Assembly (NCBI RefSeq): GCF_024713945.1
Contig: NW_027461514.1
Coordinates: forward strand, 434,001-498,000
DNA length: 64,000 nt
Origin: Dermatophagoides farinae
Taxonomy: Eukaryota; Arthropoda; Arachnida; Sarcoptiformes; Pyroglyphidae
Direction of reading: 5' to 3'
This document shows, piece after piece, positions 1-64,000 of the stretch. The position numbers were made by a program, and so were the translations under genes. Every line of letters begins with the position of its first letter. The first letter of the stretch is position 1. The notes beneath the pieces were generated by a model. That model did not search any database, was not told where the DNA came from, and worked only from the letters and a program-made list of their open reading frames with translations.

Positions 1-3000
1 CTAAAAATCACGAAGAACTATTTGAAAAAACTGCGAAATTCTCAAATATTAACAAAGCGAATGATTCGACTACATGTTTTTCCAAGAAACAAGAAACCTT
101 AAACCAAAATAGCGATCCAACATATGAGAGCTTATTTGACCCTACAGGAACAATTTGTGACGAAAAAAATTTTTATCTAGCATCCTTTGATTATTATCAA
201 TTACCTGACCATTACCAAGTAGTTATTTCGAATGTCAAAATGTTTTTGAACTACAAACTTTACAAGGTGTTTTTAACACTCGTCACGAAGACTATCAGAA
301 CATTCCAATTCACGGATGAACAGTTCAGGCACTACATGTTTTTTTTAATTGTCAATACTTTTGGTATCCGAGACTTTAAAAACTATTGTCTGCAGAACTA
401 CATCATTACCCATGTCTTGTTGTCGAAACCTGTTTATAAACAGTACCAGATCGCCAAAAAACCCGAAATATTTTCAAACCTGGAAATCGTCAATGTCTTT
501 ATCTATTCTATATTGATTGACAGTGTTCAATACATAAGATTGCTTTATTTAGCGCTTTACAACGAAGATTTAAATGAAATGCTCATTTTACAAAAAAAAA
601 ACAAACAAGAGTTATTCAAGGATTTACTGCAGGTTCTTTCTCGCAAAATAATATGCAGAGATTTGTGGACAATAGAACCTTTAACTTACAAAGAAATAAC
701 TGACAAACGCATCACTAATCTCCTGTTTAACTCTTGCGCTTTGAACTCTGTATTGAATCAAACGAAAAACAATGAGTTTGTGCGTTTAATTCCCTATATG
801 TACAGTATAATAACAGAAATTTTTGTGGCATATAAAGAATTAAGTGAATTTGAACGTGCGTGCCCGTTTTACGGTGAGACTTGTTTTAATACTTCGTGCA
901 AGCTCAATTATCACTATGACAATGTTCTTCCCGTATGGGTCACAGAATTTATTTCGTCAGAAACAACTAACAACGAACCTGAAGAACGATTTGTGAAGTA
1001 TGAGTTCACTTCAAGTATGATTCTAACACTTTTCTTTGTTATCTTAGTTTCTATTCCACAAATAATTTTAGGGTTTTGTAGACAGTTGCAATTTGACAAA
1101 TTGATACAGTTAGACGAGCCTAACCCTGGTTCTGTAAAAACAAAAAACATAACGAACGACAAAAACTTAACTATAATTTTACTAGATTTGTCCGTTGATA
1201 AACGTTATAAGGCTTTATGCAACAACAAGTGCGTTTTTGAAATAATTCTCTCAGAAATTTTCACAAGCAAAAAAATTCATTTACTTTTGAAAGCCAATAA
1301 TTCTTACCAAGCATATTATGAAAAATTGGGAATGTCAGTAAAAAAACCTTTAAACAATGCTTTAAGTGTGTTGTTTGATAATGATAGTTCTAGCTTAGAA
1401 GATAATCAAGAATACTTCAACGTCGAAGCTACTGAATTGATCAAAATAGTCGTTGTTATATCTTTTATCATAAACCGCAATATTAATTGTGCCAATATTT
1501 GTTATAACTATTTGACTAACTCCATGCTAACATATAATATGGGCAATACCGAACTATATGACTCAGTTATAAACGTGTTCAGTACTTTATTACTTATCTA
1601 TGCGTTTTTGGATTTCAGTCTATTACAAAAAATTACTTCATGCACGCTCTCAAACAGTTTCAACTCTAAACAAGAATTTCCGACGGTTGGGAATTTTGCT
1701 GTTTCTCCGCCCTTACTGATGGAACAATTTTCGAAATTACTGTCTCAAGTCTCAACTTATTGTAATGAAATAACCCCAATTATTAAAGACTTCAACATTC
1801 TCGATAAGAACTTGCTTATCGGAATGATTGAAAGGATTTGTTTAAAAATATGTGAGAATAATTGCAACAAAATTAAAGAGTTCCTAGATCCAAACTTCAA
1901 CGCCGAACACGACGGCACAGAAACTGAGTATAACTCATATTTGACGAATCAAAGTTCGTCGCTCATCGGTGTAAAAGAATGTGGAATATACAGCGATATT
2001 ATTCAGAACATTGACTCAGAAAAACTCTCTCATGAAAACAAGGTCGTCACCCCATTAGATGCTCAAGGCAGTTTTCTGTCAGACTCAGAAAAGAATGTCT
2101 TTGACAACGCAGAAGATAGAAGTATGAACAGCAGCAATTTAACGTTACCGAGTTTGGATAACATCCAATTTTCAAACAGTATTGACAATGATGAATTACG
2201 AGCAGGAGAAGACAGTTTAAGTGACATGCTAAGTGGCGCTACTTCGGAAGAACAAGAAATTGATTACTTCAGCTTAAATGAAGAATGGGAAGCTTACAGC
2301 TCAGATGCTGAACTTGTCATTATCGACAACAATATGAATACGTCAACAGACTTTGCGTTTTCGATGATAATGAATCAAATTCAACCGGCAAATAATTATG
2401 TTGACAGTAATTTTAGAGATGTTTCAAAAAAGAGTTCAACTTCTTTTAGCGGTTTAGTTAACTTGAGACAGTTTTTACTAAACGACTTGTTGTTTTTTTC
2501 GCAAATGATTAACATAGAACCAACTGAAAATGATTCTCAAAGAATATATGCGCAATACCCGACTATACAGCCAATTTTGTTAACTTACGAAACTGAAAAG
2601 GAACCTTACAAAGCCGTAGAACAGCCTAGCTTCATGTTAGATTTAGCAATTGACACTTACAAAAACTTGTTTTACGAGATCAATATTGAGAAAAAGTATT
2701 GTGTAAACCACAAACAACCGCAATATTTTTACGAACCTTTGTATATTAGAAGTACACAACGATCTTTACACTACGAAGCTCTGAAAAAACTTAAGCTCTC
2801 GAAGTCCCGGATTGAATATAGAGTCAGTGAAAGTAAGTGCCAGTTGTTTTTAATTATGCAATATATGTGCTACTACTGTCCGAACTTGTCAATACTTCAA
2901 CACATATTTATGCCTACTTATACTGTTTTAAACACAGAGCGGCCTGCTTTGAGGGATGAACTAAAGACAATGTGCACTCAAATAAAGTCGATTGTAACTC

Positions 3001-6000
3001 AGTCTATCAATGTAAACTCCTTTGAAATGATTAAATACATTAAGGCTCGACGCTTAACTGTTGATTCTGAAAATAATTTAGATTTACTTTGCTACGCACT
3101 ACATGTATATCCGCATGAGTTACGTACCGTTTTTGACATCGACGAGAAAGACTTAACTTATGACGTAGCGGTTCGGAAACTTCTTACAATGAATGTTAAC
3201 GAGGTCCAGCGTTCCTTCAAAAAAATTCATGACGCTCATATATCCTTTTACAGCAACAGCAAGACTAACATTAATTGTGCGCTGTTAATCAACTACGAAG
3301 CTCCTGATCAGCCCGCTTTCAGTGCTACTCCAGTTTTTTCTGACTTTGAACATATTCTCCCTGTCTATGTAAAATTCAAAGAACTGCGCAACTTCACCTT
3401 GCAACATCAGATTACATACAATTTCGATATCAATGGAAATCCATACCCCACACTTCTTTCAAAAAACTTTTTAATTGAAGCTTGTAAAGACATAAAGCAG
3501 GAAATCACCACCAAGATCGCACAAACACTTCTTACTATTGTCCAAATCATCGTTAGTTCTCGATCTTATTACTCTAGAAATTCTCCAACACTTGTCCGGT
3601 TGTATCTTAGTGTTTGTAATGCGAGCAACAATTCTCGCGGAGCTTTGGTATCACATGTTGAAACTTCAATAAACACTTCAGAAGGTGAAAAGAAATTTGA
3701 AATTGGGCCTGGTAATAGCAAATCGAGCTACAGTCAGGAAACTATTTTAGGCACTGAAAATTTGCATGGCTTTGTTTTACCAGACCTAGTAGATGCGATC
3801 TCAGCCTTTGATGACGATGCTTGTTCTCAAGTATATGAGCTTTATTACGATTTTTTGAGTGCAGATTCCATGAAGTTGACTCTGGAAAACGAGAGTGATT
3901 CCGACTATGACTCTGACAACACACCTGTTACATTGTGTAAATTCGATTTGGAAACTCTTTCTACGCTTGTCGATTGCAAGTCATTTTTGTACTCCGATTG
4001 CCAAAAATTGATCAATAAACTCCTTCTAAATTTGTCTATACAGAACAACATGAACACGAAAATTGATTTGATAATGAAACTTTCTCGAGTTGCAATATTT
4101 GGCATAGAAGATTCTTTTATTTACGGCTGTACGACAACTATTTTAAATATTAACAATATTTTGCAGCGAATTTACAATTCTTCTTATCGTAACTGTCTGC
4201 TTCACTGTCTGGAAGTTTCACTTGACTCGTTATTTACAGAAGCCTGCTTTCACTTGAGCTCTATCAAAGAGCCAATCAAATCTTCTTATTTCATTGAATC
4301 TAAACAACTTGTACAATGTTTCAGAGCAGTGTACGCTAGTATTATTAATATAAGTGAGATTCTCATCGACGAGAAAGTTCCGAATTTTACGAAGATTCCG
4401 GACAAATACCTGAAGAAAAAGATGAATCACAGCCTCTACTTGGACGTCGAATATGACGGCTTTAAGTCTTGCTCTAACACGAACAACATTACTGACGAAT
4501 TCACTGAAACAGACTCGGACATCAACCATGAATATCTCAACCAAAGAGTTGAACGTATGTTATCGTCCTCACGATCTGAACTGCTTTTGTGGGAAATTTT
4601 GTCTGATGTTTTACATAAAGTAGAAGAATACAACGAGTTTAGTAGCATTATTACAGATATAAAACTTGATCCAGACTCTAAGAAGTCCAAACGTAGAAGA
4701 AACAACCAATATTCGCTCCACAAAGACAAACAGGATAAAAGCCACCGAGCTTTGTCTCAGTCTTATATTCAAAATACAGAACAGGATCCGTCAAATTCTG
4801 CTAAAGTGTATAAAGAGTCTGACGAATTTAATATCACAAATATTCCCATGTTTATGAATGCTCTCCAACCACTTATTGAAGCGTTCATTCTCCGGTGTGG
4901 TATAGGAATTCTGAACGACTTTAAGTTGAACTATTGCACACCAAACATGCTCAATTGCGCTACTTGTCACACCACTTGGGGTTTGTTAGTTCCCAAAACG
5001 ATTACGTTTCCAAAATTCGGTTCAAAGGACCAACTGGCGAGCGACAACAATATAGCTGTTTCTAACGGACTCTTTGTGCATTGTGCGCTCAAGGCTCTAG
5101 AGTTTTATTGTACAAGCGAAAACAAACCTTTATCCAACTACTACAACATCTTGTACAAATTTGTTGAAAAGCACTCGATCTTGATAAATTTGATGATAAG
5201 ACAACAGCCGATTCTTTTGTTAAGTTCTTTCAATTTATTACTGTTCGTAGCTACTTCGCTCATCAGCTTCGATAACAAGAGATCTTATTTCAGACTTCGT
5301 ATTATTCAGCTCAAAAATTGGTCTGCTAAAGACCAAATAACTCTAATTGTGAACCGAGAAAACATTTTACATGACACTTTTACACAACTGCTAGAACACA
5401 AAAACTACATTTCAAATTTCTCTATTATTTTCGAAGGTGAAGAAGGTGTCGATGAGGGCGGATTAACTCGTGAATTTTACCGACTTCTATCCAAGGAAAT
5501 TTTCAACCCTGATTACTGTATGTTTGTGAAAGTCAGCGACAAAGGCACGGATTACCACATCAATCCTCTCAGTCGCATTGACCCAGATCATCTAGAATGC
5601 TTCAGGCTTATTGGACTCATTACAGCTAAATGTTTGTTTGACGGCTACTATTTGGATGCTCACTTTACCCGTCCACTTTACAAAATAATAGTTGGAAAAA
5701 CTTTAACTCCTTCTGATTCACAGTTCATTGACGAACAGTACTACACGAACTTGCAGCAACTGCTGGACAACTCTATAGAAAATTTGGGGCTGGAGCTGTA
5801 CTTTAATATCGACATTGTAGAGTTTGATCAGATAAAGACAACTGAGCTCATTCCGAACGGAAACAACATCCCCGTTACTGACGACAACAAGTTGGAATAC
5901 GTAAACTTGCTTTGCGAGTTTAAGTGTCTCAGAGGGATCAAGGAACAGGTAACCGCTTTCATGAAAGGCTTTAACAGCTTGATTCCGAGGTTCTTAATTT

Positions 6001-6404
6001 CTATTTTCGACGAAATGGAAATCGAACTTCTCATTTGTGGATTGCCAGACATTTCCATTGACGACCTGCAAGCTCATACAATATACAGCAACTATGTAAA
6101 AGAAGATAAGACAATCATTCACTTTTGGGAAGTGTTGCGAGAATTCGATACCAATCAGGTCGCTTCTTTTCTCCAGTTCGTAACGGGTTCTGGTAAAGTA
6201 CCTTTAGGCGGGTTCAAGAACCTGATGGGCAACAATGGAATTCAATATTTCACCATCACCAAGGTTGACAACGTAAATCGACTCCCCACAGCCCACACTT
6301 GCTTCAACCAACTCGAGCTTCCTAGCTATGAGTCAAAAGAAATTTTAAAAACTAAGCTTTTGCAAGCTATTATGGAAGGTCGAGACGGCTTTGGGTTTAC
6401 CTAA
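1..6404 (+). CDS. HUWE1: HUWE1/Tom1-type HECT E3 ubiquitin ligase (5' end outside window)
   Basis: The reading frame is open from base 3, so the gene starts upstream. An ATG at 240 is internal, and at least 2133 codons lie in the window. The last ~380 residues (about 5270-6402) are a complete HECT domain: an EGEEGVDEGGLTREF segment, the FVTGSGKVPLGGF segment and the catalytic-Cys motif AHTCFNQLELP (Cys codon at 6300-6302), ending in GFGFT. This tail is that of the Tom1/HUWE1/UPL1 class, which ubiquitinates histones, ribosomal and stress-response proteins in nucleus and cytosol. The long region before it is divergent and helical. It has an acidic Ser/Asp-rich stretch at about 1900-2330 and a basic patch near 4680 (KKSKRRRNN), as is usual for these giant ligases. 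No internal stop or intron is needed. HECT assignment is certain. The subfamily rests on the C-terminal lobe. Confidence 0.93.
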   Translation, partial: KNHEELFEKTAKFSNINKANDSTTCFSKKQETLNQNSDPTYESLFDPTGTICDEKNFYLASFDYYQLPDHYQVVISNVKMFLNYKLYKVFLTLVTKTIRTFQFTDEQFRHYMFFLIVNTFGIRDFKNYCLQNYIITHVLLSKPVYKQYQIAKKPEIFSNLEIVNVFIYSILIDSVQYIRLLYLALYNEDLNEMLILQKKNKQELFKDLLQVLSRKIICRDLWTIEPLTYKEITDKRITNLLFNSCALNSVLNQTKNNEFVRLIPYMYSIITEIFVAYKELSEFERACPFYGETCFNTSCKLNYHYDNVLPVWVTEFISSETTNNEPEERFVKYEFTSSMILTLFFVILVSIPQIILGFCRQLQFDKLIQLDEPNPGSVKTKNITNDKNLTIILLDLSVDKRYKALCNNKCVFEIILSEIFTSKKIHLLLKANNSYQAYYEKLGMSVKKPLNNALSVLFDNDSSSLEDNQEYFNVEATELIKIVVVISFIINRNINCANICYNYLTNSMLTYNMGNTELYDSVINVFSTLLLIYAFLDFSLLQKITSCTLSNSFNSKQEFPTVGNFAVSPPLLMEQFSKLLSQVSTYCNEITPIIKDFNILDKNLLIGMIERICLKICENNCNKIKEFLDPNFNAEHDGTETEYNSYLTNQSSSLIGVKECGIYSDIIQNIDSEKLSHENKVVTPLDAQGSFLSDSEKNVFDNAEDRSMNSSNLTLPSLDNIQFSNSIDNDELRAGEDSLSDMLSGATSEEQEIDYFSLNEEWEAYSSDAELVIIDNNMNTSTDFAFSMIMNQIQPANNYVDSNFRDVSKKSSTSFSGLVNLRQFLLNDLLFFSQMINIEPTENDSQRIYAQYPTIQPILLTYETEKEPYKAVEQPSFMLDLAIDTYKNLFYEINIEKKYCVNHKQPQYFYEPLYIRSTQRSLHYEALKKLKLSKSRIEYRVSESKCQLFLIMQYMCYYCPNLSILQHIFMPTYTVLNTERPALRDELKTMCTQIKSIVTQSINVNSFEMIKYIKARRLTVDSENNLDLLCYALHVYPHELRTVFDIDEKDLTYDVAVRKLLTMNVNEVQRSFKKIHDAHISFYSNSKTNINCALLINYEAPDQPAFSATPVFSDFEHILPVYVKFKELRNFTLQHQITYNFDINGNPYPTLLSKNFLIEACKDIKQEITTKIAQTLLTIVQIIVSSRSYYSRNSPTLVRLYLSVCNASNNSRGALVSHVETSINTSEGEKKFEIGPGNSKSSYSQETILGTENLHGFVLPDLVDAISAFDDDACSQVYELYYDFLSADSMKLTLENESDSDYDSDNTPVTLCKFDLETLSTLVDCKSFLYSDCQKLINKLLLNLSIQNNMNTKIDLIMKLSRVAIFGIEDSFIYGCTTTILNINNILQRIYNSSYRNCLLHCLEVSLDSLFTEACFHLSSIKEPIKSSYFIESKQLVQCFRAVYASIINISEILIDEKVPNFTKIPDKYLKKKMNHSLYLDVEYDGFKSCSNTNNITDEFTETDSDINHEYLNQRVERMLSSSRSELLLWEILSDVLHKVEEYNEFSSIITDIKLDPDSKKSKRRRNNQYSLHKDKQDKSHRALSQSYIQNTEQDPSNSAKVYKESDEFNITNIPMFMNALQPLIEAFILRCGIGILNDFKLNYCTPNMLNCATCHTTWGLLVPKTITFPKFGSKDQLASDNNIAVSNGLFVHCALKALEFYCTSENKPLSNYYNILYKFVEKHSILINLMIRQQPILLLSSFNLLLFVATSLISFDNKRSYFRLRIIQLKNWSAKDQITLIVNRENILHDTFTQLLEHKNYISNFSIIFEGEEGVDEGGLTREFYRLLSKEIFNPDYCMFVKVSDKGTDYHINPLSRIDPDHLECFRLIGLITAKCLFDGYYLDAHFTRPLYKIIVGKTLTPSDSQFIDEQYYTNLQQLLDNSIENLGLELYFNIDIVEFDQIKTTELIPNGNNIPVTDDNKLEYVNLLCEFKCLRGIKEQVTAFMKGFNSLIPRFLISIFDEMEIELLICGLPDISIDDLQAHTIYSNYVKEDKTIIHFWEVLREFDTNQVASFLQFVTGSGKVPLGGFKNLMGNNGIQYFTITKVDNVNRLPTAHTCFNQLELPSYESKEILKTKLLQAIMEGRDGFGFT

Positions 6405-7094
6405 ATTTTTTTGTAATACTAAAAACGATCTTCAATTCATGCCTTTCGTTTTTGTGGTTTTACATTGTCAAACTTTTTTTTATGTACCGATCCTTTGTTA
6501 TTTGACAATTATTTTTTGATTTTAAACAGTTATGACGTTAAAAGTAATATAAAAATATTGACATTAGTCATTAGCACGTACGTCTATACCAAAAATGAAA
6601 AATTTTCGTACAAAGAATTTTGACATAAAGAGTTAAATAAGATATGCAGTACAGCACACATTCCTGTACACATCGTAAATGATAGATGGAAACGAAAATT
6701 TTATAAATCGATGTCAATTATCTAAGCTGATCCTTATTAAGCTAGATTGGATATTCTGCCAAGTACTACTGTGACTTGACTTCCATTATGTTTAGTACGC
6801 AGCAAATTTTATCAGCATCAATTATAAATGATCTTGTTAGAAGTTTTGATTTTTAACTGCACAAACCGTTTTAACCTGCTTGAACTCCAAATTATATATC
6901 TACTGCTGAATGTGGTGCGTTCATAATTTGCTGATGTTACGAAAAGTCTAATTATCTGCTAGCTATTCTTAATAAAACAAAATAAAGACCAAGTGATCTA
7001 CACTATCTCTATTTCGTCCGATACAAAAGGTGCAATCAAAGTTCTAGGATAACAATTTCTTAATTTCAAAAACTGAAAACGAGATAGCTACGAT
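6405..7094. other. Largest gene-free interval (690 bp)
   Basis: This AT-rich stretch lies between the HECT gene and the FHA gene. I see no ORF of useful length on either strand and no spliced frame starting with ATG. There is no tRNA B-box and none of the U1/U2/U4/U6 snRNA signature strings. It is more than twice the typical gap here, so a non-coding RNA or a long promoter is possible, but nothing in it is recognisable to me. Confidence 0.4.
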
Positions 7095-7544
7095 ATGGAA
7101 ACAATAAGTACAGAAAAAACATTCAACATATCGGAAAATATAGAAATCGTCAGTCCGAGTGAGAAATGCCAAACAGACATTAAGGATGACTGGTATCTAT
7201 TTATAATAAAAAATAATTTTTGTGAAAGTAAGTGAACAAAACCAGACTAACTGATTTTAGAGTGTTTACCTCTTGACGAGAACAACTTCCTCATTGGAAA
7301 AAACTGGAACAAAGTTCAAATTATCAGCACGAATCAAAGTGTAAGTCGGAAACACGCTTTGTTATATTTCAACAAAACGAAGACATTTGAAAAGCTGCAG
7401 CCTTACATATGTGATTTGAACAGTACTAACGGAACTTTTGTCAACAGCACGCAAATTGAACCAAACGAACCTGTCATGTTGCGGGACGGCGATATTATTA
7501 AGCTAGGAGCATCAAAAAAAGAATACTTAATTTTACGAAGCTGA
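7095..7544 (+). CDS. PML1: SNIP1/Pml1/Dawdle-type FHA-domain splicing protein (2 exons)
   Basis: Two exons, 7095-7227 and 7261-7544, join across a 33-nt intron into a 138-residue protein. Nearly all of the second exon is one FHA domain. FLIGK opens it, SVSRKHA is the phosphothreonine-binding loop, LNSTNGTFVN is the conserved NGTF turn, and IEPNEP...DGDIIKLGASKKEYLIL closes it. The IEP and (S/K)(R/K)EY(L/V)L signatures are typical of SNIP1, yeast Pml1 and plant Dawdle. Pml1 is a subunit of the RES pre-mRNA retention and splicing complex, and a RES-like role is inferred. The protein is short, without the long RS/basic N-terminus of the animal forms. The start is the ATG at 7095. The splice site is required, because without it the frame ends at TGA a few bases into the intron. 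Confidence 0.85.
7228..7260 (+). other. Intron, 33 nt (FHA gene)
   Basis: Begins GTAAGT and ends GATTTTAG, with a branch-like CTAAC 9 nt before the end. Splicing joins GAA-A to AG-TGT in frame and brings the FHA domain under an ATG. Unspliced reading meets TGA at once. Confidence 0.85.
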
Positions 7545-7596
7545 TGCAAAAGCTACGTCACTCTGCGAATTACTCATGAGACGTCTTTGAACAACT

Positions 7597-7677
7597 GCAA
7601 GGATGCCCGAGTGGTTAAGGGGGAAGACTTAAGATCTTCTGTCGAGAGACGCATGGGTTCGAACCCCATTCCTTGCA
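7597..7677 (+). tRNA. tRNA-Leu (UAA)
   Basis: A class II tRNA. The 7-bp acceptor stem is GCAAGGA/TCCTTGC with discriminator A at 7677. The A box is TGCCCGAGTGG and the B box GGTTCGAACCCC. The anticodon stem is GAAGA/TCTTC around the loop CTTAAGA, so the anticodon TAA lies at 7630-7632 and reads UUA. A long variable arm precedes the T stem ATGGG/CCCAT, as expected for Leu. No intron. It lies 52 bp after the FHA gene, and a short T run follows as a possible Pol III terminator. Confidence 0.96.
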
Positions 7678-7711
7678 TTTTTAATATATGAATTTTAAAT
7701 ATAGATTTATA

Positions 7712-8953
7712 TTAAGCTAGCCAAGCCTTGAAATCGAGTGGTTCGGATTTGCTGGAACAAAATTCAACTTCTTGAACGTTGACTTTTTTTTGTGAATCCT
7801 GTGTTATGGGCGCGATGTCATAATGGGGTATTTTCCCAGATCTCCACATCATTATTATAGCATTTGCTGCTTTCATTAAGTCTAACAATCCTCCTTTTAC
7901 GTAATGGTTTTGTTTTTTGGCGACTTCTTTCACAACATCTTCTGCAGTTTGCACATTAACGCAATAAACGTCAAAGTACTCTTGTAAAAATTGCACTTTG
8001 TCAACTTGTCTGTCTAAAATCCGCTGTACAGCTCCAAGAATGACAGACTCATCGTTCGACTCCAGCATTCCATGCATGAGAGCCATACAAGGGTCGTACT
8101 TGTGCAGGTCCAAAACGCCGGGGGTGTCACTCAGTTTAATATTACTAAACAGTTGAAAATCGCTTTTTCTAGTTGTAACACCGGGTTTGTTGCCAGTCAC
8201 CGCGTGCTTTGTGTTACGCATCATGCTATTAATGACACTGCTTTTCCCCACGTTAGGGTACCCTACAAAAACTACAGAAATTGGTCTAGGAGCCGCGTCA
8301 GAACCAGTCGTGTCTTTGCGAGCTATTTTATTTAGAATATTCATTAGTTGATAGCACCCTAATGGTGAGTAACCGCTGCTCAACTGCTCTTTGCTAGCCT
8401 GATAGGCTTTTGTCTTCAGATTTTCTGTCGAGGAGTGCTTGCTGCGACTTTTCGTCGTTATAGATCGAAAACTGCAACAATAATAGTACTGCGAATAATA
8501 TTTCAGCCAGTTTTCCACGGTAGCCGCGTCAGGAACCAAGTCAACTTTATTCAAAAGCAGCACTAGTGTTTTATTTTCCTTGTCTGCCAGCGCCTCTAAC
8601 GCTTCATTCCTGAAATCTTGAGGGTGTCTCGCATCTAAAACCTCAATAATAACGTCAGCTTCGAGCACTGACGAAGTCTGAATGCTCATAAACTTTTTAT
8701 TTACATTTAGAGACACACGAAGCTGTTCTCTGTCCGCATTTTCCTCTAATTTCTTTTTTAATTCTTCTTCGTATTCTTCGTTGAGCTGGTTCTGATCCTG
8801 CGAGAGACGAAGCAGTATTTCAGAACTGAGATTTCTGACTTTTTTGCCACCAAGATTCGTTTTAAACTGCACTCCTTTGGTTGCTTTATTTTTTTGACCG
8901 ACTTGCTCACTTTTATTGACTTTTACTTTTATGTTTTTTTCATTCTTTTTCAT
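7712..8953 (-). CDS. NUG1: Nug1/GNL3 (nucleostemin-type) nucleolar GTPase
   Basis: A 413-residue protein with circularly permuted GTPase motifs. G4 NKVD (about 135-138) comes before G1 GYPNVGKSS (231-239), G2 KPGVTT (257-262) and G3 DTPG (276-279). The order G4-G1-G3 with DVIIEVLDARHPQDFR in front is the YlqF/MMR1-HSR1 class. The tail KGGLLDLMKAANAIIMMWRSGKIP matches Nug1/Grn1/nucleostemin, which act in nuclear 60S ribosome assembly and export. The N-terminus is Lys-rich, as in the family. The start is the ATG at 8953. The frame is open a little further upstream but holds only a TTG there. It is divergent from the adaptin gene with 121 bp between the two starts. Confidence 0.88.
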   Translation of the reverse strand: MKKNEKNIKVKVNKSEQVGQKNKATKGVQFKTNLGGKKVRNLSSEILLRLSQDQNQLNEEYEEELKKKLEENADREQLRVSLNVNKKFMSIQTSSVLEADVIIEVLDARHPQDFRNEALEALADKENKTLVLLLNKVDLVPDAATVENWLKYYSQYYYCCSFRSITTKSRSKHSSTENLKTKAYQASKEQLSSGYSPLGCYQLMNILNKIARKDTTGSDAAPRPISVVFVGYPNVGKSSVINSMMRNTKHAVTGNKPGVTTRKSDFQLFSNIKLSDTPGVLDLHKYDPCMALMHGMLESNDESVILGAVQRILDRQVDKVQFLQEYFDVYCVNVQTAEDVVKEVAKKQNHYVKGGLLDLMKAANAIIMMWRSGKIPHYDIAPITQDSQKKVNVQEVEFCSSKSEPLDFKAWLA

Positions 8954-9074
8954 AAATTTAGCATTCAAAATATTTCAAGACTCCGTAAATAAATAATGCA
9001 AAAATAAATTTTTAGAATATTATCAATTTTCTTATCGAACTTTCAGACGAGAAGCTAGTTTATTATGTTAACTG

Positions 9075-11498
9075 ATGGAATATTCAATAAAATTAGTCAA
9101 AGCTGCAGTTAACTATTTCAGTTTTAACAAGTTCATTCAACAGATCTCACACGTTCAATCACGACAGGCTGAAGCTGATGTTGTTTACAAAGAATATAGA
9201 AAATTAATTGAAATTTTTCAGGAAACCGAATCGGTTACAGACCTGCTAAAAGCCAACCGTTCCATTAATGATTTATTATTGAGAGTTCTTTACGTGACGT
9301 TACGCGGCCGGATCGTTTGCCACGATATCTCCATTTACATTATTTTATCTGAGAAATCCATTGAATGGACCAAGTTTTTATGTTACATAATACTTTCATT
9401 AATACTACGTTCAGAGAAACAGTTTTCTGCTGTAATGCTTACCAACAGTTTACAAAAAGATTTAAACAGCAAATCGTTTCACTCCGTATTGACGGCTTTG
9501 TTTTTTTGTCAGGAACACATAAACGAGTATTCAAAAAATCTACTGATCGAAATTGTACTTAAACTATGCTCGTCTAGAAACATATTTGTTAGCAGCTCTG
9601 CTTTGACAGTACTACGAAGTCAGGTTGACTATTTAATTCATCAAAACCTACCGTTGGAAGACATACTAATTAGCTGCATTCATTCGAATGCTCCAACGGT
9701 TTTTTTAAACGTTCTGCAAGTTGCAGTTGCTTATTATTCTCGTTTAAATTTGAACAAGCATGACAGTCAAAAAAACACACACGCTATTCAACTCGTTGAA
9801 ACTAGTTTTGATTATCTAGAAAAACTGTCAAACACGTTACGACGAAGCTACTATAAAGTTTGCTTACCCACGCTTACTTTGATCATTAAACAATTCATGG
9901 AACTGCTTCATTTGACAAACTTTTACGAATTCGAGAGTAACACAGTTAATCGTCTCGAAGAAGTTTTTCTCACTCTTTTACAGGTAAACAAACACATAGT
10001 TAACGACGACTTTATTTTGCTGTACGAAGTCTTGTTTCAAATATATCGTAATAAACTGAACTTCGGTCTTATCAAAACGTCGATGAAAAGTATCAAGCTA
10101 TTTTTTGAAAAAAACAATCCCAACATTATTTTAACAGGCATTACACTGATGAAAGAAATTGTGAAATTGGACACTTCAATCATAACGATGTTTCAAACGC
10201 ACATAATCGAGTTGTTAAATTTTAACGACGAATATATCGTTGAGTCTCTTTTGGAAGTACTGACACTGGCAGCAAATCCGGACAACAAAAACCAGATCAT
10301 CGAATTGTTAATAGATCAAGTCCATAAAAATTATTTCTATCAAACTAAAGCTATTGATTCAATGCTGTCTATTATAAATGCACATTCTACTACAATTGAA
10401 GATGCCGTCAAGGAATTTTACAAAATATTTGTACGGTACCCTATCAACATTGAAAAAAAACATATCGATCTCGTAATAAGTTCGATCAACAAACTAAGTG
10501 TTGAAAGTCTTAATAAACTAACTACTAATGACGATAATAACGTTGATTCAGATACTGACGCACCCACATTTAACCTCAAGTCTCGATTAGTTTTTTCCAC
10601 TATTTCAATGAGCAGCGCAGTAAGCAAAGCACAAAGCTATTTGCTTGTTGAGCAACAAGCTTCATTATCATCTCTAAAAAACTATATGTATTTACTAACG
10701 TTTGTTATGTGGGTAATAGGCAATTTTAGTAATGATATTGAAAACGAAGTCAATAATTTGGCCGCACTAGCGCTTGTTGAAGAAATTGTAACAAAATTGG
10801 ACGAATTTTTTCAAATCTGTGCTTTAGCTTTAACAAACGAACGGGTTTTAACCAAATGTCGAGATAGTTGTGCACTCATGTACCTTTCATACGCAAGAAT
10901 TTGCGGATCCCTGTTTGCAAAAAGACTCAACTTGGAACTCAAGAACGTTTTTCAGTCGTTGCTAAACGTTTTACCGTTTGAACTACATACCGATTTACTT
11001 GAAACTTTTAATACAAAGCTACAAGAAACAGTGGATATGAACAATCTAAGACAGGATGTTGCTACTTTAACAAATTTAATCCAGAAAACACATAATATAA
11101 CTTTTTGCTCGGCCAACGATTTTGCTAATTTCTCTTCTGTCGATAACAGAAAACCTTTTATCGAACTCAAAATTGAAACTTTTGACAAGTCCAATGATTT
11201 ATTTACGACTTCTTATAGCAATAAAAAAGCAGAGAAAGAAGAAGTACACTCCATAGGAGATTTAATATCAAAAAAATCAGTAAAAAAAAAATGGTCACAA
11301 GCTACTCTTGAGCCTTCTGATGAAAATAAACAAAACATGAAACAGCATAATACGGAAAATAAATCTATAAATGTGACAAAAATGGAGAAAATCGCGCCGA
11401 AAATCGATCTTGAGACTTTAGATAATGCCAAAAGTTCGGAACCAATCAATCTGCTATTCTCTGGTTATTCAGACAACAAATTTGGCTTGGAGGATTAG
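9075..11498 (+). CDS. Adaptin large subunit, AP-1 gamma-like
   Basis: This 807-residue protein is an all-helical HEAT/ARM-like solenoid over about residues 1-660, followed by a polar Lys/Ser-rich tail. The N-terminus has the layout of gamma/alpha/delta/epsilon adaptins: SRQAEADVVYKEYRKL where gamma-adaptin has its TQAEERE..IQKE segment, then LTNSLQKDLNSKS where the family has the NxLxxDL repeat. Such chains form heterotetrameric coats that select cargo at trans-Golgi or endosomes. I see no convincing C-terminal ear domain. The last ~150 residues are a low-complexity hinge, so the chain may be shortened. The choice of AP-1 gamma over AP-2/3/4 is tentative. It ends only 8 bp from the convergent importin gene. 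Confidence 0.6.
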   Translation: MEYSIKLVKAAVNYFSFNKFIQQISHVQSRQAEADVVYKEYRKLIEIFQETESVTDLLKANRSINDLLLRVLYVTLRGRIVCHDISIYIILSEKSIEWTKFLCYIILSLILRSEKQFSAVMLTNSLQKDLNSKSFHSVLTALFFCQEHINEYSKNLLIEIVLKLCSSRNIFVSSSALTVLRSQVDYLIHQNLPLEDILISCIHSNAPTVFLNVLQVAVAYYSRLNLNKHDSQKNTHAIQLVETSFDYLEKLSNTLRRSYYKVCLPTLTLIIKQFMELLHLTNFYEFESNTVNRLEEVFLTLLQVNKHIVNDDFILLYEVLFQIYRNKLNFGLIKTSMKSIKLFFEKNNPNIILTGITLMKEIVKLDTSIITMFQTHIIELLNFNDEYIVESLLEVLTLAANPDNKNQIIELLIDQVHKNYFYQTKAIDSMLSIINAHSTTIEDAVKEFYKIFVRYPINIEKKHIDLVISSINKLSVESLNKLTTNDDNNVDSDTDAPTFNLKSRLVFSTISMSSAVSKAQSYLLVEQQASLSSLKNYMYLLTFVMWVIGNFSNDIENEVNNLAALALVEEIVTKLDEFFQICALALTNERVLTKCRDSCALMYLSYARICGSLFAKRLNLELKNVFQSLLNVLPFELHTDLLETFNTKLQETVDMNNLRQDVATLTNLIQKTHNITFCSANDFANFSSVDNRKPFIELKIETFDKSNDLFTTSYSNKKAEKEEVHSIGDLISKKSVKKKWSQATLEPSDENKQNMKQHNTENKSINVTKMEKIAPKIDLETLDNAKSSEPINLLFSGYSDNKFGLED

Positions 11499-11506
11499 GG
11501 TGAATT

Positions 11507-13267
11507 TTAATTGTACAACATAGCAAAAGTATTGAACGATGCCACGTGGTTGTTGTGGTGAGGCAAAAATTGTGCCAACACCGACAATTTTTGAAAGCCA
11601 CCTATGTTATGAAGAATTTCGTACAGGCAGTTTGAACCTACAGATGATACAGTTGAAGAAAATTTTGTTAGTTTATTCATCAGTTCGAAAACGCGTATTC
11701 CTACGTCAAAGGCTGCTTTTACATCTAACAAAAAATCTGCTTCCGTTTTAAAGGTTCTAAAACACTCAACCACCCGGTCATTAACGATCATCAGAAAGTC
11801 GATGAATGGTTTTAATAAAAGGATATTCAAAATAGAGTCACTGGATTTGTTTAGTATAGTAAGAAACGTACAGCAGGCGTAGAAAATAAGAATATTGTCA
11901 TCGCAGCCATCGGTCTGTTGAATAATCCGGAGAACCAGCTCGAAAAACGAGATGCAACCGGGATTCAAGTCTTGTATCGCGCCCAACTGTTGAGACTCTG
12001 AAAAATCAAACATTCCTTCAATACCTGTTGATTTGGTGTTGGAATTTTTTATGTAGACTTGGGGGAAATAAAATGCATTAACCTGCTTTTCGTTGTAGTG
12101 CGATATTATGTAATAAACAATAGCGAAAGCCAGCTGACGCTGTTTAATACCATATGTGGTGCTGTTGCCAATCAGCTCTATCAAAACATTCAACACTTGC
12201 CCTTTATCAAGTTCTTCCAGCGCTCTGGGCGTGCCAAACTTGCTAATGTTATAGAGCGTAGACAGACAGCAGTTACGAATAGTATGTTGATAAGAGAACT
12301 TCGCCACATAAGTCAGCGCCATTACCGTGTCCATAGAAACAAAAAGCTCACAATACTCGGAGTTTTGAGATAACACTGAGAAGCTTTCTGCGATAAACCT
12401 TAAAATGTGTGTGTTTCCACTCAAGGGACCGACCAAGAAATACTTTGGAGAAAAGAGGTCGACATTTAGAAATGCCATATTGTTGCTTGTATTATTGTTG
12501 GCGGTGTCCGCTGCAGAAGGGTTGAAAAAGAGTTTTTCCATAATTTCTTTTTTAGGCACATAAGACTTTAGTTTTTCTACGTACAAATTTATGGCGGGCA
12601 GGAGCTCTTTCATACTCAGACCGCCGAGTACAAGGATGTTTCTAACATTCCAGCCCGCAAGTTCTTCTATTTTTTCGTCTTTGATAGCACCCATGGTCGA
12701 AGCAATATTTGCTAAGTATTGAGGATTCGACATCAGGATTTTTCGATACTCATTCGTGCTTCCAGCAATGTTAGCCAAGCAAAACAAAGCTTGTCTACGT
12801 AACTGGTTGTCGTAAGAATCGATCAAATCAATGAGCGGAGGGATCGCTCCGGCTGCTACGACATGTGCAGTCTGCTCGTCTGTTCCAGCAGCAATGTTTG
12901 TTAGACAAAAGCAGCACTGTAGTTTCAAGTACTTGGACGTGTGATGGCTGGTAATATAGCTTACAAACGCTCTGAGCAAACCGCTGTCAATGACTTCTTG
13001 CGCCAACGGGTACACTTCGTCTCTAGTTGTACACAACATCTGTTTTATCAAGAAAACTGCGTCTACCAACTCGTCCTCGCCAGAATTGGGGTTTAAAATT
13101 ACAGTTGCTGCCTTTTCAACGGTGTCGCTCGACCAATTGAAACTACCAATTAGGTCTGCGATGTCATCTAACTCTTGATCATTTTCGTCTAAATTATTTT
13201 TCGAGCAAATCTGCTCTTCTTCAGGCGCTTTTTCAAATTGTCCAAACGAGTATAATCCAGGATCCAT
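11507..13267 (-). CDS. KPNA: Importin alpha (karyopherin alpha) lacking an IBB domain
   Basis: A 586-residue ARM-repeat protein. ARM signatures include CLTNIAAGTDEQT...GAIPPLI and CLANIAGST, and a later WNVRNILVLGG. These match the repeats of importin alpha that hold nuclear localisation signals. Two features differ from the family. First, the ~100 residues before the first repeat are acidic (residues 15-40 rich in E/D) and carry no Arg/Lys-rich importin-beta-binding segment. Second, the Trp of the second and third repeats, which stacks on NLS lysines in other importins, appears as Phe (CFCLTN, LFCLAN), while the Asn is kept. The start is the ATG at 13265-13267. No in-frame upstream exon is visible in the 142 bp before the divergent SAM synthetase. 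Confidence 0.85.
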   Translation of the reverse strand: MDPGLYSFGQFEKAPEEEQICSKNNLDENDQELDDIADLIGSFNWSSDTVEKAATVILNPNSGEDELVDAVFLIKQMLCTTRDEVYPLAQEVIDSGLLRAFVSYITSHHTSKYLKLQCCFCLTNIAAGTDEQTAHVVAAGAIPPLIDLIDSYDNQLRRQALFCLANIAGSTNEYRKILMSNPQYLANIASTMGAIKDEKIEELAGWNVRNILVLGGLSMKELLPAINLYVEKLKSYVPKKEIMEKLFFNPSAADTANNNTSNNMAFLNVDLFSPKYFLVGPLSGNTHILRFIAESFSVLSQNSEYCELFVSMDTVMALTYVAKFSYQHTIRNCCLSTLYNISKFGTPRALEELDKGQVLNVLIELIGNSTTYGIKQRQLAFAIVYYIISHYNEKQVNAFYFPQVYIKNSNTKSTGIEGMFDFSESQQLGAIQDLNPGCISFFELVLRIIQQTDGCDDNILIFYACCTFLTILNKSSDSILNILLLKPFIDFLMIVNDRVVECFRTFKTEADFLLDVKAAFDVGIRVFELMNKLTKFSSTVSSVGSNCLYEILHNIGGFQKLSVLAQFLPHHNNHVASFNTFAMLYN

Positions 13268-13409
13268 AATAAAGCATTTTTGTATATTTATTAAATCTAT
13301 TTACAATTTAAAAGTCAAGCCTCACAACCATTATTAAATATTTTATCAATTTTATACAAAAACAAAAATATTTGGTATTTCAAAATTATTTTCTTCTGTC
13401 AGCGAAGAA

Positions 13410-14564
13410 ATGTATTCTTATTTGTTCACGTCAGAATCGGTCACAGAGGGCCACCCAGACAAAATTTGTGATCAAATATCTGATGCTATTCTTGATTCTT
13501 GTTTAGCACTGGACCCCCAAGCGAAAGTGGCTTGTGAATGTGCAGTCAAGAACGAAATCGTTTTCATTTTTGGAGAAATTAGTGTAAAGGGAGTTATAGA
13601 CTACGAGTCCATTGCGCGAAACAAACTAAAAGAAATTGGATACGATTCTAAAGCTAAAGGACTAGACTACAAAACTTGCAAAATTCAAGTAATGATAGAT
13701 GAACAATCTCCTGAAATTGCGAAGTCAGTTCACTTAAACAAAAGTCTCGACGATGTAGGAGCTGGCGATCAAGGATTGGTATTTGGGTACGCATGTGACG
13801 AAACTAAAGAACTGATGCCGCTGTCTCATTTGCTGGCAAACAAACTCGCTTTGCGATTGAGCGAAGTCAGGAAAAAAAATATTCTGCGCTGGGTCGGCCC
13901 AGACGGCAAAACTCAGGTGACTGTAGAATACGAACAACATGAAAATGAACAACTGGTGCCTAAACACGTCAACACAGTAGTCATTTCAACTCAGCATACT
14001 CCGGACGTCAGCATCGAGAAAATTAGAGAAGACCTCATAACCCACGTTATCACCCCAATTATCCCCAAACAATTTTTAGATGAAAACACACGATATATTT
14101 TGAATCCAAGCGGAGAATTCACCGTTGGAGGGCCCCATGGAGATGCTGGCTTAACTGGACGTAAAATTATTGTTGACACGTACGGCGGCTGGGGCTCGCA
14201 CGGAGGAGGTGCTTTTTCAGGAAAAGATTGCACTAAAATTGACAGGTCTGCCGCCTACGCAGCTAGACACGCAGCTAAATGCCTTGTTGCAAACAATCTG
14301 TGCTCTCGAGTTCTTATTCAAGTTTCATACGCTATCGGAGTTGCTGACCCTGTTTCTATATACGTAAATTCTTATAAGACTGCTAAGTCCGGCTTGTCAG
14401 ACAGAAACCTCGAAACTATCGTCAAAAAAAATTTTGATTTTAGACCTGGCGCCATCATCAAAAGCTACGGCCTCACCGCGCCCATTTTCAGCGAAACGGC
14501 CACGTATGGACATTTTGGCCGACCACAGTTTGTATGGGAGCAAGTCAAAAAGCTTGAAATATGA
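13410..14564 (+). CDS. MAT: S-adenosylmethionine synthetase
   Basis: A complete 384-residue enzyme that makes S-adenosylmethionine from methionine and ATP in the cytosol. All family motifs are intact: [20 protein letters not shown] at the N-terminus, the GAGDQG loop (about 117-122), [17 protein letters not shown], the glycine-rich [16 protein letters not shown]-loop-like segment, and [13 protein letters not shown]. Length is normal (380-400). This is one of the best conserved proteins in the window. The start ATG at 13410 precedes the conserved YLFTSES directly. It supplies methyl groups for RNA, histone and other methylation. It is divergent from importin alpha across 142 bp. Confidence 0.97.
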
Positions 14565-14707
14565 ATGTAATAAAAAAATACATAGTGACTGCTTTTTATC
14601 AATTGTCTGCAGCTAATTTTAAACCTAAAACTGCGTTGTTTACAAATAATAATTTCTAAAGAATTTTTTCGCATAATTAACTATAAATTACTTGGGTATT
14701 ACAGTCA

Positions 14708-15565
14708 ATGTTTGAATGTGAAGTTCTAAATACGCAGTATTTAGAAGATGCTGTTTACACTCTAAACAAATTATGCATAAGTGAAAAAGAGCACGTTAAT
14801 ATTAATGTTACTGAGACTGGCCTCCATTTGAACCTAGAACAGATTGCTTATTCAACGGTTGCTTCGATTGAAATTCCGATTTCATCTTTCTATAAGTTCG
14901 AATATTCACAAACAATTGGTGCTACTGTCTCGCTCGACAGTTTAAATCTTTATTTTTTAAATGCCAAAGCTTACCCGAATTCTAAATTGAAAGTACAAAT
15001 TGGAAAAAACATCACTCTTATAAAGATATTCGAAGATAACACATTTCATAAACATATCTTGCCGGTTATCGATTACGAAACAAAAATACTTCAGCCATTT
15101 TCTACTTTTACATACGCTTCAAAAATTGAGATAACAACCTTTCTGTTTGCGTCACTAGCCCAAAATGCTTTACAATTTCTAAAAAAAAAAGACATCGCAA
15201 AGCTGCAAATCAGCGTTGTGAATTCTTTTGGAGGCGAACCTATGTTGAAATTTTCAGTTTCATCAAATATTTCTCGCAACGAGATCAGTGTATTATCATT
15301 TAGTCAAGACCAATACAACGTGAAAATCAATTATTCCGAAGATATTAGTTTAAAACTCAATGAAAAAATTGTAACGGCACTTTGTGCAGCTTCTGAGCTT
15401 TTCGAAAATGATGTGGTTATATCCCTTAAAGAAAGTATTCTCGTTCTTAGTTCAAATTTAAGGTAAGTTTTAATCACGTAAGCTTCGAAGCAAAAATATT
15501 TTAGACCACTTAGACACGGAAACAATCAACTGCGGGCGAAAGTTGAATGCATTATTGGTGTTTAA
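14708..15565 (+). CDS. RAD1: Sliding-clamp-fold protein, Rad1 (9-1-1 complex)-like (2 exons)
   Basis: Exons 14708-15462 and 15505-15565 join over a 42-nt intron to give 271 residues. The chain shows the two-lobed PCNA/9-1-1 layout. Each half has the alternating beta pattern, and the C-terminal half has ITTFLFASLAQNAL...KLQISV and LNEKIVTALCAASELFENDVVISL. These fit the Rad1 repeats better than canonical PCNA, because the PCNA-typical DSSHV and VEYKI segments are absent. Rad1 is part of the Rad9-Rad1-Hus1 checkpoint clamp, and EXO1 and FEN1 in this window are its known partners in other organisms. The second exon adds about 20 residues that complete the last strands. The gene overlaps the convergent membrane-protein gene by 14 bp. 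Hus1 or a divergent PCNA are alternatives. Confidence 0.55.
15463..15504 (+). other. Intron, 42 nt (Rad1-like gene)
   Basis: Begins GTAAGT and ends ATATTTTAG. Retained, it gives TAA as the first codon across the junction (AGG TAA). Spliced, the frame runs on for 20 more residues. Confidence 0.75.
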
Positions 15566-16010
15566 CTTCATCGGAATTTTTTTTCTCTTTACGTAATTCG
15601 TCCATGTACTTGCCTAAATAATAGCCGAGAATTAGCAAAATAATTGCTAACAGTACACTAATTAGTAAAAACTTATGAAATAAGTCATAGTCATTGTTGA
15701 GTCTAATAAGCTGTTGAATAAAATTATACAAAGTTTTCTTGCTGATAAAAAACCAAGTTGCGGTAGGAAACAATTTTACCATATCGTCAAAAGCGACTTC
15801 AAACTTTAGTTTAGACATTGACTTCCACAAAATAATGCACGAAAGTAGCAACCCTGCGCTAAGCAACCAAAAAGAAATCACAATCTTATTATAAGTTTCC
15901 CTAACGCCCAAAAATCCGTTAAACTCGTCAATAAACGATGGGCTTACGCTATATGTAAAAGGTTCGTTCTCTACGATCGTCTTTTTCATTCGCTGTATAT
16001 TTGAAGCCAT
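15552..16010 (-). CDS. Small two-helix membrane protein, unknown
   Basis: A 152-residue protein that I do not recognise. Two hydrophobic segments stand out, about residues 43-61 (VISFWLLSAGLLLSCIILW) and 112-131 (FLLISVLLAIILLILGYYLG). Between them is an amphipathic loop. The tail is charged (KYMDELRKEKKNSDEVKHQ), ending in K-H-Q. Such a short Lys-rich tail after a terminal helix is common in ER and Golgi residents, but this is only suggestive. The ATG at 16008-16010 is the only good start. It follows the four-exon membrane gene in the same direction after 34 bp and overlaps the Rad1-like gene at its 3' end. It is a real gene because the frame fits the spacing of its neighbours and the composition is clearly protein-like. 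Confidence 0.6.
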   Translation of the reverse strand: MASNIQRMKKTIVENEPFTYSVSPSFIDEFNGFLGVRETYNKIVISFWLLSAGLLLSCIILWKSMSKLKFEVAFDDMVKLFPTATWFFISKKTLYNFIQQLIRLNNDYDLFHKFLLISVLLAIILLILGYYLGKYMDELRKEKKNSDEVKHQ

Positions 16011-16044
16011 TTTTAACTATCAGAGTTGTTTATTTTTAACGCAC

Positions 16045-16756
16045 TTAAACAGATTCGAGCGCGCTATTAACTAAATCTGTGATTGCAATATTATTTAATC
16101 TTACTAATTTTCTATGTTTTAGAACAATTAGACTAAAACAAAATTCAAATTCATATTAGATTTTTTAACTTACAAAAAATTAATCAAGTAAATTGCTACA
16201 CAAGCTAACTGTATTGCAGAACCGATAAATGCTTGTTTTGTAATTGTCTATAATTTTTATTTGCTGCGTAACTTACCAGTTTGACATCATTTGAATATTT
16301 GCTAGCTGCACTGTTTGTAAAAGACAGTGATAGGAGTTCATCCTCTTTGGACTCTATTCCTCGTAAAGCTATAAAATAGTTAGTACCCATTCTTAGACAG
16401 TTATGGGCTTGCGAAAGTAACAATATAACAAACGAAACTATTTCAAAACATATGTAGTTGCGGTTTAGCCAAATTTTCGCAGGTCGCGCGCAAAAAAGAG
16501 AAACTGCAGACAGCGTTGTAACTAGGAAAATCGTCATTATCAAACTCATCACAGATTCTACTTCAAATCCGGCTAAATATCTAGTATAACGTAGTAAAAT
16601 TTCTCCAAACAAATAAATCAGAGCGCTTAACGCAATTATGAATCCATATAGTAAAAGTTTATTTACTTCTTGCGCCGGGATTAGATAGCTGTGAACAATA
16701 TGTAAGAAAATACTAACTTACTCGGCGGCTCTTTCCACTAAAAAACTTTCAATCAT
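16045..16756 (-). CDS. Multi-pass membrane protein assembled from four exons, unknown
   Basis: Exons (minus strand) are 16756-16722, 16688-16277, 16247-16174 and 16132-16045. They give 202 residues and close in phase (35, 412, 74, 88 nt). Only the second exon is visible as an open frame, and it has no ATG. Exon 1 adds the start MIESFLVERAA. Exon 3 turns a meaningless tail into an obvious membrane helix (GSAIQLACVAIYLINF), and exon 4 adds a polar end, KHRKLVRLNN onward. The protein has about four hydrophobic helices: near residues 23-45, 57-75, 90-106 and 155-178. I know no homologue; ER or Golgi location is a guess. It was probably missed by single-exon gene finding. Confidence 0.72.
16133..16173 (-). 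other. Intron 3 of the four-exon membrane gene, 41 nt
   Basis: Begins GTAAGT and ends TTGTTTTAG. Retention gives TTG TAA at the junction. Splicing extends the last helix and adds 28 residues to a TAA at 16045-16047. Confidence 0.65.
16248..16276 (-). other. Intron 2 of the four-exon membrane gene, 29 nt
   Basis: Begins GTAAGT and ends ATTATAG. It has no in-frame stop, but its length is not a multiple of three. Removing it opens a frame that encodes a hydrophobic helix in place of a short polar tail. Confidence 0.75.
16689..16721 (-). other. Intron 1 of the four-exon membrane gene, 33 nt
   Basis: Begins GTAAGT and ends TTCACAG on the minus strand. Retention gives GAG TAA at the junction. Splicing links an ATG exon of 35 nt to the long exon in frame. 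Confidence 0.7.
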
Positions 16757-17026
16757 AGCATACTATCCATGTGTTGCGTGCATTCAAAACCAACACGCTG
16801 ATCAAAAAATTATTTATGTTTTTTTTATTATTATCCCGCATAATCACATTTGCAGAACGTGTAATTAATTAATAAATACATATATACCTGCTATTATAAA
16901 ATAACGATTAAAGGTTTGTTAGCATATTGTTATATCAAATACAACGCTTGATATCAAATAACTAATCAAAAATATTTATATATGCACACAAAAAAATACC
17001 AGATATTAAAATAGTTTTTCAGACCA

Positions 17027-18301
17027 TTAATTCTGTTTACTTTTTTTAAGTTCTTCTAACAATGGAAATAGCTCATCTATGTTTGGAAATGTTTCAACTT
17101 CTGGAGCGTTTTTTTTAACAGTTGCATATCTTCGTTTCAAAGGCTTTGAAAAAATAGTTTCATTGTAATGATCTATATTTTCTTTTTCGTCGGATTCGAT
17201 ATCACCAAAATTGTTTAATTGACTTAAATTCAACTCGTATTCGTATTGTTTTGCCTCTTTTACTTTTGTAATAGGATGTATAGAACCTGAAACCAATTTT
17301 TTTAACTCGTCATTTTCTATTTTTGGGCCGATCAGCGCAGAAATTTCAGCTGAACAATTTTCTACTTTAGAGATGTTAACACACTGTTGGGATATTGGAT
17401 CATAAACCCAATGATAACGAAAAGTCAAGAAGGCGTATGTTAATTCGTCAATTATCTCTGTGTTTTCAGACAAATGATCGGTAATTTGTTCACAAGCCTT
17501 TTTAAAAATTTTCTTTATTTGATCATCAGCAATGTTGTGTACATCAATCTCCAACATTTCTAACGTCTTAACTAATACTTTAGCGCCCTTTTTTATTCCA
17601 ATACCTTTGATTCCATTCGTGTAATCACAGCCACTTAAACAACAAAGCAACGTCCACACTGCAGAGGTCGAATATCTTACTGGCAGAATGTCACACTGTA
17701 TCAATGCTTCTTGTTTAATCATGATACAAGTTCCGTCGCTTTCGTATTTTGTAAGCATCACTTTGGCGCCATACAGTAACAAGTCACTATCTTCTGAAAA
17801 TATAAAATCAACGTAATTTTGATAATTCAGAAAAGCTAGTTGTGAGTCAGCTTCGTATGGAGCAACTAAGTATTTTATATTCAACTCTCTCAAATTATCA
17901 ATCAAGTCTTTAACCTGCTCCCAAGACACGCTTACAGCTGCCGATAAATATTTAAATTCATTCTTTCTATCAGATTTCTTCCGGTATTGTGCAGCTTTCT
18001 CTAAAGAAATTGCTCTTTGAGACCTTCGTAACTCATCTGTTTTTTTTTTACTTGGTAGTGAAACACCATCGAAAACGAAAACACAATCAATTGAATAATT
18101 AAGCAAGGTTTTCACCTTGCGAATAATAGAAGCAGTCACTTTCTTGCTAACCAAACCGCTTGTAACTTGTTTCACGTCAGAATAAGCAGCTCTATGCAGC
18201 CAACTATAAGCATCAACGGCACATCTTTTATGAGAAAATTGCTTTACACTGACAAATCTTGTATTTTCTCTAATCGCTTGGTGTAACCCTTTACAACCCA
18301 T
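17027..18301 (-). CDS. EXO1: Exonuclease 1 (XPG/Rad2 family)
   Basis: A 424-residue 5'-3' DNA exonuclease and flap nuclease for mismatch repair and end resection. The N-terminus MGCKGLHQAI and AVDAYSWLHRAAY are specific to EXO1, in which FEN1's second motif reads differently. Metal-binding acids are in place: AVDAY (about 28-32), VFDG (about 76-79), APYEADSQLA (about 147-156), FSEDSDLLLYG (about 168-178) and SGCDYTNGIKGIG with the helix-hairpin-helix KGIGIKKGAK (about 223-240). The C-terminal part is short: after the nuclease core only ~100 low-complexity residues remain. The long Msh2/Mlh1-binding tail of yeast and human EXO1 therefore seems missing. The ATG at 18299-18301 is fixed by the conserved Met-Gly start. 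Confidence 0.93.
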   Translation of the reverse strand: MGCKGLHQAIRENTRFVSVKQFSHKRCAVDAYSWLHRAAYSDVKQVTSGLVSKKVTASIIRKVKTLLNYSIDCVFVFDGVSLPSKKKTDELRRSQRAISLEKAAQYRKKSDRKNEFKYLSAAVSVSWEQVKDLIDNLRELNIKYLVAPYEADSQLAFLNYQNYVDFIFSEDSDLLLYGAKVMLTKYESDGTCIMIKQEALIQCDILPVRYSTSAVWTLLCCLSGCDYTNGIKGIGIKKGAKVLVKTLEMLEIDVHNIADDQIKKIFKKACEQITDHLSENTEIIDELTYAFLTFRYHWVYDPISQQCVNISKVENCSAEISALIGPKIENDELKKLVSGSIHPITKVKEAKQYEYELNLSQLNNFGDIESDEKENIDHYNETIFSKPLKRRYATVKKNAPEVETFPNIDELFPLLEELKKSKQN

Positions 18302-18407
18302 ATCGAGAATTCAAACGTATCGACTTGAATATGTGAACACCTGTTTGAATTATCCAGAACCAATATTAACGCATATCCACGTGTAATTTAATTTAAAATA
18401 AAACTAT

Positions 18408-18480
18408 GCTCTATACTACAATTTTTTATTATTATGAAAGCAACACAAATCAAATGATAAAAACAAATAAAATATAGAGC
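18408..18480. repeat. Inverted repeat between EXO1 and W2-protein genes
   Basis: The 8-bp arms GCTCTATA (18408-18415) and TATAGAGC (18473-18480) face each other across 57 AT-rich bases, in the gap between two minus-strand genes. They could form a weak stem in an RNA end, or be chance. No other feature is seen in the 215-bp gap. Confidence 0.25.
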
Positions 18481-18516
18481 TACCGTGTTCTAACCGTATG
18501 GATTCAAAAATTTAAA

Positions 18517-20091
18517 TTACGTACTAGAATCATTTGAATCACTCGAAGAATTTAAATTTTCATAGTCATAATCTGATAACCAACGGGATAAAATAGATTT
18601 TGTTGTGAATTTGTTTTCACAAATATCATCTTTATAGGATAACCATTCTTGGAACATTTCCAGAGTAAAAACCTCGCATTCTAAAAATGTTTTATACACT
18701 ATAATAACAAGTTTGTGTTCTTGCGATGGGGATATTCTGATAATACCTATCCCGGGAGATATACGAGCTAATTCTTGGAACATTATTAAGTTAAAGTACA
18801 TGGATTTCGACTGTAACATTTCTTTCAAAATTTCAATAACTTGCTTGACGGTTGGACATAAAGTTCTCAGGAAGGATATTATATTATTTTCAATGAATGT
18901 CTTGATTGGAACACTTTCGTCATAAACTACTAATTGTACCAGCAATAGTCGGTAAACTTCAGCAAATAGAACAGCTAGACCTAATGAACTTTCTTTCAAG
19001 TTACACTCATCTTCAACACCAGACAGCATTTGTCCGATTTCTTCCTTTGAAGGTCTCCTAGACAAAATGTCTCTAAGAACTTTAGAAACAACTTTAATGG
19101 TATCAACATCACCAATCAGTGTATGGCCTTTTAATAAAGCTTTGTGCTCCGCTTCTTTCTTTTTGGCTAATTCAGCTTGCTCAGCCAATAATTCATTTTG
19201 TTCAGCTAGCAATTTGTTTTGCTTTTCAAGTTCTTGTTTTTCTTCTTCAGATATTACATTGGAGCTTTTCAAAGCATTTTCAACACAAGAAGCAATCGAT
19301 TCAGAAGGTTTGGAAGCAGTGTCAACGGCTTTTGACTTAATCCCGACATTGTTAATCGAGATTTCTGAAGCAAGTGGGCTGAAAGAAAATTCAGAAAGAC
19401 TGTTTGAATCTACTTTTGAAGTCATGTTTTGCGAGAATTTTTGCTGCGTTGGCTGGTTATAGTAATCAAGTGAACGAGAGCTAAATACTTTAGAACGTGA
19501 GGAATTTACAGACGAAGAATTAAATCTACTGCTATGTTCTTCATTCTTGTTGTCATACTGAGAAGTAGATGAGTAGATATTGCTTTTAATAGAAGATAAA
19601 CCTAACTGTCTAGAAGACTTATTTAAAAGATTAGCTTTAAAAACGGAGTTTTCTGCAGTTTCAGACGATTTAAAACTTGGCTCATTACAACGCTCATCTA
19701 TCTTTTTAGGTTTAATATTTAAACACTCGTACAACTGTGAATTTAATTTAAGTGAGGGTTTTAAGCTCAATGCGGATTCTTGATTAAATGATCTTGACGA
19801 TTTAAAATTACTCGTGGAAAACGATCGGCTTTTATCAAATCGTCTATCATCGGCAGCCATTTGAGCTGCTTCTCTCGCCTCTCTGAGGCCTGCGCTTCTA
19901 CTGCCTTTTGGGAAAGATGTGAGATTCGCCGAACTAACTGCTCGACTTATTCCACCTTGATGAAGTGAGTCGAAACTAATTTTTTTTGATGTAGCAGGCG
20001 GGCTGTTACTGGACACATTATTCACAGAAGATGTATCATCATTTTTTACATCTGACGCATTGTTTTGTGCTTTCTCATTAGACAGAGACAT
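18517..20091 (-). CDS. W2/HEAT-domain protein resembling the eIF4G C-terminus
   Basis: A 524-residue protein. Residues 1-275 are Ser/Asn-rich low complexity with basic patches (for example AREAAQMAADDRRFDKSRSF). Residues ~283-322 form a coiled coil with repeats of LLAEQNELLAEQAELAKKK. The last ~200 are helical HEAT repeats. The very end, MFQEWLSYKDD then a serine-flanked SILSRWLSDYDYE, lines up with the W2 domain end of eIF4G (FYSWESSKD, then FFNWLREAEEE). That domain recruits kinases or other initiation factors. I see no MIF4G domain or eIF4E-binding motif. It may therefore be an eIF4G-derived adaptor or another W2 protein, not a full scaffold. Family assignment is tentative. The ATG at 20089-20091 starts the frame. 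Confidence 0.42.
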   Translation of the reverse strand: MSLSNEKAQNNASDVKNDDTSSVNNVSSNSPPATSKKISFDSLHQGGISRAVSSANLTSFPKGSRSAGLREAREAAQMAADDRRFDKSRSFSTSNFKSSRSFNQESALSLKPSLKLNSQLYECLNIKPKKIDERCNEPSFKSSETAENSVFKANLLNKSSRQLGLSSIKSNIYSSTSQYDNKNEEHSSRFNSSSVNSSRSKVFSSRSLDYYNQPTQQKFSQNMTSKVDSNSLSEFSFSPLASEISINNVGIKSKAVDTASKPSESIASCVENALKSSNVISEEEKQELEKQNKLLAEQNELLAEQAELAKKKEAEHKALLKGHTLIGDVDTIKVVSKVLRDILSRRPSKEEIGQMLSGVEDECNLKESSLGLAVLFAEVYRLLLVQLVVYDESVPIKTFIENNIISFLRTLCPTVKQVIEILKEMLQSKSMYFNLIMFQELARISPGIGIIRISPSQEHKLVIIVYKTFLECEVFTLEMFQEWLSYKDDICENKFTTKSILSRWLSDYDYENLNSSSDSNDSST

Positions 20092-20240
20092 TCGTTACCA
20101 GCACGAAACCTAATTATATCAAAAGATACTATTTTTTCTAAGTAATATAAAAAAAATTTTTTTTACTTTTCAATTTCAAGTAACTTAAAATAAACAAATA
20201 AAATAAATCAAACGACCAATAATATTTGTAAGGTTATGAA

Positions 20241-20534
20241 TTATTTTTTTATTACTGCCACAGGTGTTTCTAAGTTGTTTTTTTTGAACACGGGTGAGTA
20301 AGAAAGCATGCTGGGCAGAATCACAAATTCAATTTGAGAACCACGAATAAAAATTTTTCCTAGATTCGATTTTGCACCATTCTTTTGAGTAAACAAAACA
20401 TTTTCTATTAACAGATTCATATTATCTTCTACATCGATTAAAGTACCTTTTGCACATTCTCCAGTTTTTAACTCAACGATAATTGTAAACCCTGTTCCTT
20501 GATGCAAAAGTTTTACAGGAATCCCAATCTGCAT
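20241..20534 (-). CDS. SNRPD3: Small nuclear ribonucleoprotein SmD3
   Basis: A 97-residue Sm protein, one of the seven that ring the Sm site of spliceosomal snRNAs. Sm1 is GIPVKLLHQGTGFTIIVELKTGE...GTLIDVEDNMNLL, and Sm2 is FIRGSQIEFVILPSML. The D3-specific pattern is the N-terminal (I/V)GIP(V/I)K(L/V)LH and IRGS(K/Q)I.F.ILP.ML. The Arg-Gly-rich tail of animal SmD3 is absent and the protein ends in a short polar segment. Its presence agrees with active splicing of the tiny introns found here. It is divergent from the RNA polymerase III gene across 297 bp. Confidence 0.93.
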   Translation of the reverse strand: MQIGIPVKLLHQGTGFTIIVELKTGECAKGTLIDVEDNMNLLIENVLFTQKNGAKSNLGKIFIRGSQIEFVILPSMLSYSPVFKKNNLETPVAVIKK

Positions 20535-20831
20535 AAATAATTTATGGTTCTAACAATATCTTTTAATCAAATAGAATTAATTGTCCAGATTTGTTAACAA
20601 GCAAAAATATAATACTTAATAAAAATTATCAAAAAGAAATAATAAAATCCTAATGTTTCATTTCCACTTAATATAATTTATGAAGGTGTTTTCGCTATTT
20701 TTTACAGCATAACCACTCTTTTTTCAAAATATAAATTTTCATATTTTTTTCGTACGTAACTGATGCCACAAAATTAGTTACGAGGATATATACCTCCGCA
20801 GGCATTACCAGATTTCTAATATTGCTTGATT

Positions 20832-23800
20832 ATGAATACTTTTACAAAGGAATTTGCAACTGTTTCTGAAAATTATTGGGTAATTGACAGCCTGAAGTTT
20901 GATACATTTTCACACAATGAAATTTTGAGAAATGCTGTTATAAGAATAGTGCATCCAGTTTTGTATAACTCTAATAAACCAGCTAAATTTGGACTTCTAG
21001 ATCCGGCACTGGGCATAGGAAAAGATAATGGTAATTTATTAACGTTTGATTCTAATTCATGTAGCACCTGTAGCCAAAACCACGAAAACTGCGTAGGACA
21101 TTGGGGATATTTCGTACTGCCCTTTCCTATAATTCATCCTGGCTACATCAAATATGTAACTGCCGTTCTTCAATCGATTTGTATTAAGTGTAGTAGATTA
21201 TGCTTGCCTTCATCTATCAGAAAATTTTTTAAAAGAAAAATCGAATACTCTAACAGAGATATACTAATTAAAGCTTCTTTGTTTTCCAAACTAATTGAGA
21301 TTTGCAAAAAACAAGATGTTTGTGAATATTGCAGTCAGCCCAGAGGAACAATAAAGAAGGTAAACTTATCAAGAGCAGACTCTTTTATGAAATTCTATTA
21401 CGAACTGCAGAGCACTAACGGTTCAACTTCAAATACTAAATATACAGTTGAATTAACACCGGAAATGATTTATTCTTTTTTTGAAAAGATACCTGAAAAC
21501 GATAGAGCTTTAATTTTTACTCAAAACCCGGAAAAGTTCATTATGAAAGTAATTCCAATACCTCCATCATCGATTCGTCCATCGATAAATTTAATGGATT
21601 CTGGTACGAACGAAGACGATCTGACCATCGTACTCAAAGATATTATATTTACTTCCATTCAACTTGAAGATGCTATCAAGAACGGTAACAACTACAACAA
21701 AATTCAAAGTTTGCGTGACATCTTACAAGTTCAGTACGTTAGATTTATAAATTCTGATTATCCTCAGCTTAACAATGTTATAAATTCCTTATCTAGGATA
21801 GGAAATGTTATTAAGCAAGGAAGAGGTGTGTCTCAACGTTTAAAAGGTAAAGACGGACGTTTTCGAGGTAATCTCAGTGGTAAGCGTGTAGATTTTAGTG
21901 GTAGAACAGTTATTAGTCCTGATTGCAACTGCAGCGTAGAGCATGTAGTAATCCCAGAATTTTGCGCTAAGCGAATGACATATCCCGAAAAAGTAACTAT
22001 TTTCAACATAGAAAAATTGAAGCAATGCATCTTGAACGGACCAAATAACTGGCCAGGAGCGTTGTCAGTTACTAAACTTGCACAAAAACAAAAAATTTCT
22101 TTGCGGTTTGTCCAGTGTAAATCAGTTGCAGACAATTTAAAAGTAGGAGATATTGTTGAACGTCATTTGGCCAACAATGATTACGTATTATTTAATCGAC
22201 AACCCTCTCTGCACCGTATGTCAATTATGTGCCATAATGTCACTGTACTCCCAGAACGCACTCTAAGATTCAACGAATGTGTTTGTGGACCATATAATGC
22301 AGATTTTGATGGAGATGAAATGAATATTCATCTCCCGCAGACTGAAGAAGCAAAAGCCGAAGCTAAGTTTTTGATGAGTATTAAAGAAAACTTAAGAACA
22401 CCGAGAAACGGATCGCCTGTTGTTGCTGCCACACAAGATTTTCTAAGTGGTAGTTGGCTCATGACTTACAAGGACGTTTTTTTTACTAGATTTCAAATTA
22501 CTCAGTATGTTTCTTATTTTTGTGATGCGTTATTGAAAATTGATATTCCAATTCCTGCGATTATTAAACCTGTCGAGCTTTGGACAGGAAAACAGTTATA
22601 TGGTTTGTTAATTAGGTCTCATAAAGAAGACCCAACATTAGTTTCCTTAGAGTTGGCAGAAAAGAATTATTCCAAGTCAAACCCGAAATATCCATGGATG
22701 TGCAGAAATGATGGATATGTTATTATACAGCGATCAGAAATTATCTGTGGTACACTAGGAAAATCCGTATTAGGTTCAGGTAATAAACACGGTTTGATTG
22801 CGTTTTTAATAGAGTACAATTCAAGCAACGCATGTATCGTTATTTTGAACAGACTTAGCAAATTGTTTGGGCGGTGGCTGACTGAAAGAGGTATGACTAT
22901 AGGGATTGAAGACGTTACTCCAAATTCAGCGATCAATGAAGATAACAAAGAGCTAATTGTAGAAGCATATAAAAAAATAGATTTTTTCAACAAAGAGTAT
23001 TCCCAGAAACTACTTATTCCCGATTCGGGAAGCACTGTTAAGCAAACCTTAGAGCGTAGAACGAAGTCTATACTCGATTCCATCAGAGAGGGTTCTGGTA
23101 AAAAATGCATTAAACACTTGCATCCGCTTAACAAGCCTTTGATTATGTTTTATTCTGGATCAAAAGGAAGTTTAATTAATATCGCGCAAATGACATGTTT
23201 AATTGGGCAACAAAATGTAAACGGAGAACGTATTTGGAACGGGTTTGTTGGACGAACTTTGCCTCACTTCTGGTTTGAAGAAAGCGACTCTCCACGAGCA
23301 AAAGGATTTGTACAAAACAGTTTTTATTCTGGATTAGATCCAGATGAGTTCTTTTTTCACACAATGTCTGGTCGAGAAGGTCTAGTCGATACCGCAGTAA
23401 AAACCGCCGAAACCGGTTATTTACAGAGACGACTTGTCAAGGCATTGGAAGATTTAAGCATTCGATACGATAATACTTTGAGAACTTCATCTCAACACAT
23501 TGTTCAATTTGTTTACGGTGACGACTCTCTCAATGTGCAACTGATCAACTCCAGCAAACAACCATTCGACATTGACAAAATTTATGAACATATATGTAGA
23601 ATGCGGGTATTAACACTAGGGCAAATATTACAAATTACTTTGGATGCAGATTTAATGGCATTGCAAATGCCTAACAGTACTTTAGTCACCAACCAGCCTT
23701 TTATAAATGGACTTAATGTAGCGAAATTTTGTTTTTTACCGCCAACCGATCTTGATTACTATTACAAAGAATTGCCAAATTTTTTAAAAAAAACCAACTT

Positions 23801-25637
23801 TTGCAAACATATTCCTAACTTTCCTAAATTGCTTCTGCAAAAACTCGAAAGTCTTAAAATTTGTATAGAAAACGGGAACTCGTACTATTCTTACCAACAG
23901 TTGTTAGAGTATCTTTCAGATGTTACTAAAACTTCCGATCAATATTTAAACACAATTCGTGACAATTTACTCGTTTGGAAATTAATACATGATGATTTCT
24001 TACCCGCAGTTCGGCTACTACCTTTATTACCTTATGAAATAATTCAATGGGTTGAGTTTTTGATTTTCATGTTGAGAGAATATTGTACTGAGACATCGAC
24101 TTTTTCATTCACTACCCAATACGAAGCTGAACATCCAAATGACCCAAAAATCAATTTAACTAAAAAGACATTTATTGATCAAATCAGACTTTGGGCTGGA
24201 AAACATGTTAAGTCCGAAGTTGATAGGAGAATTCTCTCTGGCCAAAATCCTGCGCTTACTTGGGAAGACTATTATCAAGAGATTAAAGACTACGCATATT
24301 TTTATCAGCAGTTCAAGTTTCCGACTCATTTTTCGCACATACCAGTTACTCCTTTTACTTGCCGTTTATTAATTATTCCAAAGGCTCTTTTCAATTCATT
24401 TGGACAGTTTCCATCCAGTGCAAATATTCTTTTTATCAAATCATTAACGAATTTAGAAATACTCTATAAACTCATTCAGTTTTTGTGGATTAAATTCCAA
24501 CAAGCACAAATACATCCAGGAGACCCAGTAGGAGCCATAAGTGCGCAATCAATTGGGGAACCTGGAACTCAAATGACCCTGAAAACGTTCCACTTCGCAG
24601 GAGTTGCCAGTATGAACGTCACGCTAGGAGTACCGCGTTTAAAGGAAATCATCAATGCTACACTAAACATAAGTAGTCCGATTTTCACAATTCCACTTGC
24701 TTTGAATAAATCCAGTTATTACTATGCTCAAATGATTCAAGCAAAAATTTTGTGTATAAGATTAGGCAGTATTTGCAAATGGATAGAAGAAACTATTTCG
24801 GCTTTTCAAGTGACTTTAGTAATTCAATTAAATGACGAGCTGATCAAAAAGAACTTCTTGCCCATCGATTCAGAAAGTGTAATTTCCAGAATCAAAGACA
24901 CGAGTGCAATTAAAAAAAAGATTATCCGGGCTTGCAGTTTTAAAGCTTTAAATAAGTATAAGTTTATTATTTATCCACCACAGCCTAAAAATCAAGATTT
25001 TACGTCGTTCGAAATACATAATTTAATTCAAGAATTGCAAAAGGTGCCGATCAGCGGCATGAGCTCGATCAAGCAGGCGATAATAACGGAAAACACCAAC
25101 CCTGACACAAAAGCTATTGAATATAACTTAGTAGCTCAAGGAACTGGACTTTTAAACATACTTAACACTGAAGGAATAGATACTAATCATATTAAATATA
25201 ATAATATTATGGAGATTTCTCAGGTCTTAGGTATTGAAGCAGCGCGACAGTCGATCATCAATGAAGTTTTCGACTGTTTAAATGCTTATAATATATCAAT
25301 AGACACTAGACACGTTGCTCTTTTAGGAGACGTCATGACATCACGCGGCGAAGTCTTAGGAATAAGCAGACAAGGAATCGAAAAAATGAAATCATCTGTT
25401 TTGTGTTTAGCAAGTTTTGAACAAACAAACGACCACTTGTTTGAAGCAGCAGCGTTCCAAAAAAAAGAAAAAATTTGTGGAGTTTCAGAGTCAATTATTT
25501 TAGGTAGGCGTATTAACTTAGGAACTGGATGTTTTGATCTCTTGCAACATCCAGTTGGTTTTGACATTTATAAGAGTCTTTCCAAACCGCATAGGAAAAC
25601 GTTTTTGGAAACTGTTTTTACGGACTTAAAAGCTTAG
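20832..25637 (+). CDS. RPC1: RNA polymerase III largest subunit
   Basis: A 1601-residue catalytic subunit that transcribes tRNA and 5S rRNA. The zinc-binding clamp has CSTCSQNHENCVGHWGY. The active-site metal motif is YNADFDGDEMNIHLPQT. Bridge-helix and trigger-loop regions are recognisable (LVDTAVKTAETGYLQRRL; GDPVGAISAQSIGEPGTQMT; LKTFHFAGVASMNVTLGVPR). The Pol III versus Pol II/I call rests on LRTPRNGSPVVAATQDFL, SMNVTLGVPR and on the lack of a heptad CTD, the chain ending shortly after GTGCFDLLQH. I use the ATG at 20832, because an in-frame TAA precedes it by five codons. No introns interrupt it. It converges on the helicase gene with 24 bp between stops. Confidence 0.97.
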   Translation: MNTFTKEFATVSENYWVIDSLKFDTFSHNEILRNAVIRIVHPVLYNSNKPAKFGLLDPALGIGKDNGNLLTFDSNSCSTCSQNHENCVGHWGYFVLPFPIIHPGYIKYVTAVLQSICIKCSRLCLPSSIRKFFKRKIEYSNRDILIKASLFSKLIEICKKQDVCEYCSQPRGTIKKVNLSRADSFMKFYYELQSTNGSTSNTKYTVELTPEMIYSFFEKIPENDRALIFTQNPEKFIMKVIPIPPSSIRPSINLMDSGTNEDDLTIVLKDIIFTSIQLEDAIKNGNNYNKIQSLRDILQVQYVRFINSDYPQLNNVINSLSRIGNVIKQGRGVSQRLKGKDGRFRGNLSGKRVDFSGRTVISPDCNCSVEHVVIPEFCAKRMTYPEKVTIFNIEKLKQCILNGPNNWPGALSVTKLAQKQKISLRFVQCKSVADNLKVGDIVERHLANNDYVLFNRQPSLHRMSIMCHNVTVLPERTLRFNECVCGPYNADFDGDEMNIHLPQTEEAKAEAKFLMSIKENLRTPRNGSPVVAATQDFLSGSWLMTYKDVFFTRFQITQYVSYFCDALLKIDIPIPAIIKPVELWTGKQLYGLLIRSHKEDPTLVSLELAEKNYSKSNPKYPWMCRNDGYVIIQRSEIICGTLGKSVLGSGNKHGLIAFLIEYNSSNACIVILNRLSKLFGRWLTERGMTIGIEDVTPNSAINEDNKELIVEAYKKIDFFNKEYSQKLLIPDSGSTVKQTLERRTKSILDSIREGSGKKCIKHLHPLNKPLIMFYSGSKGSLINIAQMTCLIGQQNVNGERIWNGFVGRTLPHFWFEESDSPRAKGFVQNSFYSGLDPDEFFFHTMSGREGLVDTAVKTAETGYLQRRLVKALEDLSIRYDNTLRTSSQHIVQFVYGDDSLNVQLINSSKQPFDIDKIYEHICRMRVLTLGQILQITLDADLMALQMPNSTLVTNQPFINGLNVAKFCFLPPTDLDYYYKELPNFLKKTNFCKHIPNFPKLLLQKLESLKICIENGNSYYSYQQLLEYLSDVTKTSDQYLNTIRDNLLVWKLIHDDFLPAVRLLPLLPYEIIQWVEFLIFMLREYCTETSTFSFTTQYEAEHPNDPKINLTKKTFIDQIRLWAGKHVKSEVDRRILSGQNPALTWEDYYQEIKDYAYFYQQFKFPTHFSHIPVTPFTCRLLIIPKALFNSFGQFPSSANILFIKSLTNLEILYKLIQFLWIKFQQAQIHPGDPVGAISAQSIGEPGTQMTLKTFHFAGVASMNVTLGVPRLKEIINATLNISSPIFTIPLALNKSSYYYAQMIQAKILCIRLGSICKWIEETISAFQVTLVIQLNDELIKKNFLPIDSESVISRIKDTSAIKKKIIRACSFKALNKYKFIIYPPQPKNQDFTSFEIHNLIQELQKVPISGMSSIKQAIITENTNPDTKAIEYNLVAQGTGLLNILNTEGIDTNHIKYNNIMEISQVLGIEAARQSIINEVFDCLNAYNISIDTRHVALLGDVMTSRGEVLGISRQGIEKMKSSVLCLASFEQTNDHLFEAAAFQKKEKICGVSESIILGRRINLGTGCFDLLQHPVGFDIYKSLSKPHRKTFLETVFTDLKA

Positions 25638-25661
25638 CCTGCAACGAAGCAGCTTTCTCTC

Positions 25662-28250
25662 TTATTTTTTTTCTAAATATTGATTTAATAGTTCTGACTT
25701 TTTATTTTCTGAATCCAGAATCTTTTTAATTAACAAATATGACTCTGGGATTAATATTCCAGTTAGCAAAACTTTTTCTTCCGCATTCACTTTAAAACTA
25801 TAGTAAATAAAATCTGGTCTGCGTTTATCATAAAATAGAAAACTGTTTTTGTTTATTTCGATGTTTTCATTTGTGCCTGAGTTTTTGATATAATACGAAT
25901 ACTTTTTCTGTTTATAAAGATTATTAGGACCTTTGTTTTCACTTCCCAAAGAGTGCATTAGCTTAAACCTAATTGCACATTGGTCAAAGTTTTCCAATAT
26001 GATGCACGTTCTCAACGTGTCAGCGATAGAGTGAATTTTGGCTGAATGCTTTTTCCAGAAAGACTTTAGTTGCATTTTTGATCTAACCAAACCGGTTACC
26101 ATTTGTAACGACAATTCATTTCCGTCCGTCAAATTATTAACAGATATTAGTTTATTAACCATGGTAGCGCAGCTTTTAAACGAACAGAAGGCGTCTATAA
26201 GTTTTTTTGATAACTTCATAAAAAAAACGTTAAAATCGAACGACAATTCGTCATAAAACTGCTCTTTCGTAAATATAACATCTAAAACCGTCACAACAAG
26301 CGATAAATCGTCCATCAGATGTTTTTCAGTTAATATTGAAAGACTAAACGGAAAGAATAGATCAACAATATCAGTCCATATATGCAACAACAGAAGTGCT
26401 AGAAAAACATCTACTACGTTCAATTCGAAAAAACGGACTTGGTAAAATCGCACAAAAGCTGCCGCCAACGAAGGATGCAACTGTGTAGACACTGCATATA
26501 TGCCTTTTTGAGTGATGGAATAGTAAATCTTATCTCCATCAGTTTTTTTCTCTTTAACAAGTCCCTTTTTTTCAAGGTAGTTACAAGCTGTATGAACTTT
26601 GTTAGTGCTAATTTTGTCTGGAAATTTAAAATTAATCAGGTCTGGCCATTTCAAAGAGGCTAAATACAGGAAAATAGATTCTAACGGTGTGCTCAGAAGC
26701 AACGGGGTCATGAAGTTTTTCATTGTCTCCGAAAATGTCTCTGCAGAATACATTCTATAGCAGTGTCCTCTTCCAACCCTTCCAGCTCTTCCTGTTCTTT
26801 GAACAGCGTTTGACTTAGAAATATTAACAGTTTTAATGCTACCTACAGAAGTAAGTTGGTTGTACGTTTTATACTTCATGTATCCGGAATCAACAACATA
26901 GCGTACGTTAGGCAGCGTCAGAGAAGTTTCTGCAACGTTTGTTGCTAGTATGACAATTCTTTCCGAAGGTTTGGGTTCATTGAAAATTTTCGCAAAAGTC
27001 TGCTCATTAATACCAGAGTAAAATTCATACACTGTCAAAGTGCCATTTCCATCAGCCCCCTTCCATTCTGTATATTCTTTTTTTTTGATGTCTTCATCTA
27101 AAGATGCCCGTTCAACATTAGAGTCTGGATCTGTTTCAAGCAGTGTTTCATTACTTGCAGCTTCACCCGTTTTTATTTTTTTGCGAATCGAACCAATATC
27201 AGAATCAACAGATAGTTCCTTGTTATTTTTATCCTCATCAAAATCGAAACCAATTGAGTCATTAAATTCGTCATCAGACTGTGGCAAGATGTTATTTGAC
27301 GAATCGGCAAATCCCTCCAGCTGTGCCGCTGTGATATTGTCGATATCAGCGTCAAATGATATTTCGTTATTTTTACCGTTAACGCCTGATAAAAGTTTGT
27401 GCACAAATTGAATTTCTTTTTTTCCAGGTAAAAACGCTAAAATTGATCCTGCAGGTAACTCGTTATGAATTTTCTTTATTTTACTGGCAACCGCAGGTAG
27501 ATTGTTTTTTACCGTTTTTTTCGCATAGTGAACTGCTACTGGAAAAATTTTGTCTTCAATTTCTAATTTTTGAAAAGAAAAGTCGTTCAGCAAAGCATCA
27601 AAATCTAATATAGGTTTCCCAAACAGCTTATAAGTGGCAGACATAAGCAACACCCTCAGTGGCGGAATGTTTATTTTATTTTTGTTCCAGAGAAATGCTC
27701 GCAATCTAACTATATATGTTAGCATGCCAAACAAAATATCACTGCTCAACGATCGTTCGTGAAACTCATCTAAAATGATAACAGAGAAATTGGATAAAAG
27801 TATATCGGATTGTATTATGTTTAGCAAGATTCCTTCAGTCATTATTACCAAATATTCGTCTGAGGAACATTTGTCATATTTGTTACGTATATGCGAACTA
27901 ACGTTCTCTGAAAAACTACCTAGTTCAAACTTCAGCCTATTTGTAATAGATTCAACAGCCGCTCTTCGTGGTTGAGTCATGCAAATCTTTAATATTTTTG
28001 TTTTATTTTTTTCATCGCTAACTGAAAAGTTGAACCCGCATTCTATAAGAAACTGGGGGATTTGCGTTGATTTGCCACACCCAGTGCCTCCTGAAACTAA
28101 CGAAAACAAGTTCTCGCGAACGAGTTCGACTATAGCGGATTCATAATTAATTATGGGTATTTTCGAACGTATATGGTTTATTTTTCTATCTCTTTGAATT
28201 TCGACATGTTTATAAAAATCTACATCATGTCTCGTTTGTGTAATTAACAT
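25662..28250 (-). CDS. DHR1: DEAH-box RNA helicase, Dhr1/DHX37 type
   Basis: An 862-residue helicase of ribosome biogenesis. In yeast, Dhr1 removes U3 snoRNA from pre-40S particles. Motif I is GGTGCGKST (54-62), Ia TQPRRAA (92-98), III SAT (204-206), and V/VI include VVDSGYMK and QRTGRAGRVGRGHCYRMYS. Motif II reads DEFH (161-164) rather than DEAH. The DHX37 class is suggested by the separation of motifs IV and V by a long acidic insert (about 310-400) and by VDSGYMK...VNISKSNAVQR. Winged-helix and ratchet regions follow, and the OB-like C-terminus is shortened. The ATG at 28248-28250 fits the family's short N-terminus. Confidence 0.85.
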   Translation of the reverse strand: MLITQTRHDVDFYKHVEIQRDRKINHIRSKIPIINYESAIVELVRENLFSLVSGGTGCGKSTQIPQFLIECGFNFSVSDEKNKTKILKICMTQPRRAAVESITNRLKFELGSFSENVSSHIRNKYDKCSSDEYLVIMTEGILLNIIQSDILLSNFSVIILDEFHERSLSSDILFGMLTYIVRLRAFLWNKNKINIPPLRVLLMSATYKLFGKPILDFDALLNDFSFQKLEIEDKIFPVAVHYAKKTVKNNLPAVASKIKKIHNELPAGSILAFLPGKKEIQFVHKLLSGVNGKNNEISFDADIDNITAAQLEGFADSSNNILPQSDDEFNDSIGFDFDEDKNNKELSVDSDIGSIRKKIKTGEAASNETLLETDPDSNVERASLDEDIKKKEYTEWKGADGNGTLTVYEFYSGINEQTFAKIFNEPKPSERIVILATNVAETSLTLPNVRYVVDSGYMKYKTYNQLTSVGSIKTVNISKSNAVQRTGRAGRVGRGHCYRMYSAETFSETMKNFMTPLLLSTPLESIFLYLASLKWPDLINFKFPDKISTNKVHTACNYLEKKGLVKEKKTDGDKIYYSITQKGIYAVSTQLHPSLAAAFVRFYQVRFFELNVVDVFLALLLLHIWTDIVDLFFPFSLSILTEKHLMDDLSLVVTVLDVIFTKEQFYDELSFDFNVFFMKLSKKLIDAFCSFKSCATMVNKLISVNNLTDGNELSLQMVTGLVRSKMQLKSFWKKHSAKIHSIADTLRTCIILENFDQCAIRFKLMHSLGSENKGPNNLYKQKKYSYYIKNSGTNENIEINKNSFLFYDKRRPDFIYYSFKVNAEEKVLLTGILIPESYLLIKKILDSENKKSELLNQYLEKK

Positions 28251-28599
28251 TCTATTTTTCCTATTTTATAGTCAATTTTTGTTTATAATAACAAAGTTTA
28301 CTATTTTACTTCAAAAAATATTTTAGATATAATTCTAATAAAATATAATATCGTATTTTCTTAGCTAATAATCCTAGTTTAGTGTAAAATACTATTTTTT
28401 TAAAATTGCAAATAATATTAATATAATTTAAAAAAAACGTAATCTGTGATAACATAATTTTTATACAAACTCGATAGTGCACATTTAAATAAGTTGAAAA
28501 ATTAACTCAATATAGTTATACTATCTATGTTGAAATAATATTATCTAACTGATTCTACTCAGTTAATAGTTACTCACAGTTAAATTCAAAATTTTTATT
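28251..28599. other. AT-rich intergenic gap (349 bp)
   Basis: Lies between the helicase start and the Nup50-like stop, both on the minus strand. It is A/T-dominated with short palindromic AT words. I see no ORF, tRNA or clear snoRNA boxes. It presumably holds the helicase promoter and the nucleoporin 3' end. Confidence 0.4.
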
Positions 28600-29724
28600 C
28601 TACTTCGACAAAACAGGCTTCTTCTGGTTGTCTCGTAAAATAGTGTACAACTTTTCGGTATCTTCAACGTCAGCTAGATAAAGTATAAAAAAGGAAAATG
28701 GGTTTTCAACTTGGTTGTTATCATCGCTCGCTGCCAAAAGTTTAGTAATGTCTAAACAAGAAAATTTAATTGACTTTTCACTTAATTTAACTACGTAGTT
28801 TAACGTAGTGAAAGGCGCATTTAACAGAACGTTCCAAGTGAAACTTTTTCTAAACACTATTCGGTAATCATCTGACTCGTTAGATTTAAGAATTCGTACA
28901 CAACCTTCACCAATAGTGCTTGAATAGTACTTAATTGTGCCTTCGACTTCTTTAGAATTAACTTTCTTTAATTTTACGTCGAACTTAGTAAAAACTAATT
29001 CTTCGTCTTCTTCTCCTTTAAAGGAGCTTGGGGTTTTAGTTATAGCATGTTCGTCGTACTTTCTATTTTCTAAGCTTTCTTCTGGGCCTGCTGTATTTTC
29101 AGCGTTAAAAAGTGGGTTGTTTGTGGTATTAGCATCAAGTGCAGAATTCGTATTGTCAACTGAAAACAATGAATTTGTTTTTAAATTGTTAAACAGATTT
29201 GAAGTGGAAAATAAACTGGACGTGTTTGTGGAAAAATCAAAATTAGAAAATGAAAAAATCGAATTTTCATCCTTTTTAGCATTTTCTTCGGGGTTCGGTT
29301 TAACCTCAAGATTTTTCACAGGAGTTGCAACTTCTTTAACGTCTGATTCGCTCTCAGTTATACTCTTAGCAGTGGAATTTTCTTGGGATTTAAATAATTT
29401 ATCACTTTGAAGAGTAGATTCAGATTTAATTGACTCAATTGATCCGATTGGAGTTTGTTTGTTATTTTCTTCTTTCGAAGCTGAAAATGAACTTTGACAG
29501 TTTGAACCTAGTATGTTTTTAGCTGGAATCTCAATTTTTTGTTCTCTAGGTACGGAAATAAAATCGACAGGGAGTTTGTTTGGTTTGCTGCTCGTTTCTT
29601 CAAAGTTCTTAAAATTTCTATTATTGTTTTCATTTTTTTTTTCGTTTAAATTGTGAATAATCCGTTTCGAGCTGACATCCTTATCGTTTTCATCTCCTGT
29701 AAAATTTTTAAAACTCCTTTTCAT
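28600..29724 (-). CDS. NUP50: Nup50/Nup2-like nucleoporin with Ran-binding domain
   Basis: A 374-residue nuclear-basket protein. It opens MKRSFKNFTGDENDKDVSSKR, like the importin-alpha-binding N-terminus of Nup50/Nup2. The middle is low complexity with many aromatic FxF and LF words (IFSFSNFDF, SLFSTSNLF) that resemble degenerate FG repeats, although FG dipeptides themselves are missing. The last ~125 residues are a RanBP1-type domain (VEGTIKYYSSTIGEGCVRIL...WNVLLNAPFTTLNYVVKL...IKFSCLDI). Nup50 speeds release of cargo from importin alpha in the nucleus, and an unusual importin alpha is encoded nearby. An upstream in-frame ATG at 29785-29787 would add 21 hydrophobic, non-family residues, so I prefer the second ATG at 29724. 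Confidence 0.72.
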   Translation of the reverse strand: MKRSFKNFTGDENDKDVSSKRIIHNLNEKKNENNNRNFKNFEETSSKPNKLPVDFISVPREQKIEIPAKNILGSNCQSSFSASKEENNKQTPIGSIESIKSESTLQSDKLFKSQENSTAKSITESESDVKEVATPVKNLEVKPNPEENAKKDENSIFSFSNFDFSTNTSSLFSTSNLFNNLKTNSLFSVDNTNSALDANTTNNPLFNAENTAGPEESLENRKYDEHAITKTPSSFKGEEDEELVFTKFDVKLKKVNSKEVEGTIKYYSSTIGEGCVRILKSNESDDYRIVFRKSFTWNVLLNAPFTTLNYVVKLSEKSIKFSCLDITKLLAASDDNNQVENPFSFFILYLADVEDTEKLYTILRDNQKKPVLSK

Positions 29725-30029
29725 TATTAGATATTTCGTTACTTTTAAACTGTTATTAAAGAAATTGAAAATTTCAAAATTAACCATTATTTAGTAGAAT
29801 TAAATAATATTTTTGTTCTAGCGTCTGAGCATGTTGTGAAAAAAGGGGAAATCTTTGTGATTGAAATATAAATAAATAGCATATATTAATAATGCTATAA
29901 TCAACAATTGTAATATTTTTCCTATCATCAGATCAATTGTTTATATTATATGTCTATAATCTTTTTAATGAAAAAGAAATTTATAATTACTAACACAATT
30001 ACGGTTATAATTTATGTGTTTAATACATT
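29725..30029. other. Intergenic gap (305 bp)
   Basis: Lies between the Nup50-like start and the LDH stop, both on the minus strand. It holds a small perfect hairpin, TAGCAT/ATGCTA around 29876-29896, and otherwise AT-rich sequence with no recognisable element. The first 63 bases could code if the upstream Nup50 ATG is used. Confidence 0.35.
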
Positions 30030-30956
30030 TTACTTATTGTGCTCTTTTATAATTTTTTTAAGTTTTTCAACACATTCATCAAACTTTTGTTTTTCTTCAT
30101 CATTTAGTGATAAATCCAGTGTTTTTCCTATTCCATCATTATTGAATTCACAAGGAGTTGACATGTATAAATCTAGTTTTTCGTGGTAGTGAGACAACGG
30201 TAGTATATAATTAGCATTGCTTTGCATTTGAAAAATAATTTCCGAAATGTGAGCTCCGATACCAAAACAAGTGGCACCAACAAAATTAATAATATCATAA
30301 GCTCTTTTTCTAGTTATTTCTTCAATCTTAAGTTGATTATCTCTCGTAATTTTATATTTCTCAATGATTGATTTACCATTCTCGGTGGCATTGCTCCATA
30401 CGACGAATTGGTCATCACCATGTTCTCCGATAACATAAATATTGACTTTGTCAGGCGGAATATTGTATGAGTAGTTTAGTTGCTTCTTCAGTCTTGACGT
30501 ATCTAGGAATGTTCCTGAACCGAACACTTGATTATGAGGCAAACCTATTTCTTTTTGGAGAAAATAAGTTAATATGTCTACCGGATTGCTGATTACAATT
30601 ACTTTTGTAGTAGGTTTTAATGATTTGATACTCTTACAAATAGATTTCATTATTTTCAAATTAATATCTATCAGTTCAGTACGAGTTTGACCAGGCTTTT
30701 GAGGAACTCCCGAAGAAATAATAATTATGTCACAATTTTTAACTTTGTCGAAAGTAGTGTATGAAATGTGGTTGTATGGTAAGTTGTTTATTCCCGTAGC
30801 GTCATCTATGTCTAACAAACGTCCCATAGCTGGTTCTTCCTTGATATCAACCCCAAAAATTTTTCCAGGATAATTTCTGAGTGCTAAAGCGCTTGCAATC
30901 GCTGTTCCTACTTGTCCAGCCACACCTATAATACAAATATCTTCTTTCCTATACAT
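30030..30956 (-). CDS. LDH: L-lactate dehydrogenase, bacterial type
   Basis: A 308-residue NAD-dependent 2-hydroxyacid dehydrogenase that interconverts pyruvate and lactate, closing glycolysis without oxygen. The nucleotide loop is GVAGQVG (11-17) and FGVD with Asp37 selects NAD. Substrate residues are Gln86 in GVPQKPGQTR (the position that is Gln in LDH and Arg in malate dehydrogenase), Arg92, the Arg of FLDTSRLK, and the catalytic His in GEHGD. VISNPVDILTY and GSGTFLDTSRL are bacterial/archaeal-type signatures. The apicomplexan LDH loop insertion is absent. Gln86 argues for LDH over MDH. The gene is AT-rich like its surroundings, so any transfer would be old. Confidence 0.88.
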   Translation of the reverse strand: MYRKEDICIIGVAGQVGTAIASALALRNYPGKIFGVDIKEEPAMGRLLDIDDATGINNLPYNHISYTTFDKVKNCDIIIISSGVPQKPGQTRTELIDINLKIMKSICKSIKSLKPTTKVIVISNPVDILTYFLQKEIGLPHNQVFGSGTFLDTSRLKKQLNYSYNIPPDKVNIYVIGEHGDDQFVVWSNATENGKSIIEKYKITRDNQLKIEEITRKRAYDIINFVGATCFGIGAHISEIIFQMQSNANYILPLSHYHEKLDLYMSTPCEFNNDGIGKTLDLSLNDEEKQKFDECVEKLKKIIKEHNK

Positions 30957-31030
30957 TATATAGAAATTAATTAGATCGAAATGTTAAAACAAAAAAATAT
31001 GTGTTGCATGTGGGTTAAAATAATGTTTGC

Positions 31031-32392
31031 TTAGTTTTTGAAATATGGAATTATGTAATTTGATACATTTAAATCTGTGTTGTATTTGTGTTTAATAATG
31101 TCGGCAATAGATTTGCGTACTTTTACTGTGTTGAATGTTTCAATTCGTTGCATACCAATCTGGATCATGTCTACAGTAGGTCGTTTCTTACAATCAACTT
31201 CTAGTAAAGCTAGAATACATGCCTTCATATGATAACTCCTCACAATTTGATTTTTTTTTTTATGAAAACTAAATGGTAAATCGTTTGGGGTGTATTTATT
31301 GTCTCGAATTGATTCTTTCAAAAACATTATACTTTTTTTGGTTTCATCACTATCTTTTGACTGTGAAATAAATGATATGTCTCCGTAAGCCATGTAGTAC
31401 AACATCAAACCGCAACTCCAAATGTCATTTTTTAAATCGTACGAATTCGAGTAATGCCCATAAGAATCTTGCTCTAAAAGTTCTGGTGCAGTGTATTCTA
31501 ACGTTCCAGTGTACCCATCGCCTGTTCGACTGCTTGAAACATAATCAGCTGTACCGAAATCAGCCAAACATGCATAAACTTGAGGTATTTCAACATTGTC
31601 CGTATGAACCTCGGATTGTAACTTTAATAAAATATTAGAAGGTTTCAAATCTCTGTGAACTATATAGCGATGATGCAAATGCTGTAAACCAAATATTATG
31701 TCAAAAAATAAAACCCAGACTTGATTTTCGCTGAGTATACTTTCATTTTGAATGTATACCAACGTTATCAATTCTTCAAGTGAACCTCCTGCACAATATT
31801 CCATAAGCACAAACAACCACGGTACATAAACTGGAGGTAGTGCTGTACCTTTATGAAATTCTAACCAACTGTGTTTGTATGAAACAATGTTGTGATGGTT
31901 AAGTGATTCTCTCATTTTAACTTCTTTTAACATTTTAGCTAACATTTTTTTGTCATTTCCAACAGGAATCTTTTTAATTGCGTAATACCCTAATACTATA
32001 TCATCTAAAACATGTTCACAAAGATAAACTTGTCCATAAGCTCCACTGCCAAGCTTCGATTTTTCTCTGAAAAAATTTGAATAGTATTTGTTTAAAATAA
32101 ATTGCTGTGGAATGTAATCCAGAAGATCTGACAAATATCTGTTTTTTTCTACAAATTCTCTATTCATATTTTGTCGTTTATTTAATATATTGGCTAAAAA
32201 GTGGAAGTATTTAATTGTTACTTCTGATACCTTTCCTTCGCGTGATCCACAAAGTGGACAAGGTTGTTTAAACTGAGAATGCAAAAATTGGGTCCCTCCA
32301 TGAGTTAAAACTATGTCTCCATTTTCTTGTTTCGCTAAAACGAGTTTATCATTATCAAAGCTTGCTAATAATAGATCATATACATCCTCCAT
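31031..32392 (-). CDS. IKS1: IKS1-type serine/threonine kinase
   Basis: A 453-residue kinase with the whole architecture of yeast Iks1. The short N-terminal part has a zinc-like CPLCG (about 45-49). Next comes YYSNFFREKSKLGSGAYGQVYLC with the Gly loop, the ATP lysine in YYAIKKIPVG, and a hinge region, LFVLMEYCAGGSLEELI. The catalytic loop is HRDLKPSNILL and the metal motif DFGTADY. The APE region is TAPELL. The match through KLGSGA.G.VYLC, VLREVKM-like MLKEVKM and NIVSYKHSWLE is specific to IKS1 rather than to kinases at large. Its function is poorly known in any organism (ion-stress phenotype in yeast). The ATG at 32390-32392 gives family length. Confidence 0.85.
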   Translation of the reverse strand: MEDVYDLLLASFDNDKLVLAKQENGDIVLTHGGTQFLHSQFKQPCPLCGSREGKVSEVTIKYFHFLANILNKRQNMNREFVEKNRYLSDLLDYIPQQFILNKYYSNFFREKSKLGSGAYGQVYLCEHVLDDIVLGYYAIKKIPVGNDKKMLAKMLKEVKMRESLNHHNIVSYKHSWLEFHKGTALPPVYVPWLFVLMEYCAGGSLEELITLVYIQNESILSENQVWVLFFDIIFGLQHLHHRYIVHRDLKPSNILLKLQSEVHTDNVEIPQVYACLADFGTADYVSSSRTGDGYTGTLEYTAPELLEQDSYGHYSNSYDLKNDIWSCGLMLYYMAYGDISFISQSKDSDETKKSIMFLKESIRDNKYTPNDLPFSFHKKKNQIVRSYHMKACILALLEVDCKKRPTVDMIQIGMQRIETFNTVKVRKSIADIIKHKYNTDLNVSNYIIPYFKN

Positions 32393-32485
32393 TTGAATAA
32401 TTTTCGTGAATAAATATTACTCTGATTTTTTTTTTCAATTATATGATCAATAATTTTATTGAATTATAATAACTAGCTACTTTGA

Positions 32486-33331
32486 TTAAATTACTTCAGA
32501 TAACAACCATTTTAAATTTTTGAGTAAAAAATACATGGCATTTGTCCAATTTTGTTCGGATGTTACAGAATAATCAATAGAGTAATTGTTTATTAATCCT
32601 GGAGTTGATGTATCAAAAGGTTCTTTTGATATACTATTTTGCATTACTTTATTTCGTAAATCGCAATATACACCAATTAATTCTTTGAGAGCTAAAGAAA
32701 ATTTATTTTTCTGAAAATAAGTACTAAAAATGCTATCAGTTAAATAAAGTGGATAGGATATTTCATTAATTATGCAAAGACTTCGAGAACCTGCTAATAC
32801 AAACTTATTGCTGATATTATAAGAAAGACGCTCCGAGACCGTTGAAAGCAAAGCAGCTATGTCTCCTAACCCAGTACTAACTTCGTTGAAATTGATTTGA
32901 TAGGTTTGATTGCTTCCAATTTTACAGTTGTTAATCATTCCGATACCATCGGCAAAAGTTATTGAATAAGCATCACTGAGGGTGCTCAAGTATCTCAACT
33001 TAATAAGATAATTTTTTAATTGTATAAAAATGTTCTGTTCATCATAATAATCACTATTTTTTTCTACTTCTTCGTGTGTCTTTTGAATTTGATGGATAAA
33101 TTTTTGCATATTTTTTTTGTAATTCCGGGAATTAATTCTGACTTGTTCGCGCTTCTGAGTTGCTAAGTCAATAGTTGATCCTAACTCAAAATAATCTGTA
33201 TGATTTTCAGGATTTTTCAAAAAATTGCATATTCTATCAGCTAAAGATTTTTGCAAGACTGATTCGGGAAGTTCAGGATTCAAATCTACTAGATTAAAAA
33301 TTTTATATGATTTATTGTTATGGTCGTTCAT
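32486..33331 (-). CDS. ATG6: Atg6/Beclin-1 (Vps30), shortened
   Basis: A 281-residue protein. It has an N-terminal helical part, a coiled coil (about 75-130, RINSRNYKKNMQKFIHQIQK onward), then a BARA domain. The best landmarks are TFADGIGMINNCKIG (family: T..I...G.INN.RLG), INFNEVSTGLGDIAALL (family: EINAAWGQ..LLL) and YPLYLTDSIFSTYFQKNKFSLAL (family: LPLY......FF...KFD.AM). Atg6 is a core subunit of the Vps34 PI3-kinase complexes in autophagy and endosome sorting. The BH3 and CxxC regions of longer homologues are absent. I use the ATG at 33331. An upstream in-frame ATG would run into the divergent gene's start at 33478 and adds non-family sequence. Identity comes from pattern, not overall similarity. 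Confidence 0.68.
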   Translation of the reverse strand: MNDHNNKSYKIFNLVDLNPELPESVLQKSLADRICNFLKNPENHTDYFELGSTIDLATQKREQVRINSRNYKKNMQKFIHQIQKTHEEVEKNSDYYDEQNIFIQLKNYLIKLRYLSTLSDAYSITFADGIGMINNCKIGSNQTYQINFNEVSTGLGDIAALLSTVSERLSYNISNKFVLAGSRSLCIINEISYPLYLTDSIFSTYFQKNKFSLALKELIGVYCDLRNKVMQNSISKEPFDTSTPGLINNYSIDYSVTSEQNWTNAMYFLLKNLKWLLSEVI

Positions 33332-33477
33332 ATAGTTAAAATTTACATTTTTAATGATTTGTTCGTCTATAGTTATCGTATGTTTTGAATAAATCAAACT
33401 GCAAAATTTATAAATCTCTAAATTATTATATAAACAAAAATATTTGTAGATAAAATTATGAATAGCTCTGATTATTG

Positions 33478-34314
33478 ATGAAGAGTAAGCAAGCAAAAAC
33501 ATTAGTTTGTTGTGTTTGCAAAGCCAAAAAAAACTTCTTTTTTCAATTTAAAATTCCAAATAACTCTATTTCGTTGCTAACAACAATAAAACAAAATCAC
33601 GATAGCAGCGTTTTAGCCTTTTTAAAACGAATCATCTTACCTTGCCCATATTGTTTACCTGATGCGTTCATCAAGATAGAAAAAAAATCTTTGATTGGCT
33701 CGTCTTACTTTTACGCTGATAGGCAAACAAGAAATCGTGTTGGACCGCGATTTTTTGCTTTTCTAGTCATAGAAAATGGTGTGTTACCTTATTTTTTAAA
33801 AAGTGTAAAAACGCTTAGTTTCAGTGAAGCCCTCGAAGCTGTAGAAAAAGTTACCGTCGACTTCCTAAGTGAAGTTTTATCTAATTTTATTGAAAAAGAA
33901 TCAAAAAAAAGTAATAACGATTTAGATGATTTTACACTAGCTTCTTTCAATATTAGCATAAAAAATGAGGAACTAGAAAAAATAGTAAGTTAACTAGTTT
34001 TTACTTATAATTAGCTTCAAATAATATCTCGAGATTTAAACTATTTCAACAAATGGAATAAACAACAAAACACTAAGTATTTGCATAGAGTAAAGGAGTT
34101 CATTAAAAAAACTCTTAACGTACTAAGCTTGGAACTTAGTTTGAAAATTATTAAACAATTGTCTGATCATATTCAAAATTTTTTATACATTGATACATCA
34201 AATAAATCAATTAACTGTTTAAATCTCAGTCATGAAAAGTATTATATTGATAAATTAACAATGAACTTATATATAAAAAATTCTCAAACTACCGATGAAA
34301 TAATTGATATCTAA
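33478..34314 (+). CDS. Unknown protein with CxxC pairs (2 exons)
   Basis: Exons 33478-33984 and 34015-34314 join across a 30-nt intron, giving 268 residues with no function I recognise. Residues 9-16 read LVCCVCKA, and a CPYC pair follows at about residue 56, so a zinc site formed by two CxxC pairs is likely. The middle (about 72-130) has alternating strands and a helix (RFFAFLVIENGVLPYFL), reminiscent of a longin-type fold. The second exon is helical and polar. The start ATG at 33478 sits 146 bp from the divergent Atg6 start. The stop codon TAA (34312-34314) overlaps the stop of the convergent gene. A folliculin/Lst7-like origin crossed my mind but is not supported well enough. Confidence 0.6.
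33985..34014 (+). other. Intron, 30 nt (CxxC protein gene)
   Basis: Begins GTAAGT and ends ATAATTAG. It lies on a codon boundary. Retention gives GTA AGT TAA. Splicing joins two frames that are otherwise separate, and the second has no ATG of its own. Confidence 0.8.
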
Positions 34315-35309
34315 TACATACGTTTATATAATGAAGGGCTGTCACTTAGTTCGCAATAATTTCCAATAAGTTGATAGCCAGTGGAACAGGTTTTTTCTGC
34401 TGCTCCTAAAATAGTGTAACAATTTTGATCATCTAACATAATGTCTGTTTTTTTGCATTGTTTGTTGGGCTGAGTCGTTTTTAAAAGTTCACAAACATGT
34501 TTGTTCAACCGGTATCCAGTAGGACAATTGAAAATAGGTTTTAGAAATTCGTCAGGGAAACAGTTTTTATTATGTCCTAATGAACAATAGACATCTGTCG
34601 GATAAACTTTGCGACTGTAACATTTTCCATTCTTCTCAATGGCATGTTCAGGACATCGAGACTCGCAAATTGGCTGAGCTTCTAATTCGACTTCACAAAC
34701 CCTTTGATTAACACCGATTTCAGCATCCGGGAGCGTATTATTATTATTATTATCATTAAAGCGGTGTCTTAAACATGTTTCAGCATGAACTGATGCCTCT
34801 ACCATTCCTGCGTCTTCTCTGGGTGTGCAATCCATTTCAACTGATTTCCAACATGATCCTCTGGCTTCAGTATATCCGAGTGGACATCCAGTGATTTTGT
34901 GATGTGATTCTGGAATGTATACAACGCATTGGTTGTTTTCAAGTTCTCCAGCTTTACAACGTTCCATTATGCCTTTTATTTTGGTTGATTGACACAGACC
35001 TCCAATATCACGAGTTCCCACAGGACAAGATGGTTCAGCTGGGATAGTTTCAATAGATTCACATTGAAAGTCTTTTAAAACACTGCCTTCGTCACAAGTA
35101 AGAATTCCTACAGTGGGCACGACGCAATGTTCGCCATGTAAAGTTCCTTTTGGACATCTTAAAAATGGTTTCAAAGCTTTACGAGGATCACAGGCACCTG
35201 GAACAGAAGACTCACAAACAATTGTATTGTCTAATGCCGGAATTGACGAATACACCTGTCCTGAAACTAAAGCGAGAGGAATTAAGATCGAACAAACTTT
35301 AATCACCAT
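34311..35309 (-). CDS. Secreted Cys-rich protein, oocyst-wall-protein (COWP)-like
   Basis: A 332-residue protein with a clear signal peptide (MVIKVCSILIPLALVSG, cut near residue 18-22) and 27 cysteines. It is built from modules of the form C-P-x-G-x(5-7)-C followed 10-14 residues later by the next CP. Examples are CPKGTLHGEHC, CPVGTRDIGGLC, CPLGYTEARGSC, CPTGYRLNKHVC and CSTGYQLIGNYC. That spacing, and PAEPSCPVG-like linkers, are the pattern of Cryptosporidium and coccidian oocyst wall proteins, which are disulfide-linked in the wall of the transmission stage. N- and C-terminal modules are internally duplicated (see findings). There are no membrane anchor and no obvious Tyr-rich region. Role as a cyst/oocyst wall component is inferred. 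General EGF-like or TIL-type Cys-rich folds are an alternative. Confidence 0.7.
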   Translation of the reverse strand: MVIKVCSILIPLALVSGQVYSSIPALDNTIVCESSVPGACDPRKALKPFLRCPKGTLHGEHCVVPTVGILTCDEGSVLKDFQCESIETIPAEPSCPVGTRDIGGLCQSTKIKGIMERCKAGELENNQCVVYIPESHHKITGCPLGYTEARGSCWKSVEMDCTPREDAGMVEASVHAETCLRHRFNDNNNNNTLPDAEIGVNQRVCEVELEAQPICESRCPEHAIEKNGKCYSRKVYPTDVYCSLGHNKNCFPDEFLKPIFNCPTGYRLNKHVCELLKTTQPNKQCKKTDIMLDDQNCYTILGAAEKTCSTGYQLIGNYCELSDSPSLYKRMY

Positions 35310-35385
35310 CTTAATTATGTTAATTTTATAGGTGCTTCGTTCGTCTCATTAAGAATTTAATGTGCCTCAATGGGACATTTTTTTT

Positions 35386-38300
35386 TCAATACCCGGCGTT
35401 GATAGATTTATTTTTTATTTGTCTTTTCCACTTGCTTGAGTTTTCTTGTTCAGCTAAACACTTAGCTAATTCGCTTTTAAACATCAAAATTGACGAGTCA
35501 GCCAGAAATGAAAAGATAATTGATCTAAATTGTTTTTCCTTCGTTTCAATTGCCAACATGGTTTCATAATGAATTTCAACGGTTAAGCTATTTAATCCAG
35601 TAAATCTTATTTTTCTAATTTCTGAAATGCGAATGCAGGATTTGGTCAAAATACATTCTTCTGCAACATTAGAAAGTTTTGTCAAAAGTACCTCGTTTCT
35701 GTCCATACTTTCATCCATGTATTCTAACCATTTAGGAATAGCAGAAAAAGCTGATTCTTCTTGTTCCTAAAATATTATTTGCAATAATTACTTACTTCGT
35801 CTTTGTTGCTAGCTAAAAAAATTGTATCAACAATTGAATGTTGTGCGTTTGTCTTAATAAAACATAGATTTCGCGATATTGCACTAATAAAAATGAATTC
35901 GGATAAACTTACTTAGCGATAATTCCATTTTTATCTTCAAAATTCTGGTTGATAACAATACCACATTGACGAGCAAAAACTCGATCTAAAGCAAACCAAG
36001 AATCCAGCTTGATTTCAAAAAAACAAACCTGTGTTTCTGAAAGTGTAATGAGAATGGGAAGATTATCAATTTCACACCAGTAATAAGCGATAAGATCGTC
36101 AAAACGAATTTTGTTATTTTTGCAAACTTGTGCAAAACAATTTGCCAAAACGAGGTCTGGTTGAACGAATATCTTTTCAATATTATTTTGACTTTTATAA
36201 AAATAAAGAACTGCAGAAATTTTTAAAGCTGTTTGTTGTTGATCAAAAATCAAGTGAACTCTTGATTTATCATGAAATGTGACAGAAATAATATAGCCGA
36301 AAGATATACTACAGCTTATAAAATTGATATCAGAGATTATTTTTTCTGTAATTATATTATAGGTTTCGTCGTTAAGGGAAAATAAAACAAAAGATTTTTT
36401 TGAAACGGCTATACACTTTCGTTCCCATATAGCACCTACGGAATAAAAACAATCTTGTATTTCAACGATTCTAATGGCAGCATCGTACCGTCTGGAAAGT
36501 TCCTGTTCTAGCGTTCTGCAAATCCTGTTTAATCGATATTGATTAGATATTCCATACACTAATGACGCTCTCAAAATAACATTATAATTGGAACAAGCTG
36601 TTGTCAGTTGTCTTAAAATTTCGAGATTTTCACTTTTTGTCCAATAAAGTTTACAATCAGCAAAAATAAAGTTTAATTCGTACTCAATTTGCCATAAATC
36701 TTGAAAAAGAGCAGAAAAAGTGTGATGATGAAAATTGACACTTCCTGATGCAGATCCTAAAGTAAGTTTATGTTCTGCTGAAATGATCTTGCCAACTAGA
36801 GCAAAAAACCAATCACCTATAAGTTTGCTGTAGGCTAGGTTTATGCATTTTTGGTTTACTTGTACATATTTGGTAAATTTTATATATTTGATTTGTTGAG
36901 TGATTAAGCGTACTATTTTTACTAAGCTGATTAAAAAAGAAGTCAGTAATGGTAAAGTGTGTAAAGCATTATAATCTTCAAAGCGGTTGTTCTGGTTAAA
37001 CTTGCTTATGAAGAATGAATTTAATGTATTATATAAGACTGTCGAGGTTTTTTCGTGTAATCGTTTGAGAAAGTTACATAAAAGATTGTAAATAATCAAG
37101 TAATCTGCAGATAAAGCAACTTCATTGTAACCTAGTATTAATATTTCGTAGAACAAATCAAGTAGTTTTCTTAATAGAGCAAAATCTGGTTTTATTGATA
37201 ATGCTAAAAAAATTAAAAGTTTTATTAGTCTAACCGACGATAAATTGTAATGTATTTGGCTGTCAATGCATAGAAGAATCTGGCTTGTGTTCATTAGTGA
37301 AAACAAGTCGTAAAAACAACTAATGATAAAATATAGCGGCAGACCAGTAGAACTAGTGTCACAAATAGCTACAATTTTATGATTAAGTTCGACATTTAAC
37401 GAGCTTTGAATTGTAGCAAAAAAACTCTCTTTTAAGGTCAACGATTTGATTATTATGTTTCCAATTCTAGCCGATAACTTGCGCTTGGAGGATCCCATAT
37501 AAGAAACCTTCTTTAGAATACTATCTGAATTATATAAATAGTGTAAAACTGAATTTAAAAGATCTATAGAACTTTCAACATTTTTAGGGTCTTTTTCAAC
37601 GTCAACCATGCATGTTTTAATAACGTTTATCCAGAGTGTATTAGATTCTAACAACTTGTCCATTTCATTAAAAGATTTCTCGAACAACGGAACTATTCTG
37701 CATTCGATGTAATTCACTAAAGATAAGAACAAGTCTTCTATGTCGTAACTCATTAAGAACTCTTTTCGTTCCTGAAATTCGGCATCTGATGTGTAAAACT
37801 CCTTCAATAATAATTCGACGATTTTAGAAGATCGACTGCTGATTTTATCGCATAAATTCAATACCGACTCAACGTCTGATAACATTGCTGTACTAGAATT
37901 TTTTAATGAGAAAATATCGCATAGTGTATTGATTATGCGTAATGCGATTTTTGAAGACGGAGCTACAAGAAACAAAGCATCTAACAATTTTGAAGGAGTC
38001 AAGTAATAGGCAATATTTTGTTCAATAAACGTATCATAGGCTGTAAATGAAACGTTATGCTCTAACGTCAAAATATCTTCTAAACCATCAAATATAAATT
38101 CTACAAGATCTGTATAGTTATAATTAGTGAAATAGATGGTTGTCAAGACATTTAAATATGATGATAAATTTTGACTGATACACTTACAGTCGATTGGAAA
38201 CTTGATTAAAGAGTAACGAATTATTGCCAATATCTGAAACCAAATATTTCGTGCTGTATGAAAGTCAATGTTGTTTAGCTCAAGTTGAAATTTGATCAAA

Positions 38301-40882
38301 GCTTTTGACGTAAGAATTTCTACTTGTATGAGCGTATCCAAGTTTATTTTGTATACTGAAAGAATGTGCAACAGTTCTAAAAAAAATTGAAATTCGAGTT
38401 CGTCAAAAATGCTTGGAATATTAACAAATTTTAGAGTTTCTAAAATAAAAATGTCGAGTTTCCAATCGTATCTGACTATTTTTTCTATATCATTCGATAA
38501 AATACCAATTAGCCGTCTTAAAACTTTTAAATACACAGTACTAGATTTAATGAATCGTTTCAAAGAGTACGTTTTGTTACTAGAATATTCCAACAAATTT
38601 ACGAAATTTACTATACGTCCTACTATTGAGTACACAGTTAAAGAATAAGAATCTCGACTTAATCTAATCTTTTTTTCTTCAACGAGTTTCAAAGCCAGTT
38701 TAACCAGCAATGATTCGTCAAAAGTTTTTAAAGAAGAAACGTTTACTAATATGCGTTCGAAAATCGACAAATCACCAGAGGGCTTGATTAAGACTTCAAC
38801 CATTTCCAATATTTTTTTTTCCGAATATTTCGGCGACCTGACAATCTCAATTAGTACTTGAAGCGCCGCATCAATCAAATGTGCGTTGAACAATTCAAAG
38901 TTACTGACAATCATTAAAAAATAAAAATCTAATCTGTACATCAAAATGAATGTTTCATTTTCTGTAGTGTTAGCACTTATACAAGAACTAATTAATTCAA
39001 AGCAGGCTGTGTAGTAAAAACAACTAATGTAATGGTTGTTAAATTTCTTGTTAATTGTGTTTTGCAATCTTTCATATCCTAAGTCATTTTCTTCAATTCG
39101 ATTAGATAAAGTAATATTTTCAGTCGGTGTGATGAAAGGATCAATAGCCGTTGTTATGTATTCTAAACTAGCCTCTATCAGAATATTGAATAAAGGCGTA
39201 TTTTTTTTGATTGAATTGAACGCTTTTGACTCGTTAATATTGAACAGTAAGATTTTTACGGTTAAAATAATTGTTAAAATTAAATCCAGATCGTGCTTGG
39301 GTGTATCTATTGTTATCTCTCTAGAATGAGCATTAATTAGAGAAAATATGTGAAAACTAGATTCAATATGTAGAAGTGTAGTTATACAGAAATTTGAGAT
39401 TGCGTGGTTGAGCAAAAGACTGTAATTGTTTAACTGCAGTTTATATAACAATACTAGTAAATAATTATCAAACTGATTTTTAAGTTGTACAAGTAAAGCT
39501 TCTTCAGTTTTACTAATTGGTACTTGATTTCGGGGTAGTAGTTTGACAATGTGAGCTACGCTCTGCAGTAAAAATCGTTGTTCTGGCAAAGACATATATA
39601 CTAAACTGCTCAGGACGTCTTGTAAGGCATCAGTTATGAGTTTATTTTCTAAATTTGAAATGGCATCTACAGTTGCCAATAGTCTGGCAATGTTGCGTCC
39701 AAGCTCAACAAACGTCGTTGGTATTAAATAAATCATTCCTGCTACTAAAAGATGCAACTCAGTTGCTAAACTTTGATGGCTTGCTACAATCATGAGAAGA
39801 TTTTTCAAGTCTTGCATTGCTTTCTGGACCGAATCATTGCACTGTATCGGACTTATATTTTTTGTGTAAAAACTTTTCTCTTCTGGAGTATAATTAAACC
39901 ATAATTTCGCTGACTCATAAAAATATAAATAACCTTTCTGTACCTCGTCGTATTTTTCCTCAAGTATTTCTTTTATATAATCAAAAAGAAAGGTAAAAAA
40001 ATTCGGAACGTTAATGTATTTGATGTTATATTCGGCAATTTTTGAAAGTAATAACAAGTGAACGTCGTTGTAAATGTTAACCTTTTGGAAATTTTTATAT
40101 TCTAGCTCTGCTTGATACAGTGAAGGTATTTTCATATCATCTAAAAAAGTTTCTTCTGAATAGCTGAGTTTGTCGATCCATTCGTTGTAGATTATAAGTT
40201 CATTTGTTTTGCTATTGACCCAACCATTACCGACGTGAACATAATAATCGATTTGTTCCAACGTAGGAATAGTCAAAATGGCATAATACCAATAGTAAGG
40301 TATCGATTTTTCCAACGGGTTTCCTTCAAAATAAAGTTTTTTAAGTCTGATACCACGTAAAACAAATTCATGACAAAAATCGACAAACTCTGTAGGAGTT
40401 ACATCAATAAAATTGTTTGTAAGTGAGAGTTTTACCAAGGTTTCGGGTAAAGATGTGAAATTCAACTTTGTTATATTATTGGACGCTAAATCCAGAATTT
40501 TTAAAGGAACAATTGGATTAACCTCCGGAATAGCTGTCAACCTGTTCAACTTTAACGATAAGTTTATAAGACTGGGAAGTTGGATTTGATCTATAGTTAT
40601 AATAATATTATCTCCCAGAAAAAGATTTTGCAGCTTCACTAAAGGTGATTTGCTTGCGCATAAAATATTGTTTACATTGATAATTTGTTGCTCTCGAGCA
40701 TTGATCGTTTGAACCTCATTTATCGTTATGCTGTTGAACAAATCATAGGTTTCCGGTTGTAGTAGCATATCGAGTGAATGAAACTTCCGTTTGAACAAAC
40801 TCAGGTTTATAGTTTTTTTTGTACATGCTTCGATAAAAGAATTATCTTTGGCTAAATCTTGTAGTAAATTAACGTCATTCAT
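35386..40882 (-). CDS. 1812-residue LRR protein with helical solenoid and PH-like end (3 exons)
   Basis: Exons 40882-35913, 35883-35796 and 35766-35386 join into 1812 residues (4970+88+381 nt, an exact multiple of three). Residues ~80-215 are leucine-rich repeats, with words such as LQNLFLGDN, LINLSLKLNRL, LKILDLASNNI and LVKLSLTNN, capped by a longer C-terminal repeat with FEGNPL. About 250-1450 is a long all-helical, ARM/HEAT-like region. After 1480 come beta-rich segments, CIAVSKKSFVLFSLND and HDKSRVHLIFDQQQTALKI, like a PH fold, and a second set near the end. No catalytic motif is visible, so a cytosolic scaffold is likely. I know no named homologue. The ATG is at 40880-40882, divergent from the orphan gene. 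Confidence 0.75.
35767..35795 (-). other. Intron 2 of the LRR gene, 29 nt
   Basis: Begins GTAAGT and ends ATATTTTAG, on a codon boundary (GAC GAA to GAA CAA). Retention meets TAA after seven codons. It has the same length as intron 1. Confidence 0.85.
35884..35912 (-). other. Intron 1 of the LRR gene, 29 nt
   Basis: Begins GTAAGT and ends TTTTTATTAG on the minus strand. Retention gives AAG TAA at the junction. Splicing carries the frame into exon 2. Confidence 0.85.
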
Positions 40883-41109
40883 AAAGGAAACTAGACAGTG
40901 ATCACTTTAAAGTTCGAAGTTCGCTTTTTTAATATCACATATCAAAATATAACTCGATTTATCGCTTAAAGAAGCAAATCTTTTATTATTATCTCATCAT
41001 TTTTCGGCCAAAATAAAATCAGTCGCTTTATTTATTATAATTATTTGTTCGATTATAATATTAATTTGATTTATGGCGGCGAACTTTTTCACAATGAGTT
41101 ATATCGTAA

Positions 41110-43621
41110 ATGGCCGTTGGAAAAAATAGCAAAAACAAACTACTAAGCTTGACAGTCAATGATGATTTGATTTACTCCATAAAGCGTACGTTGATCTATT
41201 TTTCTGAACATTAATTCTTATTTAGAAAACTATAGAAAAAGAATCCCCAATGACAAACCAAAATCTTCGGTGCAAATGAAAGAACAGACCCAGCAAACTA
41301 CTATTATGCAGACGGCTTCTAACTGTTCAAGTACAGATGTTGGATGCTATGAAAATAGCGCTGAAATTTTCTATTACGCTAACATGCTCGCCAACAAAAG
41401 CGAATTAAGCGTTAATTATTTTGCTGATAACATCGAAACGACGGAAAAAGAATACTACGGACTTAAATCAATAACCTCTTACTCGAGCCTTTTAAAAATT
41501 CCAACTACTGAATTACCCAAAACGCAGTTGATACTTAAAAAACTAGGGAGTTATTCCGTGACCATTTCTTCTCAAAAACGTAAAACATTTGTATTAAATG
41601 ACGTCATTTATGAATATAAACATTTGCTTGGAACGAGTTCAACATGCAGTTTCTTCAACTCAAAATTAAAGATAATTAACTCAAATTTAAAACCGAGAAT
41701 TACGAATGAAAATCGCAAAAATATTTATTTCATTTCTGTTATAAACCATCTTTACCATAAAGTGTGTTTATCTGTCACTAGAAAGTATTTTAATCACGTT
41801 AATTTGTACAAATTTTTATTTGCTAAATCAAATTACAAAGCCTTACTACTTAGATATTTTGAAAACGTGTTAAACGACGAGAAAATAGGTTTACAAATCA
41901 CAAAAATATTTGATCACTTAAACAGCGCTGATTTTGCAATTTTTGATGATTTTCTGGTTCTTAACGTTACATTTGTTTTGTCTGTAATAAGACTTGAACT
42001 ATTTGAACTTGTTGAGGACATGAATTGCTCCAATATTTCAATTGAAAGAATGAATTCTCTAGATTTAGCTGGAATTTTGGAAAAAATTAATGAATCTTGC
42101 AATTTTACGAGAATTGTTTTTGATTTCTTCTATTTTTTTTTAAGCGTTGAAAAGCTGAATAAAATTTATCAGAAATTTTTTTCTGACGTTTGCCAACTAA
42201 AAAATATAGTAGAATTCCTCTGCAAAACTAAGACACGGGTGACAAAAATAAAAAATAGAAACTTTACAAAGCTTGATTTTTACACAGGTGAAACAAAGCT
42301 TTCACTGCATAATGAACTTTTTGTCACTTTTCAGTTAAATTTGTTTGAGTTTCGAATATTACCAGATTCTACCGAAACCATTTTGAAACGCTGTGTCTTC
42401 GCAGATTTCAAAAAAAATAGAGTCATTACTTCTGTGTTTGAACAGTATAAAATCAACTATGCCGTATTCAAAATTAGAAATTACTCTGTTTTATTTTTGG
42501 TGATGCAGAGTTCCGAGATAGTAGATTTATTTGACTTCGGCCAGTTGTTGGACTTGTACAAAAACGAATTACAATTACGACACTATATCACATCAAAAAC
42601 GTTTAAAATACTTCAAAGCAGTGATTATCTTACGAAACTAGTACAGGTCAGTCAGTTTTGTAGCTATGTAGATTATTTTTTTTCTGTTGTGAATCATAAC
42701 TTGTCTGATAATCCTTTGCTAGAAGAACAAGCAAATAAGCATTGCTTGAGTTTGTTATCAGTCGTCACACGAGCATTTCAACAAAAGTTTGGTTTATCTT
42801 TTACTTCAGTCACAAGTATGAAGTTTTTTGTACTTGCAATTGAAAAAAGTTTAATATATATTAAACTTAAAAATTGTACTTCTTTTATTGAGCCTAATGA
42901 AGAAATTAAAGAAATTAAATTTATCGATCATGCTGAATTTCTTGTGCCGGATTCAGGTGCCAGGGGAAAAATTGTAGTGCCCTTCTACGCAAGGATTACA
43001 AATCATTATAATCTACAAATCGGAAAAATTAAAACAAAATGTTATCCAGAAAAGTTCAAAATGTTTGTAAACCGCGTCGATTTATTTTGGACTAACATAA
43101 AAATTCAGTTACTACAGTTTATCATTGTGCAAAGGATGTTAATTATAATTTTCAGTTTGTCAGATAGTATAAGTTACGAATACTTATTTTATCACGCTAG
43201 TGCTTGCTGGAAAAAGAGTTTGAATTTGCAGAGGAGAGTCAACGTGCCGTATAAATTCTTGCGTTTGTTTTCTCCTCTTATAAAGCGGATTTATGCGTTT
43301 TCAATTTATTTCCTTGAGCATTTAGTAGCGCTTGCGAAAACTCTCATGCTTTACACGTATAAAATCATTAAACAGCCTATTTCTCTTCTTATCATTATTC
43401 TTTATCTTATGAAGCTTAAAATATCTTCTTATGATTACTATGACATTGCTGCGAAAACTAATACACGGAAGCACCAGAAAAGTATCAATCAAACGGTGAA
43501 AACTTTTTATTTACAAAGAAAAAACGAATGGAATGCACTTCTGGTGAAACACCTAAAAACGTTACTTAAGGAGTCAAGAGAAGACCGATTTAAAATTCAA
43601 GATGACGAGTCATTTAATTGA
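41110..43621 (+). CDS. Orphan 823-residue protein (2 exons)
   Basis: The long frame has no good start of its own (GTG at 41270, ATG at 41276). A 40-nt intron joins it in frame to a 76-nt exon with ATG at 41110 (MAVGKNSKNKLLSLTVNDDL), giving 823 residues. The protein is Phe/Leu/Lys-rich and mostly helical. It has no motif I recognise. Hydrophobic stretches occur near the end (about residues 655-680 and 735-758, such as PISLLIIILYLMKL), which might be membrane helices, followed by a basic tail. It neighbours the LRR gene in a divergent pair 227 bp apart. Lineage-specific origin or very fast evolution are both possible. Confidence 0.6.
41186..41225 (+). other. Intron, 40 nt (orphan gene)
   Basis: Begins GTACGT and ends TCTTATTTAG. 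Retention meets TAA within the intron. Splicing gives the downstream frame an ATG and 25 upstream codons without a stop. Confidence 0.65.
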
Positions 43622-43735
43622 TAGTTTAACTTTAATAATTTAAAGGTAAAATTAACTAGCTTTTATGCTGAGAACTAACCTCAGAACATTTCACTTAGTG
43701 GACATTCCTTACACAAAATTAGTGTGAATTTCTCA

Positions 43736-44803
43736 TTAAGTTGGTTCAGGTTCAGGCTGGTTGAGTTGTTCTAGCTTTATCAAAAACTGTTCATTCTTAA
43801 CGCTTTCAGATTTAATAAAATTGTTATTTTGTGCTTCAAAAAACTCGTTGCGGGTGTATTCTTCCAGTGCTTCATCTGGCTCTTTTTCTTGTTCTTCAAT
43901 ATAGTATAGTAAGTCGGCTATGTAGGAGTAGTCCGTCAGTTGCAGTTTTCTGTGTAAACAATTGCTTTTCCAAAAACCAATACAATTTCCCCGGATATTT
44001 TCACAGAAATCAACGTTTTTGTGGATTGTCGGCATTATACACCTGCACTTCGTATTAGATGTATCCACATCGTTTTTTTCGATTAGCTGGAATACCGGAA
44101 ATTCTTTAATTACTAAACCGTAAAGTGCGTTTTGAATTTCAACGGTTGTGTCGAGAAAAAAGTAGCTATTCGTGCTGTTTGGGTTGTTTTGATCTTTGAT
44201 TAAAACAAAGTAGTCTTCCGGGTCGGCCGAATATATGAATTCTGCGTTTTTTAAATGGTCAAACAATTGCTGAAAAGTAGTCGAACTTTTTACGAAGAAG
44301 TTGCAATAGGTTTTATTCTGATACTGTATCTCACAGTACCAAGATATTGCTTGGTTCTTGCCAGTAGTAATTTGCGTTTTGTTTCTGCAGTGCAAACTGG
44401 AAAGCGTGGGCGCTTTTATTAGAATTATGTTAGCGCCTAAAATAACTTCGAGCTGTTTGTTTGTAAAGCCCTTTCTAGTGTGCAGCTTTTTTTGAAAGAG
44501 ATCGGACGCAGAAATCATTTTAGATCCTTGCTCTAACTGCGAAAGCTTGTACTCGAACCGAGCTATTTCTTCAATTTGAGAGCCAAGTTCACTTAGGAAT
44601 TGATAGTCCTGTTCAAGTATCTTTGCGTCAAAATTCTTTTTCGGAACAAACTTTAGCGGTGTGTCTGGCTTGACACATTTTTGTTTGTGGTTGACTGAAC
44701 ACGAAAGACTACAAATGTTTCGCTGACACACGGGGCACGTGTATTTTTTTCCATCTTTAGAACACTCTACACAAATGTCGTGTGTACGGTTTTGAAAATC
44801 CAT
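43736..44803 (-). CDS. BCD1: Bcd1/ZNHIT6, HIT-zinc-finger box C/D snoRNP assembly factor
   Basis: A 355-residue nuclear protein for stability and assembly of box C/D snoRNPs. The N-terminus is a HIT zinc finger (residues 10-46): ICVECSKDGKKYTCPVCQRNI with following CSLSC, H and C ligands. Directly after it comes the Bcd1-specific FVPKKNFDAKILEQDYQFLSEL (family: FVPL.EF.E..L..DY.FLE.V). The remaining ~270 residues are a divergent helical and beta region ending in an acidic tail. The ATG at 44801-44803 starts just before the zinc finger. The frame is open six codons further, only to a GTG. It fits with Dhr1 and Nug1 as ribosome-biogenesis genes here. Confidence 0.85.
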   Translation of the reverse strand: MDFQNRTHDICVECSKDGKKYTCPVCQRNICSLSCSVNHKQKCVKPDTPLKFVPKKNFDAKILEQDYQFLSELGSQIEEIARFEYKLSQLEQGSKMISASDLFQKKLHTRKGFTNKQLEVILGANIILIKAPTLSSLHCRNKTQITTGKNQAISWYCEIQYQNKTYCNFFVKSSTTFQQLFDHLKNAEFIYSADPEDYFVLIKDQNNPNSTNSYFFLDTTVEIQNALYGLVIKEFPVFQLIEKNDVDTSNTKCRCIMPTIHKNVDFCENIRGNCIGFWKSNCLHRKLQLTDYSYIADLLYYIEEQEKEPDEALEEYTRNEFFEAQNNNFIKSESVKNEQFLIKLEQLNQPEPEPT

Positions 44804-44907
44804 CGGTCCATTATTTTTCACAAAGCATAAATTAAGGTTTTTTTGGCAGGTTTAAAAAAGCACTGCTGAAAAAATTTTCATTGCGGTGTTTTTTCACTAA
44901 TTAAATT

Positions 44908-45447
44908 TTAATATTTCTCAGTTCCATTTTTCAGTATCATTTCAACGAACGAGTTCGACGAGTAAAAAATTTTAAATCCAAACCTCGAGTAGTAATTAAT
45001 CTGTCGCTGATTGGTTGTTTGGCAACAGAGACCTATGGGGGCGTTGGGTAGCATCGTGTCTATCATGACACGTAGCAACTTGCTGCCGTAACCTTTGTTT
45101 TTTATTAGAGCGTGCAGTTCGAGGATCCAATAGCCAGTTAGCGTGTCTGGACAATCGATTACCCAGTCATGTAAAATCTTGGCAAACGCCAAAACACTGT
45201 TTCGCGTGTTGAGAATAAACCAGAAAGAGCCAAATATGCTCAGTTCCCTGAGTTTACTGGCTGAGTCATACAGTGCATAATTGGACGTTTGGTAAATGGT
45301 AACCATGTTCATCCTGATTGTTTTTTCGAGGTTGTGAAGCAATTCATCTGGAATTCGATTTACTCTGATAACAGAATGTTCATCGTCGATAGATAATATT
45401 TCTTGTTTTTCTATTATGTATCTTTTTTCCTCATATAACAAGAACAT
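44908..45447 (-). CDS. NAA40: GNAT N-acetyltransferase, NatD/Naa40-like
   Basis: A 179-residue GNAT-fold enzyme. The acetyl-CoA loop is KNKGYGSKLL (Q/RxxGxG/A pattern), preceded by the strand YWILELHAL, and followed by the second half NQRQINYYSRFGFKIF, a standard GNAT motif B. The strand order W-(5-10)-AFAK...Y.ELHAL resembles Naa40/Nat4, which acetylates the N-termini of histones H2A and H4. That family's Y.YELQ is the best match. Resemblance is modest, so another GNAT is possible. The ATG at 45445-45447 is the only start near the first strand. It is divergent from LSM3 with 79 bp between starts. Confidence 0.6.
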   Translation of the reverse strand: MFLLYEEKRYIIEKQEILSIDDEHSVIRVNRIPDELLHNLEKTIRMNMVTIYQTSNYALYDSASKLRELSIFGSFWFILNTRNSVLAFAKILHDWVIDCPDTLTGYWILELHALIKNKGYGSKLLRVMIDTMLPNAPIGLCCQTTNQRQINYYSRFGFKIFYSSNSFVEMILKNGTEKY

Positions 45448-45526
45448 TCCGAGTTTATTTTTGATTATATTAGAATACCTAAAAAGTATTTTATATTAAA
45501 ATTATTTTTGCTCAATTACCTTCGCT

Positions 45527-45840
45527 ATGAAACAGGCAAATGTCATTCTCAAAGGTACGTGCGACGAAAAGAAACTGGGCTGATAGAACCACTCGATTTT
45601 TTAAAGTATTCCATAAGTTCTCGTATTAGAGTTAAATGTCGTAACGGACGGTGTTTGGAAGGTATAATACACGCGTACGACATCCACTTGAACATCCTAC
45701 TGGGGCCGGTCAAGGAATTAATCAAAACGTATGTGTACGACGAAGCCCGTGACGAGGTTATAAAAGTAGTGAACGAGAAACAGTATAAATTATTAGTTGT
45801 GAGGGGCGATCTCGTAATTTCCATTTCGCTCGTTTCATAA
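45527..45840 (+). CDS. LSM3: LSM3, U6 snRNA-associated Sm-like protein (2 exons)
   Basis: Exons 45527-45554 and 45587-45840 join across a 32-nt intron to give 93 residues. The product reads MKQANVILKEPLDFLKYSI, then ISSRIRVKCRNGRCLEGIIH, AYDIHLNILLG and VVRGDLVISI. Family LSM3 has EPLDLIRLSL, then [28 protein letters not shown] and LFVRGDGV, so identity is clear. The protein joins the LSM2-8 ring on U6 and the LSM1-7 ring in mRNA decay. Without splicing the Sm domain would have no ATG start. The exon 1 codon split (G|AA giving Glu) restores the conserved EPLD exactly. Confidence 0.88.
45555..45586 (+). other. Intron, 32 nt (LSM3 gene)
   Basis: Begins GTACGT and ends GGGCTGATAG with a branch-like CTGAT directly at the 3' end. 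Retention meets TGA inside the intron. Splicing rebuilds the conserved EPLD motif. Confidence 0.8.
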
Positions 45841-45900
45841 ACATGATCACGAACTTGCCACACAGAACAGCCACGAACCTGTTGTGAGGAAAATTCTTAA

Positions 45901-46683
45901 TTAGTCGCCTACTCTTCTGCTTTTAGGCTCAAAGTAGTTCTTGAATGCAGCGGTTTGCATGTTTGCTCGACGCAGAGAAACAGCTAGTTTCATAATCAAA
46001 TACTCCATAACCACTATGATTTTCATAAGCATATTCTTGCTCGTAATGTCCAGAAATTGGTTAAACGGCTCGAAAAACTTTGGGCGAATTAAGAGTTTGC
46101 GGTACTTAGGGTTAGAGTCGAGTCTGTTGTAGTAATAGCCGATACCGATTCCGATTGCGCCATGCAGTGGATTGATTCCAAACAAAGCGTCTGCGGCCAG
46201 CAAGTAATATGGTAAATTAGCTGATTTGATCAGCATTCCGTAGAAATTCGTCTTTGTGTTTGGATTCAAGTGAGCCCAGAGGTAAACTATCGCCGAACGG
46301 AAAACTGGGTACGCCACAGTAACTTTAGATCTACCAATTAAAGCTACAGAAATATTCGACGCCAGCATTATTAGCATCATCGTGTATAAGTATTGGCCGG
46401 AAACAGACTTGTAGCGAATGTCGTCTTCGATTTGAAACGAAATGTTTGAAAAAAAATACAATTTGAAAAAAGTGTTTAAAATAGTGCCAGTACACAAACA
46501 AGCTGTAAAAATTCTGTAAACTTGAAATTCTCTGAATACTTTATCGACATCAAACACCAAGGTAGAGTAATTGACGATCCTAAGCACCAAAAGTAATGTG
46601 ATAAAAACTGAGGATAATAGATACAGCCGAGTTACGGGGTGGAACTCTGCAATATATTCCATGAAATTGTTTGAGCTTCGCAT
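45901..46683 (-). CDS. DER1: Derlin (Der1-like) ER membrane protein
   Basis: A 260-residue rhomboid-like pseudoprotease of ER-associated degradation. FHPVTRLYLLSSVFITLLLVL is helix 1 (family: IPPVTRYY), then FREFQVYRIFTACLCTGTILN (family: FQLWRLVT.FL), then a cytosolic loop and four more hydrophobic helices. LNPNTKTNFYGMLIKSANLPYYLL corresponds to the Derlin (R)NP...(F)FG.....APYLPW motif. There is no catalytic Ser-His pair, as expected. The tail is short and basic without a clear p97-binding SHP box. The ATG is at 46681-46683. Confidence 0.88.
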   Translation of the reverse strand: MRSSNNFMEYIAEFHPVTRLYLLSSVFITLLLVLRIVNYSTLVFDVDKVFREFQVYRIFTACLCTGTILNTFFKLYFFSNISFQIEDDIRYKSVSGQYLYTMMLIMLASNISVALIGRSKVTVAYPVFRSAIVYLWAHLNPNTKTNFYGMLIKSANLPYYLLAADALFGINPLHGAIGIGIGYYYNRLDSNPKYRKLLIRPKFFEPFNQFLDITSKNMLMKIIVVMEYLIMKLAVSLRRANMQTAAFKNYFEPKSRRVGD

Positions 46684-46854
46684 TTGACAATTCCGATTTG
46701 TGCCGTGAAGACAATTATCAATAATATTTATTTTTTAGAAAAATTTGATTAGCGTGAAAATATTAGCAGAATAATGCCTTAGAACTCGGTAAGATTAATA
46801 TATAAAAAACAAAAATATGGTTTAAAACTGGTACAGAAAAATTAAACTTTATGT

Positions 46855-47535
46855 TTAAGCACTAACGAGAGAGTCCATAGCTGCGAGCTTCTTTTGTTTG
46901 TACGCTTTGAGAACTTCTTGGAATTCTTCTGCAGCTTTTTTAGAGTTGTCAGCGCGTCTGCAAAGTTCGTTCTTGTAGGCGGCTTTACGGGCAAGACGTT
47001 CGGCAGTGACAAGTCTCTGAATCTTAGGAGCCTTGGCTTTCTTTTCAGAAACAACACGACGGACAACGAATTTTCTAACATCGTCTTCTGGAGACAAGCC
47101 GAACAGTTTTCTGATTTTGGAAGCTCTCTTGGGCCCGAGTCTTCTCGGAGTGACAACGTCGGTGAAACCTTCGATTTCGTTTTCGCCACGGGAGACGACG
47201 ATAAGGTTCAAAGCGGAAATATCAGAACCGACGATGCATCCGCGGACGGATTTTCTCTTAGCAGTACCCTTTCTTCTTTCTCTAAAACACTTCATACCCT
47301 TTTTCATCAAAATTCTTACTCTGTGGTTGCAGAGAATACCTTGCAACATGGGGAAACCTTGTTTGTCATTTCCTCCGGTTATCTTTACTTTGTAACCTTT
47401 CCATTCAGGGCCGAGAGTGTCAGCGGAAACTTCGGCTCCAATTCTTCGGTCGTAGAAAGGCACAAGACGCTTTTCGTCATCAATTTCAACTGTTTTTACC
47501 TTACCAGTTTGCGGGTATGAGATGTTAAGCTTCAT
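46855..47535 (-). CDS. RPS6: Ribosomal protein eS6 (RPS6)
   Basis: A 226-residue 40S protein, complete: [20 protein letters not shown], then [27 protein letters not shown] and [22 protein letters not shown] are all conserved. The C-terminus is alternatively charged and lacks the Arg-Arg-x-Ser cluster phosphorylated by S6 kinases in animals and yeast, ending in [10 protein letters not shown]. Codon use is noticeably richer in G and C than most neighbours, in line with strong expression. The gene is divergent from uL16 across 272 bp that contain a 12-bp palindrome. The ATG at 47533-47535 is fixed by homology. Confidence 0.97.
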
Positions 47536-47601
47536 AGGTGTAACAATTTCAAAGACTATTGAAGTTTATAATAAATTACTATTTTTATGTTTCGTCTTCG
47601 A

Positions 47602-47613
47602 ATACCGCGGTAT
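47602..47613. promoter_or_regulatory. 12-bp perfect palindrome in shared ribosomal-protein promoter
   Basis: ATACCGCGGTAT is fully self-complementary and strikingly GC-rich at its core in an otherwise AT-rich 272-bp interval between the divergent eS6 and uL16 genes. A dimeric transcription-factor site is a natural reading. No second copy was noticed in the window, so this stays a candidate. Confidence 0.35.
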
Positions 47614-47807
47614 CCTAATCTCAGCATTCCGATTTTATACTAGTAAATAGTTATACAGTTACATACATTAAATTATAACGTTTTTTGGGGTTGATAGTGC
47701 GTGGCGAGCGATGAAATCGGCATTAATTTTCAACTCGTTTAAATTCCATGAAACAAAACAAAATTTAATTTTTTTATTCTTCGGAGCTCATAAAAAAGAA
47801 CTAAAAA

Positions 47808-48470
47808 ATGGCGCGTAGACCTGCTCGTTGTTATCGTTATTGCAAAAACAAGCCTTATCCCAAGTCTCGTTTTTGCCGAGCCGTACCTGAACCAAAAATC
47901 AAGATATACGACGCAGGAAAAAAGAAGGCGGATGTCAGTGAATTCCCCGCAGTAGTTCACCTCATTTCTGGGGAATACGAGCAAATTTCTTCTGAAGCAA
48001 TCGAAGCGGCTCGTGTTGCCGCCAACAGATATATGATTAAAAAGGTTGGAAGAGAAGGTTTCCACCTCAGAATCCGAGTACACCCATACCACGTCATCAG
48101 AATCAATAAAATGCTTTCATGTGCCGGTGCCGATAGACTTCAAACTGGTATGCGTGGCGCTTTTGGTAAGCCCACCGGTCTTGTTGCCCGTGTAAACATT
48201 GGACAAACCCTGATGTCTATTAGATGCAAGCAAGACAAACTTCCTGAAGCTTTCTCTGCTCTCAACAGAGCTCGATACAAGTTCCCAGGTCGCCAGACCG
48301 TTTTCATCTCTAACAAATGGGGTTTCACCAACCTCACTGTTGACGACTATCTTAGCCTTAAGGACGAAGGCAAGATTGTTTCAGATGGTGTTACTTGCAA
48401 GATTGTCAGAGCCAAGGGTCCTCTATCTAACACCTTCCCTGAAGCTGCTAATATTTCTATCCCTTTATAA
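47808..48470 (+). CDS. RPL10: Ribosomal protein uL16 (RPL10)
   Basis: A 220-residue 60S protein. [20 protein letters not shown] is the invariant start. [40 protein letters not shown] and [14 protein letters not shown] cover the core, including the loop that reaches the peptidyl-transferase centre. Length is normal (213-220). uL16 joins late, in the cytoplasm, after the steps that Nug1-class GTPases serve. It shares a promoter region with eS6. Codon use is again enriched for G/C. Confidence 0.98.
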
Positions 48471-48627
48471 ACTGAATAGTTTCATTATAAATTCTTTTAT
48501 GTAATTATATTGTTCTATGGTTCTTAGTTTACTTATGACAAGGACATTGTTCATTAACTGCTATAAAAAAGATATAACTACATGCAATTAAATTTTCTTA
48601 CTTCATGCAATGTTCTTTCCCCAAAAT

Positions 48628-49212
48628 CTATTTAAAGCGGCAGTGTTCATAATCCCATTTGGAAAGCAATACGTCGAGTTCTGAAGTAGTTTTATAAAGT
48701 TCTAAACTCTTGTAAACAGTTCCTCGACTCGATATTATGAGTAGGACCGGAAGGCTAAAATGGTTATAATCTATTTTTATCGGTACTGATTCAATGGGCT
48801 GAATTTTGAATGTGGTGGTTAGAAATTCTTGCAAGTCTGAGTTGAGTTTTACTGACAACCAGGGCATCAACGCACGTACTACTTGGTACTCGCTTTGTAA
48901 ATTGTCCAGTGGTATGTAGATGATTTCGAGTCTTTTCTTAGCACCTGCCATGTTGATCTTATTGTAAAATCGTATCAAATGTGGTAACGCGTTACGAAAC
49001 TTACGGAGATCGTAAGCCCCAAATAACAGTCCAACACTCAAATTTTTCAGAGATTTCCAGTGGACCAGGTTGCCGTCTTTATCGTACAATTTTACGTGGA
49101 ACAGACTTTGTTCTTCAGCGTATTTTTCTATCTTCGGCAATCGCGTCGAAATAGCTAAAAGTTAAATTTGCTTTTACTTACGGCAATTAAAAACATTGTT
49201 AACTACTTGCAT
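48628..49212 (-). CDS. Nucleoredoxin/tryparedoxin-fold protein without the CxxC site (2 exons)
   Basis: Exons 49212-49182 and 49154-48628 join across a 27-nt intron to give 185 residues, starting MQVVNNVFNC. The fold reads as thioredoxin, tryparedoxin or nucleoredoxin: LSVGLLFGAYDLRKFRNALP, LEIIYIPLDN..SEYQVV and MPWLSVKLNSDL, then SLPVLLIISSRGTVY. The active position, normally WCPPC after the F-A/S strand, is GAYDLRK here. It has no cysteine, so the protein cannot act as a dithiol oxidoreductase. A structural or binding role is inferred. The long exon has no ATG of its own near its start (TTG only), which supports the spliced start. Confidence 0.62.
49155..49181 (-). other. Intron, 27 nt (thioredoxin-fold gene)
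   Basis: Begins GTAAGT and ends AACTTTTAG on the minus strand. It is the shortest intron supported here. Retention gives CGT AAG TAA. Splicing connects the frame to an ATG at 49210-49212. Confidence 0.65.
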
Positions 49213-49483
49213 CTCTTATGTATCTATCAGATTCCAAAATTTTTTACCGATACATGCGATTGCAAAGTTGAATAAACACATTTATGTATTTATTTTCTTT
49301 CATATCTCTACGATAAACAACACCGTCATCACAAAAGTTTGACATGTGTTTGTAACATCTTAATGATTTAGTTCATTGTTTGCTTTCTATTTTCATTCTC
49401 CGATTATTTTTATTTTATTTATCGTTCACTTCTAATTTCGCCTCTGTGTAACTACGTTCTTATGCTGCAAATTAAACACCATT

Positions 49484-52400
49484 ATGTCAAATAATCAGTT
49501 CTTATTTTTGCAATTTCTGTCAAATTTTTTTGAAGTTAAGTCAAATGATTACACGAATGACTCAAACGCAGTTTTGACTAAAATATTTTTTGAATGGGCT
49601 CAGCAGTTTAAAAATTTTGGTTGGGCGCAAAACATTTCGAAGGCGGTTGAATTCTGCGTGGATCGCTGCCCGATCACCGCAGAAAATAAAGTTAGTTTTA
49701 TTTATTCGCAAACTAGTTTCATTTGCAACTACTTGCAGAGTTCCAAAGACGACAGCGAAGTCATTATTTTTTCGATCAAGGAAAGCGACCAAGACCGGTT
49801 TCTGGTATTGTTCATGCAAAAAGATATTCCCAATAATTTATGTTTTTTAGCGTTGTATGACGATAGCCGATTGGTTGAACCGTTCCAAGAACGCTACGAC
49901 AATAGCAAAGATTGTTATTGTATTTCGAATTTTACATTTTGGATTTCGAAAAATTCTGACGTTACTAAACCTATATTTTGGTTGTCATTAGCTTATCTTA
50001 GCACTCATCATGTAGCTGGCTCGTCACAGCTTTTGTATAACAGAATTTTGCCTCTATTCGCGACTCGCGTTGCAAACGACTGTTATAATAAATTACTTTG
50101 TAGAAGACCGCAAAGTCTGCTCGAAGTAAACCATGTTATCTGGTCAGCTATCACGTGCTTGCTTGTGTTTTGGTCTGTTTCGAAGCTAGATTTGGCTTTA
50201 ATAGACAAAAAAAAAAATGTTAATCTTGATACTACAGACTGGTCTCAAATAGTAACAGAGATATTTGTCTCATTGTTTCAAAGTTTACCCCAATTCGTTT
50301 CTGAGCAAAATCCTATTTTAAATGAGACAGATCAAAGTATTTATTTTGCGTACGAAGCATTTATAAATTGGTTAAATGGCTTTGCCATTAGTGTTGGAGA
50401 TCAAGTTTACGCATTACTTAAAAAAAAATACTACACATTACCTTATGCAATCACTGACATACATGATGAAAGTAACGATTCAATTGATGTCGCTGAGAAT
50501 GCATTTCCAATCAATTTTCCGCTTTTAACATCGCTTAATTACAATTCTTTTATCAAATCAATAATAGCGAACGACTCGCATCAGCTGAAACTGAAAGTCG
50601 ACACAATCACTGACAAAGTGTCTTTGTCCTATGCTTTGTTGAATATTAGATTTTTAGTTTATCAAAACATATGCAATAAAGATATCTTGATAAGTACTTA
50701 TATTGAAACGTTTTTTTCTGACAAAGTAGCTGTTTGTAAAATGATTGAAGATGACATAACAACAGAAAACGTCGAAGGTGTGTTTTCCACTTTGACGGCT
50801 ATTATGCGGTATTACATAAACAGCTCGATAAATTGTTTTAGAACAACTTTTGCTGCATCTGGAAACAGCATTTCAAGCCATTTTATTAGTCAGTTGTCAA
50901 AATTTGTGTGGGTATGTTTAGATTTATTTTTGTTGTTCAATAAATTAATGAGATCGGAGACCGCAGGCAAGGCAGTGCCAATTTGTTACGAGTTTCAGCA
51001 AACTATTGAAAAAGCTACTAAAACTGTGGACAAGTACACTATTAATTTCAGCGGAGTAACTAATTTGCTAAACAACCTGTTTGCTCAATCACCTTTTGCT
51101 TTGTTAACAATGAACGAATTTTTATCATACTGTAATTTGAATAAAGACAGCCAGAACAAACTTTTTGCATTTGAAGAATACGGCTTTCTTTTATCGGCTA
51201 CAGATGCTCATTATTTGAAAAATCTTAGCAAGTATTTTAACCTTGAATCTGCTGACTTCGTGAGTCAACTACTTAATCCAGAAAAAGATAAAACTACTGC
51301 TTTACAATTCAGCTCTAATTTAACTAACTGTAAAGTGTGCGATATACATGCGTTCCATAATGTATACTACGAGTTGAGAGAAATCACATTATTAACCAAA
51401 TTTGCATTAGCTGTAGCGAGAAACACACTGATGCATTTCCCGTCGAATTCTTTGTATTGGTTACCTAAAGGTTTTAAAAATTCTTCGGACAAACCGGTAT
51501 TTTCATACTACTATAGTGACAGTGCAGTATTGAAATCAATAGTTGCATGGAACTGCGTCGACAGTTCTACATTATTTGCTTTTATACAAACACATCAAAA
51601 CGATGGCGATTCTGTAAGCTCAGATACTGTTTCGAAAAATTCAAAAACATCGCAAACAAAAAATAAGAAAACTGCTGAAAATGCCGTAATTGCAAAAAAT
51701 ATTCAAAACGTTCTTCCGTCGTACAAACCATACTCTGGTGATCAGGGAACCAATACTAAACATATCGATACTAACAATCCAGAAACATCAAGTTATAAAA
51801 TAACCAAGTATTTTACAGATGGCGGGAAATTTTTTAAGGGTTTAGTAGATGTTTTCAGCACGAATTCCGACAAGGACTCGGTACAACTACTTTATAGTCC
51901 TGCCTCTATTGCAGCTTGTTATTACTACTTATATTCGCAAACGGATTTTTTGTTGACACACATAAGCCACATTATCGAGTCCCGGTATAAATCAATATTT
52001 GTCGATCCGCAAAACCAACCTTGTGACATCAGCATCAGTTCGTATTGCAAAGAACTTTTATCAAAGTTTGGATCTGAAGACAAAATCGTTGAAATAGATT
52101 TGTTGAATTTGAAATATTTACCCGTTATACCGACAAATACACCAATTTCGGATGTGGAAAGTTTGTTGAGTTTTGTTCATTACGAATATACCAGAATTTA
52201 TTCAGTTTTAATTTTTTTTAACGAGTACCCAAAACTAACAGCGTATTTTGGATTTTGGGATATACTCTACTCCTGCGTGTTTTGCGTTGGGCAAACGGAT
52301 GAATTATGGAGGTTAAGTTCTAGTTTATTGATAGACACTGTACATAATATGATCCCGCGTTTTAATTTACAAAGTGAAGACGAAAAAGACTTGCAATTTC

Positions 52401-55400
52401 TTAATTTGAAGAGTCTTCTCTTGAACGAAATATACTATAACTGTAGCAATTTCGTTGATACGATCTCGAACTTAATTATCAAATGTATTGGTTTGGATAA
52501 TAAGCAAAAAGATATTTCTCAGAATAGTAGCTTTGTCGCTTTGGCTAACATAAGTGAGTTTGTTTCGGATGTGCTTGTGTTGATGATGGACTTGGTGTAT
52601 GGCAAACAGCTCGTTTTGACAATTAACGTAATAGAAATCCACCAAAATCTAATGAACCTTTTTTACGTTTTCAAAGACTTCTTGTTGACACATGTTAACC
52701 AGTGGTTAACAGGCCTTGAGTTTGAACATTCTGACGTAGTAAAAACTTGCGAGGTAATTAGGTTCAATGTTAATTATGTGCTTTTAAATTATTATAAATA
52801 TCATCATGAACTAGACTCAGACAAACTCTCAGCTCATAAAAATAACTTGGAAGATCACATTCTTATTGGAACCGAATTTTTTTTCGGACCTCTTCGTGGC
52901 GCCGAATTATTTTGTATGATACAAAACCTTTATTTGTCGATATTTTTCCTGCTGAATGAAAATAAACTTTCTCAAATTAATGACAAAAATAACGCTAAGA
53001 AAAACAAACCAAGTACATCTACCGAGACTGATGAAATAAAACAAATAATTCCAGGATTTCATAATGCAAAACTTTACCATGTGCTTTTTGAATTAAATAA
53101 ATTCTGCTTGGATTTGCTTGACGAAAGTGATCTGGTTCGTTGTGCCATTTGCGAAAAAATTGTGTTGTACATTTGTAATCAGCAAAAGAATACAGAACTT
53201 AAACTTTCTGGTGAGCTTGTTTGGAAAAAATTCCAGTCAGATTCGCTAAGGCAAAATATTTTTTCACGGTCAGCTATAAACGGAAGTTACATTAGACTGA
53301 ACGATTCTGGTGTAGCTATAATAGACTATTTAGTCGGTTCTGTATCTTTTATGCGTGGCGAAGTGATCAACTTGGAAAACTATATTGATTTTTGTGATTC
53401 TTACAAACAAGTACTTCAGCATCTAAGTTACAGCTCGACTATAAATAATCTTTTAGCGTTGAAAACTGAACAAAACAGTTTTAATTGTTCGTATAAATTA
53501 CTTGGATTACAGAGTGAATATACACTTTACGAGTATTTCATTAACAATCGAGTTGTTATTAGTAGTGAAGCGTTAGATCAGTATTTAGTTTCGTTACATG
53601 ACTGTGAAAAAAAACTGTTATACGACGAAAAAAATGCCGTTAAAACCACTGCAAGTCTGAACACTAATATTACAAAAATGCGCTTTACTTCGTTCTTCAG
53701 TAAAAACCAAGTAAATGAAAAATTTTCAAGTAATCAAACACACCGATTTGTAAAAGAGGTTAATGTTAATCTTAAAACTTTAGTTCAAAGTATTCTATGC
53801 GCACGAGATAGATTAGAATCGTTATATACTAAAAAATACGCAGAGTTCAACTTATGGAAATGTAAACATTTCAAAAATTATTTGTTGTACGAGCATCCAG
53901 TCGGCGAAGATAACCCGTATATGGTTGTCAAGTTCGTTCGATTTTTGGGGATCAAGAAAGGCTACATAGAAAAGTTGTCTCAGGTGAATTTTAATGAAGC
54001 TGCCACCTTGGTAGACCATTTAGACAATATTAAAGAATTCATGTATATTGACGAAATTAAACAAGTTGACGTTTACGAGTTATTGCCATTCGGGACTTCT
54101 GTAAAACGCGTGTTAGTGTATTCTGAATGTATTAATGAAGGTTCTGAATATTCGTACTCGTTTGGGGACGTTGAACAGAGAAATGAAAATAACGAAACGT
54201 ACGTTTCCGGTCACACTCGAGCAAACTTTTCGAACCTCATGTTGCTAGCTTCTGCAAAATCTAAGGAACACGATTTTCCTCTTTTATTGTCGAGCATTCG
54301 AAGTATTAGTTCGAAAATTTCGAACGAGGCGTCAATTGTTTTCATTTTGGCAATAAAAGACATAATGTCGTGGGTCGGTTCGCATCGAAATCCCACTGAA
54401 ATTTATGTGCCAAACTTTTTGCTCAACGGATTACTACCTGCTGTGTTAATCGAATCCGTAAATTTTTGGCTCAGTATATCGCCTTTTCTTTTTTCGTTGA
54501 ATTTTTTCGAAAAACAGTTAATAAACAAGTGTATAGACCTGAACAATTTATCAACTTTTTCCATTGATGTGCTGACGCATTGCATTTATTCTTACAAACT
54601 TTCTCAAATTCTTTCTTGGTTCTTTCAGCCTTTTTCGCATATTAAATCTGAAAAGATCGATATTTTACTATTTCCACCTAAATTAAAGCCTTATTGTTGT
54701 AAATGGAAAAATTCTGAGGTGTTGCCTACACAACTTTGGTTTAATCAAAACCCAGTGCTGACACCAGAACTAGAAGTTTGGCAAGACAACATAGCACTTG
54801 TCCAGTCTACCTATGACAGCCAACAATTGTTTTTGGTTAATTCGCAAACGCTGTTGATTTTTGAAAACAGTTGGAATTCTTACCTCAAAGTTTTGTTAAA
54901 AATTGAAGAAATGTCAAATATCTTGCTTTTTGCGCGGCTTCCGGTTCCACTCGATGAATTTTCTCGTTTGCTCACTCCCAAATTTTGTGAAACTTTGAGT
55001 AGTTACTGTAACAACACCGACACCAAAGACTTTGAAATTTTTTCGTGCGCGTTCTGTCATTATTATTACTGTTTGTATTCTAATCTATATGATTCTGTGA
55101 ATAATTTTCTAAATACAGAGTTTCTTACAAAACCAAGCGAGATTGTTCAAGTTGATTTTCCCAGACTCAAACTCAAGTTTGTACTGAGAGATGGCCAGTT
55201 CTACTCAAGCGAGTATCAAGGGTACTATATACTATTTGGTAAGATTAATTACAACAATATTGGTAAGTGCTCAGCTCAAATCATAGAAAAGTATTCTCTT
55301 ACGCTTAAAGGGTTGAACTCGTCGCTTCTATTTATTTTTTCGTTTAGAAAATTCCACTCAATCGTCACAATAAACCAAAAATCGGAGTGTTCAGTTGTAA

Positions 55401-58400
55401 TTGAATCCAATTTGGACAACTTGAATAAAACGTTTGTTGATTCGCATTTTTTATACCACTTGCATCCAACAGATGCGTTTTTGTTGCCCAAAAATTCGAT
55501 ATCCGCTGCAATATTGTTTTTCTTGTATTTTGTTTTGAAACAATACAGGAAAGCATTCCATCTGTTCAAGCAGAGCTTAGTACAGGCGTTTTTAGAAAAA
55601 TCAGACGAATATCACGAAGCTCTTAGCAAATATATCAGAAACAATTCCTGGATGTTTGCAAAGTTATCTGGTATCGCTATTCCGTTAATGCTTGTGTTTT
55701 GGTACAAATGCAGAACGGTTGACAACAAGAGTGCGAGCAACTACTTGAGTGTCATTGATGTTGTAGATTTGTATAACAAGTATTTAATAATCCATTACAA
55801 ATTACCAAATTTGTATCAAATAGAACTAGAGGTAGAAATGTTCTTACTTGATCATTGTAACTCGCTCGGCGTGGTTAGCAAGTTTGAGTGGATCGGCATT
55901 CGTCTAAAGACATTACGTAAAAAGTTTACATCAATCGACAAAAAAATTGTTGCATACAGCGCACGATCCGAGTTCGAAAGCTTGGAACCGGGATTTTTAA
56001 ATAATGTTAGTTCGATTGCTATTAACAACAACATTAATACGTTGGCTAAGTACTTGTTGTCTGACGAGGCGGTTCCTGATAAATTAAACGGAGTAGACGG
56101 TTTGGCTTTTCTGTTCAAAAGGTTGTCGTCTGAATTGTCAGTAGACTCGAAAATTCACTCAGATACGGTTTTTTCGGGTTTATCTTTGTTTAAAAGTTTC
56201 ACGTTCATTTACCGGTTGCTGACGACCGGTGTCGAAGTCAAAATATTCCATCAAGACATTTCAACAGAGATTGGCTTGCTGTTATGCCACATGTTGTCCG
56301 GAAAAGACATAACCTTAATGAATCCACTCGTGAAAGTATTATATCATCTAGTGTACAATCCCGCAATCGCACTCGTACAGGCGCCTAAATATAAGCTGGA
56401 CGACCCAAAGACTGCTAAAAACAAGAAGTCGACAGCAATCCTGGGAAGCATAGGCATAAGCAAGATTGAAATATTGAATTCTATCAAGTGCAAGGCTTGG
56501 CTTACGGAGCTGTTCTACTTTATCAATAGCCTTTGCGTGGGCGACATTGAGAGCGTCAGAACTCCCAAACCGGAATTCTACTTGAAGAAAATAGTTCAAT
56601 GTGCAACTGAAAATTTGTTTTGCAATTCCAACGAAAAACTGTATGTCTTTACCAAAAAACAATACACGAACACCTGCTCGCTTCATGTCGAGCTAAATTC
56701 GTTTGTCAGAATGCTGACTCCTAAATACCAGAACGTTATAAATTACATTTCTGGTCACGCTACGTCGCCAGACTTTTTTATCACACCCCTGAAAAAATAT
56801 TTGAAACATTTCAGCGTCGTTAGAAACGTTATTTATGGCCCGAACAAACTAACTGTATTTAACGAGCCAAACAATGTTATAACAGATCGATTGAATGAAA
56901 CTTTTCCATATGAAATATCGCAAAATGTTGTTCTATATAAATCTTACTCCAGCTTGAAGCGTAGTTTAACCGAGTTAGAAAGTGATCTTTATTTCGTACT
57001 GAGAAACGAAAAAAAGCTACGAGATGCGCTTTTAAACACCGCCTACGAAACTATTTTTCAAAGTCTTTGCGTTGTCAAAGGCAAGCTGCTTCTTGATTCA
57101 CTAGATTTAGCTTTTCTAGTGAAAGAAATTATTAACCTACTTAATAGTAATAATTTTGTTCGTGATTTTACAGACATACTAAAGCTGAAGTCATGCGACG
57201 TGGAAACTGTTAAATATTTACTCATTCACCTTTGTTTATCTTATACACGTTTTTCTTTAGCGACTAAAACGCTGAATGAGGTTCAAAACGCCAAAACCCT
57301 GTTTAGCAGTATTAGCGTGGACTCACCCAAATTTGATATCGATTCAAAGTACGACCAGCTGTCCATACATGAACAACTCGAATTGAGTTTGAACGCTATA
57401 ATTGAAAATTTAGGTCATACGTTTGAAAATTCAATCGCAATAAAACTGGGTTTTAATCCGGCTAAAAAGAACAAATTCTCCATTTCGGAGCATTTAGAGA
57501 ATCTAGAAGTGTCTGATAAGTTCGATGTTAACATTCAAGTTGCGCTATTTGAGCTGGTTAATTCCTTGGTATTGCGACGTAATCAAGTGCAATATTGCAA
57601 TTCAATTCTACGTTCAATCGACTGCGGAGAACCGTACTGTAGACAAATCATGATGGGAGAAGGCAAAACCACTGTTATCATGCCTTTAGTTTCTCAATTA
57701 TTACTTGAAAAAAACATTCTCGCTGTATGCGTAACACCGAAAAACCTGGTCCATTTCACCCAACAAGCTTTGGAGTCTCGTATAGGCTTTGCGTTGGACC
57801 GTGGGGTTTTGGTTTTTAAATTCAGCAGGTCGTGCCAAATAACAAAAAGCCTCGTACAGCTGGTGAAGGATGCGTTCTCTCGAAACAAATTGTTGGTTAC
57901 TTCCGATCTTGATGTTAAATCTTTATTTTTGCGGTGTCTTTATGTCTACTTCCGTTTTAACGAGTCAGAGTACTTTAAAATAGATATCGACAGAAAAGCC
58001 AATTCTAAAATACAACTGGTGCGTGTAAAATTGCACAGTCTGAGCCATGGTTACATCAAAAAGAGTCTAAAAAGTTTGGGCGTTTCTATTGTCGAGATGT
58101 TCGAAAATTCAAAGGACAACGATAAAATCACACAGGTACAGTCCAAAAATACAAAAAAAAAAAGCCTTGGAATGGCCTTAATCAAACGCGCATTTAAAAG
58201 CAGTAGCCCAGTTAGTGCTAGCGACCTGCAGAATGAAAAAAATAAAATTGAAAAAAACACGCATACTAAGGAAGATGAGTTGGAAGAACTGTTTCTCATA
58301 ACCGAACTTCTCGAGTTTATGGAAAAAAACGTCGTTTTTGTGCTTGACGAAATCGATCAACTGATTCACCCAATGCGATCCACTCTGCGTTGGCCCATAG

Positions 58401-61400
58401 GACAGGTCGAGTATATTGGTAATGATATAATAGGAGTGAGCGAGACGGAAAAATGCAAACAGACTCTATCGCTGGAGTCCAGCGAAATACAAAAAAATAT
58501 GCAAGAACGACTTTATTTAGCGTATCACGAATGGTCTATCGCGTGGCACTGCTGCGAATTGTTGTACAGCAACGGTCGACCCGTTTATTGCAATTGTTTG
58601 CGCGACTTGCACATGACGGTTGAAAACTCGAAATTTCCAGAGATGTTAAATCAGAAACTTGCTGAGCTGTTGGAAAAAAAGTTGTGTATTCACAATCCGA
58701 ACCTGGTAATTTTGAAAATATCGACCTATTTTTCTGTCATAAAACCCATTATGGTATCGTGGCTGGCTTGGCTTTTCAAAACACTCGGTCTGTTTCAAAG
58801 TTACACGAGCGCTGCAAACGGTGAAGCGCATATTAAAAAGGAGTTCGAAAAAGCCATGTCTGATAAGACAAAAATAGATTCGTTCGCGCGTGAAGTTTGC
58901 AACATTCAAGAAGTCAGTGAGTATTCTGTCATTGGAACGCAGATTCGGCTCATTTTGTACGAAATGTACGATTGGGTGAACAGATACATTCCTTTTTTAC
59001 TGACAAAGACATACAGAGTGAATTTCGGCTTCCAACATACCAATAAAGTGGCGGAAAAGCTGTTGATGAGTTCCGTAAAAACGGTGGCTTTAACTAGTGC
59101 TGATGATTACTTAGCTATGACACGACAATACTTAGCCGTTCCATACCGTACAAAAGATACACCCACAGCGAACAGCGAGTTTGCCAATCAAAAAATTTTG
59201 ATCGCATACACGATAATTTGCTACTTTTTGAACGGGCTTTCTGAGCAACTGGTAGAGCTAGTTTTTAACGAGTTGAAAGCGTTTTTCAAGTCTGAAAAAA
59301 CCTTGTACTTGGAAAACTCAAGAGCAAATAAACTGTACTTAAGTTGGGCTCGCAGTGCCAACGCCGTCGTCAGTAATCAAACAGAGCTGTTTTACGACGC
59401 AAATAAAAAAATTTCTGACCGGAGCAACATTGTTTGGAACAAGATTCTACTTCCATTAGAACAAATTGACACTAGCAATCTAATAATCATGTCAGAGCTC
59501 GTTGAAACGTTTAAGTACAACCATCTTGCAATCAATTTCTTGCTTACTAAAATTTTCTTTCCAGTGTTTTTGAAGAAAAGTTCGAATGTGATAGCTGCTT
59601 ACGGACATCATTTGGCGTCGAAACTACTATGCAAAAACAAAATTAGTTTCAGCGGTACGCCCAGTAAACTTTTGCCCATTGAGTTTGACAATTGTTGCTT
59701 GGACAGGCGATGCGACTACCATGTCATGCTTACACTATGCGACCCCAAGGTCGCTAGGATTGTCTATATAGACTTGGAAAATCTGAACAAAGATTTATCT
59801 CAGTCTCATCTAATTGTGTTTAACGTGTTTATCAACGGATGTGATGTGCTGATTGATACTGGCGCATTAATGATTGACAAAAACAACTTCGAAGCCGCCA
59901 ACATCATTTTGAGCAACAATGGAATAACCAGCAAATGTCACGAAGTTTTATTCTTCGAAGAACAATCTGACGAAAAAACGCTGCTGGTCAAAAACACCTT
60001 GAATGGCAAAATATCAAAATTAATTTATAACGATGGATACTGCGACGAAAACAGGTTTGTTTATTTCGACCAAGCTCACTCATTCGGACAAGATATCAAA
60101 ATTCACCCCAAAGCTTGCGGTGCTGTAACGATTGGTAAAGACACTATGTTTCGAGATTTGGTACAAGGCTGCTGGAGATTGCGTAACCTTGCGAAAGGAC
60201 AAACCGTGGTTTTTTTGATTCCTACGTTTTTGAAAAAACAAATATCCGAAGTTGTGAAAGTACTTAAAGCACATTCCAACGAAATAGATGAAAATCTTTT
60301 AGCATTGTTGAATTGGTGCCTCGTTAAATCTTACGTCAATGAAAACTCGTACAAACTGATGAACCAACAACAGAACCTTCGAACTTTGCTACAATATATC
60401 CATATTAAGCACGCGCTTGATAACAAGAAATTTCTTAGTAAAAATAAACTCGACAAGAATCTTCAAAAGTTATTTGTAGAAGAAAATGAACAAACTAACG
60501 CTGAAGAGTTGTTAACGTATGCTAACAATGAACTTACTAAGCTCGATCAAAATTGTTTTCAGCAGGAGAGACAGTACATACAAGCATTGGTAGATTCTAT
60601 CGAACAGGCTCAACGCGAAAAATCTACAGCAGCGCTTAGCACTAATTCGAAAAGTAATGCTAAAAATAATTCCGCCACAAAATCTCTTTTGAGCGAAGTT
60701 TTAGAGCCCACAGATAAAAATGTAGATGTATCTACTGACTTGAGTTTAGATCTAAATAATGAGATAGAACTTGAAAACGCAGAAGAAATAGAGCTCCAAG
60801 ACGAAGTTGAGATCGAGCAAGTAGTAGTAACGGAAAGAGAAACGGTCGTAAAACCACACCAGACTACGTGGATTAAAATAAAGCCCAAACTGAAAAATTA
60901 TAATTTTTCGAACATAGTCAAAGAAGCTCAATGTTTAGTCGACATATTTGCTGATTCTAAAATGCAAGATTTGCTAAAACCTACTGGTACTTCAAAAAAT
61001 CAAAATAGCATATTTTACTCACCCATTGTTTCTTTTTCGTTGAATAGCCAAATTAGAACACCGCAAATCAATTATGTTTTGCGCTTGCAGACGCTAAACA
61101 GCCAAAACTGTTACAATATCAAAGATGCTAACAATAAGCAAGATTTGTTACTACTAGAACTTCTCAAACTTTTGTCAGAACACTCGTTCGTAAATTATAA
61201 ACTCGTCTTGAATTTGCTTGGGTTTAAAGAAACAGATATCTTGACGAATTTGATAGAGCTTGAAAGTCTAAGGAGCGAGTACGAAATTGAACCAATGAAA
61301 AAAAATGGAATAAGACACCGTTGCCATTTTGAAGATTTGTTTTATATATTGAACAAACCAAGATATGTTAACGACTTGTTTCCAGCATATAAGCTCATAG

Positions 61401-62110
61401 GTACTTCTAACGGCATTTATGAAATTTTAATTACCAATTATGAAGCAAATAATATTGTCAAATTCCTGCGTTTGTTTGGTCAGAAAAACTTGAGGAAAAA
61501 ATTCGGAGTAACAATTGGACTGTATCATACATATCGAAAGTACTACTACTGGGGCGTTACGACAATGGAGAAGAATACGTTGAAAATGCAAAATATATCG
61601 CTCAATCTTGAAAAGAATTTTTCTTTTATTCAGTTAATAAACAGTAAACTCGAGATATCTCCTATTAGTCTCTCTCCGTATGTTGACCTATTTTTGAAAA
61701 TCACAAACTATTGCTTATTAAGCAACTCAAATAGTTACAGTAGTAAAAATAAACAAAAGCAAGTTTCCATATTAGACTTATTATCAACTTTGCACTTTAA
61801 AGCTCATAGAACCACTATTGATATTGATAAAGTAGTTAAAAGTAAAATAACTGAATTTTCTTGCTCGCCCTATAATCTTTTACTTGACAAAACCAGCAAT
61901 GACGAGATATTAGTAAAACGTATTCGCATAATGCTGTGTCAATTAGGAATTTCTTGGAATCTTAATAGTAATGACATGTCTGAATTTTCAAAACGTTCAA
62001 AAGGTTGGTTGCTCTTTTATCTTTTAATTCTAAACACGCATCCCATGTATGAGCTGCAACATATATTGACAATATTGAACGAGATTCTCATTACAGAAAC
62101 AGAAGAATAA
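49484..62110 (+). CDS. Giant DUF3638/DUF3645-class protein with SecA/SF2-like ATPase motifs
   Basis: One unbroken gene of 4208 codons, a fifth of the window. The first ~2600 residues are helical and divergent. The core starts near 2715 with IMMGEGKTTVIMPLVSQLLL, a P-loop of SecA/SF2 style. VVFVLDEIDQLIHP follows at about 2950 as a Walker-B-like DEID. LAVPYRTKDTPTANSEF (about 3217) is the DUF3645 signature. FSGTPSKL lies near 3390, and DQAHSFGQDIKIHPKA with LVQGCWRLRNLAKGQTVVF (about 3530-3585) has the QxxxRxxRxxKGQ shape of helicase motif VI. These patterns match DUF3638/DUF3645 proteins of fungi, plants, oomycetes and ciliates. Their biochemical role is, to my knowledge, not established. The acidic Glu/Asp-rich linker at about 3720-3790 precedes a C-terminal helical end. 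The ATG at 49484 is the first in frame. Confidence 0.82.
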   Translation: MSNNQFLFLQFLSNFFEVKSNDYTNDSNAVLTKIFFEWAQQFKNFGWAQNISKAVEFCVDRCPITAENKVSFIYSQTSFICNYLQSSKDDSEVIIFSIKESDQDRFLVLFMQKDIPNNLCFLALYDDSRLVEPFQERYDNSKDCYCISNFTFWISKNSDVTKPIFWLSLAYLSTHHVAGSSQLLYNRILPLFATRVANDCYNKLLCRRPQSLLEVNHVIWSAITCLLVFWSVSKLDLALIDKKKNVNLDTTDWSQIVTEIFVSLFQSLPQFVSEQNPILNETDQSIYFAYEAFINWLNGFAISVGDQVYALLKKKYYTLPYAITDIHDESNDSIDVAENAFPINFPLLTSLNYNSFIKSIIANDSHQLKLKVDTITDKVSLSYALLNIRFLVYQNICNKDILISTYIETFFSDKVAVCKMIEDDITTENVEGVFSTLTAIMRYYINSSINCFRTTFAASGNSISSHFISQLSKFVWVCLDLFLLFNKLMRSETAGKAVPICYEFQQTIEKATKTVDKYTINFSGVTNLLNNLFAQSPFALLTMNEFLSYCNLNKDSQNKLFAFEEYGFLLSATDAHYLKNLSKYFNLESADFVSQLLNPEKDKTTALQFSSNLTNCKVCDIHAFHNVYYELREITLLTKFALAVARNTLMHFPSNSLYWLPKGFKNSSDKPVFSYYYSDSAVLKSIVAWNCVDSSTLFAFIQTHQNDGDSVSSDTVSKNSKTSQTKNKKTAENAVIAKNIQNVLPSYKPYSGDQGTNTKHIDTNNPETSSYKITKYFTDGGKFFKGLVDVFSTNSDKDSVQLLYSPASIAACYYYLYSQTDFLLTHISHIIESRYKSIFVDPQNQPCDISISSYCKELLSKFGSEDKIVEIDLLNLKYLPVIPTNTPISDVESLLSFVHYEYTRIYSVLIFFNEYPKLTAYFGFWDILYSCVFCVGQTDELWRLSSSLLIDTVHNMIPRFNLQSEDEKDLQFLNLKSLLLNEIYYNCSNFVDTISNLIIKCIGLDNKQKDISQNSSFVALANISEFVSDVLVLMMDLVYGKQLVLTINVIEIHQNLMNLFYVFKDFLLTHVNQWLTGLEFEHSDVVKTCEVIRFNVNYVLLNYYKYHHELDSDKLSAHKNNLEDHILIGTEFFFGPLRGAELFCMIQNLYLSIFFLLNENKLSQINDKNNAKKNKPSTSTETDEIKQIIPGFHNAKLYHVLFELNKFCLDLLDESDLVRCAICEKIVLYICNQQKNTELKLSGELVWKKFQSDSLRQNIFSRSAINGSYIRLNDSGVAIIDYLVGSVSFMRGEVINLENYIDFCDSYKQVLQHLSYSSTINNLLALKTEQNSFNCSYKLLGLQSEYTLYEYFINNRVVISSEALDQYLVSLHDCEKKLLYDEKNAVKTTASLNTNITKMRFTSFFSKNQVNEKFSSNQTHRFVKEVNVNLKTLVQSILCARDRLESLYTKKYAEFNLWKCKHFKNYLLYEHPVGEDNPYMVVKFVRFLGIKKGYIEKLSQVNFNEAATLVDHLDNIKEFMYIDEIKQVDVYELLPFGTSVKRVLVYSECINEGSEYSYSFGDVEQRNENNETYVSGHTRANFSNLMLLASAKSKEHDFPLLLSSIRSISSKISNEASIVFILAIKDIMSWVGSHRNPTEIYVPNFLLNGLLPAVLIESVNFWLSISPFLFSLNFFEKQLINKCIDLNNLSTFSIDVLTHCIYSYKLSQILSWFFQPFSHIKSEKIDILLFPPKLKPYCCKWKNSEVLPTQLWFNQNPVLTPELEVWQDNIALVQSTYDSQQLFLVNSQTLLIFENSWNSYLKVLLKIEEMSNILLFARLPVPLDEFSRLLTPKFCETLSSYCNNTDTKDFEIFSCAFCHYYYCLYSNLYDSVNNFLNTEFLTKPSEIVQVDFPRLKLKFVLRDGQFYSSEYQGYYILFGKINYNNIGKCSAQIIEKYSLTLKGLNSSLLFIFSFRKFHSIVTINQKSECSVVIESNLDNLNKTFVDSHFLYHLHPTDAFLLPKNSISAAILFFLYFVLKQYRKAFHLFKQSLVQAFLEKSDEYHEALSKYIRNNSWMFAKLSGIAIPLMLVFWYKCRTVDNKSASNYLSVIDVVDLYNKYLIIHYKLPNLYQIELEVEMFLLDHCNSLGVVSKFEWIGIRLKTLRKKFTSIDKKIVAYSARSEFESLEPGFLNNVSSIAINNNINTLAKYLLSDEAVPDKLNGVDGLAFLFKRLSSELSVDSKIHSDTVFSGLSLFKSFTFIYRLLTTGVEVKIFHQDISTEIGLLLCHMLSGKDITLMNPLVKVLYHLVYNPAIALVQAPKYKLDDPKTAKNKKSTAILGSIGISKIEILNSIKCKAWLTELFYFINSLCVGDIESVRTPKPEFYLKKIVQCATENLFCNSNEKLYVFTKKQYTNTCSLHVELNSFVRMLTPKYQNVINYISGHATSPDFFITPLKKYLKHFSVVRNVIYGPNKLTVFNEPNNVITDRLNETFPYEISQNVVLYKSYSSLKRSLTELESDLYFVLRNEKKLRDALLNTAYETIFQSLCVVKGKLLLDSLDLAFLVKEIINLLNSNNFVRDFTDILKLKSCDVETVKYLLIHLCLSYTRFSLATKTLNEVQNAKTLFSSISVDSPKFDIDSKYDQLSIHEQLELSLNAIIENLGHTFENSIAIKLGFNPAKKNKFSISEHLENLEVSDKFDVNIQVALFELVNSLVLRRNQVQYCNSILRSIDCGEPYCRQIMMGEGKTTVIMPLVSQLLLEKNILAVCVTPKNLVHFTQQALESRIGFALDRGVLVFKFSRSCQITKSLVQLVKDAFSRNKLLVTSDLDVKSLFLRCLYVYFRFNESEYFKIDIDRKANSKIQLVRVKLHSLSHGYIKKSLKSLGVSIVEMFENSKDNDKITQVQSKNTKKKSLGMALIKRAFKSSSPVSASDLQNEKNKIEKNTHTKEDELEELFLITELLEFMEKNVVFVLDEIDQLIHPMRSTLRWPIGQVEYIGNDIIGVSETEKCKQTLSLESSEIQKNMQERLYLAYHEWSIAWHCCELLYSNGRPVYCNCLRDLHMTVENSKFPEMLNQKLAELLEKKLCIHNPNLVILKISTYFSVIKPIMVSWLAWLFKTLGLFQSYTSAANGEAHIKKEFEKAMSDKTKIDSFAREVCNIQEVSEYSVIGTQIRLILYEMYDWVNRYIPFLLTKTYRVNFGFQHTNKVAEKLLMSSVKTVALTSADDYLAMTRQYLAVPYRTKDTPTANSEFANQKILIAYTIICYFLNGLSEQLVELVFNELKAFFKSEKTLYLENSRANKLYLSWARSANAVVSNQTELFYDANKKISDRSNIVWNKILLPLEQIDTSNLIIMSELVETFKYNHLAINFLLTKIFFPVFLKKSSNVIAAYGHHLASKLLCKNKISFSGTPSKLLPIEFDNCCLDRRCDYHVMLTLCDPKVARIVYIDLENLNKDLSQSHLIVFNVFINGCDVLIDTGALMIDKNNFEAANIILSNNGITSKCHEVLFFEEQSDEKTLLVKNTLNGKISKLIYNDGYCDENRFVYFDQAHSFGQDIKIHPKACGAVTIGKDTMFRDLVQGCWRLRNLAKGQTVVFLIPTFLKKQISEVVKVLKAHSNEIDENLLALLNWCLVKSYVNENSYKLMNQQQNLRTLLQYIHIKHALDNKKFLSKNKLDKNLQKLFVEENEQTNAEELLTYANNELTKLDQNCFQQERQYIQALVDSIEQAQREKSTAALSTNSKSNAKNNSATKSLLSEVLEPTDKNVDVSTDLSLDLNNEIELENAEEIELQDEVEIEQVVVTERETVVKPHQTTWIKIKPKLKNYNFSNIVKEAQCLVDIFADSKMQDLLKPTGTSKNQNSIFYSPIVSFSLNSQIRTPQINYVLRLQTLNSQNCYNIKDANNKQDLLLLELLKLLSEHSFVNYKLVLNLLGFKETDILTNLIELESLRSEYEIEPMKKNGIRHRCHFEDLFYILNKPRYVNDLFPAYKLIGTSNGIYEILITNYEANNIVKFLRLFGQKNLRKKFGVTIGLYHTYRKYYYWGVTTMEKNTLKMQNISLNLEKNFSFIQLINSKLEISPISLSPYVDLFLKITNYCLLSNSNSYSSKNKQKQVSILDLLSTLHFKAHRTTIDIDKVVKSKITEFSCSPYNLLLDKTSNDEILVKRIRIMLCQLGISWNLNSNDMSEFSKRSKGWLLFYLLILNTHPMYELQHILTILNEILITETEE

Positions 62111-62161
62111 AAAAGTAATAATGTTTATCGCTAACCATTTATCATATTCGACGTAAAGTGG

Positions 62162-63319
62162 TTATTTCTTTTTTATTGTCTTCTTTTTAGCATTTTTCAC
62201 AACAGCAGCTGACTTATCATTGAGTTGGGCACTTTTTTTATTTGTAGAAGATGTTGGCTTCGAGACGTTTTCAGCTATAGGTTTAAAAAAAAAGTCCAAC
62301 CGAACTTGAGTAGAATTTTTTTTAGCATTTTTAAATCGGTCAATTAAACTTTTGACACGTTGCTCCGAAAAAGATTTTTTATTCACTAAATAATCGATTA
62401 AGCCGTCTTCATTTAGAACTCCATCTTTGAAATTCATGTTGAAAAGTTCTTTTTCTGAGTAAACTTCAGTGTCTGTAAACTGTTTGTATATCTTTGCATA
62501 TAAATCTAAATCTAGATGGAGTTCTGGCTTTTCCTTGGCAATTTGTTCAATAGATCCGTGAGTCTGTATAAGTTTGTAAGCTGTTGCCGGTCCAACACTT
62601 GGAGGGTTAGCAATATAATCGCATCCACACAACATACAAAACTCAATGAATTGTTTCATGGTCAAATCCAGTTCATCTAATATTTTGTCAATTCTGTATT
62701 CAACACCTATTGGATTCGGTATGGAAAAATTTATTGAGCGAACTAATTTTGGAACGCTGTAGCACAGTGTGTCAGAATCTTCGGAAAAAACAACATCGAC
62801 CTTTTTTTTCTTGCATAAATTTGCACATTCAGCTTCAGCTTCAGTTTTCGCTTGAATATAAGGGACTCCCATAAAATTCAATAGAGTTTTTATATCTTCA
62901 ATATGGCTCTTTTGCACTTGAACCGTGCGTTTTACAAACTTTTCAATTTTCTGTTTATCCTCATCTGCTATAGCTTGTTGTAACTCGATATGCGCTTTGT
63001 TTTTAAGTTCAGAGCGATTTTTCAACTCGTCGTTTTTAAGTTCGGGCGGTGTGCCGTCAAACACGTAGATTGGTTTCAACCCTAACTCGTATAACTTAAC
63101 AGTTTTAGAAAGAATTCCTGAAATATGACTGGTCACGTTTCCTTCGTTGTCTGTTAGATTCGCATTTGTTTCGTTTAGTCTAACTGATACAAGCAAAGCA
63201 TAGAGAAATGTAGCAATATCTATTCCTATTTTCTGGCAATTGAATTGCTTGATGGGCACGTTTTTGACTGAATTAGACGCATTTGTATTTAAAAACTTAG
63301 ATAAATTTTTAATTCCCAT
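62162..63319 (-). CDS. FEN1: Flap endonuclease 1
   Basis: A 385-residue structure-specific nuclease that trims 5' flaps in Okazaki-fragment maturation and base-excision repair. MGIKNLSKFL is the FEN1 start. The acids are present in IGIDIATFLYA, VFDGTPPELK, AKTEAEAECANL, FSEDSDTLCYS and GCDYIANPPSVGPATAYKLI (helix-hairpin-helix). A PCNA-interacting box, QVRLDFFF, lies at about 339-346, followed by a Lys-rich tail. The active-site arrangement around the first acid (IDIATFLY rather than DASMSIYQF) is divergent but keeps the Asp. A TAA stop just upstream in frame fixes the ATG at 63317-63319. It is a paralogue of EXO1 in the same window. Confidence 0.95.
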   Translation of the reverse strand: MGIKNLSKFLNTNASNSVKNVPIKQFNCQKIGIDIATFLYALLVSVRLNETNANLTDNEGNVTSHISGILSKTVKLYELGLKPIYVFDGTPPELKNDELKNRSELKNKAHIELQQAIADEDKQKIEKFVKRTVQVQKSHIEDIKTLLNFMGVPYIQAKTEAEAECANLCKKKKVDVVFSEDSDTLCYSVPKLVRSINFSIPNPIGVEYRIDKILDELDLTMKQFIEFCMLCGCDYIANPPSVGPATAYKLIQTHGSIEQIAKEKPELHLDLDLYAKIYKQFTDTEVYSEKELFNMNFKDGVLNEDGLIDYLVNKKSFSEQRVKSLIDRFKNAKKNSTQVRLDFFFKPIAENVSKPTSSTNKKSAQLNDKSAAVVKNAKKKTIKKK

Positions 63320-63363
63320 TTGTACTTAGTAAGTTGAATATTTTAATTTTGAGCATCTTATCG

Positions 63364-63392
63364 CTATAACTCTTCACAAAAATAATACTTAC
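63364..63392 (-). other. Possible 5'-UTR intron of FEN1, 29 nt
   Basis: On the minus strand the stretch begins GTAAGT and ends GTTATAG, exactly 29 nt like three confirmed introns. Stops flank it in all plausible coding frames, so if real it would sit in the leader of FEN1. Not supported by coding evidence. Confidence 0.3.
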
Positions 63393-63550
63393 ATTATTTT
63401 GACTGAACAAAGAATAAAAATAAATTCATTTTTTATGTGCTTTTCAACAATAATGTAAACTATATAACTGTAATACGTGTTCAAGTTAATTATAAAATTT
63501 TTCTTCGATTAGTTATAGTGTAGTTGGTCTTAATGGTCCAAAATTCACTA

Positions 63551-64000
63551 TTACAATAAATTTATATCGTTATTAGAAATATTGAAGTATCGATCCGTTG
63601 ATATACTGGGATTATTCAACGGAGTTTCTGTCAAGACACCTCGTAATTTTGATATTCTTTTTGTTTTTTGATGCGTTGAACTAATAGAATCACTTGACAT
63701 TTCATATAAAAACAATTCAGCGCTGTCTTTGAAGTGAACGAATTTTTTATTTAATGAATTTTTATCATAGTTTGAATTAATTTTAATGATGCCTTTGGAT
63801 GTCGCTTCTGAACTCGGATCAGGAAATTCAGACAAAAAAAATTTGATTGTTGATGAAGCTAGACTTTTCAGCCGTTTTGAATTGTAATGATCAAATGAGA
63901 GTAGCTCGTCGAAATCATCGGCTTCTTCGCTAATAAAATTTTTGTCTAAGTCATTATTTGAGCTGAATATTTCAGTATAAAAATGTTTTTCCGAATTATT
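63551..64000 (-). CDS. Unknown protein, C-terminal part (5' end outside window)
   Basis: The frame is open from the right edge of the window to a TAA at 63551, about 149 codons, and contains no ATG before a TTG at 63835, so the gene begins to the right. The visible part is polar: an acidic cluster (SEEADDFDELLSF), a short KRLKSL-type basic patch, then Ser/Asn-rich sequence to the end. No motif or family is apparent. It lies 231 bp upstream of FEN1, on the same strand. Confidence 0.55.
   Translation of the reverse strand, partial: NNSEKHFYTEIFSSNNDLDKNFISEEADDFDELLSFDHYNSKRLKSLASSTIKFFLSEFPDPSSEATSKGIIKINSNYDKNSLNKKFVHFKDSAELFLYEMSSDSISSTHQKTKRISKLRGVLTETPLNNPSISTDRYFNISNNDINLL

Follow-up and report, generated by a model that had tools for sequence, protein, structure and literature searches.

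PriA, RecQ, Mfd, SecA, RecG and UvrB all belong to superfamily 2 (SF2), and in SecA the preprotein cross-linking domain is located between motifs II and III. Proteins that carry DUF3638 (PF12340) with DUF3645 (PF12359) are giant proteins of protists and fungi and are rarely named in the literature that we searched. Two novel DUF3638 genes of Tetrahymena thermophila, NG1 and NG2, have a mechanism called undefined (PMC12615304), a large microsporidian gene family bears DUF3638 in a figure legend (PMC5423893), and the excerpts available also hold a lineage-specific DUF3638 gene of Aspergillus oryzae (PMC6237848) and nine expanded DUF3638 genes of Hypomyces (PMC6627653). The DUF3638 passages in these excerpts assign no function, and the Pfam and InterPro accessions of both domains are absent from the literature searched. 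In the polymorphic-toxin literature, the passages seen (12 of 31) do not deal with this family.

We analysed a window of 64,000 nucleotides, the whole stretch of DNA considered here, in which one frame encodes a protein of 4208 residues. Judged from sequence comparison, this protein is probably (at roughly 85%) a giant SF2 (DExD/H-box) ATPase of the DUF3638/DUF3645 family, from which it has no known difference. Such a placement names catalytic residues and makes the question of function testable by point mutants. The gene and the parts of its product are as follows.

49484..62110, + strand: whole gene, 4208 aa, intronless, ATG at 49484 and stop at 62110
49484..55078, + strand: N-terminal part, residues 1-1865, without detected relative; no Pfam match and outside the chlamydial full-length profile
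55079..56035, + strand: region upstream of the core common to chlamydial relatives, residues 1866-2184, from chlamydial profiles
57530..60772, + strand: predicted ATPase core, co-linear with bacterial relatives, residues 2683-3763, bacteria-only profile E 1.1e-63
57536..57880, + strand: DUF3638 (PF12340) match in the putative first lobe, residues 2685-2799, E 5.5e-19, 68.8 bits, cut-off 31
59120..59206, + strand: DUF3645 (PF12359) match inside the putative insertion, residues 3213-3241, E 2.5e-7, 30.4 bits, cut-off 25
60773..62110, + strand: C-terminal part, residues 3764-4208; the chlamydial full-length profile extends to 3852

The initial annotation had taken this frame for a real intronless gene of 4208 codons, and the frame limits, the chance probability and the codon usage agree with it. 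Seventeen codons upstream of the ATG lies an in-frame TAA, and the chance probability of a frame of this length is ~1e-136 at the base composition of the window. Its codon usage correlates at 0.95 with that of nine other open reading frames in the same window, whereas its own two alternative frames reach 0.59 and 0.56 and the antisense strand 0.62. The ~92% coding density that went with this claim differs from our count, in which open reading frames of at least 150 aa occupy 86% of the window. The giant gene stands alone: at E 0.001 it is the only DUF3638 match that the genome (62.4 Mb, 22 contigs) yields.

Both Pfam models indeed score over their cut-offs, with PF12359 lying C-terminal of PF12340, which bears out the family signature proposed at the outset. 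The full Pfam list at a threshold of E 1 comprised three families, the third one being far under its cut-off, and the NCBIfam models gave no match to the protein. The two Pfam matches together account for ~144 of the roughly 1080 residues of the core; they end ahead of motif II and take in none of motifs III, V and VI.

Bacteria possess this core as well. A pattern search of genome contigs returned nine loci, three of which are true relatives, from Legionellaceae (L003), Parachlamydiales (L006) and Chlamydiia (L010), and all three genomes have DUF3638 matches over the cut-off. We read 40 additional bacterial relatives, mostly as whole frames, with some ended by contig ends. Among the surveyed groups, which we name after the records of their loci and general taxonomy, PF12340 exceeded its cut-off in 94 of 232 Chlamydiota genomes (110 at E 0.001; 16 chlamydial genomes had DUF3638 matches only under the cut-off) and in 55 of 143 Legionellales genomes (56 at E 0.001). 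The sampled Gammaproteobacteria gave 5 of 369 (7 counting weaker matches), in a set that overlaps with the Legionellales by at least one shared matching genome, G359. None of 299 sampled Bacillota genomes scored over the cut-off and two scored under it; these under-cut-off matches are a PriA-like protein, by sequence reading, and an Mfd/RecG-like protein that was also found by a RecG query. Fourteen control genomes had zero DUF3638 matches. A single genome held up to 11 scored DUF3638 matches, a lower bound that is partly drawn from short contigs, and many bacterial frames are listed at 2500-5000 aa, others being cut by contig ends. Thus an orphan eukaryotic family appears tied to host-microbe biology by a core common in Chlamydiota and Legionellales.

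A profile built from bacteria only recovered the window protein in the pieces 2683-2819 and 2924-3763; the best of its controls, 20 shuffles and the reversed protein, reached 0.23. The chlamydial full-length profile aligned in the co-linear pieces 1866-2184, 2662-2816, 2922-2974 and 3164-3852, of which 2922-2974 taken alone has an i-E of 0.41, the best of ten shuffles being 0.098. The first of these pieces bears on the idea that the ~2600-residue N-terminal part is a lineage-specific extension. Residues 1866-2184 match the chlamydial full-length profile (domain i-E 7.8e-8), and a profile of the chlamydial N-termini finds them too (E 2.8e-7, against 0.45 for the best shuffle). Part of the N-terminal region is therefore shared beyond the lineage, and the idea holds at most for residues 1-1865, for which bacterial flank and full-length profiles detected no relatives. 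The Legionellales and combined N-terminal profiles gave no match to the N-terminal flank of the window protein, nor did the chlamydial, Legionellales and combined C-terminal profiles, each used alone, to its C-terminal flank.

In a tree of 42 rows, the window protein sits on a very long, unplaced branch, from which the direction of transfer between eukaryotes and bacteria is not readable. Two diverged DUF3638 giants of Legionellales, L100 and L101, with 4614 and 4738 aa and DUF3638 matches at E 9.9e-9 and 2.3e-10, share one separate long branch. Similarity and pattern scans of viral contigs found no relatives apart from one pattern match, L115. This candidate was rejected as a viral relative, since it is a 28-codon frame and the rest of its 13.5-kb locus scores 0.24 or worse with the core profile; on its sequence, the pattern match is best read as chance. 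Searches of plasmids and phages gave nothing at E 1, and the PADLOC defence-system models gave 0 matches for the window protein and 3 weak single-member matches among the 42 members.

For the catalytic core, we aligned 42 cores, the bacterial ones at 14-21% identity to the window protein. A larger alignment was made by adding 155 shorter loci, a set in which many genes are represented a second time; of the 199 proteins aligned, 154 were kept after rows that were >90% identical or had >40% gaps were removed. The motifs lie as follows.

57584..57586, + strand: Q-motif glutamine Q2701, 154/154
57653..57670, + strand: motif I / Walker A, MGEGKT 2724-2729; G2727 and K2728 154/154, E2726 4/42
57728..57751, + strand: motif Ia region 2749-2756; P2752 37/42
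57896..57931, + strand: motif Ib region 2805-2816; L2816 37/42
58346..58357, + strand: motif II / Walker B (DExD/H box), DEID 2955-2958; D2955 and E2956 154/154
59645..59662, + strand: motif III, SFSGTP 3388-3393; G3391 146/154, T3392 151/154; couples with motif II
59852..59863, + strand: IDTG 3457-3460, putative second-lobe strand; D3458 151/152 with letters
60062..60097, + strand: motif V, YFDQAHSFGQDI 3527-3538; G3535 143/148 and D3537 138/148 with letters
60164..60202, + strand: motif VI, QGCWRLRNLAKGQ 3561-3573, with R3565 and R3567; both arginines 146/146 with letters

The Q-motif glutamine, a Walker A GK(S/T) and a DExD/H box, then motifs III, V and VI with its arginines, were thus found in SF2 order, and these motifs are nearly invariant across the 154 members, which comprise one eukaryote and many bacteria. 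The motif stretches named by the initial annotation are all present, with MGEGK starting at 2724, DEID at 2955 and the helicase-motif-VI-like stretch at 3561. Eight columns are invariant in the 42 cores (Q2701, G2727, K2728, D2955, E2956, Q3561, R3565 and R3567), and they correspond to the SF2 Q-motif glutamine, the Walker A and B motifs and motif VI. In all 42 members, the Walker A lysine is followed by S or T, and Q3561 of motif VI is kept in 145 of the 146 proteins with letters there, the other having H. At position 2958, the fourth letter of the DExD/H box, 151 of the 154 proteins have D (88) or H (63) and 3 have another letter; among the 42 members, 24 have D, 17 have H and 1 has Q.

It has to be considered whether the protein might be a catalytically dead scaffold that merely carries P-loop-like letters. 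The giant size and the long flanks without recognisable domains would suit such a role. All eight invariant catalytic-motif residues are nevertheless kept by the window protein despite the 14-21% identity, and we regard a dead scaffold as very improbable. The SF2-like motor core proposed at the start is supported by these invariant motifs together with coevolution and profile-profile matches.

The spacing of the motifs sets the family apart from most SF2 proteins. It was compared with that of nine E. coli SF2 proteins, whose motifs were located by simple patterns. Between motifs II and III lies the following region.

58358..59644, + strand: putative inserted region between motifs II and III, residues 2959-3387, from the II-III spacing

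The II-III spacing is 436 in the window protein and 260-354 in the 41 bacterial members, compared with 26-55 in eight comparators (PriA, RecG, Mfd, UvrB, RecQ, RhlB, RhlE and HsdR) and 182 in SecA, the only one of the nine with a large gap there; in PriA, RecG and Mfd it is 26-35, against 260-436 in the DUF3638 family. With 227 residues in the window protein and 125-153 in the bacteria, the I-II spacing exceeds the 93-109 of eight comparators; UvrB has 296. The usual SF2 spacing of I-II and II-III is therefore not matched by the family, but we did not count it as defining because UvrB and SecA, which are true SF2 proteins, carry insertions as well. Downstream, the III-V spacing (144 in the window protein, 119-161 in the 41 bacteria) compares with 114-127 in the comparators and 297 in HsdR, and the V-VI spacing (30 and 28-31, respectively) with 28-33 in six SF2 comparators, including 29 in RecG and Mfd, and 63 in SecA.

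Coevolution was computed on the 154 sequences, a small set (Neff 108, 379 columns), and blocks chosen after the top pairs had been seen were ranked among 36 tested pairs against 5000 random block pairs. The pair 2957-3390, which joins motif II to motif III, ranked 8th. The strand order of RecA supplies the expectation for the blocks. Strands that are neighbours in this order, II-III, Ia-II and I-III, had fractions of 0.0024, 0.013 and 0.042 (ranks 1, 4 and 6 of 36), and the non-neighbours I-Ia, I-II and Ia-III had 0.11, 0.21 and 0.78. One unpredicted pair, motif I with IDxG, came second (fraction 0.0046) and may reflect an inter-lobe contact. Taken together, the coevolution signal places the motif-III strand, 436 residues past the DExD box, in lobe 1, which would make the DUF3645 region an insertion between motifs II and III. 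We infer two RecA-like lobes, of which lobe 1 fits the coevolution pattern.

Structure prediction gave poor models, with a mean pLDDT of 35 for AlphaFold on the core of the window protein (four sequences) and 59.5 for a lobe-1 fragment of the bacterial relative L010 (five rows). With the latter, none of the 378 Foldseek matches reached E 0.001, and the 50 of them that were listed included no helicase that we recognised as fitting. A phmmer search of the PDB with the window protein found no sequence relative. By profile, the one PDB match, at E 0.034, is a sulfotransferase.

Similarity to known SF2 proteins is strongest for PriA. In a Pfam scan of the 42 members, 13 touch ResIII (best 2.7e-4) and 4 touch DEAD (best 8.9e-4); these matches are weak, and the window protein itself matches neither family. 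We also scored a background set of 80 proteins, 69 from E. coli K-12 and 11 from the window, ten of which we count as SF2. The six best matches were PriA (41.8), RecQ (36.6), Mfd (35.3), SecA (28.5), RecG (28.1) and UvrB (25.5), and the first proteins outside SF2 come directly after them: UvrD, an SF1 helicase, at 25.4 and a nuclease without relation to the family at 25.0. The matches ranked 4th to 6th are thus near background. The remaining four of the ten SF2 proteins ranked 10th, 18th and beyond 25th.

Profile-profile comparison used family profiles of 12-31 members each. For the whole core, the values were 8.8e-5 for PriA, 0.0069 for RecG, 0.011 for Mfd, 0.023 for SecA and 0.5 for Rho, with 0.094-0.78 for reversed profiles. 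This comparison is weaker than that with lobe 1 alone, in which PriA reached P 2.3e-6, RecG 7e-4, Mfd 0.005 and Rho 0.18, with reversed profiles at 0.34-0.73; the PriA alignment covers 109 columns of lobe 1, beginning at the Q motif and ending near Ib. Lobe 2 alone gave no significant match to the five families. The accessory domains of PriA, RecG and Mfd have no Pfam model among those listed for the window protein.

These comparisons also bear on SecA, of which the initial annotation had suspected the core to be a distant member. A SecA-type polypeptide translocase or unfoldase, in which the II-III insertion would be the counterpart of the preprotein cross-linking domain and clamp unfolded protein, would account for the large II-III gap that sets the family and SecA apart from the eight other SF2 proteins. 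It would also fit the best local matches to the SecA profile, which pair III with III and V with V in lobe 2 and fall on motif II in lobe 1. The lobe-1 match is nevertheless short and weak, covering only 12 columns of motif II at P 0.0067 (reversed 0.34), and the lobe-2 match is short as well (P 0.021; reversed 0.07, and reversed against RecG 0.02). The insertion shows no resemblance to SecA (P 0.66), and the V-VI spacing of the family is of ordinary SF2 length, unlike the 63 residues of SecA. SecA Pfam domains are absent from the full list of the window protein at E 1 and from the matches listed for the 42 members (25 of 65 families). Nor does the combination of GEGKT with DE(I/V)D, once read as the SecA pairing, characterise the family, since only 4 of 42 members have the Glu of GEGKT, namely the window protein and three found by a pattern that required Glu, and the DEVD-type Asp alternates with His. 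Lobe 1 is nearer to PriA and RecG than to SecA. Membership in SecA is not supported, and we consider a SecA-type enzyme unlikely.

What the family shares with SecA comprises the SF2 motifs, a DEVD-like box in part of the members, a GxD motif V and the large II-III insertion; its insertion is dissimilar, its V-VI spacing is ordinary and GEGK is not conserved. On these alignments, the residual likeness is one of topology, in the long stretch that separates motif II from motif III, to which come short local matches around motifs II, III and V; those of lobe 2 do not surpass some of the reversed controls. The family may work like SecA without being SecA. One may also conceive of a further class of ATP-driven translocases or unfoldases for polypeptides, akin to SecA but with DUF3645 as its own substrate clamp between motifs II and III, built into giant proteins that eukaryotes and intracellular bacteria share; we hold this to be unlikely.

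For the SF2 ATPase that we prefer, a working scheme can be proposed. Two RecA-like lobes would bind ATP between them, lobe 1 with K2728 and lobe 2 with R3565/R3567, while D2955-E2956 would hold the magnesium and activate the water. Hydrolysis would close and open the lobes. Attached to lobe 1 next to the cleft, the DUF3645 insertion might grip or gate the substrate, and the long flanks might scaffold or choose it. Nucleic acid is the likeliest substrate, at somewhat better than even odds in our view, and a polypeptide would come next, as a tentative second choice. We favour a nucleic-acid translocase that acts in host-microbe or virus conflict. Chlamydiota and Legionellales live inside amoebae and other cells, and a conflict is suggested because family copies multiply in these two bacterial groups; the bacterial distribution, together with the DUF3638 occurrences in the literature, may point to a conflict or host-microbe role. 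We are much less sure of the setting itself, which might be the conflict or interplay of protists or fungi with their viruses and intracellular bacteria.

Another activity comes from automatic annotation, in which many fungal DUF3638/DUF3645 proteins are labelled ubiquitinyl hydrolase 1. A deubiquitinating enzyme is suggested by this label only. No catalytic cysteine is conserved within the core, where the best Cys column is occupied in 17 of 42 members and the best His column in 32 of 42; a diverged protease might still lie in residues 1-1865, outside this alignment. No protease model was found in the window protein or in seven full-length or nearly full-length bacterial relatives. We rate a deubiquitinase as very improbable.

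Several other genes of the window may be recorded. Positions 240-6404 encode a large HECT ubiquitin ligase (HECT domain E 4e-94), 2054 aa long when counted from its first ATG; as the frame continues without a stop to the edge of the window, the gene may begin outside it. A secreted-looking cysteine-rich protein of 332 aa with repeated CPxG-type units, at 34311-35309 (-), is without a Pfam match at E 0.001; it is reminiscent of apicomplexan oocyst-wall proteins. A 1657-aa protein at 35909-40882 has a sub-cutoff leucine-rich repeat as its only Pfam match, and a 781-aa protein at 41276-43621 has no Pfam match at E 0.001. Two proteins look FEN1/EXO1-type nuclease-like by sequence reading, one at 17027-18301 (-) and the other at 62162-63319 (-), just downstream of the giant gene.
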